The notes under the pieces are model-generated. The model was given only the letters and a program-made list of their open reading frames with translations. It did not search any database and was not told where the DNA came from. A stretch of DNA of 41,716 nucleotides from Rhodospirillaceae bacterium. GTDB taxonomy: Bacteria > Pseudomonadota > Alphaproteobacteria > Rhodospirillales > JABHCV01. A program made the translations under genes and the position numbers. Where the stretch lies: contig JABMOQ010000005.1 of NCBI GenBank assembly GCA_013204045.1, forward strand, positions 1-41,716. The letters are read 5' to 3'. Numbering within the stretch: position 1 is the stretch's first letter; every line of letters starts with the position of its first letter. Below, piece after piece: positions 1-41,716 of the stretch.

Positions 1-843
1 ACATATGTGTTCGGGCTGGGGATGATCGGCACCTCGCTGATCTTGTTCGCGGTTGCGACCATTTTCATGCGCAACCAGGTCAAGCCGATTCGCCGGCTGG
101 CCGAGGCCGCCGACGATTTTGGCAAGGGCCGGGACGTTCATTCGTTCAAGCTGGAGGGCGCCAGCGAAGTCCGCCAGGCGGCATCGGCCTTCGTTGCCAT
201 GCGCGATCGCATCCAGCGCCAGATCAGCCAACGCACCGACATGCTGGCCGGTGTCTCCCACGATCTCAGGACGCCGCTGACCCGTATGAAGCTGCAACTG
301 GAAATGGCTGGCGGTGGCGACGGACTGGACGATCTGAAAGGCGATATCGCCGAAATGGAGCATATGCTGGAAGGCTATCTGGCCTTCGCCCGCGGCGAGG
401 GCGACGAGGAGCCCCGGCCCATGGATCTGGGCGCGCTGATGGGGGGCATCGTTCAGCAGGCACGGCGCAAGGGCAGCGTCATCGATCTTCATGTGGAAAG
501 TGACATCATGGTGCCGCTTCGACCCAATGCCTTCAAGCGCGCCTTAACCAACCTGATCGAAAACGCCGCCCGCTACGGCGAACACGTTTCGGTTCGCGCC
601 GGATGCCGCGAGGATGCCATCGAAATCATTGTCGATGACGATGGCCCCGGCATAAACGCCGAGTTTCGCGACGACGTATTCAAGCCGTTCTTTCGGGTAG
701 AAGGATCACGCAATACCGGTACCGGCGGTGTCGGCTTGGGGCTCACCATCGCCCGCGATGTGGTTCGCGGCCATGGCGGTGATATTGAACTACAAGACAG
801 CCCCGGCGGCGGCCTGCGCGTACGCATCCGGCTGCCAGTGTAA
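1..843 (+). CDS. EnvZ-like sensor histidine kinase, 3' part
   Basis: C-terminal part of a membrane sensor histidine kinase that autophosphorylates and passes the phosphate to a response regulator encoded outside the window. The reading frame is open to base 1, so the gene starts upstream and the GTG at 7 need not be the start. What is visible is the end of a transmembrane helix, a HAMP linker (starting VKPIRRLAEAAD), a dimerisation domain with the phospho-acceptor His in SHDLRTPLTRMK, and an ATPase domain with N box NLIENAARYG, G1 DDGPG and G2 GVGLGLTIARD. The H-box and the LxxA/ARYG pattern resemble EnvZ/RstB kinases. The partner is probably an OmpR-type regulator immediately upstream. All kinase motifs look intact. 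Confidence 0.9.
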   Translation, partial: TYVFGLGMIGTSLILFAVATIFMRNQVKPIRRLAEAADDFGKGRDVHSFKLEGASEVRQAASAFVAMRDRIQRQISQRTDMLAGVSHDLRTPLTRMKLQLEMAGGGDGLDDLKGDIAEMEHMLEGYLAFARGEGDEEPRPMDLGALMGGIVQQARRKGSVIDLHVESDIMVPLRPNAFKRALTNLIENAARYGEHVSVRAGCREDAIEIIVDDDGPGINAEFRDDVFKPFFRVEGSRNTGTGGVGLGLTIARDVVRGHGGDIELQDSPGGGLRVRIRLPV

Positions 844-848
844 GGCGC

Positions 849-1187
849 TTAATGAAGCTTGCCGCCGTTGGCGACGGCTTGCTCCGGGCCGATCAGCACC
901 ACGCCTCCGTCGGCATCGGGAAAGCCCAGCACCAGCACTTCGGACATAAACTTGCCGATCTGGCGGGGCGGGAAATTAACCACCGCGGCGACCTGCCGGC
1001 CGACCAGGTTTTCCGGTGTGTAGTGCTTGGTCACTTGGGCCGATGTTTTTTTCTCGCCGATGCCGGGGCCGAAATCGACCCAGATCTTGTAGGCCGGGTG
1101 GCGGGCTTCCGGGTATGGCTCGGCACGAATCACGGTACCGACCCGGATATCGACCTTGGCGAAGTCGTCGTAGCTTATTTCGTTCAT
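849..1187 (-). CDS. csaA: CsaA-like tRNA-binding domain protein
   Basis: A 112-residue single-domain protein of the CsaA family, which has the OB-fold tRNA-binding domain also found at the end of MetRS and in Arc1p. Family members bind tRNA and have been described as export-related chaperones. The typical opening (DFAKVDIRVGTVIRAEPYPEARHP), the central NFPPRQIGKFMSEVLVLG and the terminal GG are present. I chose ATG at 1187 because GGAGGGG lies just upstream and the family starts here; the open frame runs further upstream to 1244 but those residues do not fit the family. It is convergent with the kinase, with five bases between them. Confidence 0.88.
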   Translation of the reverse strand: MNEISYDDFAKVDIRVGTVIRAEPYPEARHPAYKIWVDFGPGIGEKKTSAQVTKHYTPENLVGRQVAAVVNFPPRQIGKFMSEVLVLGFPDADGGVVLIGPEQAVANGGKLH

Positions 1188-1242
1188 TTCCCCCTCCGAA
1201 TGAAAAGCAAGGCTGGCCCATGGGAGGGGCAATGACAAGTCC

Positions 1243-1274
1243 AAAAAAAGGGCCGCCCCCGAAGGGACGGCCCC
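1243..1274 (-). terminator. Rho-independent terminator of the phasin gene
   Basis: Read on the minus strand, a GC-rich inverted repeat (GGGGCCGTCCC, loop TTC, GGGGGCGGCCC) is followed directly by seven T residues. It lies about 30 bases past the phasin stop codon, as expected for an intrinsic terminator of that gene. It also separates the phasin transcript from csaA. Confidence 0.8.
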
Positions 1275-1304
1275 GAAATCCTCAGGAATTGGAGAGAGGA
1301 GGAA

Positions 1305-1784
1305 TTACTTGGAAAGCTTCTTGGCCAGCGCCTTGACTTCATCAAGGTTCTCGGCGATGCGTGTGTTGATCACTTCGCTCGCTTCGCCGCTCGACTTGGC
1401 GACCATATCGGCCAGTTCGCTCATGTTGGCCAGGGCCTTTTCGAAGGCGACGCTGAAAAGCTCGGTCTGCTTGGCGGTGATGTCCTTGGCGTCGGTCGAT
1501 TTGCCAAGATTGGCAAGCGACTTGGATGCTTCGTCAAGGGTGGTCTGAAGAATTTCGGCCTGACGCTTGGCGACCTGCTGCATGCCGGCGACGGCGGCCT
1601 GGTTGGCGGCGGTCAGCGCTTCGATGTTCTTGCGTTGGCTGGCCATGATGGCGTCAACGTCAAAACCGGGAAGCTTGTACTGTCCGGCGATCTTGGAAAA
1701 TTCATCGGCCATTTTGGTCGGGTCGAAATTGGCCATCATCGAGGTCATATCAAAGTTGAGAAACGGGTTGGTCTGTTTTGCCAT
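1305..1784 (-). CDS. Phasin family protein (PHA granule-associated)
   Basis: A 159-residue, mostly helical protein of the phasin family. Phasins coat intracellular polyhydroxyalkanoate granules and control their size and number. The sequence is amphipathic and cysteine-free, with the family core in the middle (AIMASQRKNIEALTAANQAA then QQVAKRQAEILQ) and a Lys-rich end (ALAKKLSK). ATG 1784 was chosen over the longer open frame because GGAG sits seven bases upstream and MAKQTNPF fits phasin N-termini. It is monocistronic: a consensus promoter with flanking TGC-rich operators is upstream and a strong terminator downstream. This implies that the organism makes PHA, although no synthase is in the window. 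Confidence 0.88.
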   Translation of the reverse strand: MAKQTNPFLNFDMTSMMANFDPTKMADEFSKIAGQYKLPGFDVDAIMASQRKNIEALTAANQAAVAGMQQVAKRQAEILQTTLDEASKSLANLGKSTDAKDITAKQTELFSVAFEKALANMSELADMVAKSSGEASEVINTRIAENLDEVKALAKKLSK

Positions 1785-1811
1785 GGTATTGCTCCAAAAA
1801 TGGGGTTTATG

Positions 1812-1822
1812 CTGCACTGCAC
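1812..1822. promoter_or_regulatory. PhaR-like operator, proximal
   Basis: CTGC-ACT-GCAC, close to the CTGC-N3-GCAG type of site recognised by the PHA repressor PhaR in Paracoccus and Rhodobacter. It lies just downstream of the predicted phasin -10 element, near the transcription start, where a bound repressor would block transcription. A near-identical second copy lies at 1869-1879. Confidence 0.6.
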
Positions 1823-1831
1823 AATAGGGAC

Positions 1832-1860
1832 AATATGGGGCATAGGTTGGGGTTTGTCAA
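1832..1860 (-). promoter_or_regulatory. Sigma-70 type promoter of the phasin gene
   Basis: On the minus strand a perfect -35 hexamer TTGACA (1855-1860) is followed after exactly 17 bases by CATATT (1832-1837), a 4/6 match to the -10 consensus. The predicted start is near 1825, giving a leader of about 40 bases to the ATG at 1784. The two PhaR-like operators lie on either side of this promoter. Confidence 0.65.
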
Positions 1861-1868
1861 CGACTATG

Positions 1869-1879
1869 TTGCACTGCAC
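1869..1879. promoter_or_regulatory. PhaR-like operator, distal
   Basis: TTGC-ACT-GCAC, sharing TGCACTGCAC with the operator at 1812-1822. It lies just upstream of the phasin -35 hexamer. The two copies are 57 bases apart centre to centre and bracket the whole promoter. Confidence 0.58.
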
Positions 1880-1922
1880 CATAAATTATAAATGAAGAAA
1901 AATCAGCCTTTTACGGGGCCAA

Positions 1923-2735
1923 TCAGCCGCCCAGTTGCCGGGATCGGGCGGTGGCGGCGGCAATCGCCCGAGTCAGCAGCGATTGCAAGCCGTCACCTTC
2001 CATCAGCACCTTCAGGGCCTCGGCGGTGGTGCCGCCGGGGCTGGTGACGTTGTGGCGCAGGGTCGCCGGGTCATCGTCGCTTAAATGCAGCAGCTCGCCG
2101 GAACCGGCGACGGTGGCGCGGGCGAGCTTTCTCGATAAGTCCTCGGGAAGCCCGGCTTGAAGTCCGGCCTCGGCCAGACACTCGACCAGCAGGAAGACAT
2201 AGGCCGGCCCGCCCCCTGACAGCGCCGTCACCGCATCAAGCAGTCCTTCGTCGTCGACCCAGGCAACCTCGCCGATGGCGGCAAGAAGATCGCCGCACTG
2301 GGCCGCCTGCTGCTTACCGACGGCACCATTGGCGACGGCCACCGAGATGCCGCGGCCGACGGCGGCCGGGGTGTTGGGCATGGCGCGAACAACCGCCGCC
2401 TCACGCCCCAGATGGCCCTCGAAATAGGCGATGGTGCGGCCTGCTGCAATCGACAGGAAAACCGTGTCGGGGCCGGCAAAGCGGGCATAGGCCGGCACCA
2501 CATCGTCCATGATCTGTGGTTTAACGGCAAACACCACCACGTCGGGAACAAGGCTTTTGGCCAAGTCGTCCGGCGTCGATACGGCGACAATGCCTCGATC
2601 GCTTAAATTTTTGGCAAGTTCCGGGTTGGGCTCAACCACGATGATGTCGCCGCCGGGGTGGCCGCACTCCAGCAAACCGGCGACCATGGCGCCGCCCATT
2701 TTACCGCAACCGGCGAACAGCAGCTTGATGGCCAT
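1923..2735 (-). CDS. proC: Pyrroline-5-carboxylate reductase
   Basis: ProC, 270 residues, the usual length. It catalyses the last step of proline synthesis, NAD(P)H-dependent reduction of 1-pyrroline-5-carboxylate to proline, in the cytosol. The N-terminal Rossmann motif is LLFAGCGKMGGAMVAGLL. Family motifs follow: VFAVKPQ, SIAAGRT, VRAMPNTPAAVGRG, then ALSGGGPAYVFLLVE and NVTSPGGTTAEALKVL in the C-terminal dimerisation domain. It follows the ybjN-like gene by ten bases, an alphaproteobacterial pairing that suggests cotranscription. Nothing unusual in the sequence. Confidence 0.96.
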   Translation of the reverse strand: MAIKLLFAGCGKMGGAMVAGLLECGHPGGDIIVVEPNPELAKNLSDRGIVAVSTPDDLAKSLVPDVVVFAVKPQIMDDVVPAYARFAGPDTVFLSIAAGRTIAYFEGHLGREAAVVRAMPNTPAAVGRGISVAVANGAVGKQQAAQCGDLLAAIGEVAWVDDEGLLDAVTALSGGGPAYVFLLVECLAEAGLQAGLPEDLSRKLARATVAGSGELLHLSDDDPATLRHNVTSPGGTTAEALKVLMEGDGLQSLLTRAIAAATARSRQLGG

Positions 2736-2745
2736 TTCAGTGCTC

Positions 2746-3249
2746 TCAGGCTTCGCCGACCGTATCGATCATGGCGGCGGCGACGGCTTCGGCAGCGGTC
2801 TTGCCGCCCCAGATTGCATACTGAAAGGCCGGGTAAAAACGTTCGCATTCTACGATGGCAGTTTCGACAAGGTCTTCCATCTGCGCCAGGCTTGGCCCCG
2901 ATGATCCGCGCAACGGCAGGGCGTGGCGGAACATGGGCAGCCCCTCTTCATCCCATAGCCCGAAATGACCGAGCCACATCTTTTCGTTGATTAGGGCCAG
3001 CAGGCCATAAATCAGGGTGCGTCGTTCCTCTGGTACCCGCATGTCGAAGGCGCAGGTGAAATGAATGGCCCCCGCGTCGTCGTTCCAGGCGAAAAACAAG
3101 CTGTAGTCGCACCAGCGTCCGGGCACCTGGACCGCCATTTCCTGGTCATTGCGGCGATCGGAAATCCAGTCGTTGTCGCTGACAAGCCGTTCGATGACAT
3201 CCAGGGGATGCTGTTTAGTGGAATTTCTGGCTAGGCTGAGGGCGGTCAT
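2746..3249 (-). CDS. YbjN domain-containing protein
   Basis: A 167-residue cytosolic protein of the YbjN family (a type III secretion chaperone-like fold often annotated as a sensory transduction regulator). Features are an N-terminal helix (HPLDVIERLVSDNDW), a strand region with FFAWNDDAGAIHFTCAFDMRVP, and helices containing LALINEKMWLGHFGLWDEEGLPMFRHAL, which here are only partly quoted from a well-conserved core. In alphaproteobacteria this gene commonly lies immediately before proC, as here. The biochemical role is not established. GAGGAG lies eight bases before the ATG at 3249. Confidence 0.85.
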   Translation of the reverse strand: MTALSLARNSTKQHPLDVIERLVSDNDWISDRRNDQEMAVQVPGRWCDYSLFFAWNDDAGAIHFTCAFDMRVPEERRTLIYGLLALINEKMWLGHFGLWDEEGLPMFRHALPLRGSSGPSLAQMEDLVETAIVECERFYPAFQYAIWGGKTAAEAVAAAMIDTVGEA

Positions 3250-3477
3250 GAGCGAATCTCCTCATGCTTGATGGGCTGGCATGATGCCAAATGTATGGTT
3301 TAGAAGCAAAAAACCGCAATATCTAGCCCATGGGGCAACATGTTGTAGAATTTCCCACCCAAACCACTAGGTGTAGCCTAGCCAATAGGAGGAGGTCGGC
3401 GCAACACCGGAGTTGCCCGGCCCCATCATTAATCTGTGGATAAGGTGTAATGCCTTGAAATGAAACGGATTACCGTA

Positions 3478-3792
3478 CTACTCAACGGCCTTGGTTTTCT
3501 TTTTCGTCGATGCCTTGGCGGCGGACTGGCCCTGTTTGGTCACTTTGAGTCCGAGATGCGCTTCCAGTTCGCTGAGGCGGGCCTGCAATTTTTCCTGTTC
3601 AGCCCGGGCCTTGGTGGCGACCGCCTTGATGGCGTCGAACTCGTCACGGCTGACCATATTGGCATCGCTGAGCAGGCGTTGCAGTTGCTGACGCACCATG
3701 GTTTCGGCCTCGGCCTTCAACCCGACAATGCCGGACGCGGCCCCGTTGGCCACCTTGGCCAGATCGTCGAGAAGGCGGTTAGATGTCTGCAT
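3478..3792 (-). CDS. ubiK: UbiK/BMFP family accessory factor
   Basis: A 104-residue protein of the BMFP/UbiK family, short coiled-coil proteins that interact with lipids and assist the aerobic ubiquinone-synthesis complex in Enterobacteria. The order is an N-terminal amphipathic segment (LLDDLAKVANGAASGIVGLK), the central RDEFDAIKAVATKARAEQEKL coiled coil with ELEAHLGLK, and a Lys-rich tail. ATG 3792 was preferred over the upstream open frame because AGGAG precedes it and the family begins here. The ubiquinone role is inferred from Enterobacteria and is less certain in this lineage. It diverges from hldD. Confidence 0.82.
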   Translation of the reverse strand: MQTSNRLLDDLAKVANGAASGIVGLKAEAETMVRQQLQRLLSDANMVSRDEFDAIKAVATKARAEQEKLQARLSELEAHLGLKVTKQGQSAAKASTKKKTKAVE

Positions 3793-3945
3793 GGCCTGAA
3801 CTCCTGCTTGAACAATATATAAAGCGCGGTAACCAGCAATGATTATGCGCCGCCCGCTGGCAACTCGCAACCTGCCCGCTTGTAAGGGTCGGGTGGCGGC
3901 TTTATAAACGAGCCTCCTTGGAATAATGACACAGGTTTACTGACC

Positions 3946-4944
3946 ATGTATGTGGTAACCGGCGGGGCTGGCTTTATCGGCTCCAACATCGTGGCGGCGC
4001 TTGAAGAAAGCGGCACCGGACAAATAGCCGTCTGCGACCATCTCAATGGTGAGGGTGGCGACGAGGACAAATGGCGCAACCTGGCGAAGCGTGAACTGGC
4101 CACCATAATCGCCCCGGACGAGCTGCTGGATTTTCTGGGCGACAATCAGGCCGGCATCAAGGCGGTTATCCATATGGGCGCCATTTCGTCGACCACGGAA
4201 ACCGACGTCGACAAGATATTCACCAACAATTTCAGATTATCCATGGACCTGTGGCACTGGTGTACCGAATACAAGGTGCCCTACATCTACGCATCATCTG
4301 CGGCGACCTATGGCGACGGCAGTCAGGGCTTTTCAGATGATGCCTCGCCGGAGGCTCTGTCAAAGCTCAGGCCGCTTAATCCCTATGGTTGGTCCAAGCA
4401 TCTTTTTGATCGCCGGGTCGTGCGCATGATCAAAAACGGCGATCCTTCACCGCCGCAATGGGCAGGATTGAAATTCTTTAACGTGTTCGGTCCCAATGAA
4501 TACCACAAGGGCGATATGCAAAGCGTTGCCTCGAAAGTATTTCGAGACGCCAGCGCCGGCAAGCAGGCGACCTTGTTCAAGTCCCATCACCCGGATTTTG
4601 AGGACGGCGGTCAGTCGCGGGATTTCGTCTGGGTTGGTGATTGCGTCAATATCGTCATGTGGCTGCTCGAAACCCCGGGCGTCAGTGGCCTATTCAACTG
4701 CGGCAGCGCCCGGGCGCGCTCGTTCCTTGATCTGGTCACCGCCGTTTACCGGGCCATGGGCAAAGAGCCGGACATAAATTTTGTGCCGACACCGATCGAG
4801 ATCCGCGATAAATACCAGTACTTCACCGAGGCTGCCATGGGCAGCCTGCTGGCCGCCGGCTACGACCGGCCGATGACAACGCTGGAAAACGGTGTCACAT
4901 CTTATGTGCGCGATTTCCTTGCGACCAATGACCGCTATCGCTGA
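3946..4944 (+). CDS. hldD: ADP-L-glycero-D-manno-heptose-6-epimerase
   Basis: A 332-residue extended-SDR epimerase that converts ADP-D-glycero-beta-D-manno-heptose to the L-glycero form used in the inner core of lipopolysaccharide. The NADP-binding motif is VTGGAGFIGSNI at residues 4-15, the catalytic YxxxK is NPYGWSKHLFD, and HMGAISSTTETD and FFNVFGPNEYHKG are typical of HldD. It opens a long rightward run of genes and is followed by lgt after 11 bases, placing two envelope-biogenesis enzymes together. The ribosome-binding site is weak. Length and motifs are normal for the family. Confidence 0.95.
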   Translation: MYVVTGGAGFIGSNIVAALEESGTGQIAVCDHLNGEGGDEDKWRNLAKRELATIIAPDELLDFLGDNQAGIKAVIHMGAISSTTETDVDKIFTNNFRLSMDLWHWCTEYKVPYIYASSAATYGDGSQGFSDDASPEALSKLRPLNPYGWSKHLFDRRVVRMIKNGDPSPPQWAGLKFFNVFGPNEYHKGDMQSVASKVFRDASAGKQATLFKSHHPDFEDGGQSRDFVWVGDCVNIVMWLLETPGVSGLFNCGSARARSFLDLVTAVYRAMGKEPDINFVPTPIEIRDKYQYFTEAAMGSLLAAGYDRPMTTLENGVTSYVRDFLATNDRYR

Positions 4945-4955
4945 AAGAAGTAATA

Positions 4956-5759
4956 ATGAGCTTACTCGCCTTGCCGTTCCCCAATATTGACCCGGTCATC
5001 TTCGAGATCGGGCCGCTTGCGATCCGCTGGTATTCGCTTGCCTATATCGCCGGGCTGATGCTCGGTTGGCGCTATATGCTGCATCAGTCGGAGAAACCGC
5101 CGCAGGCGGCGACCCGCGAGGATGTCGATGATTTTCTTGTTTGGGCAACCTTGGGTGTGGTCCTCGGCGGTCGCCTCGGTTATGTGATTTTTTATAATTT
5201 CAGTTTCTATCTGCAAAATCCGTTGGCCGCCTTGCAGGTATGGCAGGGCGGCATGTCGTTTCACGGCGGCGTCCTTGGTGTTGTCGCCGCCGGCTGGTTG
5301 TTCGTACGCAAACGATCCATCCCGGCCCTTCGCTTCGCCGACATGATCGCCGGGGCGGCCCCCATAGGCCTGTTTTTCGGACGTATCGCCAACTTCATCA
5401 ACGGTGAATTGTTCGGGCGCGTTTCGGATGTGCCATGGGCCATGGTTTTTCCCCGCGGCGGGCTGTCGCCCCGTCATCCGAGCCAGCTATACGAAGCGGC
5501 GCTCGAGGGAGCGTTGCTGTTCGTGGTGTTGTGGGCGCTGTCGAGGAATGAAACCGTCCGTAACCGTCCCGGTATTATCACCGGGGTTTTCCTGGCCGGT
5601 TACGCGCTGGCCCGTGCCAGCATCGAGATGTTCCGCCAACCGGATGCGCACTTGGGTTTTCTTGCCGCCGGCCTGACCATGGGCCAGTGGTTGTCGCTAC
5701 CGATGCTGCTGGGCGGCGTTTACCTGATTATCCGCGCCCGCCGACCTGCCAAAGGATGA
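4956..5759 (+). CDS. lgt: Prolipoprotein diacylglyceryl transferase
   Basis: Lgt, 267 residues, an inner-membrane enzyme with several transmembrane helices. It transfers diacylglycerol from phosphatidylglycerol to the lipobox cysteine of prolipoproteins. The signature GRIANFINGELFGR is intact, the catalytic-region His is in MSFHGGVLG, RHPSQLYEA is present, and the end carries the expected Arg-rich SIEMFRQPDAHLG. It lies in a compact run, 11 bases after hldD and four before the methyltransferase gene. Lipoprotein candidates in this window (the gene at 8893 and ActB1) would be substrates. Confidence 0.97.
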   Translation: MSLLALPFPNIDPVIFEIGPLAIRWYSLAYIAGLMLGWRYMLHQSEKPPQAATREDVDDFLVWATLGVVLGGRLGYVIFYNFSFYLQNPLAALQVWQGGMSFHGGVLGVVAAGWLFVRKRSIPALRFADMIAGAAPIGLFFGRIANFINGELFGRVSDVPWAMVFPRGGLSPRHPSQLYEAALEGALLFVVLWALSRNETVRNRPGIITGVFLAGYALARASIEMFRQPDAHLGFLAAGLTMGQWLSLPMLLGGVYLIIRARRPAKG

Positions 5760-5763
5760 GGGG

Positions 5764-6852
5764 ATGAATTCGCTTGAGAAAATTCTGATTGACCAGATTG
5801 GCGATAACGGCCCCTTAAGCATTGCCGAATACATGGGGCTGGCCCTTGGCCATCCCGAATACGGTTATTACCGACGCGGCGACCCGTTCGGCGTTGACGG
5901 TGATTTCATCACGGCCCCTGAAATAAGTCAGATGTTCGGCGAAATCATCGGCCTGTGGGCGGCTGTCATGTGGCAGGTGGCGGGATCGCCCAAGTCCTTC
6001 AACTTGGTAGAACTGGGTCCGGGCCGCGGCACACTGATGGCCGACATGCTGCGCGCCAGCGCCATGATGGAAGGTTTCGGCGATGCGGTTTCGGTGCATA
6101 TGGTTGAAACCAGCCCGGCCATGCGCACCCTTCAGGAACAATCCCTGAAAGATAGCCCCCTGACCCGTGCCGCCCAATGGCACGATTCCCTGGACAGTGT
6201 TCCCGATGGGCCGCTGATTGTTATCGGTAACGAGTTCCTCGACGCCCTGCCCATCGAGCAGTATTTCCGTGCCGGTGATTACTGGTGCCCCCGGGTTGTG
6301 GATGTCAAACCGGATGGAGACGGCTTGTGCTTCGTGCTGCTGCCACCTTTCGATCAGGTCGACCTGCCGCCGGGCCTTGCCGATGCCAAGCCCGATTCCA
6401 TGATTGAATTCTGCCCGGCCGGGCTTGATCTTGCCACCGACATTTCCCGGCGAATTGCGGGCCATGGCGGCGCCGCGCTGTTCATCGATTACGGTCACAG
6501 CAAAAGTGGCTCTTCCGAGACGTTGCAGGCGGTCAAGGCGCATGAGTTTCATGATCCGCTGACCGATCCCGGCGAGGCCGATCTGACCGCCCATGTGGAT
6601 TTTGGCGCCTTGGCGCAGCGGGTCTTCGCTTCCGGCGCCCGCGCCCACGGTCCCGTCACGCAAGGCAAGTTTCTGGAAGATCTGGGTATCTTCGAGCGGG
6701 CGGACATGCTGCTCGAGTCGGCCACCGAAGAACAGGCGGAAGATATCAAAGGGGCGCTGAAAAGGCTGACCGGTGGCCACGAAATGGGCGCCCTGTTCAA
6801 GGTTCTGGCGATTACGTCCCTGGAATCAGTCGTCCCGCCGGGCTTCGAATAG
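5764..6852 (+). CDS. SAM-dependent methyltransferase, NDUFAF7/MidA family
   Basis: A 362-residue class I SAM-dependent methyltransferase of the family that includes mitochondrial NDUFAF7, which dimethylates an arginine of complex I subunit NDUFS2 early in assembly. Bacterial members are widespread in alphaproteobacteria; their substrate is assumed rather than shown. The family start GPLSIAEYMGLALGHPEYGYY and FITAPEISQMFGE are clear, the SAM-binding loop LVELGPGRGTLMAD is at residues 81-94, and VIGNEFLDALPIEQY follows. It begins four bases after the lgt stop, implying cotranscription. The assignment to the family is firm; the complex I role is inference from the mitochondrial homologue. Confidence 0.92.
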   Translation: MNSLEKILIDQIGDNGPLSIAEYMGLALGHPEYGYYRRGDPFGVDGDFITAPEISQMFGEIIGLWAAVMWQVAGSPKSFNLVELGPGRGTLMADMLRASAMMEGFGDAVSVHMVETSPAMRTLQEQSLKDSPLTRAAQWHDSLDSVPDGPLIVIGNEFLDALPIEQYFRAGDYWCPRVVDVKPDGDGLCFVLLPPFDQVDLPPGLADAKPDSMIEFCPAGLDLATDISRRIAGHGGAALFIDYGHSKSGSSETLQAVKAHEFHDPLTDPGEADLTAHVDFGALAQRVFASGARAHGPVTQGKFLEDLGIFERADMLLESATEEQAEDIKGALKRLTGGHEMGALFKVLAITSLESVVPPGFE

Positions 6853-6884
6853 ACCCTTCCCCAAGGCGCGCCGGAACCCCCATA

Positions 6885-7661
6885 ATGGCGACCATGTTGA
6901 AGGCAGAAAATCTTGAAAATAGGGGTGCCGTCGGCCATGGCTTCTTCACCCGCGAGGGCGGGGCGAGCCTGGCCCCATACCGGGGCCTCAACTGCGGTTA
7001 CGGTTCCGGCGATGATCCCGAGGCGGTGTCAGAGAACCGCCGCCGGGCCCTTCATATGCTGGGGTTGGGCGGGACGGCGCTGGTCACTGCCTATCAGGTC
7101 CATTCCGCCGACGCGGTGGTCGTCACCGAACCGTGGACACCGGACGCCGCGCCGAAAGCCGACGCCATGGTCACCGACCGCCCCGGTATCGCCCTCGGTA
7201 TCCTGACCGCCGATTGCGCGCCGGTCCTGTTCGCCGATGCGGGTGCCGGCGTCGTCGGTGCCGCCCATGCGGGCTGGCGCGGGGCGCAGGCGGGCGTGCT
7301 CGAGGCGTGCGTCGCCGCGATGCAGGATATGGGGGCAACACTGGGCGCTATCTCCGCCGCCGTCGGCCCCTGCATTGGTCAGGCGTCTTACGAGGTAGGG
7401 CCCGAATTCCATGGCGAATTTTTGAGTGACGATTCCGGCAATGAAACTTTTTTTGTGCCATCCGTGCGCGATGACCATTATCTTTTCGACCTGCCGGGCT
7501 ATGTCCAGTCGCGGTTGGCGGGATTGGGGCTGGCCTCGGTCGAGGGGCTTGATGCCGACACCCTTGCCGACGAAGGACGATTTTTCAGCTACCGCCGCGC
7601 CACCCTGGCCGGGAAAACAGAATACGGCCGTTTGCTGTCGGCGATCACCATTAAGGAATAG
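6885..7661 (+). CDS. pgeF: Peptidoglycan editing factor / multicopper polyphenol oxidase-fold protein
   Basis: A 258-residue protein of the YfiH/LACC1 family. E. coli PgeF removes muropeptide precursors carrying L-Ser in place of L-Ala; other members are purine nucleoside phosphorylases. The metal-binding trio is present: His73 in YQVHSAD, Cys111 in LTADCAPV and His128 in AAHAGWRG. The early HGFFTREGG and the late DTLADEGRFFSYRR are typical. ATG 6885 and ATG 6894 are both possible starts; neither has a strong ribosome-binding site. The M24-like gene follows after two bases. Confidence 0.93.
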   Translation: MATMLKAENLENRGAVGHGFFTREGGASLAPYRGLNCGYGSGDDPEAVSENRRRALHMLGLGGTALVTAYQVHSADAVVVTEPWTPDAAPKADAMVTDRPGIALGILTADCAPVLFADAGAGVVGAAHAGWRGAQAGVLEACVAAMQDMGATLGAISAAVGPCIGQASYEVGPEFHGEFLSDDSGNETFFVPSVRDDHYLFDLPGYVQSRLAGLGLASVEGLDADTLADEGRFFSYRRATLAGKTEYGRLLSAITIKE

Positions 7662-7663
7662 CT

Positions 7664-8815
7664 ATGGCGTTGCACTTTACCGAAGATGAACTGTCCGGGC
7701 GCCGTAAGCGTGCCTGTGATGACATGGCGGCGCGCGGCCTCGATGGGCTGCTGATGTTCCGTCAGGAAAGCATGTATTACCTGACTGGCTACGACACCTT
7801 CGGCTACGTCTATTTCCAGTGCCTTTACCTGGGAGCCGACGGCGATATGACTCTGCTGACCCGGGCCCCGGATCTGCGTCAGGCTCGCCATACGTCGGTC
7901 ATTCAGGATATCCGCATCTGGGTCGATGGTCCGGACGCCGAACCGGCGGTTGAGCTTGCCGACCTTCTTGACGGGCACGGCATGACGGGCAAAAAACTTG
8001 GCGTCGAGTGGGAGGCTTATGGCCTGACGGCATGGAACGGGCAGCGGCTGACGGCGGCTTTGGACGGCAAATATGAAACCGAGAATGCTTCCGATCTGGT
8101 CAGCCGCCTGCGTCTGATCAAAAGCCCGGCCGAGATGGACTATGTGCGCCGGGCCGCCGGGTTGGCCGACGACGCCCTAGACGAAGCGGTGCGGCTGGCC
8201 GGCCCCGGAGCCTTCGAAGGCGACATCCTGGCTGCCATGCAAAGTGCCGTGTTCCGGGGCGGTGGCGACGATCCGGCCAATGAAACCATTATTGGTTCGG
8301 GCAGCGATGCGCTGCTCTGCCGTTATTTTACCGGCCGCAAGCACCTTCAGGATACGGACCAGCTGACCCTGGAATGGGCCGGGGTCTATCGCCATTATCA
8401 TGCCTGCATGATGCGGACTATCTGTGTCGGCCCGGTGCCCGACCGCCAGCTGATGCTTTATGACGCCGCCCTAGAAGCCCTGCATGCCGTGCGCGAAGCA
8501 TTAACGCCGGGCACCCCCATCGGCGAGGCCTTCGATGCCCATGCCCGCGTCCTCGACGCCCATGGCCTGGCCGAACATCGCCTCAACGCCTGTGGCTACA
8601 GTATGGGCACCACCTTCGCTCCCAACTGGATGGACTGGCCCATGCTCTATCACGGCAACCCGCACGCCGCCGAGCCGGACATGGTGTTCTTCCTGCACAT
8701 GATCATCGCCGACAGTGAAAGCGGTCTGGCCATGACTCTGGGCGAAACCGTGCGGGTCACGGATACGACGCCGGAACGCCTGTCCCGTTCATCCCTGGAC
8801 CTGATCCGGAAATAA
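7664..8815 (+). CDS. M24 family (creatinase/Xaa-Pro peptidase fold) protein lacking metal ligands
   Basis: A 383-residue protein with the two-domain creatinase/prolidase (pita-bread) fold: an N-terminal creatinase domain (RGLDGLLMFRQESMYYLTGYD) and a C-terminal M24 domain from about residue 150 (LIKSPAEMDYVRRA). The five metal ligands of aminopeptidase P are mostly missing. The first Asp position is Glu237 (LTLEWAG), the second is Cys248, the GHGIG His region reads NACGYSMGT, and the EP Glu region reads FFLHM. Only the last Glu (LGETVRVT) remains. Creatinase and ectoine hydrolase (DoeA) also work without the metals, so a C-N hydrolase of a small molecule is more likely than a peptidase. The substrate is unknown. 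Confidence 0.85.
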   Translation: MALHFTEDELSGRRKRACDDMAARGLDGLLMFRQESMYYLTGYDTFGYVYFQCLYLGADGDMTLLTRAPDLRQARHTSVIQDIRIWVDGPDAEPAVELADLLDGHGMTGKKLGVEWEAYGLTAWNGQRLTAALDGKYETENASDLVSRLRLIKSPAEMDYVRRAAGLADDALDEAVRLAGPGAFEGDILAAMQSAVFRGGGDDPANETIIGSGSDALLCRYFTGRKHLQDTDQLTLEWAGVYRHYHACMMRTICVGPVPDRQLMLYDAALEALHAVREALTPGTPIGEAFDAHARVLDAHGLAEHRLNACGYSMGTTFAPNWMDWPMLYHGNPHAAEPDMVFFLHMIIADSESGLAMTLGETVRVTDTTPERLSRSSLDLIRK

Positions 8816-8819
8816 ACCA

Positions 8820-8888
8820 ATGCCTTACGTTTTTTTCATGATGCTTTTTGGTTTTCTGTTCCTTGTCGCGACCTGCGTGATGGGCTAG
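8820..8888 (+). CDS. Possible 22-residue membrane peptide
   Basis: A tiny open frame, ATG to TAG, filling the gap between the M24-like gene and the lipoprotein gene. It encodes an almost entirely hydrophobic peptide beginning MPYVFFMML, one helix long, ending in ATCVMG. It starts four bases after the preceding stop and ends four bases before the next start, a spacing typical of operon genes. The ribosome-binding site is poor (GGAAATAA). It has no recognised homologue and could be chance; the tight packing is the main reason to list it. Confidence 0.3.
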   Translation: MPYVFFMMLFGFLFLVATCVMG

Positions 8889-8892
8889 GGCG

Positions 8893-9843
8893 ATGAGGTG
8901 GATAAAAACCCTGTCCACCCTTGTCGCGGTGGTGTTGATGGTTTCCTGCGGGAGCGGCTCGGACAAGGTGGTGATTCCGCCGCTGGCGCCGATCATCAAG
9001 GTCGCCGAACTCACCCAGGTCCGCGTCGACCTGGTCGAAGGACCGGCCCTGCCCATGGCGCAGCTTTTGTCTTTGTCGGTCGTCGATGGCCTGAACGAGC
9101 ATGAAATCAAGTCGACCACGGCACAGGACACAATCACCCGTTACATTCTCAAAGGCCGGGTCGAAGCAAACTGGAGTGACCGCCGCGTTCCTTTCGTTAT
9201 GTTGATCTACTGGACCCTGTCGGACACTGCGGGCAATGAGATCGGAACCTATACGCAAGGCGTGCGCGGGGCGCGCTGGAAATGGGAATATGGCGATCCG
9301 CGCATCATCCGCGCCGTCGGTAGCGGGGCGGCCAAGCCGATCTCGGCGATGATCACCGAAGATGACGAGACGCCCTTGCCATTCCTGCTGATGGGGTCGG
9401 GAATCCTGGTCAAGCCCGTCGAGGGCGCGCCCGGTGACGGCAACAGGGCGCTGACCGAAGCCCTGAAAAGCGCACTCATCGATGCCGACGTATCAATCAC
9501 CGAAGACAGCCGCCAGGCCAGCGTTATCGTTGCCGGAAAGGTTGCCGTGCAACCTGAGGCAAACGGTCGTGACCGGGTCATCATTGTCTGGCGGGTGACC
9601 ACGCTGAACGGCTTCGAGGTCGGCCAGGCGACCCAGGAAAATACCGTTCCTGCTGGCCGTCTGGGCGGGGCGTGGGGGAAAGAAGCAAGATTGGTGGCCG
9701 AATCAGCCGTTGCCGGGCTGGACCGGATTCTCGGCTCCGGGGGCCGAACCAGCCGCAAGTCCCCGGCGATGGGCCTCGGGCTGCCGCCGCTGCTGCCGAA
9801 ACTGGACCAGATTCCGGGTCGCGCACCGCCACCGCCGGGTTAA
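8893..9843 (+). CDS. Putative outer-membrane or periplasmic lipoprotein
   Basis: A 316-residue protein with a lipoprotein signal peptide: a basic start (MRWIK), a hydrophobic stretch and the lipobox LMVSC, placing the acylated Cys at residue 19. The mature part looks like a soluble beta-rich protein with two similar halves: a region around RYILKGRVEANWSD and a later region VIVAGKVAVQPEANGRDR, each followed by the same type of strand (VMLIYWTLSDTAGNEIGTYTQ and VIIVWRVTTLNGFEVGQATQ). The C-terminus is Pro/Gly-rich. I do not recognise a characterised family. The internal duplication is my reading. It precedes prs in the same direction. Confidence 0.8.
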   Translation: MRWIKTLSTLVAVVLMVSCGSGSDKVVIPPLAPIIKVAELTQVRVDLVEGPALPMAQLLSLSVVDGLNEHEIKSTTAQDTITRYILKGRVEANWSDRRVPFVMLIYWTLSDTAGNEIGTYTQGVRGARWKWEYGDPRIIRAVGSGAAKPISAMITEDDETPLPFLLMGSGILVKPVEGAPGDGNRALTEALKSALIDADVSITEDSRQASVIVAGKVAVQPEANGRDRVIIVWRVTTLNGFEVGQATQENTVPAGRLGGAWGKEARLVAESAVAGLDRILGSGGRTSRKSPAMGLGLPPLLPKLDQIPGRAPPPPG

Positions 9844-9987
9844 TCGGGGAAATGATTCAGGTTAGCCGTTTACAGGTGCCGGGGACGCTGATAAATTCCG
9901 CCCTGTCCCGCGCGGATAATCTGATTCTTGGCCGGTGTCATTGGTTTTGGCGCCAGGATCGGTGCGACGCAAGGGGGGACCGAAAAT

Positions 9988-10920
9988 ATGAAAATAGTTG
10001 CCTGCAACAGCAACAGACCCCTTGCAGAAGCCATCTCGGCATATTTGAATCTGCCACTCACCAAAGCCAGTGTCCGCCGCTTTTCGGATATGGAAATTTT
10101 CGTGGAAATCCAGGAAAACGTGCGCGGTGAGGATGTTTTCGTCATCCAGTCGACCTCGTTTCCGGCCAACGATAACCTGATGGAACTGCTGGTCGCCATC
10201 GATGCGCTCAGGCGCGGCTCGTCAAGCCGCATCACCGCCGTCATCCCCTATTTCGGATATGCCCGGCAGGACCGTAAATCGGGCCCACGGACGCCGATTT
10301 CGGCGAAACTGGTGGCCAACATGATCACCACGGCGGGTGCCGACAGGGTCCTGACCATGGATCTGCATGCCGGCCAAATTCAGGGGTTTTTCGACATCCC
10401 CGTGGATAACCTGTATGCCGCCCCGGTGCTGACCAAGGATATAGAGGACTCCCTGAACGGCGACGATCTGGTCATCGTCTCGCCGGATGTGGGCGGCGTT
10501 ATCCGGGCCCGCGCCATCGCCAAAAGGCTCAACGCCGATCTGGCGATCATCGACAAACGGCGCGAAAAGGCGGGTGTGTCCGAGGTCATGAACATCATCG
10601 GCGAGGTCGATGGACGGCGCTGTGTGCTGGTCGATGATATCGTCGATTCGGCAGGAACGCTGTGTAATGCGGCGGTGGCCCTTAAAGGGGCAGGTGCGGC
10701 ATCGGTGGCGGCTTATGTCACCCATGGGGTGCTGTCGGGTGGGGCGGTCGCCAGGGTGACCTCGTCGCCCATGGACAATATGGTCATCACCGATTCAATC
10801 CAGGCCACCGAGGCCCTCCGGGTTTCCCATAATATCAAGCAGTTAACCATCGCTCCCCTCATTGGCGAGGCGATGCGACGGATCAGCGACGAAAGCTCGG
10901 TTTCCAGCCTGTTCGACTAG
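9988..10920 (+). CDS. prs: Ribose-phosphate pyrophosphokinase
   Basis: PRPP synthetase, 310 residues, making phosphoribosyl pyrophosphate from ribose 5-phosphate and ATP for nucleotide, His and Trp synthesis. Motifs include [21 protein letters not shown], whose core is conserved, [20 protein letters not shown], the [20 protein letters not shown] region, and the PRPP loop [13 protein letters not shown]. The start at ATG 9988 has AAGGGGGG upstream and matches the family start [16 protein letters not shown]; the longer open frame from 9928 does not. The gene lies ahead of rplY-pth-ychF, a very common arrangement in Proteobacteria. Confidence 0.97.
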
Positions 10921-10973
10921 ATCGGATCAGGGTTTGACTGTTTCCGCCTAACCCATTAAAACCACGCCACTCC

Positions 10974-11004
10974 TTGAAACATTGTTTTTTAAGCCGTGTT
11001 TCAA
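10974..11004. repeat. Inverted repeat in the rplY leader region
   Basis: A perfect 8-bp inverted repeat, TTGAAACA (10974-10981) and TGTTTCAA (10997-11004), separated by 15 bases, lies 59 bases before the rplY start. It could be an operator for a dimeric regulator or a hairpin in the prs-rplY spacer. The loop holds a run of six T but the stem is AT-rich and no T tract follows, so it does not look like an intrinsic terminator. Confidence 0.4.
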
Positions 11005-11062
11005 AACCGCCGGCACCCCTGGAGGCTGGCACGTATTAATATGAGATTTTAGGAGAAAACAA

Positions 11063-11743
11063 ATGGCTCAAGCATCAACGATGGCTGTCGAGCTGCGCGA
11101 CCGGGCAGGTAAGGGGGCAGCCCGGCTAACACGCAGGAACGGCCGCGTGCCCGCCGTCATCTACGGCAACAAGCAAGACCCTGTCATGATATCCCTCGAT
11201 CCCGTGGAGCTTATGCTTCAATTGAAGGGCGGGGGCTTCTTTTCCCGCGTCTTCGAATTCGACATTAACGGCGAAAAGCAGCGCGTCCTGCCCCGCGACT
11301 TGCAGCAGCACCCGGTCAGCGACCGGCCCATACACGTGGATTTCATGCGCTTCAGCGCCAAGACGCGCCTCAACATCGAAGTCAATGTGATCTTCGAGAA
11401 CGAAGAGGAGTGCCCGGGCCTCAAGGGTGGCGGCGTGCTCAACATCGTTCGCCACACGGTCGAACTGCGCTGTTCGCCGGATCATGTTCCGGAAAGCCTG
11501 AACGTTGATTTGACCGGCCTTGAAGTCGGCGACAGCGTCCACATCAGCTCCATCAAGTTGCCGGGTGACGTCGAGTTGACGATCACCGATCGTGACTTCA
11601 CTATCGCCACCATCGCCGCCCCGACGGTTAACGTCGAGGTCGAAGAAGTTGAAGTTGAAGAAGGCGAAGAGGGAGCCGAAGGCGAGGCCACAGAAGGCGA
11701 CGCCAAGGAAGGCGACGCCAAGGACGACGCCTCGAAAGATTAG
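11063..11743 (+). CDS. rplY: 50S ribosomal protein L25/general stress protein Ctc
   Basis: A 226-residue long form of ribosomal protein L25 (TL5/Ctc type), which binds 5S rRNA in the large subunit. The N-terminal L25 domain includes ELRDRAGKGAARLTRRNGRVPAVIYGN and the second beta domain includes LQQHPVSDRPIHVDFMR, both only partly conserved elsewhere. The last 35 residues are an acidic low-complexity tail with repeated EVEE and EGDAK units, common in alphaproteobacterial L25. GGAG lies ten bases before the ATG. It follows prs after a 142-base spacer and is 24 bases before pth. Confidence 0.96.
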   Translation: MAQASTMAVELRDRAGKGAARLTRRNGRVPAVIYGNKQDPVMISLDPVELMLQLKGGGFFSRVFEFDINGEKQRVLPRDLQQHPVSDRPIHVDFMRFSAKTRLNIEVNVIFENEEECPGLKGGGVLNIVRHTVELRCSPDHVPESLNVDLTGLEVGDSVHISSIKLPGDVELTITDRDFTIATIAAPTVNVEVEEVEVEEGEEGAEGEATEGDAKEGDAKDDASKD

Positions 11744-11767
11744 TTCCGGCTGCGAAAGGCGGGCGTT

Positions 11768-12352
11768 ATGCTGCTACTCGTTGGACTGGGCAACCCCGGT
11801 GTCGATTACGCCGCGAACAGGCACAACATCGGATTTATGGCGGTGGACGAAATTGTCCGCCGCCATTCCTTTCAACCGTTCCGTTCCAAGTTTTCCGGTG
11901 ACATCGCCGAGGGGCGCATCGGCAATACCAAGGTGCTGGCCCTGAAACCCATGACCTATATGAACGATTCGGGGCAGGCGGTGGGCTTGTCTGCCGGATT
12001 TTTCAAGATAGCGCCCGAAAACATCCTGGTTATTCATGACGAAATCGATCTGGAAGCCGGAAAAATCCGCACCAAGTCAGGCGGCGGCCATGCCGGTCAT
12101 AATGGGTTGCGCTCTATCCACGCCCATATCGGAGATGGCTACCGGCGTCTGCGCATTGGCGTCGGCCATCCCGGCGACAAGGACATGGTCGCCGACCACG
12201 TGCTGAAGAACTTCGCCAAATCTGATCGCCTGTGGCTGGAGCCGCTGCTGACGGGCATCGCCGATCACATCGGCCTGCTGATCGACGGCGACGACGCCGG
12301 TTTCACCAATAACGTGGCACGCGACATGCCAAAACCGGAGGCTTCGACTTAA
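11768..12352 (+). CDS. pth: Peptidyl-tRNA hydrolase
   Basis: Pth, 194 residues, releases tRNA from peptidyl-tRNAs that fall off the ribosome. The family start LLVGLGNPGVDYAANRHNIGF carries the catalytic-site Asn and the general-base His; KPMTYMNDSG and VIHDEIDLEAGKIRTKSGGG (with the catalytic Asp) are present. HNGLRSI is intact. Its TAA stop is immediately followed by the GTG start of ychF, so the two are likely translationally coupled. The pth-ychF order is conserved across Proteobacteria. Confidence 0.97.
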   Translation: MLLLVGLGNPGVDYAANRHNIGFMAVDEIVRRHSFQPFRSKFSGDIAEGRIGNTKVLALKPMTYMNDSGQAVGLSAGFFKIAPENILVIHDEIDLEAGKIRTKSGGGHAGHNGLRSIHAHIGDGYRRLRIGVGHPGDKDMVADHVLKNFAKSDRLWLEPLLTGIADHIGLLIDGDDAGFTNNVARDMPKPEAST

Positions 12353-13453
12353 GTGGGTTTTAATTGTGGAATTGTCGGATTGCCCAACGTTGGTAAATCG
12401 ACCCTGTTCAATGCGCTGACGGCGACGGCGGCGGCCGAGGCCGCCAATTTTCCGTTCTGCACGATAGAGCCCAACACCGGCCGGGTCTCGGTGCCCGACC
12501 CACGGCTCGACATCATCGCCGAAATTGGCAAATCGGCCAAGGTGGTGCCGACCCAGCTTGAATTCGTCGATATCGCTGGCCTGGTGCGGGGCGCGTCGAA
12601 GGGCGAGGGCCTTGGCAACCAGTTTTTGGCCAATATCCGCGAGGTCGACGCCATCATCCATGTGTTGCGCTGCTTCGAGGACGAAAACGTCACCCATGTG
12701 GAGGGTGGCATCGAGCCGGTGCGCGACGCCGAAACGGTGGAGACGGAACTGATGCTGGCCGATCTGGAAAGCCTTGAAAAGCGGGTTACGCCGCTAACCA
12801 AAAAGGCCCGCGGCAACGACAAGGAAGCCGCCATCCAGTTGGCCATTGTCGAGCGCGCCCTGATCGAGCTGGGCGAAGGCCGGCCAGCGCGCAATATGGA
12901 CATTTCCGAAGACGATAAAAAGGCCTTCGACATGCTGCAACTGCTGAGCGCCAAGCCGGTGCTGTATGTCTGCAATGTTGAAGAAGACGCCGCCGCCACT
13001 GGCAATGGGTTATCTGAACGAGTCGCCGTCATGGCCGCTGAACAAGGCGCCGGGTCGGTGGTGATCTCGGCCAAGATAGAAGAAGAGGTCTCAGGCCTGG
13101 ATGATGAAGCTGAAAAAGCGGAATACCTGGAAACCCTGGGCCTGAAGGAAACCGGCCTGACCCGCGTTATTCGCGCCGGCTATGAGCTGCTGCATCTGAT
13201 CACGTTCTTCACCGTCGGCCCGAAAGAAGCCCGCGCCTGGACCGTCAGTAAAGGGGCGAAGGCGCCCCAGGCCGCCGGCGTCATCCACAGCGATTTCGAG
13301 AAAGGCTTCATCCGCGCCGAGACCACCGCCTATGACGATTTTGTAGGCTTAGGCGGCGAGCAGGCAGCCAAGGAAGCCGGCAAGGTGCGCCAGGAAGGCA
13401 AGGTCTATACCGTTCAGGACGGCGATATCCTGCTGTTCAAGTTTAACGTCTGA
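12353..13453 (+). CDS. ychF: Redox-regulated ATPase YchF
   Basis: YchF (Ola1 family), 366 residues, an Obg-type P-loop protein that prefers ATP to GTP and associates with ribosomes. The P-loop is GLPNVGKST, switch and G3 residues are in VDIAGLVRGASKGEGLGN, and the G4 position reads NVEE rather than NKxD, the change linked to ATP preference. The C-terminal TGS domain begins near LITFFTVGPKEARAW. The start is GTG at 12353, abutting the pth stop; MGFNCGIVGLPNVGKST is the standard family start. It ends three bases before the convergent ubiV gene. Confidence 0.97.
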   Translation: MGFNCGIVGLPNVGKSTLFNALTATAAAEAANFPFCTIEPNTGRVSVPDPRLDIIAEIGKSAKVVPTQLEFVDIAGLVRGASKGEGLGNQFLANIREVDAIIHVLRCFEDENVTHVEGGIEPVRDAETVETELMLADLESLEKRVTPLTKKARGNDKEAAIQLAIVERALIELGEGRPARNMDISEDDKKAFDMLQLLSAKPVLYVCNVEEDAAATGNGLSERVAVMAAEQGAGSVVISAKIEEEVSGLDDEAEKAEYLETLGLKETGLTRVIRAGYELLHLITFFTVGPKEARAWTVSKGAKAPQAAGVIHSDFEKGFIRAETTAYDDFVGLGGEQAAKEAGKVRQEGKVYTVQDGDILLFKFNV

Positions 13454-13456
13454 TTC

Positions 13457-14380
13457 TTATTCTGCGGCGGCGAGGGGTCCGGCTTTTCGTGCCCCTTCGA
13501 TGCCGTGAAAAAATCCATTGGAAAACGCCATCCCGCCGACCAACCCGGAAAGCCGGCACTCTGCCGTCACCAGGTCCAGGTTGCCGTCCAGCACATCCCG
13601 AAAAATGCTGGCGACGGCGACCATGTCCGCATCCTGAGGCGACAGGCGCAGGCGTCGGATTCCTGCGCCGGCAAGCGTCGCCAGATCACCGATCAGATTA
13701 CAACAGCTATGGGAAAGGGTCTGGGTCCCGTTGACGGTCAGGAAAGGCGCCCCGTCCAGGGTCTCCAGTTCCATGCCGTCCGGGTCCTGGTCACAGACAT
13801 AGGCGCAATTATCCTTGTGCAGGCCATTGGCGCGGGCATGGTAGCACCGCGCCGAGACCGCCAACGGCAACCGTCCGAACGCGATTACTTCCAATTCCGG
13901 TTTTGCACCTTCGCTGGCGGCAATCAATTTTGAGATGGCAATTCCCGACAATTCCACGGGCAGGCAGACCCTGACGGCGCCGTTGCCCACGAACCAGGCC
14001 AGGGTGCCTTCGTTATAGATGTTGACGAAGGGGCCGATCACATGGGGCCGCCCGGCCAGCAGGGCGGCGGTCGAAACGTCGTTGGCCTCGGTCATAATGT
14101 CGCCGCTAGCCGCGAGTTCGCGGACGATGTTCATTTCGCGTTTACTCATGATCAAGGCCAGGGTTGAAACAACCACTTCCTTGCCCGCCGCTTCAAGACG
14201 CTCTACCACTTCGGGGATAACCGCCTCAATAAGGGGAAGCCGCTTGGAGCACACCACCTCGCCAAGGTGAACCGTATCAAGAGGTGCTTCATCGGCTATG
14301 CGAAAATAAAAGTCTCGCCACTTCTCCGGCGGCCAGTTGAAGAATGTCGGCCCTAGGCTAAGTTTTACTTTACGCATCAT
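13457..14380 (-). CDS. ubiV: Oxygen-independent ubiquinone hydroxylation protein UbiV
   Basis: UbiV, a 307-residue U32 peptidase-like protein. With UbiU it forms a [4Fe-4S] complex that hydroxylates the ubiquinone ring without O2, using prephenate as oxygen donor. The four cluster ligands of the E. coli protein have clear counterparts: Cys44 (EVVCSKRLP), Cys179 (SARCYHAR), Cys192 and Cys196 (NCAYVC). The opening KLSLGPTFFNWPPEKWRDFY is typical of UbiV. It is the last gene of the leftward ubiT-ubiU-ubiV operon, three bases after ubiU. The FNR-type promoter upstream of ubiT would control all three. Confidence 0.95.
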   Translation of the reverse strand: MMRKVKLSLGPTFFNWPPEKWRDFYFRIADEAPLDTVHLGEVVCSKRLPLIEAVIPEVVERLEAAGKEVVVSTLALIMSKREMNIVRELAASGDIMTEANDVSTAALLAGRPHVIGPFVNIYNEGTLAWFVGNGAVRVCLPVELSGIAISKLIAASEGAKPELEVIAFGRLPLAVSARCYHARANGLHKDNCAYVCDQDPDGMELETLDGAPFLTVNGTQTLSHSCCNLIGDLATLAGAGIRRLRLSPQDADMVAVASIFRDVLDGNLDLVTAECRLSGLVGGMAFSNGFFHGIEGARKAGPLAAAE

Positions 14381-14383
14381 TTG

Positions 14384-15382
14384 TTATCGCCAAGTTTTTT
14401 CATAAACGCCGGTGGTCTGACGCTGGCCTTCGGTCAGCGCTGACATATCCAGGGGCGGGGGTGGCTGGCCTGCGGCAATGGCATCAAGGGCCTTGCGGAA
14501 CGCCGTGACGACCTGGCTGATATAGGCCCGGCCCCTTTGCCGGCCCTCAATTTTCAGGGCCGTGACACCGGCCGCTTGCAATTCGGGCAACAACATAGCG
14601 GCGCTGAGGCTGGTCGGTTCCTCGAACAGGTAAGAAGCCTTGCCGTTGGTAACGAAGCGCCCCTTGCACAGGGTCGGATATCCGGCTGGTTCGTCGGCAT
14701 GGAATTGGTTAATGGTGAATGCGCCCAGTTTTGACACCATCTTGCCTCGCTGGTTCTCGTAATGGACGTGGCTGGCCGGCGAGCAGGCGCCATTCTTGTT
14801 GGGGGAAATACCGGTCGCATAGGACGACAGGGCGCATCGCCCCTCGGCCATGACACACAGGCCACCGAACACGAAAACCTCGGTTTCCACATCGATTCCC
14901 GCGATTTCCCGGTTCAGGGCGGCGATCTCGGGCACCGTCAGGACTCGTGGCAAGACGACGCGCCGGACACCGAAGGCATTACAGTAAAAACGGATGGCCT
15001 CAGGGTTTGACGCCGAAGCCTGAACCGACAGATGGCGTCGCAGGCTGGGATGATGGCTTGCGGTATAATCAAGCAGGCCGATATCGGCCAGGATAACCGC
15101 ATCGGCACCAAGGTCGGCAGCACAGTCAACGGCCCGGTGCCAGGGGGCGGGGTTGCCGGCTTCCGGGAAGGTATTGATGGCGACGAGAATTCGAGTCCCG
15201 TTATCATGGGCATATTTGAGACCCTCGGCCAGTTCCTTGTGATTGAAGTTAAGGCCGGGAAAATTGCGGGCATTTGTTTCGTCACGGAAACCCAGATAGA
15301 CGCTATCGGCTCCGGCCTCAACTGCGGCCCTGAGCGCCGCCGGTGTTCCGGCCGGACAAACCAGTTCAAGCGGCCGGTTCAT
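14384..15382 (-). CDS. ubiU: Oxygen-independent ubiquinone hydroxylation protein UbiU
   Basis: UbiU, a 332-residue U32 family protein and partner of UbiV. The four cluster cysteines are at residues 176, 183, 200 and 239 (GGLCVMAEGRCALSSY, NGACSP, TLCKGRF), spaced as in E. coli UbiU. The start ELVCPAGTPAALRAAVEAGA and the YLGFRDETNARNF segment are typical. The ATG overlaps the ubiT stop as ATGA, so translation is coupled. The intact cysteine set makes a generic U32 protease unlikely. Confidence 0.95.
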   Translation of the reverse strand: MNRPLELVCPAGTPAALRAAVEAGADSVYLGFRDETNARNFPGLNFNHKELAEGLKYAHDNGTRILVAINTFPEAGNPAPWHRAVDCAADLGADAVILADIGLLDYTASHHPSLRRHLSVQASASNPEAIRFYCNAFGVRRVVLPRVLTVPEIAALNREIAGIDVETEVFVFGGLCVMAEGRCALSSYATGISPNKNGACSPASHVHYENQRGKMVSKLGAFTINQFHADEPAGYPTLCKGRFVTNGKASYLFEEPTSLSAAMLLPELQAAGVTALKIEGRQRGRAYISQVVTAFRKALDAIAAGQPPPPLDMSALTEGQRQTTGVYEKTWR

Positions 15383-16038
15383 GTGGCTGATTTCCGATCG
15401 ATGGCATCAATTTTTTCCGTCAACTTGTGCAACTGGGATTCAATCGCCGCGTGGCGGTGCATGGACGGCGCGATTACCGCATCGCGAAGGAATGCAAGGT
15501 CCTGGGTGGCCCGGGAAAAGATCACATCGCCAGCCTTCTTGGCGATGCGCAACGGCCCGGCCAAGGGACCAAACAGGGCCAGGATGTCTTCCGTCACATT
15601 GATTTCCGCCCCGTCAACGGCATTACGGAGGGCGACCACACACTCGGTATTACCCTCGATCATGAGGTCTCGAGAAAAGAACAGGGAGTCGCCGTCGATT
15701 CGTCCCTCGAGCAGATCCATGAGCGACATCAGCGGCCCGCGAATAACGGCGTCAGCGGTTTCCAGAATGGTTTTCGGATCGTATTCGGCGACGGCGACGA
15801 CACGGGGGTTTCGGGTTTCGGGGGTAAGAATAAACGCGCACGGAAGGTCGATGGGGTCGATCAAAAAAACTGGGTTTTGGAATCCGGACAGTCGATCAAA
15901 CACATCCGGGTGGCGTCGATGGATAATCAGCATGACGGCATCAAGAACCGGCTGCAACATCACCACAGGAAATGGCCTGAGGGCAAGCCCAGCCAACAAC
16001 ACGGGCGACAGCGGCGGCACATCTGGTGAGCGCTGCAC
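15379..16038 (-). CDS. ubiT: UbiT-like SCP2 lipid carrier protein
   Basis: A 219-residue SCP2 sterol-binding-domain protein, matching UbiT, which binds lipid (ubiquinone intermediates) and is needed for the O2-independent pathway. The SCP2 core is seen in FILTPETRNPRVVAVAEYDP, IRGPLMSLMDLLEGRIDGDSL and FSRDLMIEGNTECVVALRNA, each a conserved stretch. I chose GTG 16038 because GGAGGAG lies four bases upstream; the open frame extends to a TTG at 16068 that lacks such a site. It is the first gene of the operon, about 40 bases after the predicted start of an FNR-type promoter. Identification rests on the domain plus the adjacent ubiU and ubiV. Confidence 0.9.
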   Translation of the reverse strand: MQRSPDVPPLSPVLLAGLALRPFPVVMLQPVLDAVMLIIHRRHPDVFDRLSGFQNPVFLIDPIDLPCAFILTPETRNPRVVAVAEYDPKTILETADAVIRGPLMSLMDLLEGRIDGDSLFFSRDLMIEGNTECVVALRNAVDGAEINVTEDILALFGPLAGPLRIAKKAGDVIFSRATQDLAFLRDAVIAPSMHRHAAIESQLHKLTEKIDAIDRKSAT

Positions 16039-16085
16039 GAAACTCCTCCATGATCCATGGACCGACAAGGCCCTAAACAGCCGTT

Positions 16086-16127
16086 ACTCTAGAATCATCG
16101 GGCAGGAGCGAGGTTGATCGGGGTCAA
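16086..16127 (-). promoter_or_regulatory. FNR/FixK-type promoter of ubiTUV
   Basis: On the minus strand TTGAC-CCCG-ATCAA (16114-16127) matches the TTGAY-N4-RTCAA site of FNR/FixK/Dnr regulators. A -10-like TAGAGT (16086-16091) starts 22 bases further on. That spacing puts the box near -41.5, the class II activator position. The predicted start is near 16079. Three boxes with the same layout occur at 23260, 24760 and 25759. Confidence 0.75.
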
Positions 16128-16165
16128 GAATGGACCAGATTAGAAAGGTTTCAACACAGGGCGGC

Positions 16166-16909
16166 TTATGGTTTGACCACCGGGTTGCCATCGGCCAGCC
16201 ACTTCACCATGCCGTCCTGCACATTGTAGATTTTGCTATAGCCGAAATTCCTGGACAGCATGCTTGACAGATACCCGGTGCGGTTGCCGGTGCGGCAGAT
16301 CAAAATTACCGGCTCGTCCTGGCCCACGTATTGCTTGAGCCCTTCCATGAAGCCAGCCGTCAATCGGCCTTTGTCGTCGAACGACATGATCAGCTTGCTG
16401 CCTTCGACGACGCCGGTTTCTTTCCATTCCTCTGGCCTGCGTACGTCGATGATCTTGGTGCCCTTGGCCAGCAGGTCTTTCAACTGTGCGTTAGAGATGC
16501 TGTCGAATTTTGGCGGTTCGACGGCGAGCAAGGAAACTTCGAACTTAAGGGTCGAATCCGGTGGGATCAGGTTGCCGGCACCCTGCTTGCCATAGGCCAG
16601 ATCGGGCGGAATAATCAGCTCGCGCTTGCCGCCGATGCGCATGCCCTGAACGCCCAGTTCCCAGCCCTGAATCACTTGTCCGGCGCCGAGCATAAAGGCG
16701 AACGGATCGCCACGGTCGAGGCTGGAATCAAATTTTGTGCCGTTCATCAGCCATCCGGTGTAATGAACCTTGACCGCCGAATAGGGGACCGCCTCGGCGC
16801 CATCGCCGATGGTGATTTCGGTGATTTTCGGCATCACATGGCCGGCCCATGCCGGGGTCGTGGCAATGCCAAAGAAAAAGACGATAAAGGCGACAAATAT
16901 ATTTTTCAT
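16166..16909 (-). CDS. Exported FKBP-type peptidyl-prolyl isomerase fused to rhodanese domain
   Basis: A 247-residue exported protein with two domains. Residues 1-22 are a Sec signal peptide ending PAWA. Residues 40-131 form an FKBP domain (VKVHYTGWLMNGTKFDSS, FMLGAGQVIQGWELGVQGM, GKRELIIPPDLAYG), a cis-trans prolyl isomerase. Residues 136-247 form a rhodanese domain with the active-site loop CRTGNRT (Cys205) and the early DVRRPEEW. Both active sites look intact, so the protein may fold periplasmic proteins and also handle sulfane sulfur or a redox-active thiol. The partner is unknown. It is divergent from mtnP; the stop lies about 40 bases from the ubiT FNR-type box. Confidence 0.9.
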   Translation of the reverse strand: MKNIFVAFIVFFFGIATTPAWAGHVMPKITEITIGDGAEAVPYSAVKVHYTGWLMNGTKFDSSLDRGDPFAFMLGAGQVIQGWELGVQGMRIGGKRELIIPPDLAYGKQGAGNLIPPDSTLKFEVSLLAVEPPKFDSISNAQLKDLLAKGTKIIDVRRPEEWKETGVVEGSKLIMSFDDKGRLTAGFMEGLKQYVGQDEPVILICRTGNRTGYLSSMLSRNFGYSKIYNVQDGMVKWLADGNPVVKP

Positions 16910-17075
16910 GGCTGTGTATTTAGAATTTTTGCCGCCCGGACGCCATTAAAATCGACATTTGCGCCGAATATTGACGGCTTTTGACCTTTCCCTTGAAGGC
17001 GGCGGCTGAACCTGAAAAAATGCCGCAACACCGCAATCAAGGTGGTGAACGAATAGATCGTCCAGGGAGAATTTC

Positions 17076-17963
17076 ATGTCGGAAGCGGGAACCCCATGCG
17101 TCATCGGTGTCATTGGCGGTAGCGGTGTCTACGAAATAGACGGGCTGGAAAACACCCGTTGGGAAAAGGTCGCCTCTCCTTTTGGCGAGCCATCCGATGA
17201 GCTTTTATTCGGGACTCTGGATGGCCAGTCCATGGTTTTCCTGCCGCGCCACGGCCGGGGCCACCGGATTCCGCCCAGCGAGCTTAACTTCCGCGCCAAC
17301 ATTGATGCCCTCAAGCGTTCCGGGGTCACCGAAATTATTTCGGTCAGTGCCTGCGGTTCGTTGAAGGCGGAGCTGCCGCCCGGCCATTTCGTGATTGCCG
17401 ATCAGTTCATCGACCGCACCTTTGCCCGCGCCAAAAGCTTTTTCGGGACCGGACTGGTGGCCCATGTGGGCCTCGGCCATCCGGTATGCGGGCGCCTCGG
17501 GGATGCGCTTGAAGAATCGATCAAGGAACTGGGTATCCCCTACCAGCGCGGCGGTACGTACCTGGCCATGGAAGGACCGCAATTTTCAACCTTGGCGGAA
17601 TCCGAACTATACCGAAGCTGGGGGTGCGACGTCATCGGCATGACCAACATGCCGGAGGCCAAATTGGCCCGCGAAGCCGAGATGTGTTACGCCACCGTCG
17701 CCATGGTCACGGATTTTGACTGCTGGCACCCGGACCACGATCACGTTTCCGTCGATGCCATCATCAAGGTGCTGTTTGACAACGCCGACAAGGGCCGGGC
17801 GTTGGTCAAAAATGTTGCGCCAAGGCTCAGCCGGCGTCAGGAAAGCTGTTCCGACGGCTGCCATACGGCCCTGGAAATGGCGATCATTACGGCTCCCGAC
17901 GCCCGCGACCCGGCCATGGTCAAAAAGCTCGACGCCGTCGCCGGCCGCGTGTTGGGCGCATGA
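17076..17963 (+). CDS. mtnP: S-methyl-5'-thioadenosine phosphorylase
   Basis: MtnP, 295 residues, splits methylthioadenosine with phosphate into adenine and 5-methylthioribose 1-phosphate. The purine-nucleoside-phosphorylase motifs are GVIGGSGVYEIDGLE, FLPRHGRGHRIPPSELNFRA (phosphate site), MEGPQFSTLAESELYR and GMTNMPEAKLAREAEMCYA. GGGAG lies upstream of the ATG at 17076. It opens an operon; its stop overlaps the GNAT gene start (ATGA) and mtnA follows. Next-step enzyme MtnA being present confirms a methylthioadenosine rather than inosine substrate. Confidence 0.95.
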   Translation: MSEAGTPCVIGVIGGSGVYEIDGLENTRWEKVASPFGEPSDELLFGTLDGQSMVFLPRHGRGHRIPPSELNFRANIDALKRSGVTEIISVSACGSLKAELPPGHFVIADQFIDRTFARAKSFFGTGLVAHVGLGHPVCGRLGDALEESIKELGIPYQRGGTYLAMEGPQFSTLAESELYRSWGCDVIGMTNMPEAKLAREAEMCYATVAMVTDFDCWHPDHDHVSVDAIIKVLFDNADKGRALVKNVAPRLSRRQESCSDGCHTALEMAIITAPDARDPAMVKKLDAVAGRVLGA

Positions 17964-18403
17964 TTCGCCCGGCAAATCCCGAAGACGCGGTGACACTGAA
18001 GCATATCGCGGAGGCGGCGTACGGTGGTTATACCTCCCACATTGGCCGGGAACCGGCACCCATGGTGGCTGACTTCGATGCCCATGTAGCGCGCGACGAG
18101 GCTTTGATTATTGAAAACGGAAGCGGGGCGCAGGGATTCATTGTCCAGTTCCCAAAGGATGATGGCTGGTTCGTCGAGAACGTCGCCATAGACCCGGCAC
18201 ACCAAGGCCAGGGATTGGGAAAGGCGCTCATGTCCTTTGCTGAAGCCGAGGCCCGAGCAAGGGGATTGAAACGGGTGTTCTTATATACAAACGTGAAAAT
18301 GACAGAGAATCTGTTATTTTACGCCCGGTTAGGTTATGCGGAAACGCACCGCGTCACCGAGGACGGCTTCCAGCGCGTCTACATGGAAAAGAGGCTGAAA
18401 TAA
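17960..18403 (+). CDS. GNAT family N-acetyltransferase
   Basis: A 147-residue GNAT acetyltransferase with the acetyl-CoA pyrophosphate loop [10 protein letters not shown] after the strand [11 protein letters not shown], and the C-terminal [14 protein letters not shown] typical of small-molecule or N-terminal acetylases. The acceptor cannot be told from sequence. It overlaps the end of mtnP by four bases and the start of mtnA by one base, so it is embedded in the methylthioadenosine operon. A role in detoxifying or modifying a pathway product is possible but is inference from position only. Confidence 0.88.
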
Positions 18404-19500
18404 TGATCGTCAACGGCAAACCGACCCGTACCATCTGGCTCGGCGATGACGGCTACACGGTCGAGATCATCGACCAGACCCGGCTGCCCCATGAATTCAT
18501 CGTCGTCCGTATGGAGACCCTGGATGATGCGGCCCGTGCTATCTCCCATATGCTGGTCCGCGGCGCGCCGCTGATCGGCGCCACGGCGGCCTACGGCATG
18601 GCCCTGGCCATGGGCCAGGACGCCAGCGATGAGGGATTGGAAAATGCCTACAAGGTGCTTTACGCAACCCGGCCGACGGCGGTCAACCTGCGCTGGGCCC
18701 TGGATGACCTGAAGGCCCTGTTGGCACCCCTGTCGGCAGACGCACGGCAAGCGGCTGCCTACGCCCGGGCCGCCGATATCGCCGACGAAGACGTAGAAAT
18801 GTGCTCGTCTTTGGGCGAACACGGGGCCGCCATCATCCGTGATATCTGGGAAAACAAGGGCAAGCCTGACCGCATCAACGTGCTCACCCATTGCAACGCC
18901 GGCTGGCTTGCCACCGTCGATTGGGGAACGGCGCTGGCACCCGTTTACAAGGCCCATGACGCCGGTATTCCGGTCCATGTCTGGGTCGACGAGACACGGC
19001 CCCGCAATCAGGGCGCATCGTTGACGTGCTGGGAACTGGGCCAGCACGGCGTCCCGCACACGCTGATCGTCGATAATGTGGGCGGCCATTTGATGCAGCA
19101 TGGGCAAGTGGACCTTTGCATTACCGGCACCGACCGCACCACGGCGGCCGGTGACGTTTGCAACAAGATCGGCACCTATCTGAAGGCGCTGGCGGCGATG
19201 GACAATGGGGTGCCGTTTTACGTCGGTCTGCCGGGCCCGACCATCGACTGGACGATCACCGACGGCGTCCGCGATGTGCCGATCGAAGAACGCGATCCGG
19301 GCGAAGTCACCCGCCTGACCGGGTTGACCGACGACGGTAAGATAGAAACCATAACCATCACGCCGGCGGGTAGCCCGGCCGCCAATTATGCCTTTGATGT
19401 CACGCCGGCACGGCTGGTGACCGGGTTGATTACCGAGCGCGGCGTCGCCACCGCCTCTATCGAGGGCCTCAAGGCCCTATATCCGGAACGGGTGGGCTAG
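18403..19500 (+). CDS. mtnA: S-methyl-5-thioribose-1-phosphate isomerase
   Basis: MtnA, 365 residues, isomerises methylthioribose 1-phosphate to methylthioribulose 1-phosphate; it belongs to the eIF2B-alpha-like family. The motifs are [14 protein letters not shown], the catalytic Cys164 in [15 protein letters not shown], and the catalytic Asp244 in [23 protein letters not shown] shares one base with the GNAT stop (TAATG). None of the usual next enzymes (MtnB, MtnC, MtnD, MtnK) is nearby; instead a class II aldolase-dehydrogenase fusion lies downstream, which changes the likely fate of the product. Confidence 0.96.
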
Positions 19501-19505
19501 ATTCC

Positions 19506-19925
19506 ATGTCAGACGATTATTCTGAAAAACGCCAGCACCAACGCCACCCCCTGAAGACGGAAGTGCGGGTTGAAATCAACGGCGAGACTATTATTGGTGA
19601 AAGCCAGGACATTTCCATGGGCGGCATTTCGATCAATGCCGGAGTCGATTTTGAAAACGATGCCTTCGTACAAATGCATGTGGAAGCCATCGGCGAGATG
19701 ACCGGCCACGTGGTGCGCAAATTCGACGAAGGCTTCGCCGTCGAATTTGAAGAGAACGAAGAAGAAAAAATGCGATTGGAAGAAAGCTTGCGGACGATGT
19801 TCAATCCGGATCAGAAGCAAGGTGATACCCTTGCCGAAGATGCCGAAACACTGAACGAGAAAGCCAGACTGGAAGCCGAGTTGAGTTCCATGTTCGGCAG
19901 CGACGATACTGAGGATAAAAAATGA
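19506..19925 (+). CDS. PilZ domain protein (likely c-di-GMP receptor)
   Basis: A 139-residue cytosolic protein with a PilZ domain that retains both c-di-GMP-binding elements, RxxxR (Arg9-Arg13 in KRQHQRHP) and DxSxxG (DISMGG, residues 35-40). The beta barrel runs to about residue 80 (GFAVEFE). It is followed by a highly charged helical tail containing two similar segments, KMRLEESLRTMF and KARLEAELSSMFG, a short internal repeat about 60 residues apart. The gene starts five bases after mtnA and its stop overlaps the aldolase start (ATGA). A link between c-di-GMP and the downstream enzyme is possible but not shown. Confidence 0.88.
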   Translation: MSDDYSEKRQHQRHPLKTEVRVEINGETIIGESQDISMGGISINAGVDFENDAFVQMHVEAIGEMTGHVVRKFDEGFAVEFEENEEEKMRLEESLRTMFNPDQKQGDTLAEDAETLNEKARLEAELSSMFGSDDTEDKK

Positions 19926-21970
19926 AAAATAATTGGTCGGACGGTGATGCCCGGAGCTTTGTTTCGCGTTATGGCCGCCTGGGGATCAACCGGGATCTGG
20001 CGCTCAGGGTCTATACCTCGCGCCTGCTTGGGCTTCAGCCCAGACTGGTGTTGCACGGTGGCGGCAACACCTCGGTCAAGACAACCATGACGGATGTGCT
20101 TGGGCAGAAGACCGACGTGCTGTGTGTCAAGGGCAGCGGCTGGGATATGGGCGACATCGAACCGCAAGGCCTGCCCGCCGTTCGGCTTGACAACCTGCGC
20201 AAGATGATCGCCCTCGATGAGCTGTCCGACGAGGACATGGTCAACGCCCAACGCGCCAATCTTCTTGATAGCACCTCGCCCAATCCATCGGTGGAAACCC
20301 TGTTGCACGCTTTCCTGCCGCACAAATTCATCGATCACACCCATTCCAACGCCGTTCTTGCCGTCACCGACCAGCCGGGCGGCGATGATCTTTGCCGTAA
20401 AGTGTTCGGCAAATCCATGGGTTATGTGCCTTACATCATGCCCGGCTTCGCACTGGCCAAAAAAGCCTATCAGGTCTTTATGAAAGACCCGGACGTGGAG
20501 GGATTGATCCTGTTCAAGCACGGAATTTTCACCTTCGGCGGCACGGCCAAGGAAGCTTATTCGCGGATGATAGGGCAAGTCTCGCTGGCCGAGCGTCAGT
20601 TGAAGAAGGGCCGCAAGCGGGTGTTTGTGCCGGTAAAACTACCGGGCAAGGTGGCGCCGGTGGCGCAAGTGGCGCCGATTCTGCGCGGCCTGGTCGCCGA
20701 AAATTTGGGCGATGGGGCGCACCGAAGGATGATTATGGATTTCCGCAGCGGCCCTGCCGTTCGCGCCTTCGTCGATGGCAAGGATCTGAAACGCTATGCC
20801 ACCCAGGGCACGGCGACCCCCGACCACGTGATCCGCACCAAGCAAAAACCCCTGATCGTACCGGCCCCGGAGGCCGGGGATCTGGACGGTTTTGCCAAGG
20901 CGGCGAAGCGGGCACTGGCGGCTTACGCCAAATCCTATGACGCCTATTTTGAACGCCAGAACAAGCGCCAGACTTTTCCGAAGACCGAACTGGATACCAT
21001 GCCGCGCATGATCATGGTGCCGGGGCTTGGCCTGTTCGGGCTGGGGGCCAATGCCAAGGCTGCCGCCATCGCCGCCGATCTGGCCGAAACCAATGTGGAA
21101 GTCATCACCGGGGCGGAATCTTTAAGTTCATACAAGGTGATTCCCGAGCGTGATATTTTCGATCTCGAGTACTGGTCCCTGGAACAGGCGAAACTCGGCA
21201 AGGGGACGGAAAAGCCATTGGCCCGCCAGGTTTGCGTGGTCACCGGCGGCGGTTCCGGTATCGGGGCGGCAACGGCGGCGGCATTCCGGGCCGAGGGCGC
21301 GGAAGTCGCCGTGCTCGACCGGGACGCAAAGGCGGCGCTTGCGGTGGCGGCGAATATTGGCGGCCTGGGTATTGCCTGTGATGTGACCAAAGTGGGGTCG
21401 GTCCATGCCGCGTTCGATAAGGTGGCGGCCGCCTTTGGCGGTGTCGACATTGTGGTGTCCAACGCCGGGGCCGCCTGGCAGGGAAAAATCGGCCAGGTCT
21501 CAGACAAAGTCCTGCGCCAGAGCTTCGAGCTGAATTTCTGGGGCCATCAGAACGTCGCCCAAAAAGCGGTATCGATCATGACCCTGCAAGGAACCGGCGG
21601 CTGCCTGCTGTTCAATACCTCCAAACAGGCAGTTAACCCGGGCCCGGATTTCGGCCCCTATGGTCTGCCCAAGGCGGCGGCTTTGTTCCTGATGCGCCAG
21701 TATGCGGTCGATCATGGGGCCGATGGCATCCGCTCCAACGCCGTCAACGCCGACCGCATCCGTTCCGGCCTGTTGACCGGCGACATGATCGCGTCTCGTT
21801 CCAAGGCCCGTGGGCTGACGGAAAAGGATTACCTGTCCGGTAACCTGCTGGGCCGCGAGGTCACCGCCGAAGATGTGGCCAATGCCTTCGTCGATCTGGC
21901 CAAGGCGGAAAAAACCTCGGCCGCCATCCTCACCGTTGACGGCGGCAATATTGCGGCGGCCTTGCGTTAA
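19922..21970 (+). CDS. Bifunctional class II aldolase / short-chain dehydrogenase
   Basis: A 682-residue fusion. The N-terminal class II aldolase/adducin domain has the substrate loop HGGGNTSVK (45-53), catalytic Glu125 (SVETLLHAF), and zinc ligands His139, His141 (DHTHSNA) and His200 (KHGIF). The C-terminal domain is an SDR with VTGGGSGIG near residue 440 and the catalytic Tyr580-x3-Lys584. Related fusions cleave rhamnulose 1-phosphate and process the aldehyde. Here it follows mtnP and mtnA, so methylthioribulose 1-phosphate is the likelier substrate, giving DHAP and methylthioacetaldehyde, with the SDR domain reducing or oxidising the aldehyde. Domains are certain; substrate is inference. 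Its stop overlaps the convergent MFS gene stop. Confidence 0.9.
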   Translation: MKNNWSDGDARSFVSRYGRLGINRDLALRVYTSRLLGLQPRLVLHGGGNTSVKTTMTDVLGQKTDVLCVKGSGWDMGDIEPQGLPAVRLDNLRKMIALDELSDEDMVNAQRANLLDSTSPNPSVETLLHAFLPHKFIDHTHSNAVLAVTDQPGGDDLCRKVFGKSMGYVPYIMPGFALAKKAYQVFMKDPDVEGLILFKHGIFTFGGTAKEAYSRMIGQVSLAERQLKKGRKRVFVPVKLPGKVAPVAQVAPILRGLVAENLGDGAHRRMIMDFRSGPAVRAFVDGKDLKRYATQGTATPDHVIRTKQKPLIVPAPEAGDLDGFAKAAKRALAAYAKSYDAYFERQNKRQTFPKTELDTMPRMIMVPGLGLFGLGANAKAAAIAADLAETNVEVITGAESLSSYKVIPERDIFDLEYWSLEQAKLGKGTEKPLARQVCVVTGGGSGIGAATAAAFRAEGAEVAVLDRDAKAALAVAANIGGLGIACDVTKVGSVHAAFDKVAAAFGGVDIVVSNAGAAWQGKIGQVSDKVLRQSFELNFWGHQNVAQKAVSIMTLQGTGGCLLFNTSKQAVNPGPDFGPYGLPKAAALFLMRQYAVDHGADGIRSNAVNADRIRSGLLTGDMIASRSKARGLTEKDYLSGNLLGREVTAEDVANAFVDLAKAEKTSAAILTVDGGNIAAALR

Positions 21971-23163
21971 GCCGCTTCCGCCGCCTGTGCGGCACGGCGT
22001 TTCAGGTGTAGCCACAGGGACGCCAGCCCGGCAATGGTGATCGGCACGATGGCAGCCATATTGACGGCCCGCCAGTCGAAGAAGTGCAGCAGCGCGCCGG
22101 ATGACAGCGATGCCGTTGCCACCATGCCGAACACAATAAAGTCGTTCATGGCCTGTACCTTGGCCCGTTCGGATGGCTCATAGGTTTCCGTGAGCAGGGT
22201 CGAGCCGCCGATAAAGGTAAAGTTCCAGCCGAAGCCGAGGGCGAACATAGCCAGCCAGAAATGAACAAGGGTTTCCCCCATGAGCGCGGCCACAACGGCC
22301 AGCGCCAGCATCACGGCACCGGCCAGCATAACGCGAACCACACCGAAGTTGCGGATGACATGGCCGGTGATGAAGGCCGGGGCAAACATGGCCAGCATGT
22401 GCCATTGAATGACGAACGAGGCATCGCTGATGTCGTAGCCATGACCGGTCATGGCCAGGGGCGTCGCCGTCATCAGCAGGGTCATCACCGAGTAGCCGAA
22501 CATGGCGACAATAACGGCGACGATCACCGCCGGCTGGGTGGCAATTTCGGCCAACGGGCGGCCGCTTGTTGCACGTTCCTCAAGGCTCGGGCTGGGAATG
22601 TCGAGCAATGTCAGCAACAAAACCGCACATACCGTCAGCCCGGCGATGGCCAGGTATGTTCCCAGAAATGGCACCCCATCGACAAGACCGTGGGTCAGTT
22701 TTGTCAATTCCGGCCCGGCCACGGCGGCGGCGACGCCGCCGGAAATCACCCATGAAATGGCGCGGCTTTTAAAGTTTGCTTCGACTGTTTCGGCGGCGGC
22801 AAAACGGTAGTATTGGGCGCTGCCGCCATACACGCCATAGATCAGGTTGCCCAGACAGAACAGCCAGAAATCTGAGGTCAATACAGCATAGGCCGATAAG
22901 CTGACGCCTGTGATGCCGAAGGATGCCGCCAGCATGAAGCCATAGCGCCGCCCGATGCGCTTCATCAGCAGCGATGCCGGGATGGTCGTCAGCATCCCGG
23001 CAATGACGATGGCCGTGAGCGGCAGGGTCGCCAGTGCCGGGTCGTCGGCGATGGCAAAGCCAACCAGGCCACTCAGGATAAACGTCATCACCTGACCTGT
23101 CATGAACAGGGCCTGACAGACGGTCAGAACGCCAACGTTGCGGTATTTATGTGCGAGCGGCAT
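21967..23163 (-). CDS. MFS transporter
   Basis: A 398-residue major facilitator protein with about 12 predicted transmembrane helices. The start region is YRNVGVLTVCQALFMTGQ, and the loop between helices 2 and 3 reads LMKRIGRRYGFML, matching the MFS signature. ALGFGWNFTFIGGSTLLTETY and the last-half loop are typical of the YfcJ/UMF-like drug or sugar efflux group, but the substrate is unknown. ATG 23163 was chosen because GGAG lies five bases upstream; the frame is open to 23217. It is convergent with the aldolase gene and divergent from the cytochrome cluster. Confidence 0.88.
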   Translation of the reverse strand: MPLAHKYRNVGVLTVCQALFMTGQVMTFILSGLVGFAIADDPALATLPLTAIVIAGMLTTIPASLLMKRIGRRYGFMLAASFGITGVSLSAYAVLTSDFWLFCLGNLIYGVYGGSAQYYRFAAAETVEANFKSRAISWVISGGVAAAVAGPELTKLTHGLVDGVPFLGTYLAIAGLTVCAVLLLTLLDIPSPSLEERATSGRPLAEIATQPAVIVAVIVAMFGYSVMTLLMTATPLAMTGHGYDISDASFVIQWHMLAMFAPAFITGHVIRNFGVVRVMLAGAVMLALAVVAALMGETLVHFWLAMFALGFGWNFTFIGGSTLLTETYEPSERAKVQAMNDFIVFGMVATASLSSGALLHFFDWRAVNMAAIVPITIAGLASLWLHLKRRAAQAAEAA

Positions 23164-23259
23164 ATGGGCTCCAGTTATCCTAACGGCGGCCCATGGCCTT
23201 TGGTTACCGCCGGACACTGAACCCTTTATTTGGAGTTTTCAAGCACCCAATCGGCTCAG

Positions 23260-23300
23260 TTGACCCTTATCAATGCACTTGTTTCTCATGGGCCTAGAAT
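23260..23300 (+). promoter_or_regulatory. FNR/FixK-type promoter of the cytochrome cluster
   Basis: TTGAC-CCTT-ATCAA (23260-23273) followed after 21 bases by a good -10 hexamer TAGAAT (23295-23300). This is the class II FNR/FixK layout. The predicted start is near 23307, giving a leader of about 50 bases to the NapC-type gene at 23360. Confidence 0.75.
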
Positions 23301-23359
23301 GACACGAATATTATGTTAAATATGCGCGTACGCATCCTTCTCGTTCGGAGAACGAAGCC

Positions 23360-23926
23360 ATGATCAGGCGCTTGTGGAAACGGTTCTGGAGGCCGGCCAC
23401 AAAGTTTTCATTTGGATCAATTTTAATTGCTGGTGGCGTGGCGGGGCTTATCTTCTGGAGCGGCTTTTCCGTATTCCTGGAATATTCGAACACGCTCGAA
23501 TTTTGTACTTCGTGCCACGAAATGGATCAGCTGGTTTATCAGGAATACAAAAAAACCATCCACTACACCAACCGGACCGGAGTCCGCGTCATCTGCTCCG
23601 ACTGTCATGTGCCAAAAGCCTTGGGGCCTAAATTGCTGCGCAAGATCAAGGCCAGCAACGAACTCTATCACAAGATGCTGGGCTCGGTGAACACACTGGC
23701 AAAATTCGAGTCCAAACGCATGGAGTTGGCGCAAAACGTCTGGCGAACAATGGAGGCCAATGATTCCCTTGAATGCCGCAACTGCCACACCTATGAGGCC
23801 ATGGATTTCCATAAGCAGACGGAGTTTGCCCGGGAAACCATGCAACTGGCCATGGAGGAAAACATGACCTGCATCGACTGTCACAAGGGTATTGCCCACA
23901 AGTTGCCTGACGAATTCGAGGAGTAG
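23360..23926 (+). CDS. NapC/NirT family tetraheme cytochrome c
   Basis: A 188-residue membrane-anchored tetraheme cytochrome of the NapC/NirT/NrfH family, which takes electrons from quinol and hands them to periplasmic reductases. One N-terminal transmembrane helix spans about residues 18-40. Four CXXCH motifs start at Cys49, 79, 139 and 171; the first reads CTSCHEM with the Met that ligates heme 1 in NrfH/NapC. GGAG lies upstream of the ATG. It is the first gene after an FNR-type box and is followed one base after its stop by the diheme cytochrome. No Nap, Nir, Nrf or Tor reductase is adjacent, so the acceptor is not evident. Confidence 0.93.
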   Translation: MIRRLWKRFWRPATKFSFGSILIAGGVAGLIFWSGFSVFLEYSNTLEFCTSCHEMDQLVYQEYKKTIHYTNRTGVRVICSDCHVPKALGPKLLRKIKASNELYHKMLGSVNTLAKFESKRMELAQNVWRTMEANDSLECRNCHTYEAMDFHKQTEFARETMQLAMEENMTCIDCHKGIAHKLPDEFEE

Positions 23927-23927
23927 G

Positions 23928-24710
23928 ATGATGAAATATAAGGTTTGCGGGCGGTTAGGAAAAAACCTGAAGGCGGGGTGGCTGGCCTTGGTCCTTTCCG
24001 TTTTGCCGGCCTTCGTTGTTGCCGACGAGCCGCCGGAAGATCCGGCCCACGCCCATGATCCGGCCAACGTCTGGTTTATCGGGCGTGGCGGCCAGCTCTA
24101 CGATAGCTGGATGGCGACGACCATGGCCGAAAAACCGTGGGGCAATCATCCGGCCTATCCGGCCATCGGCAACAAGCGGGGATATCCCACATGGCGTTGC
24201 AAGGAATGCCATGGCTGGGATTACAAGGGCAAGGACGGTGCCTATCGCTATGGTGCCCACCGAACCGACATTAAAGGAGTCAGGGGTGTTTTGGGTATGG
24301 AGCCTGCGGAAATACAGAAAATAATCATGAACGAAACCCATGCCTTCACCGAGGACCAGTTGCCCCATTCGGCCGTGGAGATGCTGTCGTATTTTCTCAG
24401 CTTCGAACAGATAGATATGGACAAGTATATAGACCGGCGTACCAAAAAGGCGTTGGGTGACTTCGACGAGGGGGCCCACGCCTACCAGTCTGTTTGTGCG
24501 CTCTGTCACGGCTATGACGGTAAGAAAATCAATTTTGCTTCACAGAAATACCCGTCCTACGTGGGCAGTGTGTGTGCCCGAAACCCTTGGCAGGCCCTGC
24601 ACAAGATCAGGTATGGGCAACCCGGTACGGGGATGGTGGCGCTGAGCAACGTGGATTTGGGTATCGTCGTTGATATCCTGTCCTACTGCCAGACTTTGCC
24701 GGAAGAATAG
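23928..24710 (+). CDS. Exported diheme cytochrome c
   Basis: A 260-residue periplasmic cytochrome with a signal peptide (LALVLSVLPAFVVA, cleavage near residue 32) and two CXXCH motifs: Cys91 in WRCKECHGWDYKG and Cys190 in SVCALCHGYDG. Each lies in a separate class I-like domain; the first is preceded by GGQLYDSW and HPAYP, a pattern I associate with a group of uncharacterised diheme cytochromes. I start it at ATG 23928 (or 23931), right after AGGAG-TAGG. It is cotranscribed with the NapC-type gene, making it a candidate electron partner of that protein. The function is not known. Confidence 0.88.
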   Translation: MMKYKVCGRLGKNLKAGWLALVLSVLPAFVVADEPPEDPAHAHDPANVWFIGRGGQLYDSWMATTMAEKPWGNHPAYPAIGNKRGYPTWRCKECHGWDYKGKDGAYRYGAHRTDIKGVRGVLGMEPAEIQKIIMNETHAFTEDQLPHSAVEMLSYFLSFEQIDMDKYIDRRTKKALGDFDEGAHAYQSVCALCHGYDGKKINFASQKYPSYVGSVCARNPWQALHKIRYGQPGTGMVALSNVDLGIVVDILSYCQTLPEE

Positions 24711-24759
24711 GAAATGAGGGTTGAAATGGCTGAAATAGCCGGGGAGTGAGGCCTGAACA

Positions 24760-24801
24760 TTGATCGTAGTCAATGCAGGGTTAAGACGGAAATGCTTTAT
24801 T
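24760..24801 (+). promoter_or_regulatory. FNR/FixK-type promoter upstream of the monoheme cytochrome
   Basis: TTGAT-CGTA-GTCAA (24760-24773) with a weak -10-like TTTATT (24796-24801) 22 bases downstream. It lies in the 145-base gap before the gene at 24856. The box fits the TTGAY-N4-RTCAA pattern of the other three sites; the -10 match is the poorest of the four. Confidence 0.6.
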
Positions 24802-24855
24802 TTACCAACCTTCCGATGAGGGTAAATGAGGCCTATACAGAAATAGGAGGTCGCG

Positions 24856-25257
24856 ATGCTTGATCTCAATATTTTCCACCGTTCAAAAATACTGGCGAGT
24901 GCCGTCGCCGTCGCCATGCTGGCGGCTTTTCCGGCCGCTACGGCGCGGGCCGACCACGCCACTTTCCTGGGTGAAATCCTGCCGATCTTTCAAAAACATT
25001 GCACCGAATGCCATATCCCGGGTCAGCAGGGTTACGAGGATAGTGGTTTGGACATGCGCACCTACGAAGGCGTGATGAAGGGCACCAAGCACGGCCCCAT
25101 CGTTGTTCCAGGCGACGGGTTCTCAAGCAATATAATGGTCCTGATCGAAGGCCGGGCGGCCCCCGAATTGAAAATGCCACATGGCCGAAAGGAACTGAAC
25201 AAGTGGGAGAAATTGATGATCCGGCGCTGGATCAACCGTGGAGCCCTGAACAACTAG
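24856..25257 (+). CDS. Monoheme c-type cytochrome, planctomycete-type domain
   Basis: A 133-residue exported protein with a signal peptide ending TARA and one CXXCH (Cys49, HCTECHIPG). The layout EILPIFQKHCTECH, then SGLDMRTYEGVMKG, GPIVVPGDGFSSN and a final MPHGRKELNKWEKLMIRRWI, is that of the planctomycete cytochrome C-like domain, often found alone or attached to larger enzymes. An excellent AGGAGG lies five bases before the ATG. It has its own FNR-type box upstream and is 17 bases before the methylglyoxal-synthase-like gene. The distal heme ligand is not obvious, possibly the Met in LKMPHG. Confidence 0.85.
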   Translation: MLDLNIFHRSKILASAVAVAMLAAFPAATARADHATFLGEILPIFQKHCTECHIPGQQGYEDSGLDMRTYEGVMKGTKHGPIVVPGDGFSSNIMVLIEGRAAPELKMPHGRKELNKWEKLMIRRWINRGALNN

Positions 25258-25274
25258 CGATGGAGCCCCTATAA

Positions 25275-25736
25275 ATGACCGCCGCCAAATCCCTGATCCT
25301 GATCGCCCACCAACGGATGGCGGAACCGTTGGTCAAGCTCATCAAGAGCCGCCGAGACATATTTGAATCCTACCGCCTGCTATCCACCAATGAGACCGGA
25401 AAGGTGATAGAGGATGAATTGGGCTTGGAGGTATCGCACCTGCATTCAATCCAGCAGGCCGGCGAGATGCATTTGTGTGGCCTGATTTGCGCCACCGGCG
25501 TGATCCGCGCCGTGTTCTTCCTGCGCGATCCCATGGCGTCCACCGACGAGCCTGACATTACGCCATTCTATCGGGCATGCGATCTTAACAAGGTGCCGTT
25601 GGCGACCAATGTGGTGGGCGCGGCGGCGCTGTTGCCGTGGCTGGGGCGCAAGGGCGAAGAAGCTCAGGACGGGGATGGCGAAGAATCCTCAAGCATTTCC
25701 ATCCAGACGCCGGCCAATCAATCGACCCGCCATTGA
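25275..25736 (+). CDS. Methylglyoxal-synthase-like domain protein with altered active site
   Basis: A 153-residue cytosolic protein with the MGS-like fold: LILIAHQRMAEPLVKLIK at the start, the LSTNETGKVIEDELG phosphate-loop region and ATNVVGAAALLP near the end. Compared with E. coli MgsA, the catalytic Asp71 position reads Glu64, His98 reads Asp91, and Asp20 reads Gln13; His19 (His12 here) and Asp101 (Asp94 here) remain. Methylglyoxal synthesis is therefore doubtful. The tail after residue 130 is acidic and disordered. A cytosolic enzyme between cytochrome genes is odd; it may sense or bind a small phosphorylated ligand. The function is unknown. Confidence 0.82.
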   Translation: MTAAKSLILIAHQRMAEPLVKLIKSRRDIFESYRLLSTNETGKVIEDELGLEVSHLHSIQQAGEMHLCGLICATGVIRAVFFLRDPMASTDEPDITPFYRACDLNKVPLATNVVGAAALLPWLGRKGEEAQDGDGEESSSISIQTPANQSTRH

Positions 25737-25758
25737 ATGCGTACAAACACTCTAATAA

Positions 25759-25799
25759 TTGATGTTGATCAATGTGTTAATGGGCCGGATTGATATGAT
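25759..25799 (+). promoter_or_regulatory. FNR/FixK-type promoter of the cytochrome c-NrfCD genes
   Basis: A perfect palindromic box TTGAT-GTTG-ATCAA (25759-25772) followed after 21 bases by TATGAT (25794-25799), a 5/6 match to the -10 consensus. This is the best site of the four. The predicted start is near 25806, with a leader of about 43 bases to the cytochrome c gene at 25849. Confidence 0.8.
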
Positions 25800-25848
25800 C
25801 GCAGCCAATCAAAGAACCTTAAAAATTGTTTGTCACAGGAGCATTCCG

Positions 25849-26214
25849 ATGAAAACGAAAATGATGTTGGCGTTATCAACGCTTTTGATGGCGGGCATGG
25901 TATCCGGTCCGGCGCTGGCCGATGGCGACGGCGCCGAGGTTTTCAAGAAAAGATGCAAGGTCTGTCATTCGATCGAGGCCGGAAAGCACAAGATGGGACC
26001 TTCCCTGGCTGGCATCATGGGCCGCAAGGCGGGGACAACGGACTTCGCCAAATATATAGGCATTAAAGATTTCGGCATCGTTTGGGACGCCGAAAATATG
26101 GATAAATTTCTCGCCGACCCAAAGAAGTTTGTCGGTGCCAAAACCATGGCCTACAAGCTCAAAAAAGAGGAAGACCGGGCCGCTGTCATCGCCTACCTGC
26201 AAACTCTTAAATAA
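25849..26214 (+). CDS. Class I cytochrome c (c2/c550 type)
   Basis: A 121-residue exported monoheme cytochrome with a signal peptide ending PALA, heme motif CKVCH at residues 36-40, GPSLAGIMGRKAG after it, and the axial Met100 in GAKTMAY. It is a typical soluble electron carrier. The ATG at 25849 has AGGAG upstream; the longer open frame runs through the promoter and is not used. It directly follows an FNR-type promoter and is 57 bases before the tetraheme gene. It may shuttle electrons between the NrfCD-linked module or bc1 and a terminal enzyme; that is inference from position. Confidence 0.92.
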   Translation: MKTKMMLALSTLLMAGMVSGPALADGDGAEVFKKRCKVCHSIEAGKHKMGPSLAGIMGRKAGTTDFAKYIGIKDFGIVWDAENMDKFLADPKKFVGAKTMAYKLKKEEDRAAVIAYLQTLK

Positions 26215-26271
26215 AGTCTCCGGCCGGGCGTTTGCCATAGGGCACCGGCCATCAATCGGAAGAAGGCGGTC

Positions 26272-26751
26272 ATGTCAAATCCTTCCCCCAAGGCACATCT
26301 TGTTCGTTTGGCGGCGGTTCTGGTCGGTGTCCTGGTTGTTTTCCTGATCATTAAACAAATGGTCGTTCCGGACAGCTGGAACTACGAGGAATGGTACCGT
26401 GAGGGCGCCTTAGCGCTTAACGCGAGTGAGCCGCTGGCTTATGGCGGCAACGAATCCTGTGCCGCCTGCCATCAGGAAACCAACGACGAGTTGGCCGAAT
26501 TCAAGCACAAGGCGCTGTCGTGCGAATCCTGCCATGGGGCTCTTGCCGATCACGTTACCGATGGCGTTAAAACCGCCGCCGCCCAGGTCGACGACGAATC
26601 CACATGGCAATGCCTGAACTGCCACGAGGCGCGGGTGAGCAAGCCGGAAGGCTTCCCGCAATTCGACAAGGTGGCGATCAAGGAACACACGGAAATTGAA
26701 GAAGGCATGCTCTGCCTGGCCTGTCATACGCCTCACGACCCAACGCCTTAG
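26272..26751 (+). CDS. Membrane-anchored tetraheme cytochrome c
   Basis: A 159-residue protein with one N-terminal transmembrane helix (about 10-30) and four CXXCH motifs starting at Cys63, 84, 114 and 148 (CAACH, CESCH, CLNCH, CLACH). It is shorter than NapC and lacks its heme-1 Met arrangement, being closer to NrfB/ActA-like multiheme relays. It precedes an NrfC-like and an NrfD-like gene, so it is probably the cytochrome subunit of that quinone-linked complex, with the role that NrfB has in NrfBCD. No assigned terminal acceptor. GAAGG lies before the ATG. Confidence 0.88.
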   Translation: MSNPSPKAHLVRLAAVLVGVLVVFLIIKQMVVPDSWNYEEWYREGALALNASEPLAYGGNESCAACHQETNDELAEFKHKALSCESCHGALADHVTDGVKTAAAQVDDESTWQCLNCHEARVSKPEGFPQFDKVAIKEHTEIEEGMLCLACHTPHDPTP

Positions 26752-26772
26752 GATGATGCAAGGGTTCCAGAA

Positions 26773-27576
26773 ATGAAGAACATGAAGAAAATAGTCGAAA
26801 TGGAAATGCCTTCGATCCCTGATTCCCGCCGGGAATTTCTGATCCGCCTGTTGGAGGGAACGGCGACGGCGACCGTGTTGATGGTGTTCGGGCCCGGTGC
26901 CTCGGCCCACGGACCGGAAACGGGTATCTCCGGAAGCCTAGAACCGGCTAAACATAACTATGCCTATATCATCGACATCAACAAATGCATCGGCTGTGGA
27001 AATTGCGTGCGCGCCTGCAAGCGCGAGAACAGCGTGCCGGCGGATTATTTCCGGACCTGGGTAGAGCGCTATGTGGTGCGGGCCGATGGTGTCTATGTGG
27101 ATTCACCGAACGGCGCGCTGGAGGGCTTCGAGAAGCTCAATAAGAAATTCCGCGACAACATACAATTAAGCCGTACGGTCCCGAAAATGTGCAACCACTG
27201 CCATAATCCGCCGTGTGTGCAGGTATGTCCCGTCGGTGCCACATTTAAATCGCCGGAAGGTTTCGTTCTGGTCGATCACGATTATTGCCTGGGCTGCGCC
27301 TACTGCGTCCAGGCCTGTCCTTATGCGGCGCGCTTCATCAACCCGGTGAAACATAAATCCGACAAGTGCACTTGGTGCTATCACCGGGTGAAAAAGGGCA
27401 AGCTGCCGGCTTGCGTCACCGTGTGCCCACAAAAGGCCCGCCTGTTTGGTGATCTCAACGATGTTGAGAGTGAAGTCTCAAAAATATTTGAGAAAGATCA
27501 TTGGATGGTGTTGAAGCCCGAGATGCACACGGATCCGACCTGCTTTTATATAGGCCTGCCGAGGGAGGTGGTGTGA
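26773..27576 (+). CDS. NrfC/HybA-like periplasmic ferredoxin with four FeS clusters
   Basis: A 267-residue exported iron-sulfur protein. The N-terminus has a twin-arginine signal (DSRREFLIRLLEG, then a hydrophobic run, ASAHG). Four complete cysteine sets follow: 72/75/78/82, 140/143/148/152, 172/175/178/182 and 199/202/214/218, so four [4Fe-4S] clusters are expected. This is the NrfC/DmsB/PsrB type of electron-transfer subunit. It sits between the tetraheme gene and the NrfD gene and overlaps the latter's start by one base. No molybdopterin catalytic subunit accompanies it, unlike DMSO or polysulfide reductases. Confidence 0.92.
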   Translation: MKNMKKIVEMEMPSIPDSRREFLIRLLEGTATATVLMVFGPGASAHGPETGISGSLEPAKHNYAYIIDINKCIGCGNCVRACKRENSVPADYFRTWVERYVVRADGVYVDSPNGALEGFEKLNKKFRDNIQLSRTVPKMCNHCHNPPCVQVCPVGATFKSPEGFVLVDHDYCLGCAYCVQACPYAARFINPVKHKSDKCTWCYHRVKKGKLPACVTVCPQKARLFGDLNDVESEVSKIFEKDHWMVLKPEMHTDPTCFYIGLPREVV

Positions 27577-28778
27577 TGGAAACCTTGGGACTGCCCGGCG
27601 GCGCACTGGTCAACTACATTTTCCCCAACAATGCCCATGTGGTCTGGTCGATCATGATCGTCCTTTATCCCTATATCACCGGATTGGTGGCCGGGGCCTT
27701 CGTGGTTTCGTCCATGTACCACGTGTTCGGCGTCAAGGAATTCAAGCCGATTGCCAACTTCGCCCTGATTGCGGCGTTCAGCTTCGGCCTGTTTGCCGCC
27801 GTGCCCCTGCTATTTCATCTGGGCCAGCCGCAGCGCGCCTATGAAATATATACGACACCACACACGACCTCGGCCATGAGCATCTTCGGCTACGTTTATT
27901 CCAGCTATCTGGTTCTGCTGATGATCGAGATATGGATCATTTATCGCCGGGTGTTCATCGAGAAAGCCAATGAAGCGACCGGGGTTATGGCCATATTCTG
28001 GCGTGTGCTGTGTCTTGACATTACCACCTACAATCCGGAATCGGCTCAATTCGACAAGAAAGTTGCCAAGTTTCTGGCCGGCATCGGCATTCCCTGGGCC
28101 TGCTTGCTGCACGGGTATGTCGGCTTCGTGTTCGGATCGGTAAAGGCGGTCGCCTGGTGGGCGACGGCGTTGCAGCCGTTTATCTTTTTATCATCGGCGA
28201 TCGTCAGCGGCATGGCCATGTTGTTCGTCATGTACAGCTTCATCATGTGGCGGCGTGGCGGGCACTATGATTATGTTCTGGTCAAGAAATTCATGATCTC
28301 GCTATGGATGGCGTTCATCCTGGACTATTCGCTTGAGGTGCTGGAAGTCACCTTTGTCAGCTATGAGCAGGGGGCCCATTGGGCGGTTATCAAGCCGCTG
28401 CTTTTAGGCCCCTTGTATGAGTCCTACGTGCTTGGCCAGATGGGGCTCCTGTCCATAGGGCCGCTGCTGGTGCTTGGCATCGTCTCGCTGCTCGATATCA
28501 GGGGCAAGGCGCTGCTCTATCTTGCCAATCTGGGCAGCCTGATGCTGGTCTTCCAGGTTCTGGTCATGCGCTTCAACGTGGTCGTCGGCGGTCAGTTGAT
28601 TTCAAAATCGGAACGCGGTTTCGTCGATTACGAGTTTGAATTCTTCTCCAAGGAAGGATTGCTGACGGCGATCATCATTTTTGTCGCCCCCTTCGTTACC
28701 TATTACGTGATCAGCCGGTTCATCCCGATCTTCGAGGGAAAAAGCATGGATACGGAACCGAAAAGGGGCATCCTTTAA
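27576..28778 (+). CDS. NrfD-like integral membrane quinone-interacting subunit
   Basis: A 400-residue polytopic membrane protein of the NrfD/PsrC family with about eight to ten helices, which exchanges electrons with the quinone pool. Recognisable parts are VVSSMYHVFGVKEFKPIANF, LFHLGQPQRAYEIY and GIPWACLLHGYVGFVFGSVK. ATG 27576 has GGGAGG upstream and overlaps the stop of the NrfC-like gene. Together with the FeS protein and the tetraheme cytochrome it forms a quinone-to-periplasm (or reverse) module. Its TAA stop sits in the loop of a terminator hairpin shared with the convergent petC transcript. Confidence 0.9.
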   Translation: METLGLPGGALVNYIFPNNAHVVWSIMIVLYPYITGLVAGAFVVSSMYHVFGVKEFKPIANFALIAAFSFGLFAAVPLLFHLGQPQRAYEIYTTPHTTSAMSIFGYVYSSYLVLLMIEIWIIYRRVFIEKANEATGVMAIFWRVLCLDITTYNPESAQFDKKVAKFLAGIGIPWACLLHGYVGFVFGSVKAVAWWATALQPFIFLSSAIVSGMAMLFVMYSFIMWRRGGHYDYVLVKKFMISLWMAFILDYSLEVLEVTFVSYEQGAHWAVIKPLLLGPLYESYVLGQMGLLSIGPLLVLGIVSLLDIRGKALLYLANLGSLMLVFQVLVMRFNVVVGGQLISKSERGFVDYEFEFFSKEGLLTAIIIFVAPFVTYYVISRFIPIFEGKSMDTEPKRGIL

Positions 28779-28787
28779 GGATGCCCC
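28765..28787. terminator. Terminator hairpin between nrfD-like gene and petC
   Basis: A perfect 9-bp inverted repeat GGGGCATCC / GGATGCCCC with loop TTTAA. The loop contains the stop codon of the nrfD-like gene. On the minus strand the hairpin is followed by TTTT, so it most clearly ends the leftward petABC transcript; on the plus strand no T tract follows. Confidence 0.7.
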
Positions 28788-28825
28788 CTGGTTGCTGGGT
28801 GGGCTTATTGAAAGGCCGACCCTAA

Positions 28826-29620
28826 TCAGTGCAGCTTCGCCCAAATCTTGCGTTTCAGGGCGTATAACATGCCGGTCCACACGAACAGGAACAGCAGCAC
28901 CTTGATGCCCAGCTTTTTACGGGCTTCCATTTCCGGGCTCGCCGCCCATGCCAGGAACGTGGTGATGTCCTTGGCGTGCTGCTCAAGCGTCGCCGGGGTG
29001 CCGTCTTCGTATTCGACGGTCTCGTCATACAGGGGCGGGCCCATGGCGATCTGGTGGCCGGGGAAAACTTCGTTGTAGTTCATGCCGTCGGCCAATTCGA
29101 AGCCCTCGGGCAGATCTTCTTTATAGCCGATCAGCAATCCATACAGATAATCCGGGCCGCCTTTGCGGGCCTTGACCATTAAGGAAAGATCGGGTGGAAA
29201 AGCGCCAGCGTTATTGGCGCGGGATGCCTGCTCGTTGGCATAGGGTGGAACGAAGCGGTCCGATGGGCGGGCCGGGCGCGAATACATGTCGCCTTCGTCG
29301 TTGGGGCCGTCGGTGACTTCGAACTCGGCGGCGAGTTCTTTGACCGCATCTTCGGTGAAGCCAATATCCTGAAGGTTGCGATAGGCAACCAGCTTGAGCG
29401 AATGGCAACTGGCGCAAACTTCGGAATAGATCTGAAATCCGCGCTTTAAGGCACCCCGGTCATAGGTTCCAAAGACACCGTTGAATGACCAGTCATGCTT
29501 CTGCAAGGCCGGGCCGCCTTCTGAGGCGAGGGCAACGGGTGCGGCAAGTCCGCTCAGCATGCCGGCGGCAGCGATGGCAATCAGGGTCTTTCGCGGGGTA
29601 AAGATGTTGGTCATCATCAT
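28826..29620 (-). CDS. petC: Cytochrome c1 of the bc1 complex
   Basis: A 264-residue cytochrome c1. It has a signal peptide (to about residue 33, ALAS), heme motif CASCH at residues 69-73 followed by [10 protein letters not shown], the axial Met region [12 protein letters not shown], and one C-terminal anchor helix ([19 protein letters not shown]). It passes electrons from the Rieske protein to soluble cytochrome c. Three ATGs in a row (29620, 29617, 29614) could start it; all overlap the petB stop. It is third in the petA-petB-petC operon. Confidence 0.96.
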
Positions 29621-30861
29621 CCGGCCCCTTTCGCGGTTTTTTCCTGTTCGGATTTCAATATGGCGGAACTGATGCTTTCCGGCGGCTCCAGCGGTTTTTC
29701 AAATTTGCAGATCATCGGGCAAACGATCAGGAAATGGGCGAAGTAATACGCCGTGGCGATGCGTCCGATGGTGACATAGGGTTCGACCGCAGCCTGTGCG
29801 CCGATGTAACCGAGAACCAGGCAATCGAAGACGAAGATCCAGAAAAACTGTCGGTAAATGGGCCGGAACTTGGCGCTACGCACCCGGCAGCGGTCCATCC
29901 ACGGCAACGCGAACAAGATACCGACGCCGGCGAACATGGCGATAACGCCGACCAGCTTGTTCTCGATCGAGCGCAAAATGGCGTAGAACGGCAGGAAGTA
30001 CCATTCGGGCACAATGTGCGGCGGTGTCACCAGTGGGTTGGCTTCGATATAGTTATCCGGCTCGCCGAACATGTCCGGCGCAAAGAACACGATTCCCATA
30101 TAAATAATCATGAACACGCCAAGCCCGAACATATCCTTGATGGTGTAATAGGGATGGAACGGAATGCTGTCGGCCGTGCTCTTCATATCGACGCCAAGCG
30201 GGTTGTTGGATTTATGCTGATGCAGGGCCCACATATGGACGATCACCAGCATATAGATGACGGCCGGCATCAGGTAATGGCCAACGAAAAAACGGGTCAG
30301 GGTGTTGTTGTCGATAACGAAACCACCCCACAGCCATGTAACGATGGTATCGCCAATAATCGGAACGGCGGAAAATAGGCTGGTGATGACGGTGGCGCCC
30401 CAATAGCTCATCTGGCCCCACGGCAGCACATAGCCCATGAACGCGGTGCCCATCATGGCCAGATAAATGCAGACGCCGATGATCCACAGAAGCTCGCGCG
30501 GTGCCTTGTAAGAGCCGTAATACAAGCCGCGGAACATGTGGATATAAACCAGGACGAAGAACATGGAGGCGCCGTTGGAATGCATGAACCTGAGCAGCCA
30601 GCCATAGTTAACGTCGCGCATCACGTGTTCAACGCTGGCAAAAGCGAATTCCGTATGCGGCGAATAATTGATGGCCAGGAAGAAGCCGGTGATGATCATG
30701 ATCATCAGCAGGATTCCGGCCAGCGAGCCGAAGTTCCACCAGTAATTCAGGTTCTTCGGTGTCGGGTAATCAATCAGGTTATCGCGCGCATAGGAAAATA
30801 CCGGTAGCCGGTAATCGACCCAGTCGAGAACGGGCAGGATGAGATTAGTTCCGAATTTCAT
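29617..30861 (-). CDS. petB: Cytochrome b of the bc1 complex
   Basis: Cytochrome b, 414 residues with eight predicted helices, holding hemes bL and bH and both quinone sites of the bc1 complex. The start [20 protein letters not shown], the [23 protein letters not shown] region, the Qo-site PEWY ([16 protein letters not shown]) and [21 protein letters not shown] are all as expected and only sampled here. ATG 30861 was chosen because GAGGGG is ten bases upstream and [14 protein letters not shown] fits the family; the frame is open to 30990 within petA. It follows petA by 14 bases. Confidence 0.97.
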
Positions 30862-30875
30862 TTTTTGTGTTCCCC

Positions 30876-31424
30876 TCAGCCTATCTTGATGGTTGTGTCG
30901 GTAAGGAACGAATAGGCGGGAACTTCCAGGTTGGCTGGTGCCGGTCCCTTGCGGATGCGTCCAGAGGTATCGTAGTGCGATCCGTGGCACGGGCAGAACC
31001 AGCCGCCAAATTCACCCTTCGGTTCGGTTTCACGCTGGCCAATGGGAATGCATCCCAGGTGCGTGCAGACCCCGACCATGATCAGCCATTCCGGCTTTTG
31101 GGTCCGATCGGCATCTGACTGGGGATCGGGTAAGTCGGCAAGCGAAACAGACACTGCTTGCTCAATCTCGTCGGCCGTGCGATGGCGGATGAACACCGGC
31201 CGGCCGCGCCAGACGACGGTAATGCTTTGGCCTTCCTCGATCGGCTCAATATCAACTTCCGTCGATGATAGCGCCAGCACATCGGCCGGCGGGTTGATGC
31301 TGTCGATGATCGGCCAGGTGGCGAGCGCCGCCCCGACGGCACCGACGGTGTAGGTGGCCAGTTGCAGAAAATCGCGGCGGTCTTCGCCGTCGTCTCCTGA
31401 ACCGTTTGCTGTTTCGTCACTCAT
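30876..31424 (-). CDS. petA: Rieske iron-sulfur subunit of the bc1 complex
   Basis: A 182-residue ubiquinol-cytochrome c reductase iron-sulfur subunit. A twin-arginine start ([18 protein letters not shown]) doubles as the membrane anchor. The [2Fe-2S] boxes are CTHLGC (Cys120, His122) and CPCHGSHYD (Cys144, His147), with Cys125 and Cys146 as the disulfide pair. It is the first gene of petABC, with GAGG upstream of its ATG. The upstream region is shared with trmL, which diverges from it. Confidence 0.97.
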
Positions 31425-31629
31425 TTATAGGACCTCATGGGTATTCTCGGAAGGCCGAACGGGAATCATTCTAATAAGGGCGGGATGCCTAAGCTTAGTT
31501 TGCCATTCAGGAGGGATTGGGCGAAGCATATAATGCAATTTTCTGTACAAGCAAAGGGCAAACATGGTCTTTTTCAGGTTCCCCAAACATTAACCCAGGT
31601 CAATTACCTGTACCTGAACGGTAAAATAT

Positions 31630-32067
31630 ATGCGACTGGCCCTTTTCGAGCCCGATATCCCGCAAAATACTGGCACCCTGATGCGCACGGCGGCGTGTCT
31701 GGGTGTTTCTGTGGATATCATCGAGCCCTGCGGATTCGTCTTTTCCGATAAACAGTTACGCCGGGCCGGCATGGATTATCTGGACCTGGGGCAGGTTGAA
31801 CGGCACACCTCCTGGGAGGCTTTTCAAGCATCTCTGGAATCCCGGCTGGTATTGCTCTCGACCAGGGCCGCGGCGGTCTATACGGATTTTCGCTTTCAGG
31901 AGACCGATATACTGATGGTCGGGCGGGAGAGTGCCGGCGTGCCGGACCATGTGTTTGAAGCCACCGATGCCCAAGTTCGGGTGGCGATGAGCCCAGGTGC
32001 ACGCTCGTTGAACGTCGCCCAGGCTGCGGCCATGGTGCTCGGTGAGGCGCTCCGCCAGACTCTCTAA
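31630..32067 (+). CDS. trmL: tRNA (cytidine(34)-2'-O)-methyltransferase
   Basis: TrmL, 145 residues, a minimal SPOUT-class methyltransferase that 2'-O-methylates the wobble base of tRNA-Leu isoacceptors. Motifs are the start LALFEPDIPQNTGTLMRTAA, the central LMVGRESAGVPDHV and the C-terminal knot MSPGARSLNVAQAAAMVLGE. It is the only gene between the bc1 and the alternative complex III operons and points the opposite way to both. Its TAA stop overlaps the actF stop (4-base convergent overlap). I see no clear ribosome-binding site. Confidence 0.94.
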   Translation: MRLALFEPDIPQNTGTLMRTAACLGVSVDIIEPCGFVFSDKQLRRAGMDYLDLGQVERHTSWEAFQASLESRLVLLSTRAAAVYTDFRFQETDILMVGRESAGVPDHVFEATDAQVRVAMSPGARSLNVAQAAAMVLGEALRQTL

Positions 32068-33101
32068 GCTTTGCTGGTCAGCAGTTCGTAGCGGATAAGA
32101 ATCCAGCGCAGGGCTAAAATCGCCGTGGCGGCGATAATGCCGGTCACCAGCACGTCGAACATGGACGACAGCGGCGTGTGGAAAAAGCGGCTGGAAACGG
32201 AACCGGAAATCCAGATGTAGCGCTCCAGCCAGGTCCCGGCCAGGATAAACATGGCGACGATGACGATAATCGCCCGGGAATGCCGGCTGCGGGTGATGGC
32301 CAGGGTGCAGAACGGAATGATGAACTTGAATAGCAGGAATATGACGCCGGGAACGTAGTAGCCGCCCTCGATCATGCGGATATAGCGATCCATGTCGCCG
32401 GGCAGCCTGCCGTACCAGAACACCAGATACTGGGTGAAGTAGAAATACACCCACATGATGGTCATGCCGAGCATGAACTGGGCCATGTAGTTGTAGATTT
32501 TCCGGTCGAAGCGATCTTTCAGGCGGCCCGACTTGTCGAGCACGTAAAGCATCAGTGTGAAATACGCCAGATAACCGTGGAAATTGCTCTGGAAATGATA
32601 GGCCGCGTAACTGGCGCTGTGCCAGCCGGCTTCCAGGGTCATTTCGAAGTCCCAGGCGACCATGGTGCCATAGAGGACATAGACGAACGGGATCAGGATA
32701 GCGACCCTGTGAAAGCGCTCCAGGGCTTCCGGCGTGCCTTCAGTCTCGCTCAGGCGTTGGCGGCGCACGAAGATGCAGCACAGCAGGAAGGTAACGACGA
32801 AGCCGGCAATCTCGCGGATGACCAGGAAGGTATAGTTGTGCCAGCCGACAAGATGGACGCCCTCGTCATGGGCGCCGGCCAGCCACGGGAAGGTTGCCTC
32901 ACCGTTGGCCAGCAGAACCAGCAGCAACACGAAGGCAATGGGGAACAGAACCATGTTGGCGCACGCCAACCGGCGCACTTGAAAACGCCACTTGCCGCCG
33001 ACCAGATGCAGCAGGGATGAAAAGATCACGCCGCCCAGCGCCATATAAAGAACGATCAGGAAATTTGTCGTGATGATCGACCAGCTACCAAAATTTTCCA
33101 T
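32064..33101 (-). CDS. actF: Alternative complex III membrane subunit ActF
   Basis: A 345-residue polytopic membrane protein with about ten helices, NrfD-related, matching ActF of alternative complex III (quinol:electron-acceptor oxidoreductase). It starts MENFGSWSIITTNFLIVLYM, and includes HLVGWHNYTFLVIREIAGF and IYNYMAQFMLGMTIMWVYFY in its helices. It follows actE without a gap and is last in the act operon. ActF and ActC share the NrfD fold; ActF lacks the usual quinone-site residues in characterised complexes and is thought to be structural or ion-conducting. Confidence 0.88.
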   Translation of the reverse strand: MENFGSWSIITTNFLIVLYMALGGVIFSSLLHLVGGKWRFQVRRLACANMVLFPIAFVLLLVLLANGEATFPWLAGAHDEGVHLVGWHNYTFLVIREIAGFVVTFLLCCIFVRRQRLSETEGTPEALERFHRVAILIPFVYVLYGTMVAWDFEMTLEAGWHSASYAAYHFQSNFHGYLAYFTLMLYVLDKSGRLKDRFDRKIYNYMAQFMLGMTIMWVYFYFTQYLVFWYGRLPGDMDRYIRMIEGGYYVPGVIFLLFKFIIPFCTLAITRSRHSRAIIVIVAMFILAGTWLERYIWISGSVSSRFFHTPLSSMFDVLVTGIIAATAILALRWILIRYELLTSKA

Positions 33102-33653
33102 TTACTGTCCCTCTTGCGCCAGGCCGTTGCGAACATAATTAACGACGTGCCAGCGTTCTTCGACCGATAGATCGTTTGAGCCGCGCCCCTCTGTCGCTTC
33201 GGTAGGTACCCCGTAGGCAGGCATGATGGCGCTGCCGAAGGTAATGGTTCCGTAGATCCAGCCATCGGTCAGGTCGCCCATGAGGTCCTGATCGGTCAGG
33301 TCGATGGCGCCGATCAATTCGGCGACCGGGGTGTCGCCGTTGCCGGACGGCCCGTGGCAGGCGGCGCAATATATCTGGAACAGGGTGTGGCCCTTGGCAA
33401 TGGACGCGTCCGATACGGGGAACGGGTTTTTCAAATCCTCGGTTTCGTCGCGATCGGCTTGAATCGTCGGGAAACCGGTGACCGGCACCGAGCGTTTGGG
33501 AAACGGCTTCATAACCCCTTCCTGCGGCTTGAAGCTGGGCTGGTTCATCATGTCTGTCGACCACGGCCAGGCAAATGCTTCAGTCGGCATCAGCAGCACT
33601 GCGACGAGGGCAAAGGCCGAAACGGCGACCATATGGCGAAGGGTACGGCTCAT
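33102..33653 (-). CDS. actE: Alternative complex III monoheme cytochrome c subunit ActE
   Basis: A 183-residue exported monoheme cytochrome with a signal peptide (ending EAFA) and CAACH at residues 96-100 (YCAACHGPSGNGD). The preceding KPFPKRSVPVTGF segment, matching the R-x-x-P-x-x-G-T stretch of ActE, and the late IMPAYG with the likely axial Met support the call. ActE passes electrons out of the complex to a cytochrome or oxidase. No lipobox is seen, unlike lipoprotein ActE of some species. ATG shares one base with the actD stop. Confidence 0.88.
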   Translation of the reverse strand: MSRTLRHMVAVSAFALVAVLLMPTEAFAWPWSTDMMNQPSFKPQEGVMKPFPKRSVPVTGFPTIQADRDETEDLKNPFPVSDASIAKGHTLFQIYCAACHGPSGNGDTPVAELIGAIDLTDQDLMGDLTDGWIYGTITFGSAIMPAYGVPTEATEGRGSNDLSVEERWHVVNYVRNGLAQEGQ

Positions 33654-34180
33654 TACTCTTCCAGCTCCCTGTCCCTGATTTCCAGAACCTTGTGTTTTCT
33701 GAACAGGTCGCGAAGCGGATCGGCGTTGCCTTCTTCGACTTCGACGACGATTCCGACCTGATCGAGGTTGATTTTTTCATCGTCGAGGGCGGTGCGCTTG
33801 CGCATGAAGCGTCCACCAATAAGGAATCCGATAAAGGTTGATAGGACACCGAACAGGATCAGCATCTCGTAAATCAGCACCAGGTTGGATGTGATGGTGA
33901 TGACCGGCTTGCCGCCCTGTGGCTGGACCAGGAAGTTGGCTTGGGCGGCGGCCAGGAAGAAGGCACCGAAAATCAATCCGAACAGGGCACCTGAAAGCGC
34001 GAATTTGGGCACGTGCGACGAGCGTTCACCGAGAATTTCCTCGATCTCGGGATGCTCGATGGGCGATTTGATGGTGATATCGTCAACGGTGACGCCGGGA
34101 ACTTCGTATTGGCGAATACCGACAACCACCGCGATGGCTTGGTCGAAGTCGCTGAACAGGCCGAGGATGCGTTTTTTCAT
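33653..34180 (-). CDS. actD: Alternative complex III subunit ActD (DUF3341)
   Basis: A 175-residue protein with a cytoplasmic N-terminal domain (LGLFSDFDQAIAVVVGIRQ), two transmembrane helices (about 60-82 and 103-125) and a C-terminal domain ending LRDLFRKHKVLEIRD. This is the DUF3341 protein found only with alternative complex III, ActD. It binds no cofactor and has a structural role in the complex. It starts one base after actC. Confidence 0.9.
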   Translation of the reverse strand: MKKRILGLFSDFDQAIAVVVGIRQYEVPGVTVDDITIKSPIEHPEIEEILGERSSHVPKFALSGALFGLIFGAFFLAAAQANFLVQPQGGKPVITITSNLVLIYEMLILFGVLSTFIGFLIGGRFMRKRTALDDEKINLDQVGIVVEVEEGNADPLRDLFRKHKVLEIRDRELEE

Positions 34181-34181
34181 A

Positions 34182-35579
34182 TCACGATCCCTCCTGTCTC
34201 GAAGGCTTCATGACCCGCTCTTCGGCGTCATCAAAAACGACGCGGCGGCGGTGATAGACCATTTCCTTGACTTCGTACATGGACACCGACGGGAAAACCT
34301 TGACGAAAATAAGGAACAACAGGCCGAACCAGCCGATAGAGCCGATAACAATTCCCCACTCGACCCAGCTTGGCCACATGACGCCCCAGGTCCACGGATG
34401 GTAGGCCAGAGACAGGGTCGGCGCGACGATCATGTAGCGCTCCAGCCACATGCCGATATTCAGCAGGATGGAGACAATGAAGATCAGCGGCATGTTGTGG
34501 CGGATTTTCGGGACGATCAGCGCGAACGGCAAGATCATGCCGAAGAACAGCATGGTCAGGAAGAACGGCGAGTAGGGGCCAAAGAACTTGGCTAACAGAA
34601 CTTCCTTAGACGTCACGTCATGGCCGTACCAGACGGAGGCGAACTCGATCAGGTTCAGGTACGTCCACACCATGGCGATGGCGAAGGTCAGGCGGCAGGT
34701 TTTATCCAGAATCGGCAGGGTCATGTACTGTTCGAACTTAAAGAAATAACGCAGCAGCACGAACAGGCTGATGATCCCGGCGCAGCCCGAATACAGGGCA
34801 CCGGCGACAAAATAGGGCGGAAAGCTGGTGACGTGCCAGCCCGGCATAATCGCCATGGCGAAGTCGGCGGCGACGATGGAGTGCACGGAAACCGCCAGCG
34901 GAATCAGGAAACACGCCATCAGCAGATAGGTTTTGCGGAAATTCCGCCATTGCCGGTCATCGCCACGCCAGCCGACAGACATGAAGGTGTAAAGCTTCCG
35001 GCGCCAGCCCTTGACGTTGTCGCGGCAGATGGCAAGGTCGGGAATCATGCCGATATAAAGAAACAATACCGATGCGGTCAGGTAGGTGGTGATGGCAAAG
35101 GCATCCCAGACCAGCGGTGATCTGAAATTGGGCCAGATGCCGCGATCGCTCAGGTACGGCACAACCCAGTGCATGTTCCACACACGGCCCAGATGGATGA
35201 TCGGGAACAGCAGCGCCGTCAACAGCGAAAACGTGGTCATGGCCTCGGCAAACCGGTAGATCGGCTTGCGCCAGTCGGCGTGGAAAATATGCAGAATCGC
35301 CGACAGCAAGGTGCCCGAATGGCTCATGCCGATCCAGAACACGAAGGTGGAAATATAAAGATCCCACATGTGCGGATTGTTCAGGTTCGACGGCCCCATG
35401 CCGATGTCGTACTGATGAACTTCGGCATAGATGCCAATGCTAAGCAGCCCGACGCAGAAGGCGAGCGCCACCCAATAGCCCTTGCGCGGGTTTTGCATGG
35501 AACGCAGCACGTCGGCGTTGATTTTCGCCCAGGCGATCTTCTCGTCGATGTCTTTTGTGGCTGCTGTATGTTCGGCCAT
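34182..35579 (-). CDS. actC: Alternative complex III quinol-binding membrane subunit ActC
   Basis: A 465-residue NrfD/PsrC-like membrane protein with about ten helices, matching ActC, the subunit that binds menaquinol or ubiquinol next to the FeS clusters of ActB. Segments include ISTFVFWIGMSHSGTLLSAI, FRFAEAMTTFSLLTALLFPI-type helices, HVTSFPPYFVAGALYSGCAG and the last MYEVKEMVYHRRR. It starts four bases after actB2. It is longer than the lone NrfD-like protein at 27576, with which it should not be confused. Confidence 0.92.
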   Translation of the reverse strand: MAEHTAATKDIDEKIAWAKINADVLRSMQNPRKGYWVALAFCVGLLSIGIYAEVHQYDIGMGPSNLNNPHMWDLYISTFVFWIGMSHSGTLLSAILHIFHADWRKPIYRFAEAMTTFSLLTALLFPIIHLGRVWNMHWVVPYLSDRGIWPNFRSPLVWDAFAITTYLTASVLFLYIGMIPDLAICRDNVKGWRRKLYTFMSVGWRGDDRQWRNFRKTYLLMACFLIPLAVSVHSIVAADFAMAIMPGWHVTSFPPYFVAGALYSGCAGIISLFVLLRYFFKFEQYMTLPILDKTCRLTFAIAMVWTYLNLIEFASVWYGHDVTSKEVLLAKFFGPYSPFFLTMLFFGMILPFALIVPKIRHNMPLIFIVSILLNIGMWLERYMIVAPTLSLAYHPWTWGVMWPSWVEWGIVIGSIGWFGLLFLIFVKVFPSVSMYEVKEMVYHRRRVVFDDAEERVMKPSRQEGS

Positions 35580-35582
35580 CGA

Positions 35583-36434
35583 TTAAACCTCACGTACCCG
35601 TTCAAGATAAGTCACGGACGGTTCCGTATTAAGTTGCTCGTACAACCGGTAGCCGCGAAGCTCCGGATTTTTCTTGTCCTGCTTCGGCGTGCCCAGCTTG
35701 GTCTGATGTTTGTGCCAAAGCAGATGAACGTCACTTTCGTGGTCCATCAGGTCGCCAAACACGATCGCTGATGTCGGACAGGTCTGCTGGCATGCCGTCT
35801 TGATATCGCCGTCCTGGATTTTGCGGTCATCCATCTTGGCGTCGCTCTTGGCCGTCCTGATACGCTGCACACAGAACGTACATTTTTCCATGACGCCCTT
35901 GTCGCGAACCGTGATGTCAGGGTTGAGTTGCATATCCAGGGGCGACGGCCATGACGTTTCATAATAGGAATAGAAATTGAAATAACGCAGACGATAAGGG
36001 CAGTTGTTGGCGCAATAGCGCGACCCGATGCAGCGGTTGTAGATCTGCGCATTTAGGCCGTCCGGCGTGTGATAGGCGGCGGCAACCGGGCAAACCGGCT
36101 CGCAGGTTGCCGCGTTGCACTGCTGGCACATCATCGGCATAAACGAGGCGCCGTGCTCTTGCGTGTCCTTGCTCGCCTTGTCGCCCAAGTTAGGCTCGTC
36201 CCAATAGCGTTCGATCCGCATCCAGTGCATGGCCTGTCCGTGGGCGAAATAATCCTCGCCGACCACGGCCAGGTTGTTTTCCGCATAACACGCGACCGAG
36301 CACGCATTGCAGCCGGTGCATTTGTCCAGGTCGATAACCATGCCCCACATGTGTTCGTATTCGTGGAAGCCGCCATCCTCGATGCCCTTGCGGTAACGCG
36401 ACCAGTCCTGAATGAAGTTTCTGACGATGGACAT
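35583..36434 (-). CDS. Alternative complex III iron-sulfur protein ActB2 (split ActB C-part)
   Basis: A 283-residue ferredoxin-like protein equal to the C-terminal FeS half of ActB. Cysteine sets are 39/42/45/49, 103/106/111/115, 135/141/145 and 185/188/215/219. In the third set the second Cys is replaced by Ser138 (CIGSRYC), predicting one [3Fe-4S] and three [4Fe-4S] clusters, the composition known for ActB. In most characterised complexes this domain is fused to the molybdopterin-like half; here it is a separate gene, starting after a 3-base gap with its own GGGAG. There is no signal peptide, so export presumably depends on ActB1. Confidence 0.93.
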   Translation of the reverse strand: MSIVRNFIQDWSRYRKGIEDGGFHEYEHMWGMVIDLDKCTGCNACSVACYAENNLAVVGEDYFAHGQAMHWMRIERYWDEPNLGDKASKDTQEHGASFMPMMCQQCNAATCEPVCPVAAAYHTPDGLNAQIYNRCIGSRYCANNCPYRLRYFNFYSYYETSWPSPLDMQLNPDITVRDKGVMEKCTFCVQRIRTAKSDAKMDDRKIQDGDIKTACQQTCPTSAIVFGDLMDHESDVHLLWHKHQTKLGTPKQDKKNPELRGYRLYEQLNTEPSVTYLERVREV

Positions 36435-36437
36435 GGC

Positions 36438-38663
36438 TTAACTCCCTTCCGTGCGGCGCAATTGATCGCCGGTAATGGTGGCGACGATCTTGCGGCCATG
36501 CTGGGTTTCCGTGGCACCGGTCTTGACCAGGCGCCCGGCCCGGCCAGTTGCCTCGACCTTGATACGGGTGCCGTAAAGGGCCATTTCGCCGGTCTTGCCG
36601 TCGTTGCCGGGGTCCAGGATACTCAGCGGGTTGACGCCGCGTCCTTGGGCGTAGCGGCCATACTCGGTGTGTCCTTGTCCCATGGGGACGGCGACCACTT
36701 CCGGGTGGATGCCCTTGTGGATGTAGGCCATGGCCTCGATAACGCCGCCGGCCGCCGTGATCTTGACGATATCGCCTTCTTCGACTCCCAACCGGGCCGC
36801 CATGGATGGATGCAACTCGGCCCATGAATTCCACACCACCTTGGTGATCTGGTCGGGGGCTTCCTGCAACCACGGAATATTGGCGTGGCGGCCGTCGTAA
36901 AAGCCAGCCCGGGGTGTCGGCACCAGATGGTAGGGGTATCCGGCATTGTCGCTGTGGTCACTTAGGGTGATGGCCGGAATCGATGTCTCGAAGGTTGTGG
37001 TTTCGGCCGGAACTTCGAGCACGCCTTTTTGTAAAATATGATTCCAAAGTTGGGTGTTAATTTCATCTTCGCCGTCACCCTTGATGGCGCCGGGGATGGT
37101 GCCGATGGCGCTTTGCAGGTAGCCGTAAAAATCATCAATCTCGTCAAAGGGGCCGGGCTTGCGCATCTTGATCAGCGCCAGCAACAGATCGCCGGTGCTG
37201 CGGGTGCCGGGGAATATGGGTTCCATCAACGGCTGCTGGAATGAAATGGCAGTCTCGTCGCCCATATAAGAAGCCACATGGGTGCCCCAATCTTCCAGGG
37301 CAGAAGCCACCGGAAGGACAACGTCAGCCCGCGCCGTGGTCTCATCCATGAACTGGCTGAACGCGACCTTGAACGGAACCGCATCCAGCTTTTCACCCAG
37401 CTTCAGATGGCCCGGCGCCGCAAACAACGGATTGGCTCCGTCATAAAAAACCACGTCCAGCTGTCCGGCTTCAAGCGCCTTGGCGAAGCGGCCAAGGTCG
37501 GCCGTGCCGCCTTCGATGGGCTTCAGTTGCGGGAACGGAAATTCATTGGTCGGCAAGATTGTCTTGCCCACATTGCCGAGCACCATATTAAGAAGCATGG
37601 CGGCGGCGACCGCTTGATACCCTTCTGCATGGCCGGCAGCCGAGGCGCCGGCAATGACAAGACTCGGAGACTTGTTTTTCAGGTGGCGGGCGATCCGCAC
37701 CAATCGGTCGCCGGAAACACCGGTGTTGCTTGACGTGGTCGCCACATCGTAGCGATCGATGAGCTGACGGGCCGCCGCCGGCAACATGGAAGCATCCATT
37801 TTTTCCTTATGGATCAGCAGGTTGGCGATACCAAGGGCGAGGATACCTTCGGTTCCCGGGCGCAATGCAACCCACAGGTCGGCATTGGCGCCGGTCAATG
37901 TCATGGATGGCTCGGCCTGGATCAGCATGCCCCGGTCAGGCGCCGAACGGAATTTTCCGTACTGGCCCGAGAAATGAATGGGCGACATCCATGTGCCAAG
38001 GAAGTCGGCACCAAATGACAGCACAAGCTTGGCCTTGTCCAGGCGCAACGTCGGCATTGACTGGCCCAGCATGTCGCGGCTAACGGCCTGCCAGACCTTT
38101 GTGTTGATGACTTCGTGGACAAAATGATTAGAAGATCCCATGGCTTCCAGGTGGGCCTTCAGAAGAACACCCTGATGGCCGCTCGTGGGGCCAGTCAGCC
38201 ACGCGAAGCGGGAGCCGGAAATGCCTGAATTGGGGCCGGTCTTTTCCTCGATCAGGGCCAGCGCCTGCTCCCATGTGGCTTCCTTGAGCGCGCCGCCGTC
38301 GCGGATCATGGGGGCGGTGACGCGGTCCGGATTGTAATGGTTTTGCAGGCCAGCCTGGCCCATCTGGCACAGTTTCCCGGCATTCAGGCTGGTATCCGGG
38401 TTGCCTTCCAGCTTCAGCACCCGGCCTTCACGAACCCGGCCACGCACCCCGCAACCGGCGGGACATTGCAGACAGGTGGAGGCATACCAGACACCCTTGC
38501 CGGGAATGACATATTCCTCGGGCGACAGGTAAGGGATGACCTGTTCGGCACCCTGTTCAGATGTGATGTAAGACGGCCCGTCGCAAGCGGCAACGGATGC
38601 GGCGACGCCGCCGACGCCCATTACCTTCAGAAAATCCCTGCGATCCAGTTTACCGTTACTCAT
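36438..38663 (-). CDS. Alternative complex III molybdopterin-oxidoreductase-like protein ActB1
   Basis: A 741-residue protein with the molybdopterin oxidoreductase fold, equal to the N-terminal half of ActB. In studied complexes this domain holds no molybdenum. It has a twin-arginine signal (KLDRRDFLKVMG) followed by a lipobox-like SVAAC (Cys27), suggesting a Tat-exported lipoprotein. Unusually it keeps an FS0-like motif, Cys64, Cys67, Cys71 and Cys99 (CLQCPAGC...GKLC). The start ATG 38663 has AGGAAG upstream; the frame is open to 38705 within actA. It gives actB2 the export signal that protein lacks. A catalytic reductase is unlikely given the complete act gene set. Confidence 0.93.
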   Translation of the reverse strand: MSNGKLDRRDFLKVMGVGGVAASVAACDGPSYITSEQGAEQVIPYLSPEEYVIPGKGVWYASTCLQCPAGCGVRGRVREGRVLKLEGNPDTSLNAGKLCQMGQAGLQNHYNPDRVTAPMIRDGGALKEATWEQALALIEEKTGPNSGISGSRFAWLTGPTSGHQGVLLKAHLEAMGSSNHFVHEVINTKVWQAVSRDMLGQSMPTLRLDKAKLVLSFGADFLGTWMSPIHFSGQYGKFRSAPDRGMLIQAEPSMTLTGANADLWVALRPGTEGILALGIANLLIHKEKMDASMLPAAARQLIDRYDVATTSSNTGVSGDRLVRIARHLKNKSPSLVIAGASAAGHAEGYQAVAAAMLLNMVLGNVGKTILPTNEFPFPQLKPIEGGTADLGRFAKALEAGQLDVVFYDGANPLFAAPGHLKLGEKLDAVPFKVAFSQFMDETTARADVVLPVASALEDWGTHVASYMGDETAISFQQPLMEPIFPGTRSTGDLLLALIKMRKPGPFDEIDDFYGYLQSAIGTIPGAIKGDGEDEINTQLWNHILQKGVLEVPAETTTFETSIPAITLSDHSDNAGYPYHLVPTPRAGFYDGRHANIPWLQEAPDQITKVVWNSWAELHPSMAARLGVEEGDIVKITAAGGVIEAMAYIHKGIHPEVVAVPMGQGHTEYGRYAQGRGVNPLSILDPGNDGKTGEMALYGTRIKVEATGRAGRLVKTGATETQHGRKIVATITGDQLRRTEGS

Positions 38664-38670
38664 TTTCTTC

Positions 38671-39384
38671 CTACTTGTGACACTTCTGGCAATCAAACGG
38701 GCCATCGTTGGCTTCGTGGCAGCGTGTGCAGAACCCCATGGTCAGGGACTTCTGTTTTTTTGCTACGGTCATCTTTTTAACGTCGCCATGGCACAGCGCA
38801 CACACCTCATCGACCCGCTCGACGCCCATATCCGGGTTGTCGAACAGGAACTTCTTCAAATGGCGTTCGTGGGTGAAACGCACATAGTCGGGCAGGTCAT
38901 GGACCTTTTTCCACGGCGGAGATTCGCCCTTTTCCCAGTATTCCGCCAGTTTTTGAATGCGTGGCTGGTCGGTGGCGATAACGCTGTGACAGCCCATGCA
39001 CTTGGACGTTGGCGGAATGCCCGCAACATCGCTGCGCCGGGCATAGGTGTGGCAGTAAAGGCAGTTGATCTTGTTGGTGTCGGCATGGACGTTATGGGGA
39101 AATTCGATCGGCTGCTCTACATCATCGCCGTCAAAGGGTTCGTCATTAATGGTCACGCCCGGGAACGGGCCAGGCTCTTTTTCCAGCCAGCCGGACCAGG
39201 CCGACGGCTCGCCCTGCTTCGGGCTGGTAAAGATTTCGTCCGCATAGGACGGGGCGGGAACGAGGGCTGCGGTAATGAAAACGCCGACAAGGAACATAAT
39301 CAGGCCGAGGAAGCGAACACCGGAACGCCTCCCCGGACGGGGCAAGCGAAAGAGTACGCGATTTGGCTCCAGATCACCGTTCAT
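38671..39384 (-). CDS. actA: Alternative complex III pentaheme cytochrome ActA
   Basis: A 237-residue membrane-anchored pentaheme cytochrome c, the first gene of the act operon. A transmembrane helix spans about residues 25-45. Five CXXCH motifs start at Cys108, 129, 195, 219 and 232, and three HxxH-type segments (FPHNVHA, FTHERH) offer distal His ligands. This layout matches ActA, which collects electrons from the ActB clusters on the periplasmic side. The ATG at 39384 has only a weak AGG upstream. The AT-rich region 39385-39781 must hold the operon promoter. Confidence 0.92.
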   Translation of the reverse strand: MNGDLEPNRVLFRLPRPGRRSGVRFLGLIMFLVGVFITAALVPAPSYADEIFTSPKQGEPSAWSGWLEKEPGPFPGVTINDEPFDGDDVEQPIEFPHNVHADTNKINCLYCHTYARRSDVAGIPPTSKCMGCHSVIATDQPRIQKLAEYWEKGESPPWKKVHDLPDYVRFTHERHLKKFLFDNPDMGVERVDEVCALCHGDVKKMTVAKKQKSLTMGFCTRCHEANDGPFDCQKCHK

Positions 39385-39781
39385 ACTTGTCGACCTAATA
39401 AAAGAGACGTTTGGAACAGGCAGGCTATTGTTGTTATATTAGATTTTTATAATTTATTAGTCTCGTCTTCTTTGTATCTATTCAAACCACTTGGGTGACA
39501 CATTTATATAATTCAGTCGCCGATTGCCAGCATTACTAAGCGCGGCTTTGAAAAAGATTACCTGGAGGCCAGGAGAGTCATGGCAAAATCAGTATATTCA
39601 TCATTTATTTCAATATGTTAACAGTATAACTTCGTCACGACATAGGAATATGGCGGGGCCGGTAATAAAGTCGCATGCGTTACTGTCAGCGCGACAGAGG
39701 CGACATAAGTACATAGTGATAAAATTTGTTATACATTAAAGACAGGCTTGGCAGGCTCATGAAATCAAACGATTCGCATTC
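39385..39781. other. AT-rich non-coding region upstream of actA
   Basis: About 400 bases with no convincing gene, markedly AT-rich against a GC-rich surrounding. It must contain the leftward act promoter; TATAAC- and TTATAA-like stretches lie at 39430-39465 but no clear -35/-10 pair stands out, and I find no FNR-type box. Small palindromes are CGCATGCG (39672-39679) and CTGTC-AGCGC-GACAG (39683-39697). No terminator for the upstream cca-like gene is evident. Confidence 0.6.
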
Positions 39782-41080
39782 TCAACGCCCGCTTTTGATC
39801 ACCGATTGCAGTCTTTCCAGGCACTGATCCCGCCCCGCCTGAAAGTCGCCATCGCGCCACCAGTCTTCGACGGTGGCCAGGGCGGCCCCGACCTGTGGCC
39901 CGTGTTCCATGCCCATATCAAGCGCATCGCGGCCTTTGATCGGGAAAATATGCGGTGTCCAGGCATCGATCTCGCCGATTAGCGCTTGCCAGGCCTGTTT
40001 GCGTATCGGCGGCCGGCGCGGGTCCTGATTTGATTCCTCGGCCCAGGCCAGCAGCACCAGGTCGCGGTAATCGTCGCGGCCCAGCTGTTGCAGGTCCCGG
40101 CGGCGTTGCTGCGGACCGGTATCCGGCGTCGCCTCGATGTCGCCACCGAGCATGTTGGCCAGCCGGTGGGCTTCCATGTTGGACAGCCGCAGGCGTCCAG
40201 CAACCGATGCGTGTATCCCGGCATCATCAGACAGCATGGCGGCCAGGCGGCGCAGGGGGTCGGGCGCGATGCTCGCCACATTCAGGGCCGTCGATTCAAG
40301 CCAGGAAATCATACGCAGGCGGCCAAAATTGATGGCCTCGGGCAGAATGTAGTCAAGCACCCTTTCGCCCTTCATCAGCAACAAGGTGTCGGCCGGATTG
40401 GGGGCCAGCAGAATACGGAACATCTCGCTATGGATGCGCTCGCCGGAAAGCTCTTTCAGGCGCGGCGCCAGCGCCCGGCAGGCGGCCAGGGCATGAACAT
40501 TGGGCGGCGGGTTGGCGTAGGTCGCGTAAAAACGGAAATAACGCAACAGCCGAAGCACGTCTTCATTGATCCGGTCGCGGGGCTCGCCGACGAAGCGTAC
40601 CCAGCGTTTGCCCAGATCATCAAGGGCCTCAAGGGGATCGTATATGTCGCCGTCCGGGGTGCACGACAGGGTGTTGATGGTGAAATCCCGGCGCCGGGCG
40701 TCGGCTTCCCAGTCGTCGGTGAAGGCGACGGTGGCATGGCGGCCATGACTTTCAACATCGACCCTCAGCGACGTTACCTCGAAATGTTTATCACCGATAA
40801 CGGCGGTAATGGTGCCGTGGTCAAAGCCGGTGGGAATTGCCCGGATACCCGCCGCCGCCAGCAATTCCAGAACCCTGTCCGGCGGCTCCGGGGTGGCGAT
40901 GTCGATGTCGCGGACCTCGGTTTTAAGAATGGCATCGCGCACGCAACCGCCGATGAAGCGGGCCTCTTTTCCCCCCGCCATTAGCGCCTTGAACACGGCC
41001 ATGGCCTCCGGCGCCTGCATCCACGGCAGCGGCGTCACTTTGCCTGTTGGCTCTAGGGCGGCGGGTGTGTTCTGGTTCAC
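39782..41080 (-). CDS. CCA tRNA nucleotidyltransferase / poly(A) polymerase family protein
   Basis: A 432-residue class II nucleotidyltransferase. The head domain has ARFIGGCVRDAILKTEVRDIDIAT with the catalytic DxD, then RRRDFTINTL and INEDVLRLLRYFRFYA. In alphaproteobacteria this single gene is usually the CCA-adding enzyme that finishes or repairs tRNA 3' ends; poly(A) polymerase cannot be excluded by sequence. The start is GTG 41080 with a weak ribosome-binding site; an internal ATG at about residue 21 is an alternative. It is monocistronic, leftward. Confidence 0.92.
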   Translation of the reverse strand: MNQNTPAALEPTGKVTPLPWMQAPEAMAVFKALMAGGKEARFIGGCVRDAILKTEVRDIDIATPEPPDRVLELLAAAGIRAIPTGFDHGTITAVIGDKHFEVTSLRVDVESHGRHATVAFTDDWEADARRRDFTINTLSCTPDGDIYDPLEALDDLGKRWVRFVGEPRDRINEDVLRLLRYFRFYATYANPPPNVHALAACRALAPRLKELSGERIHSEMFRILLAPNPADTLLLMKGERVLDYILPEAINFGRLRMISWLESTALNVASIAPDPLRRLAAMLSDDAGIHASVAGRLRLSNMEAHRLANMLGGDIEATPDTGPQQRRRDLQQLGRDDYRDLVLLAWAEESNQDPRRPPIRKQAWQALIGEIDAWTPHIFPIKGRDALDMGMEHGPQVGAALATVEDWWRDGDFQAGRDQCLERLQSVIKSGR

Positions 41081-41111
41081 GGTTGCAAGCTGCCGGGTGG
41101 CGCCGGGGCTG

Positions 41112-41290
41112 TCAAGAACGCTTGAAGCCGCGCCGGCTCATTTCGCCCCACGACGCCTTGGCCCCAGTCACATACTGCCAAGTTCCGGCGATGCGCCACA
41201 GGCTGTTGAGTTGCCGGTAGCCGAAATTCTCGAGGATGGCATCGCCGACAGCAGCAATCCGCCCACAAGCAGGGGTAGCAACCGGATCAT
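41112..41290 (-). pseudogene. Frameshifted short remnant resembling a glycosyltransferase C-terminus
   Basis: An ATG at 41290 overlaps the response regulator stop (ATGA) and begins a hydrophobic segment (MIRLLPLLVGGLLLSA). Near 41245-41255 the sensible reading shifts by one base into another frame, which gives DAILENFGYRQLNSLWRIAG and ends in WGEMSRRGFKRS at TGA 41112. The aromatic and basic tail resembles the C-terminus of membrane GT2 glycosyltransferases that occur beside such response regulators. Either a gene has been mostly deleted and frameshifted, or this is a small protein with a sequence error. Assigned from pattern memory only. Confidence 0.4.
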
Positions 41291-41628
41291 GTGCGAACTT
41301 TGCTATTGATCAGGCGTTTGATGCGGACGATCAGCTCTTCGGGCATGAACGGCTTGACCAGATATTCCTCCGCCCCCAGGTTGAGCCCACTGACGATGTC
41401 GCGCTCCATGGTGCGTCCCGTCAGCATGACCACGGGAATATAGCGGGTGTCGTTGCCTTCCTTCAGGTTTCTAAGCACGTCGAAGCCGTCCATTCCCGGC
41501 ATCATGCCGTCGAGCACGATCAGGTCCGGTTTTTCGGCGCGGGCCGCCTCCAGCGCATGTTCGCCATCCTCGACGCAGGTTACGCTGTAGCCTTGTTGGG
41601 CCAGCTTGTGCTCTAGCAGTTTGAGCAA
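41287..41628 (-). CDS. Single-domain response regulator with damaged start
   Basis: A CheY-like receiver domain with phospho-acceptor Asp in IVLDGMMPGMDGFDVL, the Thr in VVMLTGRT and the Lys in YLVKPF. No output domain follows. The listed start is a TTG at 41628, but homology continues upstream to about 41661 (IRVLVADDDD), which carries the acidic pocket. The natural ATG at 41682 gives MNDTS and then an in-frame TAA at 41665-41667 before that segment. The gene is either inactivated by a nonsense change, started from a rare codon, or affected by a sequence error. A protein begun at 41628 would lack the metal-binding Asp residues. Confidence 0.75.
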   Translation of the reverse strand: MLKLLEHKLAQQGYSVTCVEDGEHALEAARAEKPDLIVLDGMMPGMDGFDVLRNLKEGNDTRYIPVVMLTGRTMERDIVSGLNLGAEEYLVKPFMPEELIVRIKRLINSKVRT

Positions 41629-41716
41629 AAGGTCGTCGTCATCGGCGACCAGTACCCGTATGGATTAAGACGTATCGTTCATTTTGGGCCATGAAGTTTA
41701 TAGGAAAGGTCAATAT

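Follow-up and report, generated by a model that had tools for sequence, protein, structure and literature searches.

A tetraheme, iron-sulfur and NrfD gene core beside bc1 and alternative complex III genes in a Rhodospirillaceae bacterium: a probable compact quinol:cytochrome c oxidoreductase

Introduction

What can a cytochrome-rich, quinone-linked gene module do when no reductase adjoins it? The question is raised by a contig of a Rhodospirillaceae bacterium (GenBank assembly GCA_013204045.1, contig JABMOQ010000005.1), of which positions 1 to 41,716 were analysed (the window, 41,716 nucleotides). Eight of its genes, g1 to g8, encode five c-type cytochromes, a protein like methylglyoxal synthase (MGS), an iron-sulfur protein and an NrfD-family membrane subunit (Table 1).

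Table 1. Genes, FNR/DNR-type boxes and neighbouring gene sets of the module
Feature	Position	Strand	Basis or remark
FNR/DNR-type box TTGAC-N4-ATCAA	23260..23273	+	86 bp ahead of g1; 43 bp ahead of divergent MFS gene
g1, NapC/NirT-family membrane tetraheme cytochrome, 4 CXXCH	23360..23926	+	motif count, family match
g2, periplasmic diheme c-type cytochrome, 2 CXXCH	23928..24710	+	motif count, family match
FNR/DNR-type box TTGAT-N4-GTCAA	24760..24773	+	82 bp ahead of g3
g3, monoheme cytochrome, PSCyt1 type	24856..25257	+	family match, E 2.5e-8
g4, MGS-like protein	25275..25736	+	PF02142 match; subfamily without residues common to ordinary MGS
FNR/DNR-type box TTGAT-N4-ATCAA	25759..25772	+	76 bp ahead of likely g5 start
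g5, soluble class I monoheme cytochrome c (c550-like)	25849..26214	+	motif count, family match
g6, tetraheme cytochrome with N-terminal membrane helix	26272..26751	+	alignment
g7, Tat-exported four-cluster [4Fe-4S] protein (PsrB/NrfC type)	26773..27576	+	family match, alignment
g8, NrfD-family membrane subunit, ActC fold	27576..28778	+	NrfD match 6.7e-34; model
bc1 complex (Rieske 31424-30876, cytochrome b 30990-29617, cytochrome c1 29620-28826)	28826..31424	-	convergent neighbour
Alternative complex III genes actA-actF	32064..39384	-	actB split: molybdopterin-type gene and Fe-S gene

Results

Eight rightward open reading frames (ORFs) occupy 23360-28778, and ORFs and family matches agree with the initial annotation, which described eight consecutive genes of these types and whose start, 23260, coincides with the first base of the FNR/DNR-type box ahead of g1. 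The likely starts of g2, g5 and g8, judged from signal peptide and spacing, were corrected to 23928, 25849 and 27576, respectively. Its count of 12 CXXCH motifs and four clusters was also confirmed, with 4, 2, 1, 1 and 4 motifs in g1, g2, g3, g5 and g6 and 16 cluster cysteines in g7; a thirteenth CXXCH match sits in g7, within a cluster motif. A terminal reductase hidden in the cluster was rejected, as none is among the eight genes. The bc1 and alternative complex III (ACIII) gene sets on the other strand had gone unmentioned. The bc1 genes stand at the same position in loci L108 and L109/L001, L007 has the cytochrome b and c1 genes, and actB(Fe-S), actC, actE and actF are also present in L108 and L109. 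In two genomes of the same family the module adjoins both bc1 and ACIII genes.

The complete eight-gene order was found in this genome only, among the loci examined. The order g3-g4-g5-g6-g7-g8 was found again in L002, and g4-g8 plus g3 in L001/L109 and L108, where bc1 and act genes accompany them; g3 also adjoins the core in L007, L008 and L110. A cytochrome-rich, quinone-linked module without an adjoining reductase is therefore conserved, as had been proposed, and a neighbourhood with the MGS-like gene inside it recurs as far as g3-g8 (L002) or g4-g8 plus g3 (L001/L109, L108), but not over all eight genes. It is very improbable that the block is a loose collection of unrelated electron-carrier genes without joint function. 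The restriction of the full order to one genome, the switch of g3 from one side to the other and the variable presence of g1-g2 are what such a collection would show, but the shared gene orders just given, and the box ahead of g5, shared by all four genomes whose module includes g4, argue against it. The eight genes are real and form two units, the g1-g2 pair and the g6-g7-g8 core. The proposal of a single eight-gene system with two quinone contacts is not supported, because g1-g2 are an independent pair that the module lacks in both same-family genomes carrying it; one integrated eight-gene complex was rejected on the same ground.

The g1-g2 pair is separate from the core. The NapC/NirT domain of g1, with its four hemes, is matched by PF03264 at E 5e-70 (235.2 bits, cut-off 24.1), and the score against NCBIfam napC_nirT is 265.6, under the cut-off of 310.6. 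The best relatives of g1 belong to the nirS operons of genomes G005 (70-71%) and G082; these nirS-type operons hold g1-like and g2-like genes with a further diheme between them. A g2 match lies within 3 kb in at least 15 of the 20 best g1 matches, and relatives of the pair elsewhere stand alone, in nirS operons or beside FccB; such adjacency counts are lower bounds, taken from the listed matches (55 d1, 70 or 49 g1, 64 FccB). In the present genome g1 lies outside the nirS cluster, the cd1-type gene being on contig C65 and g1 on C155. The pair would form a second, independent quinol-to-diheme branch of the NirT/NapC type ahead of the core.

The core is strongly conserved. Among the g7-similar loci (the best 80 of 348, chosen by g7 similarity), g6 lies within 3.5 kb of g7 in 80/80 and g8 in 78/80; the loci without a recognised g8 ORF are L029 and L008, whose contig stops 80 bases past g7. 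In the order, 9 of 150 genomes have core copies at E<=1e-60. Besides its four CXXCH motifs, g6 has four further axial-type histidines that are invariant in 36/36 sequences. A Foldseek search with the g6 tetraheme model gave no significant match (best E 0.16), and the g6 profile search matched many multihemes, none of them decisive. In g7, which has an RR motif, 15 of the cluster cysteines are kept in 82 to 84 of 84 aligned sequences and C82 in 53/84. The g8 model (pLDDT 84.2, pTM 0.86) has Z scores of 33.4-34.5 against ActC chains and 20.1 against PsrC. Its R332 is invariant (37/37) and aligns with R381 of the window ActC and from there with R395 of ActC in 6f0k, which a review, in its accessible part, proposes as a proton gatekeeper. 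The g8 NrfD protein, alone or as a profile, found no match in PDB sequence searches.

A midpoint-rooted tree of 82 tips (without L106, L008, L029 and the duplicate loci L109 and L112) places the window copy within a clade of 20 members, named after the tree was seen, from which an octaheme is absent. An HAO-like eight-heme cytochrome occurs within 4 kb of 26 of the 80 core loci and of none in the window clade; the loci with the octaheme group together in a clade of their own (28 tips, support 0.998). The regular company of a known terminal reductase, which would have counted against a distinct system, is thus seen in part of the family, where the octaheme is a candidate reductase at 26/80 loci, and not in the window clade. 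These loci also bear on the idea that the module feeds a specific distant multiheme reductase, for example one that turns nitrite into ammonium. The octaheme-linked relatives may feed such an enzyme, and nitrite reduction is what the authors of the Thermosulfurimonas locus suggest in the accessible text. For the window module we regard this as improbable, since its genome (G000) and 7/9 core genomes of the order lack this octaheme at E<=1e-5, the other two having weak partial matches, and since the octaheme loci are a clade apart. The window itself has no such match either, and the HAO-like octaheme was rejected as distant partner. Because several loci of the window clade are on short contigs, neighbours that seem absent may lie beyond the contig ends.

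Four FNR/DNR-type boxes occur in the window against 0.18 expected, a number reached in 0/100 shuffles. Boxes also precede the cd1-type gene of the genome (77 bp) and its FCSD genes (58 bp), and 11 were counted in 170,865 bp of its contigs (shuffle mean 0.32), which were picked for respiratory genes; one of the 11 boxes falls within an ORF, and some are not followed by any listed ORF. In the window clade, 5 of 10 scanned loci were positive, with none in L003, L007, L008, L110 and L111. Contig C29 encodes a Crp/FNR-type regulator and NnrS. PF02239 at E<=1e-60 was found in 8/9 core genomes against 61/150 overall (Fisher p 0.003, kinship ignored), which does not amount to nirS in 8/9, because PF02239 also matches NirF/NirN-type proteins and G113 and G144 were matched only by frames of 380-421 aa. 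The genome has six PF00384 matches, none of them clearly a nitrate reductase: two are below every cut-off, and the rest were judged by eye or are ActB. The genes which we take to be NirE/NirC/NirD, TorD, glycosyltransferase and formate dehydrogenase were labelled by eye.

The MGS-like g4 has the MGS fold match (PF02142, 25.8 bits, cut-off 24.1) and falls slightly under the cut-off of NCBIfam methylglyoxal synthase (82.5 vs 84). In the alignment the residues common to ordinary MGS (HD..K, TGTTG, GGDQQ and QPHDVD motifs) are missing, and an active methylglyoxal synthase was rejected on this loss. Four relatives of g4 are housed in molybdoenzyme operons. As a guess, g4 may assist NrfCD-type modules from the cytoplasm, perhaps in their maturation. 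No description of an MGS-like gene with NrfD, or of this cluster in Rhodospirillales, was found in the accessible literature.

In other loci of the window clade the neighbours are sulfide-oxidation genes and no nir genes, and electrons could in principle run the other way, from periplasmic cytochromes (with sulfide or another lithotrophic donor) through the core to the quinone pool, like Qrc from cytochrome c3, proton movement paying the uphill cost. We consider this unlikely, though several neighbours fit it. An FCSD-like flavoprotein and a diheme follow the core in L013 and L014; ahead of it, L061 has a type III SQR (556 bits, cut-off 525), and L049 has a similar-looking ORF whose Pfam match is to CBS domains only. 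L005 has a metallo-beta-lactamase/rhodanese protein of the persulfide-dioxygenase type, the FCSD genes of the window genome lie behind a box as noted, and QrcABCD, according to the accessible text of its source, works in this direction electrogenically. However, SQR itself reduces quinone and would need the forward direction, SQR and FCSD neighbours point opposite ways, and an FCSD-type gene at E<=1e-70 is in 4/9 core genomes against 75/150 overall, which is no enrichment. On the last count, sulfide oxidation was rejected as a general role of the core.

Discussion

The core g6-g8 is probably a compact, ACIII/Cbc4-like quinol:cytochrome c oxidoreductase of the NrfD type that belongs to a denitrification regulon. 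If the three proteins act as one complex, quinol would be oxidised on the periplasmic side, at the contact of NrfD with the Fe-S protein, and electrons would pass through the four clusters to the membrane-anchored tetraheme g6 and on to the small c-type cytochromes g3 and g5. These would feed periplasmic cytochrome-c-dependent enzymes, most likely the cd1-type nitrite reductase and NO/O2 reductases (cytochrome oxidase genes precede the module in L006), so that a dedicated catalytic subunit would be unnecessary. FNR/DNR-type control would place both g1-g2 and the core in a low-oxygen/denitrification regulon. Bis-His tetrahemes tend to be of low potential, which suits other partners and speaks against this reading, as do the sulfide-oxidation neighbours of other loci in the window clade and the lack of boxes at 5 of its 10 scanned loci. 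The bc1 complex and ACIII next door already link quinol to cytochrome c; a further route would be redundant unless potential, direction or conditions differ.

More tentatively, the window clade may represent an unnamed, distinct group within Pseudomonadota of compact quinol:cytochrome c oxidoreductases that translocate protons. It would then be a third analogue of complex III, encoded alongside bc1 and ACIII and switched on by FNR/DNR-type control for denitrification or micro-oxic respiration, with an MGS-fold pseudoenzyme recurring as NrfCD-type accessory. Should the core indeed be a quinol:cytochrome c oxidoreductase, this marine-type relative of the Rhodospirillaceae would encode, in a single block of its chromosome, three different paths by which quinol electrons reach cytochrome c, and would lend itself to testing why bacteria retain more than one. 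Cbc4-type complexes of metal reducers and methane-oxidising archaea would extend to denitrifying and sulfur-oxidising Pseudomonadota, and the conserved MGS-like partner would open a new way into the assembly or control of NrfCD-type complexes.

Comparison with known systems supports neither the idea that an NrfCD pair is invariably accompanied by a reductase nor the proposal that this gene content is without a described precedent. NrfABCD and MccACD share an NrfC/NrfD-type pair with the window, unlike which they have NrfA or MccA; no NrfA pentaheme encoded with NrfCD is among g1-g8, and the NrfC and NrfD models scored 160.3 of 377.6 and 40.2 of 347.6, far under cut-off. NrfCD-type dimers may act alone with soluble periplasmic proteins, according to the accessible part of one paper, and ACIII ends in cytochrome c, which corrects the notion that the pair needs its own reductase nearby. 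The missing catalytic subunit is no anomaly, because ACIII and Cbc4 have no dedicated reductase. The g1-g2 pair resembles NirT and NirB, the tetra- and diheme cytochromes linked to nirS in the accessible literature on nirSTB clusters, in that a NapC/NirT-family tetraheme adjoins a diheme; unlike them it is not in a nirS cluster, and the likeness of g2 to NirB is by description only.

ACIII (ActABCDEF) likewise combines a multiheme, an Fe-S protein and an NrfD subunit with output to cytochrome c, and the predicted fold of g8 is the ActC-type membrane fold with its conserved arginine. However, g1-g8 lack the molybdopterin-type ActB domain, ActD, ActE and the second NrfD (ActF), and the true ACIII set is separate and nearby. 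Loci L042-L079 named Methanoperedens carry a core of the g6-g8 type, and the published menaquinone:cytochrome c oxidoreductases of Methanoperedenaceae, in the accessible text, comprise NrfD, a 4Fe-4S protein and multihemes; these are archaeal, form a separate clade and are flanked by penta- and dodecaheme cytochromes. NrfD, an Fe-S protein and a membrane cytochrome c are also described, in the accessible part of the source, for TDIS_0606-0609 of Thermosulfurimonas dismutans, a genus in which the core was seen (L077), with an HAO-like multiheme that the window clade lacks. The nearest system is Geobacter Cbc4 (CbcSTU), a putative menaquinol:ferricytochrome c oxidoreductase in the accessible text of its two sources, both of which call CbcU a b-type cytochrome. 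Compared by composition and order only, adjoining genes for a tetraheme, a four-cluster Fe-S protein and an NrfD membrane subunit stand in the same order in g6-g8, again without a dedicated reductase. The Geobacter setting is metal reduction and interspecies electron transfer, whereas the window module has extra small monohemes, the MGS-like gene, FNR/DNR-type boxes and bc1/ACIII neighbours. The three-gene core is thus known elsewhere; this version of it, its neighbours and its odd extra gene look new.

Results

The initial annotation had described eight rightward genes with 12 CXXCH motifs, and family matches bore out the genes, the families first named for them and the motifs, all of which lie in the five cytochromes; a thirteenth match in the gene set sits in g7, where it belongs to an Fe-S motif. 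The window corresponds to contig C155 in a draft genome of 2.68 Mb (98.7% complete), and the bc1 genes and the gene set of alternative complex III (ACIII) converge on the module.

Coordinates of features in the window and in related loci (G000, window genome; C, contigs; L, fetched loci)
Feature	Contig or locus	Position	Remark
Rightward genes g1-g8	window	23360-28778	
FNR/DNR-type site before g1	window	86 bp upstream	
FNR/DNR-type site before g3	window	82 bp upstream	
FNR/DNR-type site before g5	window	76 bp upstream	
Fourth FNR/DNR-type box	window	16114-16127	no listed ORF behind
Split ActB of the ACIII set	window	35583-38705	molybdopterin-type gene and separate Fe-S gene
Operon with COX1-family gene (PF00115)	G000:C29, L103	4875-10410	
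Operon with COX1-family gene (PF00115)	L156	12867-18432	
Operon with COX1-family gene (PF00115)	L154		partly
Second NrfCD-type system of window genome	G000:C7, L106	8250-14632	molybdoenzyme, NrfD, Fe-S protein (43% to g7), tetraheme, ethylbenzene-dehydrogenase-type heme protein
FccAB-like genes preceded by an FNR/DNR-type site	G000:C106, L157	4430-6081	FCSD domains found
Type III SQR, above cut-off	L061	8128-11805	immediately upstream of Fe-S and NrfD genes
Tandem-expanded g2-type diheme units	L011	5062-9293	ahead of core; 911 aa eight-heme and 478 aa four-heme products

The core comprises the membrane tetraheme g6, the Tat-exported [4Fe-4S] protein g7 and the NrfD-family subunit g8. The g7 protein has an RR motif and 16 cluster cysteines, and g6 has a single N-terminal helix (model residues 6-31) and four heme motifs with four further invariant histidines (36/36 aligned relatives). 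Four CXXCH motifs were present in g6 of 60 of 84 relatives and three plus one CX3-4CH in 21, the remaining three being larger fusions or variants. Core loci were found by g7 search, and in the best 80 of 348, which were kept, g6 lay on the same strand within 3.5 kb in all 80 and g8 in 78. The trio was present in three of the six genomes of the window's family in the order sample.

The AlphaFold model of g8 (pLDDT 84.2, pTM 0.86) matched ActC from four ACIII structures with Z of 33.4-34.5, the matches covering 359-370 residues; for polysulfide reductase PsrC, Z was 20.1. R332 of g8 is invariant (37/37) and pairs in the profile alignment with R381 in the ActC encoded by the window itself, which in turn pairs with R395 of 6f0k ActC. 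The available parts of the published work propose R395 as a proton gatekeeper that is retained across the family, and report that changing its counterpart in QrcD halved activity, the residue being dispensable for growth. On this basis the module may be capable of proton movement.

The neighbours of the core vary by clade. Among the best 80 of 348 loci, an eight-heme cytochrome, whose closest NCBIfam model is hydrazine dehydrogenase at a score far below cut-off, lay within 4 kb in 26, and penta- or dodecaheme cytochromes were near the core in 17, nearly all archaeal. A midpoint-rooted FastTree of g7 and g8 (82 tips, 641 columns) assigned the window to a 20-member clade (support 0.867) and every octaheme locus to a neighbouring clade of 28 (0.998), the two being joined with support 1.0. 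In the window's clade, g2-, g3- or g5-type cytochromes adjoin the core in 12 of the 20 loci, and sulfide- or persulfide-type genes occur in five, the one in L049 being of similar appearance only. The tetraheme of L049 and L061 is fused to additional heme domains, with nine CXXCH altogether; both loci are labelled Thiobacillus.

The order from g3 (PSCyt1 monoheme) to g8 is identical in locus L002, and the six genes also occur in L001/L109 and L108, but with g3 at the far end. L108 and L109 share a whole block of act genes, SpoU-type gene, bc1, module, MFS, aldolase/SDR and IF-2B-type gene, and in L007 too bc1 genes lie downstream of the module.

Relatives of the methylglyoxal synthase (MGS)-like g4 at 55% identity or more were found in 9 of 150 genomes, four within the module and five elsewhere. 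Four of these five were read in wide context, and each shares its operon with a PsrB-type Fe-S gene, an NrfD/PsrC-like membrane gene, a monoheme gene and the gene for a molybdopterin enzyme; for the fifth only the flanks were read. The one molybdopterin enzyme scanned was nearest PhsA (367 bits against a cut-off of 694). Loci L211-L214 and L195-L199 show the g4-relative operon with a PhsA-like molybdoenzyme and its Fe-S and NrfD-like subunits, together with a NUBPL/Mrp-type ATPase and a small monoheme protein. Motifs that ordinary MGS sequences from this order have in common are missing from g4 and its close relatives, and this, with the operon company of the relatives, places g4 in a separate subfamily accompanying NrfCD/PsrBC-type modules.

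The NapC/NirT tetraheme g1 and the diheme g2 form a pair separate from the core, and neither gene accompanies the module in the two genomes of the window's family that carry it. Across the 150 genomes sampled from the order, a g2 match lay within 3 kb of 15 of the 20 best g1 matches, and a match to PF02239, used for cd1-type nitrite reductase genes (NirS) and also matching NirF/NirN-type genes, was near at least four of the 20. Genomes G005, of the window's family, and G082 have the order cd1-type gene, g1-like, another diheme, g2-like, and g2-like genes without g1 adjoin cd1-type genes in G065, G008 and G015. PF02239 was found in 34 of 56 genomes with g2 matches and 27 of 94 without (Fisher p 1.5e-4, relatedness not corrected). 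Two PF02239 genes of the window genome lie on contig C65; one, 546 aa long and containing a heme motif, was taken as the putative NirS. Published descriptions assign the tetraheme cytochrome NirT and the diheme cytochrome NirB to nirS clusters. An FccB-type gene is no more than 3 kb away from at least 23 of 78 g2 loci, so this diheme family is not limited to nitrite reduction.

Four sites matching TTGAYNNNNRTCAA, which we take to be the FNR/DNR-type consensus, occur in the window against 0.18 expected, a number reached in 0 of 100 shuffles. The site before g5, the class I cytochrome c gene, is present in all four genomes whose module has g4. In the window's clade, sites were found in 5 of 10 scanned loci and not in the scanned L003, L007, L008, L110 and L111. 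Elsewhere in the window genome one lies ahead of the cd1-type gene and one ahead of the FCSD genes, and contig C29 encodes a Crp/FNR-type regulator and NnrS. From these sites and the C29 genes we infer that the module may be under low-oxygen or NO-responsive control.

The COX1-family gene on C29 falls well short of the equivalog cut-off for cytochrome oxidase, and its operon partners are SCO-type genes and a gene for a cytochrome b that carries fused 4Fe-4S and FlpD/MvhD-type domains. In G008 and G065 this set, or one resembling it, is located close to genes for cd1-type nitrite reductase. The C29 operon possibly encodes an unusual NO reductase.

Discussion

PF02239 matches were found in 8 of the 9 trio genomes of the order, two of them matched by NirF-sized frames only, against 61 of 150 overall (p 0.003, relatedness not corrected). 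FCSD-type genes, of the sulfide-oxidation flavoprotein type, were not enriched (4 of 9 trio genomes, 75 of 150 overall), which disfavours a general sulfide role of the trio.

The literature was searched for the cluster, and the available parts of the sources (PMC8076601, PMC4911364, PMC3578206, PMC5276818, PMC10732223, PMC7327174, PMC7082337, PMC13059093, PMC11434368, PMC10989804, PMC13086519, PMC4013037, PMC11896075, PMC6303296) contain no description of it that includes the MGS-like gene or a location next to bc1 and ACIII. The most economical reading of the module is a predicted compact quinol:cytochrome c oxidoreductase. In the excerpts available, a review of the NrfD family states that such modules may work alone with soluble periplasmic proteins, and the function given for Geobacter CbcSTU is that of a menaquinol:ferricytochrome c oxidoreductase.
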